A stretch of 26,284 bases of DNA, from IMG/VR virus record IMGVR_UViG_3300030106_007444, positions 1 to 26,284 of that record; one strand, written 5' to 3'. The position numbers were made by a program, and so were the translations under genes. Numbering within the stretch: position 1 is the stretch's first letter; each line of letters begins with the position of its first letter. Source of the stretch: a virus. The notes under the pieces are model-generated. The model ran no database searches and was not told where the DNA came from. It saw nothing but the letters and a program-made list of their open reading frames with translations. Below, piece after piece: positions 1 to 26,284 of this stretch.

Positions 1-1
1 C

Positions 2-409
2 GGAGTAACACTTTTAAGCGTAGAGAGAGGTTTGGTGGAAGTAAACAATAATGGCGTAACGGAGCTCCTTTCTTTCGAAACCCACAAGCTACCGTCTGTC
101 ATCACATTACCTAAGCTCAATACCAAGCCTACAGTTGTAAAGAAGAAGGATGACAAAAGTAAGTCTACCAAAACAGTACCGGCAAACCCTAAGGCAAACA
201 TAGTTACCGTCCCTTCTAGACGACCAAAGATAGACCCAAGAGTCATCCAAAAAGGACTGGAATATATAGACAGGATAGACGATAAAGAAAAGAGAGAGTA
301 TATCCTTCAAAGACTAGAAAGACTTCAAAACGGGCAAGAAAAAATAGATAACAAAATAGAAATTAACGAGAGACGCAGGCAATACGACGAAAGAAAAAGA
401 AACAAATAA
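2..409 (+). CDS. Partial basic phage protein, function unknown (5' end outside window)
   Basis: The frame is open to the left edge, so this is probably the 3' part of a longer gene; internal TTG/GTG codons at 32 and 35 are possible starts but have no convincing ribosome site. The visible protein has a low-complexity Lys/Thr/Pro-rich middle followed by a strongly charged helical C-terminus rich in Arg, Lys and Glu, ending in a very basic tail. That composition suits a nucleic-acid or protein-binding role, but no family is recognised. The stop is separated from the thyX start by one base, so the two are probably co-transcribed and translationally coupled. Confidence 0.6.
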   Translation, partial: GVTLLSVERGLVEVNNNGVTELLSFETHKLPSVITLPKLNTKPTVVKKKDDKSKSTKTVPANPKANIVTVPSRRPKIDPRVIQKGLEYIDRIDDKEKREYILQRLERLQNGQEKIDNKIEINERRRQYDERKRNK

Positions 410-410
410 A

Positions 411-1052
411 ATGAACGTAAAGTTAATATCGTTAACTCAACCATTTTCGCACGAATCAACTGGCTTCCCAGAGGATCTAATAGCTTACTGCGCCAGAGTG
501 AGTAATCCGGAAAATCAAGACAATAAAGCTACCTCCGCTAGATTACTTAAATTTTTGATAAAACATAAACACTGGTCTCCATTTGAGATGGTAGACATGA
601 CTCTGGAGATTAAAACCAGCAGAGCAATAGCTGCTCAAATTTTACGTCACAGAAGTTTTAGCTTCCAAGAGTTTAGTCAAAGATATTCCGCAGCTCAAGG
701 AATAGAGCCTGTAGAAATACGTAAGCAAGCAGAAAAAAATCGTCAAAGTAGTACTGATGAATTTGAGGATGCTTATTTACTTTCTAAAGTTAGAGAACAC
801 ACAGCTAAAGGTCTCTCTTTATATAAGCGACTAGTTGAAGCTGGAGCTGCAAAAGAGTCAGCTAGAATGATACTGCCTCTTACCACGGAAACAACAATGT
901 ACATGAAAGGTAGTATCAGAAGCTGGGTGCATTACATAGATTTACGTACTGAAGAAAACACCCAGAAAGAGCATAGAGAAATAGCCGAAGAATGCAAAAA
1001 GATATTTAAAGAACACTTTCCAAATGTGAGTGAAGCCCTTTGGAACCCCTGA
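411..1052 (+). CDS. thyX: Flavin-dependent thymidylate synthase ThyX
   Basis: ThyX makes dTMP from dUMP using methylene-tetrahydrofolate, FAD and NADPH, supplying thymidine for phage DNA synthesis in the host cytoplasm. The family signature RHRxxSxxExSxRY is present at residues 79-92 (RHRSFSFQEFSQRY). The dUMP-binding ARxxLP block is at 151-156, followed by an SIRSWVHYIDLR stretch (168-179) and a QKEHREIA segment corresponding to the usual AQxEIR block. At 213 residues the protein is of normal length for the family, with no visible lesion. It starts one base after the preceding stop and is followed three bases later by the oxygenase gene, so it sits inside a tight rightward operon. The family assignment is secure; only biochemical activity is untested. 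Confidence 0.96.
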   Translation: MNVKLISLTQPFSHESTGFPEDLIAYCARVSNPENQDNKATSARLLKFLIKHKHWSPFEMVDMTLEIKTSRAIAAQILRHRSFSFQEFSQRYSAAQGIEPVEIRKQAEKNRQSSTDEFEDAYLLSKVREHTAKGLSLYKRLVEAGAAKESARMILPLTTETTMYMKGSIRSWVHYIDLRTEENTQKEHREIAEECKKIFKEHFPNVSEALWNP

Positions 1053-1055
1053 GAA

Positions 1056-1709
1056 ATGAAGCGTGATTTATTCGTAACTGATTTTTGGGAATTTGATTTC
1101 CCTTACCATCAGCAATTTAAAAGTCAAATTTTAGAATATGTATCGCGCCCTCATGCCCAACAACATATAGAAATTCACTCTTCCGAAACTCAAGAGCTTA
1201 GCAACCCCTCTTTAAATTCTTACGGGGGAGACGAGTTACCTTTTGAAGACGATAAAAATATTTTTTCGTTTTTTCAAACTCAAATAAAAAAACTTTTATT
1301 AAAGATTCAGTCTGAACACGATTGGGACAAAGGAGAATGGGGAAACATTGACCCTTGGCTAAATATAAACCAAAAAGGTAATTTTAACCCCCCACACATA
1401 CACCCCGGAAACGACTACTCAGGATGCTACTACATAAGCTTTCCCGAGGATTCGGGGTTTATCCACTTCTTAGACCCAAGACCGCAGCATAGGTTTAGCT
1501 CGCCTAACCCAAGAAGCGACAACGAAAGAGAAAACTGGTACTTTTCAAAAAACAAATATGATTCCAGCTTCTTTACTTACCCTATAAAAGAAGGAAAAGT
1601 GGCAATCTTTCCATCTTGGCTTATGCATTACGTCGATCCCAACAAGAACGATAACTTGCGAATCTCCATAGCCTTCAACGCTAAATTCAACCAGTTCTAT
1701 GATAGTTAA
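1056..1709 (+). CDS. 2OG-Fe(II) oxygenase family protein
   Basis: The 217-residue protein has the layout of the phage and bacterial 2-oxoglutarate/Fe(II) oxygenases of the TIGR02466 type. An HxH pair (H114, H116) sits in a PPHIHPGNDYSG context followed by a CYYISFP strand. Near the C-terminus an FPSWLMHYVDP block supplies the distal iron histidine (H191), and R202 in LRISIAFN is the expected 2-oxoglutarate anchor. The N-terminal 90 residues are variable. Such enzymes hydroxylate proteins, nucleic acids or small molecules; the substrate cannot be told here. Its position directly behind thyX makes a link to nucleotide or DNA chemistry possible, but this is inference. Its last codons overlap the next gene by 11 bases. 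Confidence 0.85.
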   Translation: MKRDLFVTDFWEFDFPYHQQFKSQILEYVSRPHAQQHIEIHSSETQELSNPSLNSYGGDELPFEDDKNIFSFFQTQIKKLLLKIQSEHDWDKGEWGNIDPWLNINQKGNFNPPHIHPGNDYSGCYYISFPEDSGFIHFLDPRPQHRFSSPNPRSDNERENWYFSKNKYDSSFFTYPIKEGKVAIFPSWLMHYVDPNKNDNLRISIAFNAKFNQFYDS

Positions 1710-1911
1710 AAAAGATAAACTTATCGAATTTGTTAACTTAGTCAACGAATGCTGTGAGGTTATGGATGACAGCTACGTTAGCGACTGGCTAAACAAGCCA
1801 AACCCAGATTTAAACATGGAAATGCCTATAGATGTTTTTAATCACGAAGGAACGGAAAGACTTTACAGGCTTTTATATTTTATAGATATTGGCGAAGCGG
1901 ATCTAAACTGA
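1699..1911 (+). CDS. Small protein resembling the MbcA/ParS/Xre antitoxin toxin-binding domain (DUF2384-like)
   Basis: This 70-residue protein overlaps the oxygenase gene by 11 bases. Residues 25-66 match by eye the C-terminal toxin-binding domain of MbcA/ParS/Xre antitoxins: a W-L-N-x-P-N-P-x-L core (W30 to L38), then M-P-I-D-V-F (42-47), E-G (50-51), a hydrophobic helix L-Y-R-L-L-Y (55-60) and I-x-x-G (62-65). The usual N-terminal Xre helix-turn-helix is missing, and no RES-type toxin partner is visible in the window. It may therefore be a stand-alone antitoxin-like domain, for instance one that blocks a host toxin, or it may have been reused for something else. The gene is believable on coupling and codon pattern; the family call is tentative because the domain is short. 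Confidence 0.6.
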   Translation: MIVKKDKLIEFVNLVNECCEVMDDSYVSDWLNKPNPDLNMEMPIDVFNHEGTERLYRLLYFIDIGEADLN

Positions 1912-2048
1912 TGAAGCAAAAGGAGGTTGTTTTTCGGTTTCTCCTCTCCGAATATCAGCAGACACAAAGAAACCGATTTTATAATTCCGGAGTGCTACTC
2001 ACAACGGCCGTTGTCCCATCCGGAAACCTAGTTCTAGTTACTAGGTAA
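1911..2048 (+). CDS. Possible 45-residue ORF at the convergent junction
   Basis: An ATG overlaps the preceding stop as TGATG (1909-1913) and opens a 45-codon frame ending at TAA 2046-2048. The start layout would suit translational coupling. Against it, the second half lies antisense to the end of the large leftward gene, the sequence matches no family I recognise, and no separate ribosome site is present. It may be chance read-through of the junction. Confidence 0.2.
   Translation: MKQKEVVFRFLLSEYQQTQRNRFYNSGVLLTTAVVPSGNLVLVTR
1934..1976 (+). terminator. Possible terminator hairpin after the rightward operon
   Basis: A perfect 9-base inverted repeat, TCGGTTTCT at 1934-1942 and AGAAACCGA at 1968-1976, encloses a 25-base loop and is followed on the + strand by TTTT at 1977-1980. 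It lies in the short gap before the convergent stop codon, where a terminator for the thyX operon is expected. The loop is longer than usual and the stem only moderately GC-rich, so the call is weak. On the - strand no U-tract follows it. Confidence 0.35.
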
Positions 2049-5000
2049 ACCACTCCGTTTACAGTTTCTCTTTGGGTAAAGTTTCCAACCCTAGTTGAGC
2101 TGGCTGGAGTATCGTCTGCATCTACTATATTGAACTCTACCACTGAAGCATCCAGTATAACCTCAAAATTACTCAAGGAATCATTTGTACCTCCTGAAAG
2201 TAATATATTTGTCATTCCTCGACTTTCTATACCTTCCTTCGGTACTGTTGCTGTTATCTTAGTTGCAGAATTAATCGTAAAATCAGCCCGTAAAGTTTCG
2301 CCGCTCGGTATCTCAAAGAATACTCCAGTCACGGCATTGAAACCAAACCCAGTTATTTCAACATCTGATCCCGTTACCCCTCTAACAGGCCCAAATCCCG
2401 TGCCATTAACTTGAGTTCCCTCAATTTTATATTCCGTAGGAAAGAAACTAACTTGATTAGGAAGATACTCTTGAGTTTCAGTCCCCGCCGAAGTAGGCCT
2501 ACTGGCTTCCTCTGTATCATCCCAAGGGTTTACTATAAAGAATTTACCCGTACCCACAAACCCGCTATCTAGTTGAAACGAAAACTTATTATAAAATATA
2601 TTTAAATCCTCTATAGCACCTCGGCCGGTTGTTATAGTATTTACCGGATACAAATAAACTTCGTTCCTACTTTCGTAGTTCCCTGTCCCGGATATACCTA
2701 TTGCATAGTCCCCGGACTCAAATCCTGCATTGTAATAATTAGTTCCAGTTATAAGCACTGTATGGCCAGTGCCTATATTTGCAGCCGTGCCTGCTCCAGT
2801 CAGGCCGCTTATCATACTTAAAGGATTGAATCCCGAAACCGAAATCCCAGCATTTGTATTATCTTCCCCTGTTATAATTATATCTCCCACTGTAATACCT
2901 GTAGGCACTTCTACAGTTATGCTTTCGACACCTAAGTCAGGCGCAGAGGGAGATAAGTTTGTGGTTTTTTGAGTGAAAATATATCCGCCAGTTGGATACG
3001 CAAAACCAATAGATAAATCAGCAACGTTTTGGCCGCTCAATGTAAAAGTTTCACCTCTTCCCAAATAATTTGAAAACCCCGAAATATTAGAAACATTTAT
3101 CCCAAAAGGAGTGTCCGATTTCCTACCTTTAAAATCTACCGATTGAAAAACTCCGCTGCCAGTGTGAATATTAGTAGGTACATTAAAAATTGCCCTACTA
3201 GGATTCTTAAATGATATATCATTAACAGAAAATCTCCCGCCATTATCACCAGTAAATTCAAATCCAGTGACAAGGTTCATCCTTTTTCCAGTCACACTGA
3301 TAGAATCGCCCCGTTTAAAAACCTGATCTTGATTAAAAGAGCTAGGCCTATCTCCCTCCCCTAAATAAAAGCCGCTAATAGAAGGCTTAGGCTGGGATAC
3401 TTTTAAAATCCCAGTGGTAGATGCAAATCCACCGCTAGTCTCAATACTTATAACGTCGCTAACCACATTGTCTGGCACGGTAAAAACAAAGCCGGTTAAA
3501 TTTTTATAAGGGTCAGCCTCCCTGTTTACAGCGTTTTGGGTATAATCATCAATAAAGTATTCACCTAATTTGAGACCGCTAGTTACTATCTCTTCAAAAT
3601 ATCCCGATACTGTAACAGCATCTCCAAATTGCACGTCAGAAGGGTCAAACCCACTAATAAAGGGGCTAAACATAAACCCCGTTAATTCGGAAGAAAGAGT
3701 TGATGATCTCCTATTTTTTACCCTTATCTTATAATCATTACCTGTCTCAAGTACAGTAGGGTAAGTAAAAGTTATTTGATTATTTGCTAACGTATAACCA
3801 CTAACCGCTATATCTCCACGAAAATTGGCCGGAGCTATGTTACCATCATGTAAACTTAAAGTTGCTCCAGAATATAAATTAGATCCATATATTGAACCTG
3901 TTGCTCCCGGCGAAAAAGGAGAATCAGGATGGCCTGATGGATATATTGAGTTTATTGTAGGCCCTCCTAAGACAGTAAAGTTAGTTGTCGCGTTACCAAA
4001 AATTCCAGATAAAGAAATAACTTGTGTCGATTGAGAACTCGGATAAGACGCGCTATCAGGTAGCTGAAATTGTATTGTTTCGCCCGGCAACGTACTAGCT
4101 GGAATCGGAGCTTCAGTTCCAAAACCTATATTACCAATATCTACGCCAGTTATACCAAAAAGATTTTCGCCGAAAATAGTTATTAAATCCCCCGGCACTC
4201 CGGAATGAGGAACCATTCCAGTTATTTGAGGTGTCCCTATCTTAGGAGTAAAGCTCTCAACAGGATAATATTTTTGCGGATAATTTTTGCTAAATATCTC
4301 AACTTCTTGAGTGGAAACAGAATAAGCCCCACCTAAATTTCCAGAAACATTTATGACTATATCCTCGGGAACTTTTGCCCTCAAGACCCTATCACTAACT
4401 AATTTTGCATTGCCCGTCACGTCACCTATAGACACTAGGTACTTATAAGTAGAATCAGGAACAGGGTGACTTATTCTATCGTATAATATATCGTTATGAA
4501 AGTTCTCTCCGCTTATATCTATAAAATCCCCCACTTCTACATTTGTCTCAACACCAGTCACTTTAGCCAAGGGGCTAAAAGATATATCGGAAGGCGCAGA
4601 ATAAGATAACCCGCTTTTCAGAGAAAGGACAGGGGAGCCTTTAACATTTCCAACCGGGACGAAAAACTGGAGGCCTGTAGAATTAGGGCCATCCAAAGAG
4701 GAGTCACCTAAATAACCTGTTAAAGTTATTGAATTTATAGCAGCCCCAATTACTCCAGACAAAGACACTCCCTCGATAGTCAAAATCTCACCGCTAACTA
4801 GCTGCCCAGAGCTCAAACCTGTCACTTCCGGAATTGGCACAAACTCATTATAGCTTTTTCCACTAGCTTCACTGGTGCTACCATTTAATCCAGTTCTGAG
4901 AGAAGACACCACGCTTACCTCTCCATAGTTTGCGTTTTGAGGAACTTGAACAGTTATTTCTTCCTCCGACAATACATCAAAGTAATTACTTTTTATACCG

Positions 5001-5338
5001 CCGAACTCTACATCTGTTATCCTGTAGAAATTCTGACCGGATAAAGTTATAAAATCGCCTTGAGAGCCGCTAACATAAGCATCTTCTAAACCGCTAACAG
5101 TTATCTGACTTGCTGAATCAAGTACGACCTGTGCAGATCCCAAATTTAAAGTGTCCGAATAAGATGTATCAATAAATATATCACTTGTTATAGCATTAGG
5201 CGGGACTACTCCAGATATCCCAGTGGTGCCAACATAAGCCAACTCCTCTACTTCGTCAGCACCAAAGCGAACTTTCTCAGTGAAGTTCATGTTTGAACCA
5301 CTTAAAATAAATCTTTTCTTTGGCCTAAAAGTTGGCAT
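1979..5338 (-). CDS. Giant multi-domain IPT/TIG-like (immunoglobulin-fold) virion protein
   Basis: This 1119-residue protein is built of roughly ten tandem modules of about 90 residues, each opening with a pattern like hTGh...hxxGDxhTIxGxNh..hTGVxhG. Clear openings are near residues 79, 168, 258 and 366, at the GVPGDLITIFGENLFGITGV module, and onward to about residue 1060. This is the IPT/TIG immunoglobulin-like fold used in extracellular adhesins and phage decorations. A partial module begins at residue 8, and the last 57 residues are different and may form a terminal domain. No signal peptide or membrane segment is seen, which fits a virion component rather than a secreted one. Its ATG overlaps the upstream paralogue's stop by one base (TAATG), so it is the last gene of a leftward operon. 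The likely role is a side or tip fibre contacting the cell surface; this is inference. Confidence 0.75.
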   Translation of the reverse strand: MPTFRPKKRFILSGSNMNFTEKVRFGADEVEELAYVGTTGISGVVPPNAITSDIFIDTSYSDTLNLGSAQVVLDSASQITVSGLEDAYVSGSQGDFITLSGQNFYRITDVEFGGIKSNYFDVLSEEEITVQVPQNANYGEVSVVSSLRTGLNGSTSEASGKSYNEFVPIPEVTGLSSGQLVSGEILTIEGVSLSGVIGAAINSITLTGYLGDSSLDGPNSTGLQFFVPVGNVKGSPVLSLKSGLSYSAPSDISFSPLAKVTGVETNVEVGDFIDISGENFHNDILYDRISHPVPDSTYKYLVSIGDVTGNAKLVSDRVLRAKVPEDIVINVSGNLGGAYSVSTQEVEIFSKNYPQKYYPVESFTPKIGTPQITGMVPHSGVPGDLITIFGENLFGITGVDIGNIGFGTEAPIPASTLPGETIQFQLPDSASYPSSQSTQVISLSGIFGNATTNFTVLGGPTINSIYPSGHPDSPFSPGATGSIYGSNLYSGATLSLHDGNIAPANFRGDIAVSGYTLANNQITFTYPTVLETGNDYKIRVKNRRSSTLSSELTGFMFSPFISGFDPSDVQFGDAVTVSGYFEEIVTSGLKLGEYFIDDYTQNAVNREADPYKNLTGFVFTVPDNVVSDVISIETSGGFASTTGILKVSQPKPSISGFYLGEGDRPSSFNQDQVFKRGDSISVTGKRMNLVTGFEFTGDNGGRFSVNDISFKNPSRAIFNVPTNIHTGSGVFQSVDFKGRKSDTPFGINVSNISGFSNYLGRGETFTLSGQNVADLSIGFAYPTGGYIFTQKTTNLSPSAPDLGVESITVEVPTGITVGDIIITGEDNTNAGISVSGFNPLSMISGLTGAGTAANIGTGHTVLITGTNYYNAGFESGDYAIGISGTGNYESRNEVYLYPVNTITTGRGAIEDLNIFYNKFSFQLDSGFVGTGKFFIVNPWDDTEEASRPTSAGTETQEYLPNQVSFFPTEYKIEGTQVNGTGFGPVRGVTGSDVEITGFGFNAVTGVFFEIPSGETLRADFTINSATKITATVPKEGIESRGMTNILLSGGTNDSLSNFEVILDASVVEFNIVDADDTPASSTRVGNFTQRETVNGVVYLVTRTRFPDGTTAVVSSTPEL

Positions 5339-6219
5339 TATATATTATCCTCCGAACTTGTTGTTCCTATCCCTACGCAGCCTTCTCCGCCCACATTATC
5401 TATTATCTTGGCCACAAAAGTGCTTACTGCCTGAGTTGAATTTTCAACAATTGTTATAGAATGTTTTACGTAGTCTTGCACTGCTCCAGCTAAACTTCTT
5501 TGCTGTATAACTCCCGAACAAGCAAAGTTCTCTCTGACTACGTTTGCTATATTTTTTAAATCCACGGATATTAAAGCATCTGCGCCCGAGACGGGTAGGA
5601 ATCCAGTTGGATTATCCACCTCAAAATTCATATTTGTAGTTTTTGGGCCAAAACTAACACTGCTAGGTTTGGTTTCACCCATTAAATACACAGGCTTTAC
5701 TTCTGAAGAGTAGTTATAGGTTCCAGCTACAAAATCGCTTATCTCACCGTCGATCGGAGTGCTGCCTTGAGAAATTGAAGCTCTTTCGAAATTTAAAACT
5801 TCAGTATTAGTTGGAGCAGCTCCGGTAGTTGGATGAAATTCGCCTTCAAGATCATCAAAAAAAGAAATTGATGCAGTAGCTATCGCCGGAGCATTCGGGG
5901 AAAAATTTATAGAGTATGAATTGAGATAACCACTGTCAAAAAAAAGGCCACCAAAGTTACCACTAATAACCTGACTTGTTGATATAGGTATCTCGCCTTG
6001 CCCAGTAATAAAAGATTTAACTAAATAATCGCGCCCAGTGACATAATATGAAAAGTCTAATTTTCCGCCTATACCGTTGGAAGGTACATAATTTACCGTA
6101 CTTCTGTCTACAATAGTGTAATTAGGCTGAAGACTGGCGCTGAGGCTAATAGAAGCATTTGAGGCTAATATTTCATTGCCATTGATCTGTAATTTAGCGT
6201 TGTCTGCGGTATAAAACAC
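5338..6219 (-). CDS. Tail structural protein, paralogue 1 (possible duplicated tube-like fold)
   Basis: One of three tandem related proteins (293 residues). It shares with its neighbours an N-terminal strand-rich block (ISLSASLQPNYTIVDRS), a central GYLNSYSINF motif followed by a Thr/Ser-rich strand, and a second-half block (EVKPVYLMGETKP) that echoes the first. The start is a GTG at 6217-6219. An out-of-frame ATG overlaps the previous stop (TAATG), but only the GTG frame gives a protein alignable with paralogue 2, and an in-frame TAG lies shortly upstream. The all-beta look and tail-gene context suggest a virion protein, perhaps of the tail tube or tip. I cannot assign a named family. Confidence 0.75.
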   Translation of the reverse strand: MFYTADNAKLQINGNEILASNASISLSASLQPNYTIVDRSTVNYVPSNGIGGKLDFSYYVTGRDYLVKSFITGQGEIPISTSQVISGNFGGLFFDSGYLNSYSINFSPNAPAIATASISFFDDLEGEFHPTTGAAPTNTEVLNFERASISQGSTPIDGEISDFVAGTYNYSSEVKPVYLMGETKPSSVSFGPKTTNMNFEVDNPTGFLPVSGADALISVDLKNIANVVRENFACSGVIQQRSLAGAVQDYVKHSITIVENSTQAVSTFVAKIIDNVGGEGCVGIGTTSSEDNI

Positions 6220-6220
6220 A

Positions 6221-7129
6221 TTAATAAGCTGCGACTAAAGTCTTTTGAGTTCTTACTATATCATCAAGCCCCACAGAAGCAGAGGTGTTAATTTGTTTAA
6301 CGCCGCTCATTCCTATCTGCATTTGAACGTTGTTGTTTACCAAGCCCTTAACGTTCAAATTAACGTTCCCATTTCCATTAACATCAGTTCCGTCAAAAGA
6401 TAATCCAGAATTAAAAATATCTTCAGTAACGGTCATTTGTTCTGCTGCGGTTGTATAATATGTACAAGTAGGAAATTCTTGCCCAACTTTATAAATAGGA
6501 TTGTGATTAAAAGAAATTGAATAATCAGCGCCGAAAACTGTACCATTAGAGGTAGGGCCTGTTAGCTCAGTTCTAAAATCGTCTAAATTAGTAAACCTTC
6601 CGTGACCTACCCCCGTTGCAAGCCTAGCGTTATCAGAAACTGGCGCAAAATCACTATTTGCCAACCTGCCAGTTATAGGCAGATTTAAAAACTGAGAAGC
6701 GGCGTCACTAGGATTGACTTCACCGCTACCAAACAATGTAAATGAAGCACTAGAAGTAGAAACAGAGTTACTAGCAATATTAAAACTGTAAGAACTTAAA
6801 AATCCGGTTCCGCTTAATCCAGCTACTTGTATTAGAGCGCCGCTAGCGTTACTATTTATAGAGCCTTTAATTCCACTCGCCAAGAAATTAATAATGTTTC
6901 CGGGCTGACCGTCATGGAGCCCGGTCATAGAAGTCAAAAAACTAAAAGAAATTTCACCCATTCTTGCGGCAGAAGGGAATTGGCCTAAAGATCCTTTATT
7001 GCCAATTGAATACAGGGGTTGAACAGACGAACTAAAACTAACACTGCAATCAGAAGCTAAAAGCACTTCACTAGTACCCCCAACTGAGACCTTCACCGCC
7101 GCCTTATCATAAAAAATTAAATCTGCCAT
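6221..7129 (-). CDS. Tail structural protein, paralogue 2 (possible duplicated tube-like fold)
   Basis: A 302-residue relative of the genes on either side. Residues of the first half (CSVSFSSSVQPLYSIGNKGS) and the second half (YSISFNHNPIYKVGQEFP) resemble each other, suggesting an internal duplication like that of trimeric tail tube proteins such as T5 pb6. The central GFLSSYSFNI motif aligns with GYLNSYSINF and GYMQSYSVNC of the paralogues. It is rich in Ser, Gly and Asn, has no transmembrane segment, and reads as an all-beta structural protein. It opens a leftward unit with its own GTGTAAT element upstream and is followed, one base after its stop, by the GTG start of paralogue 1. The specific virion role is unknown. 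Confidence 0.75.
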   Translation of the reverse strand: MADLIFYDKAAVKVSVGGTSEVLLASDCSVSFSSSVQPLYSIGNKGSLGQFPSAARMGEISFSFLTSMTGLHDGQPGNIINFLASGIKGSINSNASGALIQVAGLSGTGFLSSYSFNIASNSVSTSSASFTLFGSGEVNPSDAASQFLNLPITGRLANSDFAPVSDNARLATGVGHGRFTNLDDFRTELTGPTSNGTVFGADYSISFNHNPIYKVGQEFPTCTYYTTAAEQMTVTEDIFNSGLSFDGTDVNGNGNVNLNVKGLVNNNVQMQIGMSGVKQINTSASVGLDDIVRTQKTLVAAY

Positions 7130-7140
7130 AGCCTTGTGAT

Positions 7141-7156
7141 TTATTACACTATTTTT
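7141..7156 (-). promoter_or_regulatory. GTGTAAT element C (upstream of paralogue 2)
   Basis: On the - strand AAAAATA (7156-7150) is followed by GTGTAATAA (7149-7141), 20 bases before the ATG of paralogue 2. The stretch AAAAATAGTGTAAT is identical to that upstream of the tape measure gene, and it overlaps the stop codon of paralogue 3. Confidence 0.65.
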
Positions 7157-7985
7157 ACCTTAATATGAAAGATCTGAGGTTAAAATTAATACTTGCATTA
7201 GAATTTGAATTTCCCTGAAAAGACTCAGACGTTAACAACATGTCTTCAAAAGAGTACGTTAATAATGTAGTGTCTGAATTGTTTTTTTTCAAAGTAATTG
7301 TGGTATCTCTAAAAACGGTTTCTTCTGGGACAAATCTCATATTCTTAATTTCGTAATCATCTGGCTCTATATCGAAGCTTACATTTACCTCAACTGGAGT
7401 AGCCGCTATCACTCCGGTTGGAACGTCCAAACCTACAGCATAAACAGGAATCCGAGGGGTAGCTACGTCAATATTAAAACTCAAAACCCTGTTTGTAGTG
7501 AACTCATTTAAGTTTATTTCCATAGAGCTATAGCTCGGAATGTTAAGTTGACTCGGATAAAAATCAGTTGGCAAATTAGTTAGATCGCCAGTCCCAAATT
7601 GCCCATAAATAACAGAACTCGTTGAAATAGTGGGGATTTGACCAATCGCGCAGTTGACAGAGTAAGACTGCATATAACCCTCCGTAAAAATAAATTTTTT
7701 GCTTCCGTGATTAACTACCCCACTAAAAGGAAAATCTCCCGTGAATCCATACATCATCTCTGTAGACAAAGTTGGAGCAGACGGAGACAAGGTATGAGTC
7801 AGCATTGTGTTTACATCTACAACGGCTTGCTGAGGGCCTTGGGGGGCATATTTTACATCATTTACTCCCAAATTGTTCAAAAATTGAGCAGTAGAAGCAT
7901 AGTTAGCCGAAACAGATTGGATTCCTTGAATTCCGCTACCGTTTATCGTAAGGCTTTCTGCCTCCCTTGTTATTCTTCCTAACAT
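7155..7985 (-). CDS. Tail structural protein, paralogue 3 (possible duplicated tube-like fold)
   Basis: The most divergent of the three paralogues (276 residues). The link is clearest in the centre, where GYMQSYSVNC is followed by a Thr/Ser-rich strand and an FGTGDL turn, matching FGSGEV in paralogue 2. In the second half, IPVYAVGLDVP corresponds to NPIYKVGQEFP. It faces the gpM gene across a 65-base divergent promoter region and is separated from paralogue 2 by a second GTGTAAT element, so it may be made as its own unit and in a different amount from the other two. The function beyond a probable virion structural role is not visible. Confidence 0.72.
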   Translation of the reverse strand: MLGRITREAESLTINGSGIQGIQSVSANYASTAQFLNNLGVNDVKYAPQGPQQAVVDVNTMLTHTLSPSAPTLSTEMMYGFTGDFPFSGVVNHGSKKFIFTEGYMQSYSVNCAIGQIPTISTSSVIYGQFGTGDLTNLPTDFYPSQLNIPSYSSMEINLNEFTTNRVLSFNIDVATPRIPVYAVGLDVPTGVIAATPVEVNVSFDIEPDDYEIKNMRFVPEETVFRDTTITLKKNNSDTTLLTYSFEDMLLTSESFQGNSNSNASINFNLRSFILR

Positions 7986-7994
7986 TACCTTATC

Positions 7995-8030
7995 TTTATT
8001 TTACACTCTTTTTTAAGTGTAATATAATAA
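7995..8030. promoter_or_regulatory. Divergent pair of GTGTAAT elements D and E between paralogue 3 and gpM
   Basis: In the 65-base divergent gap, the - strand carries GTGTAAAATAAA (8006-7995) 21 bases before the 7985 start. The + strand carries GTGTAATATAATAA (8017-8030) 34 bases before the 8051 start, including a TATAAT hexamer at 8023-8028. The two copies face away from each other, share the T/A run between them, and together form the inverted repeat TTACACT...AGTGTAA. This is the natural place for back-to-back promoters. Confidence 0.68.
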
Positions 8031-8050
8031 ATAAAGGCTTAAGGTAAAAA

Positions 8051-8608
8051 ATGGCTAACAGTATCTACAATGTACCACTTCATAATGCGAGTAACAGCTA
8101 TTCGAAGAACGATATAGTTTTTACTAGGCATAATATTGGGGACTCAGGAATTCCTCGTGAACTAAAATACTACTACGCCCTGACGGACGTGCCGACTAGC
8201 ACGCCAATTACTTCTTCCACTCATTGGGGCGGTTACATTGACGTTAAAGGACAAAACAAACCATACTTTTTATGGACTCCAGCATACAACCTTAATGTCA
8301 ACCATCAACCCAGAACCAATACGGTTGCTTTTGGCAATGGCTATGAACAAAGAACTCCTGATGGAATATTTAACAGCTTGATAAAATTAGACGTTTCTTT
8401 TGATATGAGAAATCAAGCCGAAGCTAGAGCTATTATACATTTTTTAAAAACTAGAAGAGGAGTTGAGAGCTTTATCGTAAAGCACCTTCCTCCAATCTAC
8501 GCAGACTCAACTTACAACAAGAGATTCTATTGCTCTAATTTTAATTCTAACTTTACCTTTCATGACAATTATACTATGAAAGCGACCTTCGTAGAAACTA
8601 ACACTTAA
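8051..8608 (+). CDS. M: Minor tail protein M-like with N-terminal carbohydrate-binding-like module
   Basis: The C-terminal half (about residues 80-185) matches lambda gpM: FGNGYEQRTPDGI at 94-106, then a strand-rich stretch and a hydrophobic helix ending in FLKTRRGVESFIV (131-143). gpM takes part in building the tail tip below the tape measure. Lambda gpM is about 109 residues; this protein is 185 because of an N-terminal extension with a Y-x-K-x-D-x-V-F start (17-24), a KYYYALTDVP strand (39-48) and a closing aromatic at W59. That pattern resembles small carbohydrate-binding modules of the CBM5/12 kind and recurs inside the next gene. It is the first gene of the M-L-K-I-J operon, preceded by an AAGG ribosome site at 8041-8044 and a GTGTAAT element. 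Confidence 0.88.
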   Translation: MANSIYNVPLHNASNSYSKNDIVFTRHNIGDSGIPRELKYYYALTDVPTSTPITSSTHWGGYIDVKGQNKPYFLWTPAYNLNVNHQPRTNTVAFGNGYEQRTPDGIFNSLIKLDVSFDMRNQAEARAIIHFLKTRRGVESFIVKHLPPIYADSTYNKRFYCSNFNSNFTFHDNYTMKATFVETNT

Positions 8609-8609
8609 G

Positions 8610-9830
8610 ATGCCAAAGATACCCTACAACGATGAAACCCGGGCTAAATCTTCTATTAAGTCCTTAAATTTTGAGCTATCTAATTTATCGCCATCTCATT
8701 TAGTAACTTTATTTGAAATTGATTTAAATGAATTATTAAACCAAAAAGGGATGAACCTGCAGTCCCAAGCTTCAACAATAGGTATTGGCACAACTGGATC
8801 AAGCGCCATAAATGCGAACGACGGAATACTTCGTTTTCACAACGATACCAAAGTTCTCAACTCGTTTATTATTTGGAGAGGAAAAACTTACTATCCAGCG
8901 CCAATATCAGCGGAGGGGTTTGAGTCCAATAGTAAAGGGGCGCTACCTCAACCAACTTTAACTATAGCGAGTCAATCAGAAACCGGCGTGGATCAACTAG
9001 CTTTACTAAAACATCAAATAAGAGAATTTGGAGATATTATAGGGAGCAAGGTAACACGTAGAAGAACTTTTGCTAAATATTTAGATAGATCAAATTTTGC
9101 TTATGGCGGAGTAAATCTCTCGGAAAAAGCTCAACAGCTCCCCCAAGGGTATGAACCAGATCCTTACGCTCAGCTACCTGAAGATGTTTACCTTATAGAA
9201 AGGAAGCAAACAGAAAATAAAAGCGTAATAACATATCAGCTGTCTTCTGTTTTAGACACAGAAGGAACCAAGCTTCCTAAACGAGTTATTGTTTCTGATA
9301 AATGTGTTTGGCAGTACAGAGGTATAGGATGCTGGTATCAGCACGCAGAAGAGGAGACGGAAAAAGCCGCCAATGGAAGTAACCTGAACTATAACGATCC
9401 AAATTTTCCACCAATTTTAAAAAAAGCCGAATTATCTAAATTAGGTGATTCGACCGGCTACGGACTCCCCAAGGAAGCCCCCCCTGTAGCAAACGATAAA
9501 GATGAAAAAATTAGAACTCTTCTAAACATTGATGGATCCATACTCGACTTAGGGCCTTGGAAAAGTGAACAAGAATATAAAAAAGGAAATGCCGTATACA
9601 TACTTAAAGACAAAATTAAATATTATTTTGTGGCTAAATCTACAAACACAGGTCAAATCCCACCCAATTCTGACTTCTGGATAGCAGACGAATGCTCAAA
9701 ATCCCTAACTGGGTGCAGGTTAAGATGGGGAAAATTAAAAGGTAATGCGGACACGAAAGGGTGCTCTATAAAAAAGGGAGAGCTCCCCTTTGGAGGTTTT
9801 CCTGCCGCTCGTAAAATACAAAACACTTAA
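8610..9830 (+). CDS. L: Minor tail protein L-like, Fe-S cluster cysteines conserved, with inserted module
   Basis: This is a homologue of lambda gpL, the tail tip protein that carries a [4Fe-4S] cluster. The first 230 residues follow the family, with LRFHNDTKVLNSFIIWRGKTYYP and a central RRTFAKYLD. The cysteine pairs keep the lambda spacing: C232 and C241 (nine apart, CVWQYRGIGC) and C362 and C369 (seven apart, CSKSLTGC), followed by the family ending LPFGGFPA at 392-399. The two pairs are about 120 residues apart rather than roughly 23, because a segment (about 245-360) is inserted. Its C-terminal part, W317-Y323-G326 to P351-W357, looks like the carbohydrate-binding-like module of the preceding gene. 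It starts two bases after the gpM stop. Confidence 0.9.
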   Translation: MPKIPYNDETRAKSSIKSLNFELSNLSPSHLVTLFEIDLNELLNQKGMNLQSQASTIGIGTTGSSAINANDGILRFHNDTKVLNSFIIWRGKTYYPAPISAEGFESNSKGALPQPTLTIASQSETGVDQLALLKHQIREFGDIIGSKVTRRRTFAKYLDRSNFAYGGVNLSEKAQQLPQGYEPDPYAQLPEDVYLIERKQTENKSVITYQLSSVLDTEGTKLPKRVIVSDKCVWQYRGIGCWYQHAEEETEKAANGSNLNYNDPNFPPILKKAELSKLGDSTGYGLPKEAPPVANDKDEKIRTLLNIDGSILDLGPWKSEQEYKKGNAVYILKDKIKYYFVAKSTNTGQIPPNSDFWIADECSKSLTGCRLRWGKLKGNADTKGCSIKKGELPFGGFPAARKIQNT

Positions 9831-9836
9831 GTAAGG

Positions 9837-10577
9837 ATGATTTTAAACGAACACATAAAATCCTCGATAAAACAACACGCTCTCAAAGAAAGCCCCAGAG
9901 AGTGCTGTGGATTACTACTTAAATCCAATCAAGGTATTGAGGTACAATCTTGCAGCAATACGTCAGAAAAGCCAGACAAACATTTTTCTATTTCGGCGAA
10001 AGATTATTTAAGGGCCTCTATGAGGGGTAGTATTAAAGGGGTGTATCATTCTCATATCTCTAACAATGATAAATTCTCTCCTAATGATATTTTACACAGC
10101 AGAGCGCATAAAGTGCCTTTCGTTCTTTATTGCCAAGGTAAAGACTCTTTTTCAACCTTCGACCCGGAAAGAAGCAAAACTTTTTTATACGATCGAATTT
10201 TCAAGATAGGCGAAAGTGATTGTTATACTTTTGTAAAAGAATACTATTCAGATTTAGGAATAAAGCTCAATGGCTACAATAATTTAGGTAATGACTGGCA
10301 CAAGAAAAATCCTAACTTAATTCAAGACTTATTTGATTTAAATTATAACGACCCCGACTTACCAATATTCGAACTTGACGCTAAATCAGAAATTAAAAAA
10401 CATGATGTTTTAGTTTTCGAGTTCATAAAAGGAGCAGGGGCAAATCACGTAGCGGTGTATTTAGGTGATGGCGAAATAATGCATCACCCTAGAAACAAAT
10501 ACCTTTGCATAGAACCTTTAGGCCGGGTTTTAAAAAATAAAATGATAAAGATATATCGACATGAGCAATTTAGTTAA
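9837..10577 (+). CDS. K: Tail tip protein K-like: JAMM peptidase plus NlpC/P60 hydrolase
   Basis: A two-domain hydrolase like lambda gpK (246 residues). Residues 1-110 form a JAMM/MPN domain with the full metal motif: E22, then H71-S-H73, seven residues, S81 and D84. Residues about 120-246 form an NlpC/P60 domain with C129 in GESDCYTF, H204 in ANHVAVYLGDGE and a further polar H216/H217. All expected catalytic residues are present, so both activities may be intact. The NlpC/P60 half is expected to cut peptidoglycan peptides during DNA entry; the JAMM half may process a tail protein. A GTAAGG ribosome site precedes the ATG, and the 3' end overlaps gpI by 17 bases. Confidence 0.93.
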   Translation: MILNEHIKSSIKQHALKESPRECCGLLLKSNQGIEVQSCSNTSEKPDKHFSISAKDYLRASMRGSIKGVYHSHISNNDKFSPNDILHSRAHKVPFVLYCQGKDSFSTFDPERSKTFLYDRIFKIGESDCYTFVKEYYSDLGIKLNGYNNLGNDWHKKNPNLIQDLFDLNYNDPDLPIFELDAKSEIKKHDVLVFEFIKGAGANHVAVYLGDGEIMHHPRNKYLCIEPLGRVLKNKMIKIYRHEQFS

Positions 10578-11331
10578 TGTTAAAATACATGGAGTTCTAG
10601 CTGATCAGCTCGGAAGATCTGAATGGAGGTTAGCTGTCAATAGCGTTGGAGAAGCTGTTCGAGCCATAGAATGCAATAGTCAAAAATTGTATAAACAGCT
10701 CATGGAGAACGACAAAAAGAGTATAAAGTATCGGATTCTCATTAACGAAAAAAATTTTTTAATGGAGGAAGGTAAAGACCCTGAATTACTAGACGATATA
10801 TTTGAATCAGAGCTAGTTTTACGGAAAAGTAACTTAAAAAGTATAGATATAGTCCCAGTTATAGAAGGCTCTGATGATATTATGTCTATTGTAACCATAG
10901 TTATAGGGGTAGCTTTAATTGCCGCAGGAGGCTGGGGAGTTTTTATGACTAAAGCTGCTTTCGGCGCGATGAGCTCAGGCATGAAGGCCGCATTTGTACT
11001 GGGAGGTATTGGCCTTGTAGCCGCTGGCGTTACAAACCTACTAACACCAATGCCTAAATTTGGCGACTTCAGAGAAATAGAAGGCGGTGGATCGCGATCT
11101 TATATATTTAACGGACCAGAAAATACTATAAGAGAAGGCGGTCCTGTTTTTGTTGGCTACGGCAGGTTATTAATAGGAAGCCACGTTATTCAATCTGCTC
11201 TGGATACTGTTGACACAGACGCTGAAGTAGCACCTAAAGATACTTGGGGAGAAACTAAATACGGATTGCTTTACAATATACCTAATGCAGGCGGATTACT
11301 CGAAACAAGAACACAAGATTGGGATAACTAA
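10561..11331 (+). CDS. I: Tail assembly protein I-like
   Basis: The 256-residue protein has the gpI layout: a ubiquitin-like N-terminal domain (VKIHGVLADQLG onward, about residues 5-100), two hydrophobic Gly/Ala-rich segments at about 107-129 and 143-162, and the family C-terminus YIFNGPENTIREGGPVFVGYGRLLIGS at 181-207. gpI acts with gpK, gpL and gpJ in forming the tail tip; the hydrophobic pair is typical of the family. The start overlaps gpK by 17 bases, and its stop shares one base with the gpJ start (TAATG at 11329-11333). The order K-I-J is that of lambda. Confidence 0.92.
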   Translation: MSNLVNVKIHGVLADQLGRSEWRLAVNSVGEAVRAIECNSQKLYKQLMENDKKSIKYRILINEKNFLMEEGKDPELLDDIFESELVLRKSNLKSIDIVPVIEGSDDIMSIVTIVIGVALIAAGGWGVFMTKAAFGAMSSGMKAAFVLGGIGLVAAGVTNLLTPMPKFGDFREIEGGGSRSYIFNGPENTIREGGPVFVGYGRLLIGSHVIQSALDTVDTDAEVAPKDTWGETKYGLLYNIPNAGGLLETRTQDWDN

Positions 11332-14300
11332 TGGGAAAAAAGAAAAAACAAAAACAAGCACGGCCAGTAGTTACAGATGTATCAGCTGTTAAAAACTCAG
11401 CAGGAGAATACGTTGTATCTCGATCTTTTTCCGAAGTTGTTGATTTGCTTAGCGAAGGAGTTGTAGAGGGACTCGTTTCTGGAGATTATACATACGTAGG
11501 AAAAGAAGGACAGACAGGATATGAGTCGGTAGAATTTTCTCCGTGGTCGGCAACAGGAACCAATGGACAGTCAAACACAGAACTAGGCTTCCTTCAATCT
11601 ATTTATTGGAACCAAATACCAATTGTTGACAAGGATGGTTTCTACAATTTTCCGTCAATTAACGTGCAAACAACTAAGGGCGAGCCTCAAGGAACTATAC
11701 CCGAACTTAATAGTGATATGGCTGTTTACGGGTCGATTGGGCAAAGCTCCAGCGATGTCCTCGATTTATCTGTTAATAGACCAATCGGCGAAAGACTTTA
11801 TGGCCCCGAAATTAAATCAGGAGAAGACTCACCCACTGATACGATATCCGCTCAATTAAAACCCGGGGTAAAAATAGATAAATACGCTAAAACTTATACT
11901 ATATTAAATAAAGAGCTTAAAAAAATATCTGTTAATGTAAAAGTTTCGGCGCTCTTTGAAAATATTCAAGCGGGACCTAAAACATATAAAAAATCTAGCT
12001 ATCTAGCTAAATGTAATAGGGCTTCTACAGGGTTCGGCGACACTAAAGCGAGGACCATTGAATATAATATATATTATAGGCCTATTTTTGATAGCAGATT
12101 TAAACCCGCGGACCAAAGTTCTCGAATCGTAGCTGACCAAACTCTGACTTGGGAGCTAGCTAAGAAAGAGACAGTGACCGGTAAAGTAGACCAACCTTAT
12201 ATAAGGTCAACGGAAATAGATCTAACTAAGGACTCAACTATAGACTTTTCAGACAATGAAGGTTTTGAGGGGTGGGAAATCAGGATAGTTAGGCTAACTC
12301 CCGAACCTCTAACTTCTTTTTATAAAGCGGTCACCTTTGTAGAGGGAATCGTAGAAATATATGGCACAAAATTAAGGTATCCTTATTCAGCAATGACGTA
12401 CTCGCAGTTCGACGCTAGAAGCTTTACAAGAGTACCCTCTCGAGCATATGACGCTAAATTAATTAAAGTTAAAATTCCAAATAATTACAACCCAATTTTA
12501 AAAACTTATGGAAACAGTAACGGCACCGCTAATTTGAGTTTTGATAACCCTATAGGTATTGGGGCAGGAGACAGAACAAATTCAACTTACAATTCAACTA
12601 ATAAAACATGGTCTAAATCGAACCCTCTGACATCCGTAGAATGGGATGGAGGCTTTGCAACTGTAGAAGGCTCTGCAACAGCCGCACCTTTAAAAGTCTG
12701 GACTGATAACCCAGCTTGGTGCTTTTATGATATAATGACAAACCCTCGTTATGGACTCGGAGAGTTCATTGACGAGACTCAAATAGACAAATGGTCTCTT
12801 TATGAAATTGCAAAATATTGCGATGAACTTGTCCCCGACACATATGGAAGCTTGGAGCCGAGATTTGCAATAAATTATTTAATAACTTCAAGGGAAGAAG
12901 CTTTTAAAGTTTTAAATGATCTTACTTCTATTTTCAGGGGTATAGCCTACTACTCAAACGGAAGTATTTTTGCAACTCAAGATAAGTATAAACTGGCATC
13001 ATATCAATTTAACAACTCAAATGTTGTTGAAGGAGACTTCACCTATTCAAGTTCTTCAAAAAGAGCACGGCATAGCGTCGCTATCGTAAGATATAACGAT
13101 AAAAGAAATCTATTTCAACCAGCGATTGAATACGTAGAAGACGAAGAGTCCGTCCGAAGATATGGAATTAACGAAATTGAAACAACTGCCTTGGGATGTA
13201 CTAGCAGAGGGCAAGCGAGAAGATTTGCTCAATGGATATTAAAGTCTGAAGCGTTGGAGACTGAAACCGTTTCTTTTTCTGTTGGAGGAGACGGTTCTTA
13301 TTTAAGGCCCGGGGACGTAGTTCAAATTTATGATAACTTCAGGAGCCCTTTAAAATATAGCGGCCGAACTAATACCGTCATTAAAGGTTCTGCGGCTGAC
13401 GTAACTAGCACTAATGGAGTAGCAAGCCAACAAGGAAACAAGTACAGTAATACTTCTAATTTTAATACTGTGGTCTTGGATCAACCTTTAAATTTCACAA
13501 GTAATAAAAGCTATAAATTTTCAATCCTAACTCCAACATATAATACAACTGCCGGTGAAGAAGATGAAATAAGAAGGTCTCAAATTCAAACAGCCATGTT
13601 CAGCGGGGCAGACGCAATGCCAATCACTGGTAATTTTAGATCTAATGAAACCGGGGTATGCACTCAAATTACATTCAATACAGGCTCTCTTTTCGGAGGC
13701 ACTGGGAACGCATTTGACTTTGATAATTACGTAATCACGGGATACACTAATACGGGAGTATGGGTAAGGGGTAGTACGGAAAACATGGTAACTACAGAAC
13801 AAAGTTACTCCGGGGGATGCTTCTCCGGTGAAAATCTAATCTGGAGTATAGAGCCTAGTGATAAAAACGACACAGAGTTTATCAGTGGGCATTATTCTAA
13901 TTATAAAATTATAAATATAAAAGAAGAGGAAGACGTGTATGCTATTTCAGCTTTGGCTTATTCTGTAGAAAAATATGACGAGATAGAATCCGACGTAGCA
14001 TCTACTATATCAACAAGTCAAGTCCCAGCGTTTCCTACTGGAAATAGCGCTTCTTCAAGCTCTGAATTAACTACAAATACAAGAGAGTTAGGCGCTTTAT
14101 TAAATATCACCCCGGGTACAGCATACCTAGAAGGAAGCACTACTGATTACCATAGCATCGAAATTGAATTTTCTATAGCCGCTCCAGCGGTCTCTTACAT
14201 AAGAGAGTCGTCGCAGCTCCAAGGCAGCCCAACCAAAAAGACTTATTTTGTCGACTTTGAGAAACAGGATGAATTAAATTTAGATTATAAAGTCGCGTTA

Positions 14301-16676
14301 TTTACAGAGCGTACCGATATCCCAAATCACACTAATGATGCGCCAGCTAATTTAAGCACCCAAACAATTAAAATTATTAACCCTGAGCTCTATAAAGACT
14401 ATATACCTTTTATTGCAGATAGCATAAATAATGAGGCAGAAATTTTTGAGAAAGAGAACCCTAAACGAAAGTCCGTTGAGGGAACGGTAGACGGAAAGCG
14501 AAAATCTACCGCATCAATGATTACAGAGTTCCTGACTGTCCCAGATGTAACTACTTATTATGTAGCAGTTTTCGCTCTTTCTGAAGACGGGGGGTGTTCT
14601 TATGGAATGCTTAGAAAGTGTAGTACGGCCGTAGCTTCTAAGACTCAGAGCACAACCTTAAACACAAGTATAACTAAATTAACGTCCGAAGGAAACCTAG
14701 GAATTTCAAATGCTTCAGATGTACTCAACAATTTAGACGCTGTAGAACCGGGATTTTCATGGGAAGTTTCAGACAAGGGAACGTTAAATAGTTTAGATGA
14801 CGTTAATGATCGAAACAATTTTGAAATATCTATTCCTAATCGAAATCGTCAATACCGAATAACTTTAAGGAAGAGGTCAGAAAACAACACCCCAAGTTCA
14901 ACTATATATTTAGAGCTAACGGGATACCAATCCCCATCCGAAAACCCAAACTTTGTATTAACTAAATTTTATAATGATCCAAATAACTTAAAATCTCTCA
15001 TTACAGGGAACGGGTATGGATGGAGAAACAACCAAGTGATAAGCAACTGGACAAGCCTTAATAGCAATCAGAAACTTTCGGAAGGCGCAGATTGGTTTTC
15101 TGCGTCAGGAGTCCAAACAGCAACTGAAACTTTAGGGCCTAACTATGGATTTAACATAAATTCAGGAGAAATGAACGAGTTCCCCTTAAGAGTGTTCGAT
15201 ATAGTAGTAGAAGCACAAGACTCAGAGGGACTCACGAGCGCAGGAAACGAAGCTTATGCAAATACTTTATATGGAAGCCCCGGGGAAAGCCAAAAGACAG
15301 AGACTTCTTTCCAGTCCTTTGGGGCTGACGGTCATGGGCCAAGTGATTCATCTTATGATATTTTCGGCGCTAAAATAGAGTCTCCAAGCGGAGTGTTTTT
15401 CGCGCAAAAACCCGCTACTCGAATAGGCTTAAGTTACGATTTTATTACTCCCACTGAAGCTGGAGAAAAGGGCTATCCATATGTTGCCTCAGCTGCAGTT
15501 TTCCCTAATGGATATTTACAAATCAATCTACAAGCCGCGCTTAAAGCGGACGGGACTCCAACAATAACAGAAGACGAATCTGAAATATTTTTCAATAATA
15601 CCGCTGGAATAATATATTACTACACTACCGGAGACAATAGAATTGACTATAAAAATGGGGAAGCTTTAGCTTTGAATCAAGCTCCTACTTTTAAAATAAA
15701 TCCATCTGAGGCGAATTTAGATCACGAAGATAATAAAGAGGGAGGGATGATAGACCCTATAACTAAATATGTCGCAGGACAAAATGTAGACGAGTTTCCT
15801 GCAAAAGCTTTCGGCGGGCTTATAACTTTAGGAAATTACGCCGGAAACTTTGCCGATGGACTAGCGGGAAATGTTCATAGAGGTTATTATTTATTTGGAG
15901 AAGATGATTCTGTAGATTCATTCGAAATCCCTTTCCCCAACATTGCTCAATCTCTTGTAGAAAACATTAACTTAGTTTTTGGTTATATTGATGACTTACA
16001 CATATTATCAGCTTTTGAAGAAGATGGCGAAACCCCATTATTTAACGGAACGGATCAAGGCAAAACGCCTAAAATATATACCCAAAAACATATAAATTAT
16101 TCAAATTCCGTGCTTGAAGAAGATGGCAGTTTTACATCTTTAACCAAAGAAGGAGGAGTATATTCTAATCGTTTCGTAGATAAACCCGGAAATAGTTTGT
16201 TCTTAAATGAATCTAGCATAACAAGCGCTGGAGATAGCGCCTTAGCTTTTAGAGCTTGGGGAGAAGTTAAGATTAGCAACTTTAAAAACCTTAGAGATTC
16301 TGTAAAAAAACAAGGTAAAGCAAAAGAATTTTTCAGGACAAATAATGGAGTGGAGAAAGTTGTTACTAAAAACATCCCCAACCTTTTGATGTTTTTGCCG
16401 AATCATAATAATGAGCATGCCTACTTTGAACTTAAAATAGAAGACTTCTTGAAAAGCATAGGCAGCGACGAATCAAAAGTATCCGTTATGATAAGCGCTC
16501 ACACATACGATAAAAATATAACTTCGCTTACGGCAAGCCCGGTCCAGAAGAATTTATCATTCAAATACGTCATAGAAGAAGGAAGTTTAATAATGAAAAG
16601 TGAAAATATTCACCACGTAAAGTATGCAGGAAACGAAATCTCTATTACGTTTGGAATACTAGTCACGAATGAATAA
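11331..16676 (+). CDS. J: Tail tip attachment (host specificity) protein J-like
   Basis: At 1781 residues this is much longer than lambda gpJ (about 1130). After a short basic start, residues 30-55 give the family opening SFSEVVDLLSEGVVEGLVSG. The best-conserved block is at about residues 459-515: NPAW, NPRYGLGEF, IDKWSLYEIAKYCDELVP and EPRF, followed by the FRGIAYY segment. In lambda the N-terminal half forms the hub of the tail tip, and the C-terminal part is the central fibre that binds the receptor. Here the region from about residue 950 onward is not recognisable by eye and probably includes fibronectin-like and fibre domains, with a RAWGEVKI segment near 1640. The start shares one base with the gpI stop, so it is coupled. 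Confidence 0.93.
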   Translation: MGKKKKQKQARPVVTDVSAVKNSAGEYVVSRSFSEVVDLLSEGVVEGLVSGDYTYVGKEGQTGYESVEFSPWSATGTNGQSNTELGFLQSIYWNQIPIVDKDGFYNFPSINVQTTKGEPQGTIPELNSDMAVYGSIGQSSSDVLDLSVNRPIGERLYGPEIKSGEDSPTDTISAQLKPGVKIDKYAKTYTILNKELKKISVNVKVSALFENIQAGPKTYKKSSYLAKCNRASTGFGDTKARTIEYNIYYRPIFDSRFKPADQSSRIVADQTLTWELAKKETVTGKVDQPYIRSTEIDLTKDSTIDFSDNEGFEGWEIRIVRLTPEPLTSFYKAVTFVEGIVEIYGTKLRYPYSAMTYSQFDARSFTRVPSRAYDAKLIKVKIPNNYNPILKTYGNSNGTANLSFDNPIGIGAGDRTNSTYNSTNKTWSKSNPLTSVEWDGGFATVEGSATAAPLKVWTDNPAWCFYDIMTNPRYGLGEFIDETQIDKWSLYEIAKYCDELVPDTYGSLEPRFAINYLITSREEAFKVLNDLTSIFRGIAYYSNGSIFATQDKYKLASYQFNNSNVVEGDFTYSSSSKRARHSVAIVRYNDKRNLFQPAIEYVEDEESVRRYGINEIETTALGCTSRGQARRFAQWILKSEALETETVSFSVGGDGSYLRPGDVVQIYDNFRSPLKYSGRTNTVIKGSAADVTSTNGVASQQGNKYSNTSNFNTVVLDQPLNFTSNKSYKFSILTPTYNTTAGEEDEIRRSQIQTAMFSGADAMPITGNFRSNETGVCTQITFNTGSLFGGTGNAFDFDNYVITGYTNTGVWVRGSTENMVTTEQSYSGGCFSGENLIWSIEPSDKNDTEFISGHYSNYKIINIKEEEDVYAISALAYSVEKYDEIESDVASTISTSQVPAFPTGNSASSSSELTTNTRELGALLNITPGTAYLEGSTTDYHSIEIEFSIAAPAVSYIRESSQLQGSPTKKTYFVDFEKQDELNLDYKVALFTERTDIPNHTNDAPANLSTQTIKIINPELYKDYIPFIADSINNEAEIFEKENPKRKSVEGTVDGKRKSTASMITEFLTVPDVTTYYVAVFALSEDGGCSYGMLRKCSTAVASKTQSTTLNTSITKLTSEGNLGISNASDVLNNLDAVEPGFSWEVSDKGTLNSLDDVNDRNNFEISIPNRNRQYRITLRKRSENNTPSSTIYLELTGYQSPSENPNFVLTKFYNDPNNLKSLITGNGYGWRNNQVISNWTSLNSNQKLSEGADWFSASGVQTATETLGPNYGFNINSGEMNEFPLRVFDIVVEAQDSEGLTSAGNEAYANTLYGSPGESQKTETSFQSFGADGHGPSDSSYDIFGAKIESPSGVFFAQKPATRIGLSYDFITPTEAGEKGYPYVASAAVFPNGYLQINLQAALKADGTPTITEDESEIFFNNTAGIIYYYTTGDNRIDYKNGEALALNQAPTFKINPSEANLDHEDNKEGGMIDPITKYVAGQNVDEFPAKAFGGLITLGNYAGNFADGLAGNVHRGYYLFGEDDSVDSFEIPFPNIAQSLVENINLVFGYIDDLHILSAFEEDGETPLFNGTDQGKTPKIYTQKHINYSNSVLEEDGSFTSLTKEGGVYSNRFVDKPGNSLFLNESSITSAGDSALAFRAWGEVKISNFKNLRDSVKKQGKAKEFFRTNNGVEKVVTKNIPNLLMFLPNHNNEHAYFELKIEDFLKSIGSDESKVSVMISAHTYDKNITSLTASPVQKNLSFKYVIEEGSLIMKSENIHHVKYAGNEISITFGILVTNE

Positions 16677-16685
16677 AATATAAAT

Positions 16686-17555
16686 ATGAAGCCAGAAACA
16701 TTTGAAGCTTCCATAGAGAAAGGCTCGAATAAATTATACTTAAGGTCTGCTTTTGAGGTAGTTATTAGAAACGGAGCTTTCATTAAGCTAGGTAGCAATG
16801 ATGTATTTTATAAAACAGAAAGCGCCGAGAAGATAAATATAAAAAGAAAGTTCTCTGCAGATGGAACACAGTTGAAAATCAAAGGGAACTTTGACTACAA
16901 ATTGTTTATGGGCGATTCTGCCCAAATTTCTTTTGAGGAATTTGAAGCGGTCAACTTAGAAAAAATAATCGCTCAAGTTGGATCTTACAAAGTTGGCGAA
17001 AAACTTTACGGGCAAGGCGGGATTACTTCAAGCTCCAATGGGAATATTACAGGAGAGTACGCTGAAGCAGAAGTTAAAAAAGTTGATGAAAATGGAAAAA
17101 TACTAGAGCTCTCTCTTACTTCTCCGGGCCTTTACATTTGCCAACCGGAAAGTCCCGTTGAATTCATGAACGAAGAAGGGAATACTGTTAAAGTTGAAAC
17201 AGAATTTGACTATTCCTCTCAATCGTCCTTGATCGAAAGAGATTTTTCTTTTGTTGAAAGCGATGGAAAAGAAACGATTATCACCTTGACTCACTCACTA
17301 CCAAAAGGAGTCCAAAACGGAGAATTTATTGTTAGCAAACAAGTAATATCTTTAAATAAGAATTACGATGACGAATCTTTTGAAAACGAATTGTGTCAAA
17401 TAACTTTCGACTATTCACCAGTTAACGGTATACCTCTTTTGCCGCCTAATAGTATAGACCCCCAAACAACTTACAATGAAGCAGTTATAATCATTGAAAA
17501 TAAACTGCAAGAACTAGATAAGAGACTCACTAGGATGGAACAAATGAATTTTTAA
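16686..17555 (+). CDS. Hypothetical tail-operon protein with C-terminal coiled coil
   Basis: This 289-residue protein follows gpJ by nine bases and closes the rightward tail operon. No family is recognised. It begins with strand-rich, charged sequence, has a Gly/Ser-rich turn region around residues 110-120, and ends in a short amphipathic helix, about residues 262-289 (NEAVIIIENKLQELDKRLTR), that looks like an oligomerising coiled coil. Such a layout suits a small trimeric fibre, fibre adaptor or decoration attached near gpJ, which is inference from position only. No Shine-Dalgarno site is obvious before the ATG. Its stop lies in a TTAA shared with the stop of the convergent tape measure gene. 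Confidence 0.7.
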   Translation: MKPETFEASIEKGSNKLYLRSAFEVVIRNGAFIKLGSNDVFYKTESAEKINIKRKFSADGTQLKIKGNFDYKLFMGDSAQISFEEFEAVNLEKIIAQVGSYKVGEKLYGQGGITSSSNGNITGEYAEAEVKKVDENGKILELSLTSPGLYICQPESPVEFMNEEGNTVKVETEFDYSSQSSLIERDFSFVESDGKETIITLTHSLPKGVQNGEFIVSKQVISLNKNYDDESFENELCQITFDYSPVNGIPLLPPNSIDPQTTYNEAVIIIENKLQELDKRLTRMEQMNF

Positions 17556-20500
17556 GATATCCCAGTAGTGCCTTTATTTAACAATCCTCCCGGACGCTGC
17601 TGCCTTACGATTTCTTGTAGAACAACCCCCTGTAAAACTTCTCCAAGCTCTTTATTATCATTGATTTCATCTTGTCGGTCTTTTTCTGATGGACCACCTT
17701 GCTGACTTGTTGCAGATCCTTCGGCGGTTGCTTTTCCTTCTTTATCTATATTTACATTTATGCTAACGTTGTTTGTAGTGCTGCCGCCAACCATACCGCC
17801 ACCACCGGCCGCTGGAGCAGCGCCAACTAAACCGCCAGAAGCGTAACCGGGGACATTACCGCGATTAAGCTCTGTCATGAAATTAATGCCATGAGTCCTA
17901 ACCGCTTCAGCACTCATCATGTACTCTCCGCCCGTGGTAGCTATTATGCCGCCGTTAGCTTTACCAACACCTATAGGCATTCCATGAGGTCCTAAAACGT
18001 CAGAAGGAAAGCCGCTATAATCCATCGTTCCTCCATGACGAGAAAGCGCACTCTGAGGCATGCCCGTAGCAGTCATTGGGTCAGCCAGATTTGTAAAGTC
18101 TGTAGCCTGATTAGCAGCGGCAAATTTATCCATCATGTGTGCGCCACCAATTAACATAGCGGCGTTTGCATAAGCTGAAATCAAGTTCCCGCGCTTTTTC
18201 CTTTCTACAGCTTTTACTGCGGCTCTTCTTCTATCGGTTTCTTGCGCCAAGTAACCTTGATAACTAGACATCGCCTCTTCCTTTTGGAACATCCTCGCAG
18301 TTTGCGGGTCGTCATCCCCAAGTCTCCCCAAAAGAGATAATCTATCACTTACTTCAAATCTTCCCTCTGTAGGCCGAGCTCTTTCGCTTATTAACTGGCC
18401 TGTTTGGGGATCTCTGCGATAATATACATAAGCTTTATTTAAAGAGACTCCAGCTCTACCCCCTCCTCCGCTTATCATATCTGGCCCTCGCGAGTCAGGG
18501 TCTGCGCCGCCTAAATAACCGTGCTTACTACGGCCGAAACCGTAATTTTGCGAAGGAGCTGGGCTAGGAGAGCCCGGTTGCATTGCTGCACCCAGAAGAC
18601 CAGAAGCTGCACTTGCTCCCGCCGCTATCAAACCAACTTTACCTAAAGATGGACCACCATTAGCCATTCCATTAATGGCATTTAAAGTAGGTACGCCTAT
18701 TTTATTTACAGCTGCTTTTTTAATTACAAATTCTCCGCCGGTTGCATTTATCGGTACATCATCTTTGTAACCAGACCCGCCAGTTATCAATCCGCCAGAA
18801 TTATAGCCGGGAACGTAACCACCTTGAGCCATCCCTCCCATCCCCATTCGCTGGAATAGCATACTAGAAAACATGTTAGTAGATACTTGGGAAATAGAAT
18901 CTAGAACATTTTGGGCCATCATTGCGATAGCCTCGCCAGCAGTAGCAGAACCGCTAGCTATAGCGCGAAATGCGTCCGCAAAAGATGACTTCATGGTTTG
19001 AGCCACTTGACGACTGCCATTTTCAAAATCTTCTAATACATCTACGGGGTTAGAGCCAAACTCATTTATAAAACCAGCTTGGAAAGCCCTACCCATATCT
19101 CCCTTTTGAACTCCTCTATTGGCAATGTCCGCAGCTAAGGAAGCGGAAAAAGCAGCGTTTCTGCCTCGAGTGCCCAATCTACCAGATTTCATCAAAGCTT
19201 CAGCCTCTGTGAGCTCTGCAGAAGCCAAAGAAGCTTTTATTGCTCTTTGCTCTGCTCTTTTTGCTGTATTTAGCTCATATTGTAGCTTTATACTTTCCTT
19301 AGTTACTCTAAACTGTTCCTCAGCTATCTCTTTGGCATTTGTTTCGCCTTCGGTAGCTGCGTCTATAGCTTTATTATATTTCTCTTGTGAACTCCTAAGG
19401 GTATCTATAATGTTTTGGAGCTGATCCAAGCCCACTTGATTAGCAGTGCCCTTCTCTCCAAACATAATCCCTTTTTCCAACTTCAGACCTTTTATCCCAG
19501 CTAACCTCTTAATTAAGTTATCTATTTGCTCTTGATCGTCCCCTTTTTTTACACTTTCTCTTAATTTTGTAAAAGCATCTAATGCCTTACCTGCTTCAGG
19601 TCCACCGAATCCTCCACCCTCAATGAACTTAACTGCGTTCATTCCTTTCAAGCCTTCCATAATACTAACCTCCAAAGCTTTATCAGCTATACCTTCAGCA
19701 TTCTCTCTTTCCAATTCGGCGGCGCTACGAGCTTCTTTCCTCACTACAGAGGCAACCCCAAGAGAATTTTGCCTTGCGCCAGCTTGAGCTATTCTTAAGC
19801 CTGAGCCTAACCCAAACATAGCCCTGCTTTGCGCGGCATCTCTAGTCAGTGTAGCTAGAGCCCTTTGAGCCTCGTGTACAGATTGCCTATAAACTTCTTG
19901 AGCCTGCATCGCTTTCAGAAGCGTTTCATTATAAGACTTTTGTTCGTCTATCTCTGTTTGCTTTTCTTTGTTTACTTCGGCTTGGAGCTTATTATATGCT
20001 TCACGGTCATTGTAACCCCTAGTTACAGCCCTATCAAAATTCATTAAAGATATATTTTGTTGTTCTTGAGTTAATCCAGCTTTCTCAAGAGCGTCAGCGA
20101 ATTTCTTCCGAGCTATATCAAAGTCTTCTTCTGATTCTCCTACGGCAAGACCAACTCCGGCCCTAGTTGCCTCTACAGTTCTCCCCGGGACTACCCTTGA
20201 AAAATTTTTACCTTGTTTAATTAAGCTTTTCCTCCTAGCTTCTGGCCCAATAGCGGTGCCCTTTACCGAGGATAAAAATCTAGAGGCGGCTTCTTGACCT
20301 TGCTTAACTAATTGCATATTAGCTTCTGCATCAAACATGGCCAATAGCTCCGGATTATCGGGAAAGTGCTTTTGTATAGATTCTCTTTGTTTTTGTAGAT
20401 CTTTTGCGTTCGCCACCCCTCTTACCATTGGCTCAGCCCCCATAGAACTTAAATACTTTTCTTCGTCAAAAGAATAGGCATCGTCAATACGAGCCCTCTT

Positions 20501-23500
20501 CGCAGGTGGCAGAGCCTTTACTATTTCGCTCATTCGCGTTTTAAAACGCCCGTCTTTCACTACAAAACTCCTTGAACCAACCCCCTCCGCTACAGTCCCA
20601 GAACGAGTTTCAAAGGCACTCCTTTCAGCAGCCCGCTTAGTAAAAGCTTCTTGAGCAGCCGCAAAATCTTTTCTACCCGCTTTCTCTAAATCGAAAGCCT
20701 CCTTAGTTGCTATCATAGAGGGATTGGCTTTCATCAAGTCTTCTACTATACCGCCCTTTTTAGCTACAAATTCCGCAGCGCTTAGTCGTTCTGCGAGTTG
20801 GGCAAAACTACCTGCGGCTTCAGCAGCTTTGTCAGATGCTTCTTTCTGTGCCTCAGCTTGAGCTTTAATAGCCTCTGTAGCATCATCGCTTGAAGACGTA
20901 AGCATTGTTATACCTTCACTGAGAGCCCCAATGCCAAGGCCCCCAATGATCCCGGGGACACCGCCTATCGCACCCATAGCACCGGACGCTAAGATTCTTG
21001 TTATAGGGTTGTCGGAACCAAACATACTTGCCCCCATGGCAAAGCCTCCTATTTTGCCTGCGCCCGAAGCTGCGCTCTTTCCATAGCCTAAAAGTCTACC
21101 ACCAAGACTTACTGCCGCGCCCGCAGCAAAGTTTGGAACTCCATGAGTCTTAGGATCTACTCCCGCGGCTTTAGAACGATTAATTCCTTGGTTTAGTCCC
21201 GCTGGTTCATGTATAGTATTGTAAACTCCCACTCCGCCGGGATTACCAGCAGAACGTAAAGCGGGGCTAGAACCCACTCTGATTGCGGAAGCAGGTACTC
21301 CTGCCGACATCTCTCTACCTATAGCAGAGGTCAAAGGAGAAAAATTAGGAACAAATCCCATTGCTTTACCTGTGGGAACAGTATGTTTTATAAATCTTCT
21401 TCCGGGGCCATTAGTTAGCAGCTCTTTGGCGAGCTTATTAGTCATACTAGACCGATTGCCATGAGAACCAGATACCTTAAAGTCAGCTATTGAAAAATTG
21501 CCTCCAAAAACTCTCCTAGCTTCTTTTGCAAAAGGAGGCCTGACATCAAAATCGCCAAATCTAGTTTCTTTAGCTGCTTGCTTCCTATTTAAGGCTAAAT
21601 TTACTCCAACCTCAAATGCCGCACCAGCCGCTGCTGTTAAAGCCCCTTTAGAACCTCTGGTAGAATCTAAGGCACGAACAACTTCACTTGTATCAGGAGA
21701 ACCTGCAGGAGGTCTAATACTAGCAGCGAAATTTTTAGTCACTTTAGCCGCCGCTTTTTCCATGTCCTTTCTTATTTCTCTAGGTCTATTTGGAAATTTT
21801 TCAGCCAAGAAATCATCACTGTAAGAAAGTATGGGAAAAGAAGATGAAAAAGCACTATACGTTCCAGTTCCCTTAGCCGGAGCACTCATTCCCTGACTGG
21901 CCTGACCCTCTGGTAACAACATAGCTATCTGCCCACCGGGGACTGAAAGCATTCCTCCTCTTTTCTGTATAGCTGCTAAAGTACCTCCCTTAAGCTTACT
22001 TGATCCTTTCCCCATGCCCAATTGTTTGTCCGGGATCGCATTACCTCTCGCATCCCTAAGTCCCATGCCTCTTGTTGATTTTCTATACGCTGCGCTAAAA
22101 AAGTTAGGAACAAAACCTCCCGCCGCGTAAGGATTAAATCCATGCGCAGCGCCAAAAGCCGCTTTGTAACCTGCTCCAGCCGCGCTATTTGCTGGCGGCA
22201 TTATAGCTTTTTGAGTCATCCCCGGAAATTGCTTTACTGTTTCCGCAGAATTATACATCATAGTACCAGCACCCGGCTGGCTCATAGTTCTTATAGCCCC
22301 TGCTCGGTAGCCTCCCGCCGCTGCCGCCGCTCTCTCCGTCCCGGCATTAGCAAAGTTAGGGACATAGCCTTCCGCCTTACCCGGCCTACCACGACCAAAA
22401 GCCCCAAATCCACTTGGAGTTACTCGCGCTCCGGCAGAATACATTCCCGACGCAAGCTGCCTAGCTAAAACAGTTTGCTGGGCTCTTTCTGCAGTCTGAA
22501 GCTTCATTGTATTCAGGATATCTTTTTGTACGGAAGCTATAGTTCTCTCTCCAGTAGCTATTTGTGATATTAAAGCAGGTTCAGATTGGAGCTTTTTAAT
22601 CACCATGTCCTCCAATGCTGCTCTTTGCTTAACAGCGGCATTGAGACCCATGAAATCCTTCATCGCTGTGGTTGCAAATTTACCTAAATTTAAAGCTAAT
22701 TTTCCAAAAGCTGCAGTAATTAATATTAAACCGGGTCCACCAATGAACTTACCTAAGCCTTGCAACATGTCTTTGCCAAGACCTTCGCCAAACTTTTCTA
22801 ATTTACCCCCTTCGCCGAAAGCTTCTATAATTCCATTTACGGCTCCAAGAGCATTGTTAATAGCTGGCCCAAAAAGATCTCCACCTAAACCTGCTCCAGC
22901 TTTGGTTAAATTAGCTAAAGTTCTGTTTACTAAAGCGTCTAGAGTTTGGTTAAGTTTTTCATTTTTCTGATATGCTTCATCAGTAGCGCTACTAGCAGCT
23001 CGCAAAGCTCCTGCGTAAGCAGAATTTTGTTGAGCTAAATCACCTAACGCAGATTTTAAGATGTTTACCTGAAACACACCAGCTACGCTTTCAGCAGTAG
23101 AGGCCTGCTGAGATTTAGTCAGAGTATTGAAATTTTTAGCAAGGTTTTGAAGAACTTGAATACCAGAGAGCATTTCTCCATTCATGTCTCTAGTAGCGAC
23201 ACCTATATTTTCTAATTTTTGCTGAACGTCAGTCCTCTGAATACGAGTAAATATAGTTTTAAATGCGTTACCAATCACAGCACCGCCACGAGCAGTCCTT
23301 TGTTGCACTGCTGTAGTGATAGCCATCAACTCATTCATGCTTACCCCCGCGGATTGAGCGGAAGCACCAACACGAGCTATAGATTTTGCTAAGTCTTCCG
23401 AGCTGACAGCAAAAGCAGCATCAACTTTTGCCATTCTGTTAACTACTTGAGCGGAGGTTACTCCTTCTTTATTAAATGAGTTTACTGCTGCGGTTAATGA

Positions 23501-24055
23501 TTTTACAGCGTCAGCTGCATTCATTCCTGTCAGTCGGGTAAGAATAAGGGCGTCCTTCGTTCGGGTTAGAGTTTTTTCCATCCCTAAGCCTTGACGGGCT
23601 AATTCAGTAGCTGCCTCTGCAACGGTACCAAACCCCTGAGCGGTCTCCTTCGCTACTTTAAACATCCCTTTGCCAAATTGATCTAAAGTCTTGGCATTGG
23701 CGTTCATGACGACGTTAACGTCCATCATGGCCTTTTCGACTTGTATTGCTGAAGCGACCATAGCCCTAAGAGCTTTGTCCACTTGCATAATCAATCCAGC
23801 AGAAGCTCCGAACGCAATAACACGCGCATTTGAAGCCTCTAACGACTTGGTGAATTCATCTGCTCTTACAGTAGCTTTAGAAAGGCCAGTGCCTAGCGCA
23901 CGAACTTTATCTGTACTTCCCCCTCCCCCAATTCCACCGAAACCCTTGGTCATACTCCTTCCTAGGGCATCAATCTTTTTCTGAAGTGCAGCTACCTCAC
24001 GTTGAGCTTTCCTTGCGTTTAAGTCGAGATCTATCGTTATTTTATCCGCAGCCAT
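17552..24055 (-). CDS. Tail tape measure protein (TP901-type core) with inserted nuclease-like cassette
   Basis: This 2167-residue protein sets tail length and is ejected with the DNA. Residues about 80-345 carry the TP901 tape measure core (AIQVEKAMMDVNVVMN, ELARQGLGMEKTLTRTKDA, RTARGGAVIGNAFKTIFTRI). Residues 560-976 form an inserted cassette marked by four G-[YF]-VPNF tags; residues about 700-885 within it resemble a PD-(D/E)xK nuclease. Hydrophobic Gly/Ala-rich stretches at 440-460, 978-1053 and 1805-1825 could enter the membrane, and 1060-1610 is mostly charged helix. Near the C-terminus, GGEFVIKKAAVNKIGVPTLN (1773-1792) is repeated in diverged form at 2042-2064, a motif common in these proteins. 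If all residues were stretched at about 1.5 angstrom each, the tail would be near 300 nm long. The gene runs opposite to M-L-K-I-J and has its own GTGTAAT element. Confidence 0.95.
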   Translation of the reverse strand: MAADKITIDLDLNARKAQREVAALQKKIDALGRSMTKGFGGIGGGGSTDKVRALGTGLSKATVRADEFTKSLEASNARVIAFGASAGLIMQVDKALRAMVASAIQVEKAMMDVNVVMNANAKTLDQFGKGMFKVAKETAQGFGTVAEAATELARQGLGMEKTLTRTKDALILTRLTGMNAADAVKSLTAAVNSFNKEGVTSAQVVNRMAKVDAAFAVSSEDLAKSIARVGASAQSAGVSMNELMAITTAVQQRTARGGAVIGNAFKTIFTRIQRTDVQQKLENIGVATRDMNGEMLSGIQVLQNLAKNFNTLTKSQQASTAESVAGVFQVNILKSALGDLAQQNSAYAGALRAASSATDEAYQKNEKLNQTLDALVNRTLANLTKAGAGLGGDLFGPAINNALGAVNGIIEAFGEGGKLEKFGEGLGKDMLQGLGKFIGGPGLILITAAFGKLALNLGKFATTAMKDFMGLNAAVKQRAALEDMVIKKLQSEPALISQIATGERTIASVQKDILNTMKLQTAERAQQTVLARQLASGMYSAGARVTPSGFGAFGRGRPGKAEGYVPNFANAGTERAAAAAGGYRAGAIRTMSQPGAGTMMYNSAETVKQFPGMTQKAIMPPANSAAGAGYKAAFGAAHGFNPYAAGGFVPNFFSAAYRKSTRGMGLRDARGNAIPDKQLGMGKGSSKLKGGTLAAIQKRGGMLSVPGGQIAMLLPEGQASQGMSAPAKGTGTYSAFSSSFPILSYSDDFLAEKFPNRPREIRKDMEKAAAKVTKNFAASIRPPAGSPDTSEVVRALDSTRGSKGALTAAAGAAFEVGVNLALNRKQAAKETRFGDFDVRPPFAKEARRVFGGNFSIADFKVSGSHGNRSSMTNKLAKELLTNGPGRRFIKHTVPTGKAMGFVPNFSPLTSAIGREMSAGVPASAIRVGSSPALRSAGNPGGVGVYNTIHEPAGLNQGINRSKAAGVDPKTHGVPNFAAGAAVSLGGRLLGYGKSAASGAGKIGGFAMGASMFGSDNPITRILASGAMGAIGGVPGIIGGLGIGALSEGITMLTSSSDDATEAIKAQAEAQKEASDKAAEAAGSFAQLAERLSAAEFVAKKGGIVEDLMKANPSMIATKEAFDLEKAGRKDFAAAQEAFTKRAAERSAFETRSGTVAEGVGSRSFVVKDGRFKTRMSEIVKALPPAKRARIDDAYSFDEEKYLSSMGAEPMVRGVANAKDLQKQRESIQKHFPDNPELLAMFDAEANMQLVKQGQEAASRFLSSVKGTAIGPEARRKSLIKQGKNFSRVVPGRTVEATRAGVGLAVGESEEDFDIARKKFADALEKAGLTQEQQNISLMNFDRAVTRGYNDREAYNKLQAEVNKEKQTEIDEQKSYNETLLKAMQAQEVYRQSVHEAQRALATLTRDAAQSRAMFGLGSGLRIAQAGARQNSLGVASVVRKEARSAAELERENAEGIADKALEVSIMEGLKGMNAVKFIEGGGFGGPEAGKALDAFTKLRESVKKGDDQEQIDNLIKRLAGIKGLKLEKGIMFGEKGTANQVGLDQLQNIIDTLRSSQEKYNKAIDAATEGETNAKEIAEEQFRVTKESIKLQYELNTAKRAEQRAIKASLASAELTEAEALMKSGRLGTRGRNAAFSASLAADIANRGVQKGDMGRAFQAGFINEFGSNPVDVLEDFENGSRQVAQTMKSSFADAFRAIASGSATAGEAIAMMAQNVLDSISQVSTNMFSSMLFQRMGMGGMAQGGYVPGYNSGGLITGGSGYKDDVPINATGGEFVIKKAAVNKIGVPTLNAINGMANGGPSLGKVGLIAAGASAASGLLGAAMQPGSPSPAPSQNYGFGRSKHGYLGGADPDSRGPDMISGGGGRAGVSLNKAYVYYRRDPQTGQLISERARPTEGRFEVSDRLSLLGRLGDDDPQTARMFQKEEAMSSYQGYLAQETDRRRAAVKAVERKKRGNLISAYANAAMLIGGAHMMDKFAAANQATDFTNLADPMTATGMPQSALSRHGGTMDYSGFPSDVLGPHGMPIGVGKANGGIIATTGGEYMMSAEAVRTHGINFMTELNRGNVPGYASGGLVGAAPAAGGGGMVGGSTTNNVSINVNIDKEGKATAEGSATSQQGGPSEKDRQDEINDNKELGEVLQGVVLQEIVRQQRPGGLLNKGTTGIS
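21128..22369 (-). repeat. Four G-[YF]-VPNF tags punctuating the tape measure cassette
   Basis: The short peptide tag occurs at residues 563-568 (GYVPNF), 647-652 (GFVPNF), 900-905 (GFVPNF) and 972-976 (GVPNF, lacking the aromatic). The tags bracket three segments of about 78, 247 and 67 residues. Related VPGY tags followed by SGG occur near the C-terminus at 1746-1754 and 2067-2075. The DNA of the tags is diverged, so they are kept at protein level rather than by recent duplication. Confidence 0.8.
21401..21958 (-). other. PD-(D/E)xK nuclease-like domain inside the tape measure protein
   Basis: Residues about 700-885 of the tape measure protein show, in order, a helix ending GALTAAAGAAFEVGV (E815), a strand RFGDFDV (D837, with D835 nearby), and a strand FSIADFKVS giving D858-x-K860, then a Gly/Asn/Ser-rich turn and a basic helix. 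This is the order and spacing of the catalytic residues in restriction-endonuclease-fold enzymes. The family call rests on motif reading only; no structure or profile search was done. Confidence 0.55.
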
Positions 24056-24061
24056 ATTCCT

Positions 24062-24083
24062 AGTGTATAATTACACTATTTTT
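24062..24083 (-). promoter_or_regulatory. GTGTAAT element B (upstream of the tape measure gene)
   Basis: On the - strand an AAAAATA run (24083-24077) is followed by GTGTAATTATACACT (24076-24062), 21 bases before the ATG. The core AGTGTA-ATTA-TACACT is an inverted repeat, so an operator function is also possible. It sits in the only gap between the chaperone block and the tape measure gene. Confidence 0.65.
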
Positions 24084-24085
24084 GA

Positions 24086-25081
24086 CTATACTCCGTGAAT
24101 TTTCATCATATCTTCCATACTTAAGCTTCCGCCCTTTTCCGCGGCCTTTTTTGCAAGGCTTATAGTCTCATTAGGATTGTCCAAACCTAAACGTTTTAAG
24201 TCTTGTTTTGTAGCTCCAACTAAAGAGGTTGCAGAGCCCTCTTTTTCTGCTGATTTTGATTTATCTATGACTTCTTTGGCATTTTTAGAAGACTCAAACC
24301 ATTCTACTAGTTTTTCAGGGCTCTCTTTTACCTCTTCAGGCACTTGAGATTCGGAATTTTCCATTAAAGATTTATAATATCTTCCATATCCAAAAAGCTC
24401 TACTTGGTAAAAAGTTAACTCAACCAAAGGCCTGCCAAAAAAAGTATAAGCATTATTCTCACAGAGATAAAAAAGGTTTGTAAAAAAACCCGATAAAGAT
24501 ATTTTTTTTAAATTAGAAGACCCGAATTTCTTAGTGTTCTTGTTATAAGTAGCAATTAGACTCATTAGTTGATCTTGATGAAGCTCTTCGAAGTCTTCGT
24601 TAGATAAAAGCTGTCCTCCTTGTTCATTTAAGATAGCCTTCTGCATGTAATGCTCATTAATTCTGCGTTGAGCATAGTTCTCGGCGCAAAAACCTATTAA
24701 TTCTTCTTTTTTTAATTCTTTTTCGCTTAACTTTAATTGGTTCTCTTCTAGCTGCCTGTTTATATCATTGATATGAGCTTGAAGAAATAGTTTAGACTTC
24801 GAGTTTTTTAAACCCGCGATCATAGTTTTTAAATTAAGTATCTCTTTGTTTTTTTTCTCGTCCCAAATATTATTATCTAATAAGTATTTTATTTTTTCTT
24901 CTCTTGTGGGTAGGCCCTGCTCACAGGCTTTTTCATAAAAATACCTATTCTTAATATCTAATTCGGCCGAATCGAAGTTATTGAAGTGTTTTATCTTAAG
25001 TTTACCAAAGTCTTCATTGTCAACTAAAGTATAACCTCGAAGAATCTCAGAAAAAATAACTTTTAGCGCCGAGTCTTCCAT
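24086..25081 (-). CDS. Hypothetical protein in the tail assembly chaperone position
   Basis: A 331-residue, strongly helical and charged protein lying directly upstream of the tape measure gene, where lambda has the gpG/gpGT chaperones. Residues about 85-130 look like a coiled coil rich in Lys and Glu, 195-240 carry aromatic-rich sequence (FFTNLFYLCENNAYTFFGRP), and the last 45 residues form a compact tail ending in SMEDMMKIHGV. No family is recognised by sequence. No Shine-Dalgarno precedes its ATG; instead that ATG overlaps the TAA (25081-25083) that would end a -1 frameshift product of the upstream gene, so its translation may depend on coupling. A chaperone role is inferred from position. 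Confidence 0.65.
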   Translation of the reverse strand: MEDSALKVIFSEILRGYTLVDNEDFGKLKIKHFNNFDSAELDIKNRYFYEKACEQGLPTREEKIKYLLDNNIWDEKKNKEILNLKTMIAGLKNSKSKLFLQAHINDINRQLEENQLKLSEKELKKEELIGFCAENYAQRRINEHYMQKAILNEQGGQLLSNEDFEELHQDQLMSLIATYNKNTKKFGSSNLKKISLSGFFTNLFYLCENNAYTFFGRPLVELTFYQVELFGYGRYYKSLMENSESQVPEEVKESPEKLVEWFESSKNAKEVIDKSKSAEKEGSATSLVGATKQDLKRLGLDNPNETISLAKKAAEKGGSLSMEDMMKIHGV

Positions 25082-25121
25082 TACATTTCTATTTTCGACA
25101 ATGGTTTGCCGAAAACTTTAT

Positions 25122-25910
25122 CTAGTCCTTTTTTTTATCAGGCTCTTCTTCGGAGGCGGACTCTTCTTCGTCCAATTTAAGCGCCATATCTATCATGCTT
25201 TGAAACTCTTCTTGGCTGTTAGGCCTACCAACAAACCAAAAACTAACGTAGTACGCAAATTTTCTTGCCACCATTATAGAAAAAGTATCTTCGCCTTCGT
25301 CTATTTCATCATATTTTTCAAATCTAGAATCTAAGTCTCCGTCTCCGAAAAATGGAGTTTCCTTACCTTCTTCGTCTTGATGAGCTAAATGAAGCATCCA
25401 CCATAGTATAACTTTATTTCGTGCTCTACTCTCAGCAGTCTCCTCATAAAGATTATCCTCCATTAACTGAAGATCTCGAAGCTCTCTACGTGCAGGTTTA
25501 ATCTCCTTCTCAAGTTCTTTTAATTTCTTTTTCTGAGTAGGAGTTCTTTTCTTTTCATCGATCTCTAAAATCTTTATCTGCTCCTTGTGAAACTCTTGGA
25601 GTTTAGTTACTATGTCAGCGTACTGCTTATTTTCATCGTCGCTTCTTACTCCACCGTCGTTTTCAAAACGTTTCTCAAGTAGAGCTCGAGTTAATAGGCC
25701 AGCTTTAATGCCTTCCGCTAGTCTTACGCCATAATATAATTCAGCTTCGTCTGTCATGGCGCGAGTAGGCCTACGCAAGAAGAACTTATGAGGGACCATC
25801 TTTTTGACGTCTTTTGCGGTGGTTACTTCGGTTCCGTCTTTTTTCTTTTCTACCGACTCCTCTTTTACAGTTTCTTCTTTTTCAAAAGTAAATTCGTATA
25901 TACGCTTCAT
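25122..25910 (-). CDS. Putative tail assembly chaperone with 3' slippery site
   Basis: This 262-residue protein is acidic and lysine-rich, with a conserved-looking N-terminal block FFLRRPTRAMTDEAELYYGV (about residues 43-62). A long charged coiled coil follows at about 90-150, then a helical C-terminal part ending in a Glu/Asp/Lys tail. Its last codons (GAT AAA AAA AAG GAC TAG) contain the A AAA AAG heptamer in the correct phase for -1 slippage. Shifted ribosomes would add 15 residues and stop at 25081-25083, giving a 276-residue form. Tail assembly chaperones upstream of tape measure genes commonly use such slippage, which supports the assignment, although the extension here is much shorter than the lambda T domain. 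The start overlaps the preceding stop as ATGA. Confidence 0.6.
   Translation of the reverse strand: MKRIYEFTFEKEETVKEESVEKKKDGTEVTTAKDVKKMVPHKFFLRRPTRAMTDEAELYYGVRLAEGIKAGLLTRALLEKRFENDGGVRSDDENKQYADIVTKLQEFHKEQIKILEIDEKKRTPTQKKKLKELEKEIKPARRELRDLQLMEDNLYEETAESRARNKVILWWMLHLAHQDEEGKETPFFGDGDLDSRFEKYDEIDEGEDTFSIMVARKFAYYVSFWFVGRPNSQEEFQSMIDMALKLDEEESASEEEPDKKKD
25128..25134 (-). promoter_or_regulatory. Candidate -1 ribosomal frameshift site (A AAA AAG)
   Basis: On the - strand the heptamer A AAA AAG is in frame (AAA AAA AAG) two codons before the TAG stop. This is among the most slippage-prone heptamers known in bacteria. The -1 frame runs 15 further codons to a TAA that overlaps the next gene's ATG. 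No clear downstream pseudoknot was worked out by eye. Confidence 0.45.
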
Positions 25911-26161
25911 TTTGGTTTATTATTGTTATATTCTACAAATTTTTCAAAATATTCCTCTAGTTCGCGGATTGTATCGTTCCCTAAATCGAGGATTCTTTTG
26001 CGGATTCGTTGGTGTGTTTCTTCTGGTATTTTGATGCCTTCAGCGCTCAAATCTTCCAGAATAAAGAAGAACTGCTTATATAAATTAGTTACCTTTCGCC
26101 TAGTTTGAAATGCGAAAAAATTATTAATAATATCCCTATCTTTCCCTTCTTCCTTAGACAT
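25907..26161 (-). CDS. Small helical protein at head of the pre-tape-measure operon
   Basis: An 84-residue, highly charged protein predicted to be all helix, with a basic N-terminal part and an acidic C-terminal helix (DTIRELEEYFEKFVEYNN). No family is recognised. It is the first gene of a leftward unit that continues with the chaperone candidates, overlapping the next gene by four bases (ATGA). A GTGTAATTATA element lies at 26183-26193 and AAGG ribosome-site candidates sit 4 to 12 bases before its ATG. Its position between a terminated upstream gene and the tape measure block suggests a tail assembly or tail completion factor; this is inference. Confidence 0.65.
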   Translation of the reverse strand: MSKEEGKDRDIINNFFAFQTRRKVTNLYKQFFFILEDLSAEGIKIPEETHQRIRKRILDLGNDTIRELEEYFEKFVEYNNNKPK

Positions 26162-26180
26162 ACCTTTACCTTATATCTTA

Positions 26181-26193
26181 TGTATAATTACAC
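26181..26193 (-). promoter_or_regulatory. GTGTAAT element A (upstream of the 26161 start)
   Basis: On the - strand this reads GTGTAATTATACA, 32 bases before the ATG. It is one of five copies of a shared element at transcription-unit starts. It lies just after the terminator of the preceding gene, where a new promoter is expected. Confidence 0.6.
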
Positions 26194-26201
26194 AAAAATA
26201 C

Positions 26202-26228
26202 AAAAAAAAGCCCCTCCGAAGAGGGGCT
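26202..26228 (-). terminator. Strong intrinsic terminator for a leftward gene entering from the right
   Basis: Read on the - strand, AGCCCCTC and GAGGGGCT form an 8-base GC-rich stem (26209-26228) closed by a TTCG tetraloop, followed by a run of eight T (26202-26209). A stable C(UUCG)G loop plus a U-tract is a textbook rho-independent terminator. It ends transcription from the gene at the right edge and insulates it from the unit starting at 26161. Confidence 0.93.
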
Positions 26229-26236
26229 CAATTAAC

Positions 26237-26284
26237 TTAGTTAAATTTTACGTTGACCAAACTCCATTCGATTGAGGAGTAAGC
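26237..26284 (-). CDS. 3' end of a leftward gene running off the right edge
   Basis: The strong leftward terminator just downstream implies that a gene ends here. Three - strand frames are open from the edge to a nearby stop. One ends at TAA 26237-26239 with the tail SSIEWSLVNVKFN; another ends at TAA 26248-26250 with the tail LTPQSNGVWST. I cannot choose between them without the next bases. By position it could be a major tail or other abundant structural gene, but nothing in the visible residues proves that. Confidence 0.4.
   Translation of the reverse strand, partial: AYSSIEWSLVNVKFN

Follow-up and report, generated by a model that had tools for sequence, protein, structure and literature searches.

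An exchangeable cassette with a PD-(D/E)xK-like active site inside the tape-measure protein of an uncultured siphovirus clade

The window analysed here is the whole of a 26,284-nucleotide stretch of viral DNA (IMG/VR record IMGVR_UViG_3300030106_007444, positions 1 to 26,284), which contains an open reading frame (ORF) for a protein of 2167 residues on the minus strand (Table 1). Matches to the Pfam family PhageMin_Tail (E 5.1e-28) and to PHROG tape-measure families (to E 1.2e-56) identify its product as a tape-measure protein, and its N-terminal region shares 27-31% identity with annotated tape-measure proteins of the SPbeta type, the Slash type and lactococcal WRP3. Membership is further borne out by a conserved region inside a tail gene module, with lambda-type tail-tip genes as neighbours. 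These neighbours (8051-16676) lie on the plus strand, opposite the tape-measure gene, which is unusual for such a gene order. Elsewhere in the window, the plus strand encodes a Thy1-type thymidylate synthase (E 2e-50) and then a 2OG-Fe(II) oxygenase (E 1.3e-24) at 411-1709, and the minus strand encodes, at 1979-5338, a 1119-residue protein with repeated immunoglobulin-like (IPT/TIG-looking) segments and without a PHROG match.

Table 1. Features of the tape-measure gene and its cassette slot, in window coordinates.
Feature	Position	Strand	Basis
Tape-measure protein, 2167 aa, whole ORF	17552..24055	-	PhageMin_Tail and PHROG matches; identity to annotated tape-measure proteins
Conserved N-terminal tape-measure region, residues 55-400	22856..23893	-	50-99% identity, 16 relatives
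VPNF motif 1, residues 565-568	22352..22363	-	
Linker 1, residues 569-648	22112..22351	-	65-96% identity across relatives, beside the divergent cassette
VPNF motif 2, residues 649-652	22100..22111	-	
Exchangeable nuclease-like cassette, residues 653-901	21353..22099	-	Divergent between conserved flanks; swap statistics
Core, residues 700-885, with E815, D837, D858xK860 and K874	21401..21958	-	Sole invariant columns among 50 cassettes lie here; model pLDDT 88
VPNF motif 3, residues 902-905	21341..21352	-	
Linker 2, residues 906-972, GREMSAGVPASAIRVGSSPALRS...GVYNTIHEP	21140..21340	-	Residues 901-950: 74-94% identity
VPNF motif 4, residues 973-976	21128..21139	-	

Within the protein, a short framing motif of the form G-[FY]-[VI]-P-N-F marks out a slot with a regular layout, in which a linker of ~80 residues, a cassette of ~220-330 residues and a second linker of ~70 residues are separated from each other and from the rest of the protein by VPNF motifs. 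Across 75 tape-measure ORFs, [VI]PN[FY] occurs 334 times where shuffling predicts 2 occurrences, and 307 of these motifs carry a glycine at position -2. An earlier note, made from the sequence alone, had located a putative nuclease domain in the stretch that corresponds to residues 700-885; its placement in the ORF is correct and the core it delimits is real, but the full unit is larger and extends from one VPNF motif to the next.

The slot combines near-constant borders with highly variable content. Among the relatives recovered with a 419-residue query, the flanking linkers are mostly 74-96% identical, whereas the enclosed domain ranges from 8 to 67% identity per 50-residue block. The contrast persists between otherwise very similar proteins: in pairs whose N-terminal regions are 90-96% identical, median identity is 88% for the linker and 29% for the cassette, and 16 of 30 such pairs have cassettes below 30% identity. 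In L078 and L079, for instance, the N-terminal regions are 98% and the second linkers 96% identical, as against 30% for the cassettes. As judged from these alignments, the contrast is one of exchange, or extreme diversification, of a single module. Residues 653-901 are best read as one allele of an enzyme cassette that is exchangeable and sits midway along the tape-measure protein of a siphovirus.

E815, D837, D858 and K860, which the earlier note had singled out as a catalytic pattern, are all found in the core, and the lysine is indeed followed by a Gly/Asn/Ser-rich turn (GSHGNRSS). The motif by itself was rejected as evidence, given that this protein contains it no more often than expected by chance: in its loose form, E-x(12-35)-D-x(10-35)-[DE]-x-K, it has 12 start points compared with 12.7 in shuffled sequences, and a stricter version, found once, is present in 14% of shuffles. 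What makes the nuclease-like motif significant is its conservation across relatives. An IMG/VR scan with the 244 amino acids of the domain alone returned no relatives; a scan with 419 residues, linkers included and with no motif filter applied, returned 12, all of which (12/12) retain E815, D837, D/E858 and K860. When these relatives and the window protein, 13 sequences in all, are aligned, G811, F814, E815, D837, K860 and K874 are among the positions of the domain that never vary. Scanning IMG/VR with the tape-measure N-terminus yielded 426 relatives, 80 of which were kept, and among 50 non-redundant cassettes with 13-53% identity to that of the window these same positions form the only invariant columns. 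All 57 cassettes checked have D or E at position 858, a count biased by the selection of the larger sets (50-57 cassettes) with a motif expression. The D837 column was fixed by a pattern check and realignment; a DFD sequence had shifted its MAFFT placement in one run. The predicted conservation of the motif in homologues thus holds even at 13-20% identity, and K874 is a fifth invariant residue that the earlier note had not listed.

A profile search, with a profile partly built from the same ORFs, detected the domain in 67 of the 75 tape-measure ORFs; the remaining eight are cut by contig ends (three), lack a cassette (two) or hold other content (three). A second copy in L111 (residues 637-721) is degenerate, with D in place of E. 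Close cassette pairs mostly have dN/dS values of 0.04-0.5, many of them low (e.g. 0.04-0.10), from which it follows that the domain is maintained. In one group (L056-L064), dN/dS reaches 0.77, compared with 0.04-0.2 in many other pairs, and these cassettes are possibly under diversifying selection.

A first structure model, built from an untrimmed alignment of 21 sequences, was weak (pLDDT 71.7) and gave no structural matches. AlphaFold modelling from 50 trimmed sequences reached a pLDDT of 88.0 and a pTM of 0.82, the five models lying at 85-88 (model numbering plus 686 gives protein residues). The predicted chain starts with four strands, followed by helices, of which that at 800-821 carries E815, and by D837 beside a one-residue bridge; it continues with a helix (843-850), a strand (856-859) with D858 and then K860, a helix (865-880) with K874 and a strand (890-892). 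In the model, E815 is therefore helical and D858xK860 lies in a strand, as had been proposed, but D837 is on no proper strand. Its strand(DxK)-helix-strand order agrees with that of PD-(D/E)xK enzymes, whereas no beta1-beta2 hairpin links the E helix to the DxK strand, as it would in that fold; the model instead has four strands ahead of the E helix.

Foldseek searches with the confident model returned no significant match in the PDB (best E 1.6) or BFVD (best E 0.66), and no convincing profile match for the cassette was found in Pfam, PHROGs, NCBIfam or PADLOC, nor any among PDB sequences. Two candidates were discarded along the way: a PADLOC Cas4 match (E 0.0044) stops ahead of the DxK motif, and plant lectin sequences in the PDB (E 2e-4) share only a short G-x-[IV]-FE repeat. 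In 50-57 cassettes, conserved E, D and (D/E)xK residues follow one another in the right order; no known family of the PD-(D/E)xK superfamily resembles the cassette by profile. As for the original claim of a PD-(D/E)xK domain, its active-site-like residues are conserved, but the alpha-beta-beta-beta-alpha-beta order is not seen in the model and no PD-(D/E)xK structure is matched by Foldseek. Because the hairpin is missing and structural and profile matches are lacking, the cassette is not filed as a member of the superfamily. The sequence comparisons nevertheless lend good support to an enzyme cassette whose active site is PD-(D/E)xK-like; the cassette may work like a PD-(D/E)xK enzyme, as the order and spacing of the site would fit, and its core may be a permuted or degenerate version of that fold.

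In the collections covered here, the cassette occurs in this tape-measure clade only. Every one of the 14 matches from a cassette-only scan has the VPNF frame, and the tape-measure N-terminus is visible in 12 of them and not in the available sequence of two ORFs. Neither cassette nor linker was found in a 50,697-record collection of isolated phages. Among bacterial genomes, the cassette is present only in a phage contig of one Flavobacteriales metagenome-assembled genome, with 295 genomes from that class covered; two marginal matches fail to cover the DxK motif. No description of the cassette and nothing relevant on 'VPNF' was found in the open-access papers searched.

The slot does not always hold this cassette. 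It is empty in four members of the same clade (L026, L027, L049 and L050), the first three of which also lack linker 1, meaning that these phages can assemble tails without the cassette. Other members carry unrelated sequence in its place: in L105 and L107 this bears a PD-(D/E)xK-like motif (ILDAIAIKGGKIIGPAEFKPS), and in L112 (11567-16636) a stretch resembling a canonical PD-(D/E)xK site (TTDVDAVDTVKRAFFEFKAG), both recognised by eye and without a profile match. L112 additionally has a PcfJ module (E 1.3e-6). In L105 (11516-13885) and L107, ILDAIAIKGGKIIGPAEFKPS is followed by a HAD-phosphatase-like stretch, IFDFDGTLG, likewise seen by eye and without a Pfam match.

In two giant relatives, L035 (494-22288) and L036 (455-21976), the tape-measure ORFs of ~7200 residues (at least 7174) have N-termini ~44% identical to that of the window protein and contain more than 20 VPNF motifs. 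Each has a CCA-adding enzyme (PolyA_pol, E 5e-19; tRNA_NucTran2_2, E 4e-7) in addition to two nuclease-like cassettes. A homologous cassette lies at about residue 3200 of L036 (BLAST E 4e-7) and another in L113 (5e-6). Between the VPNF motifs of L113, L034, L111 and L118, ADP-ribosyltransferase-like (LYRG...STS) and GNAT-like (GQGYGTELYEHM, GQGQEMFDR) stretches can be made out by eye.

Peptidoglycan hydrolase domains occur in tape-measure proteins, and SPbeta-type YomI records are annotated as transglycosylase; these too are embedded enzymes, but they act on the cell wall and have no exchangeable slot of this kind. In P23-45, a virion RNA polymerase is fused to the tape-measure protein, again an enzyme domain within a siphovirus tape-measure protein that is thought to be active as DNA enters; unlike the cassette, the polymerase is N-terminal rather than internal and swappable, and no VPNF frame has been described (PMC10770324). 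Tme, a tape-measure-related endonuclease, and Sle1, both effectors of Streptomyces contractile injection systems, also pair tape-measure relationship with a functional domain, which varies between species in Sle1-type proteins (PMC11126660, PMC13277306). Yet, the nuclease of Tme is EndA-like with DRGH and H-N-N motifs, C-terminal, and part of a bacterial injection system rather than a phage (PMC11126660). Polyvalent proteins, multi-enzyme polypeptides predicted to be co-injected with phage DNA, resemble the giant relatives, which combine CCA-adding, PcfJ and nuclease-like modules, although tape-measure proteins do not feature in the text describing them (PMC5512222). With a single recognised enzyme-like cassette, the window protein falls short of the two or more disparate enzymatic domains per polypeptide that define this class, whereas L035, L036 and L112 have them by architecture. 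Polymorphic toxin systems join an exchangeable toxin domain to a constant delivery part. The window protein has an exchangeable enzyme-like domain between constant parts, which may or may not act as a delivered toxin; a C-terminal toxin with an immunity gene is not seen, the cassette being internal (653-901 of 2167) and the flanking ORFs having no immunity-family match.

We consider it somewhat better than even, at a probability of roughly 0.55, that the cassette is a metal-dependent nuclease with a PD-(D/E)xK-like active site (E815, D837, D858, K860) on a strongly diverged scaffold, delivered from the tail; K874 would be a further active-site or DNA-contacting residue. The cassette sits between VPNF-marked linkers in a tape-measure protein that would be packed in the tail tube. 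On infection, as is general for siphoviruses, the protein would be ejected from the tail before the DNA and pass into the envelope. Lambda offers a parallel, its tape-measure protein associating with inner-membrane proteins during injection (PMC13190303), and the precedent of other tape-measure-fused enzymes makes delivery of the cassette into the host plausible. At or beyond the inner membrane, it would refold and cut nucleic acid, most likely the DNA of the host or of competing elements, or else process the incoming DNA. That divergent versions have replaced one another time and again, with the active site left intact, suggests an arms race in which inhibitors, targets or recognition are at stake.

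The exchange pattern would most naturally point to host or competitor DNA as the target, and processing of the entering genome is the serious rival to this reading. A nuclease that trims, nicks or resolves the phage's own DNA at the membrane pore, without attacking host DNA, would suit the link of tape-measure proteins to a membrane channel and the EndA-like DNA-entry nuclease domain of the tape-measure-related Tme (PMC11126660); we rate it unlikely, as the empty slots argue against an obligatory role in entry in all relatives and repeated swapping fits conflict better than housekeeping. It is a little less doubtful, but still improbable on balance, that the same invariant acidic and lysine residues belong to another kind of enzyme, with a new fold and acting on nucleotides, RNA or protein. 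The absence of any PDB or viral fold match for a confident model points that way, as do modules of the giant relatives that act on tRNA (the CCA-adding enzyme) or look ADP-ribosyl- or acetyltransferase-like by eye. Against this, alternative domains in the same slot also bear PD-(D/E)xK-like motifs, and the order and spacing E-x21-D-x20-[DE]-x-K-x13-K are typical of PD-(D/E)xK sites.

Two further explanations concern the protein architecture rather than the chemistry. That the VPNF motifs are protease sites, releasing cassettes from a polyprotein before or after assembly, would account for their bordering every module, including the many in the 7000-residue relatives; many of them, however, border constant-length linkers, which would be excised as well, and no protease was recognised among the ORFs of the window, leaving this a rather remote alternative. 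More remote still is a non-catalytic structural or DNA-holding tail module, in which the charged residues would be retained because folding or assembly needs them. Its location inside a structural protein and the coexistence of empty and full slots are compatible with such a role, but at 13-20% identity no residues other than catalytic-type ones stay invariant, the remainder diverging freely, and a structural function would not favour whole-cassette exchange between near-identical tape-measure proteins.

Tape-measure proteins are usually viewed as rulers and membrane channels. In its broadest form, which we put forward only tentatively, the proposal is that a large clade of uncultured siphoviruses has a tail-borne cargo system, in which exchanged enzyme cassettes in a VPNF-delimited tape-measure slot would reach the host ahead of the genome; the nuclease family would be new, with an undescribed or permuted fold, and giant relatives would add tRNA-, ADP-ribosyl- and acetyltransferase-like enzymes. 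If true, complete enzymes would be traded in and out of one conserved slot with their active site preserved, which would turn the tail into a vehicle for early-acting effectors and would explain the growth of tape-measure proteins past 7000 residues, and the linkers and VPNF motifs would suggest a natural grammar by which folded cargo can be built into tail proteins.
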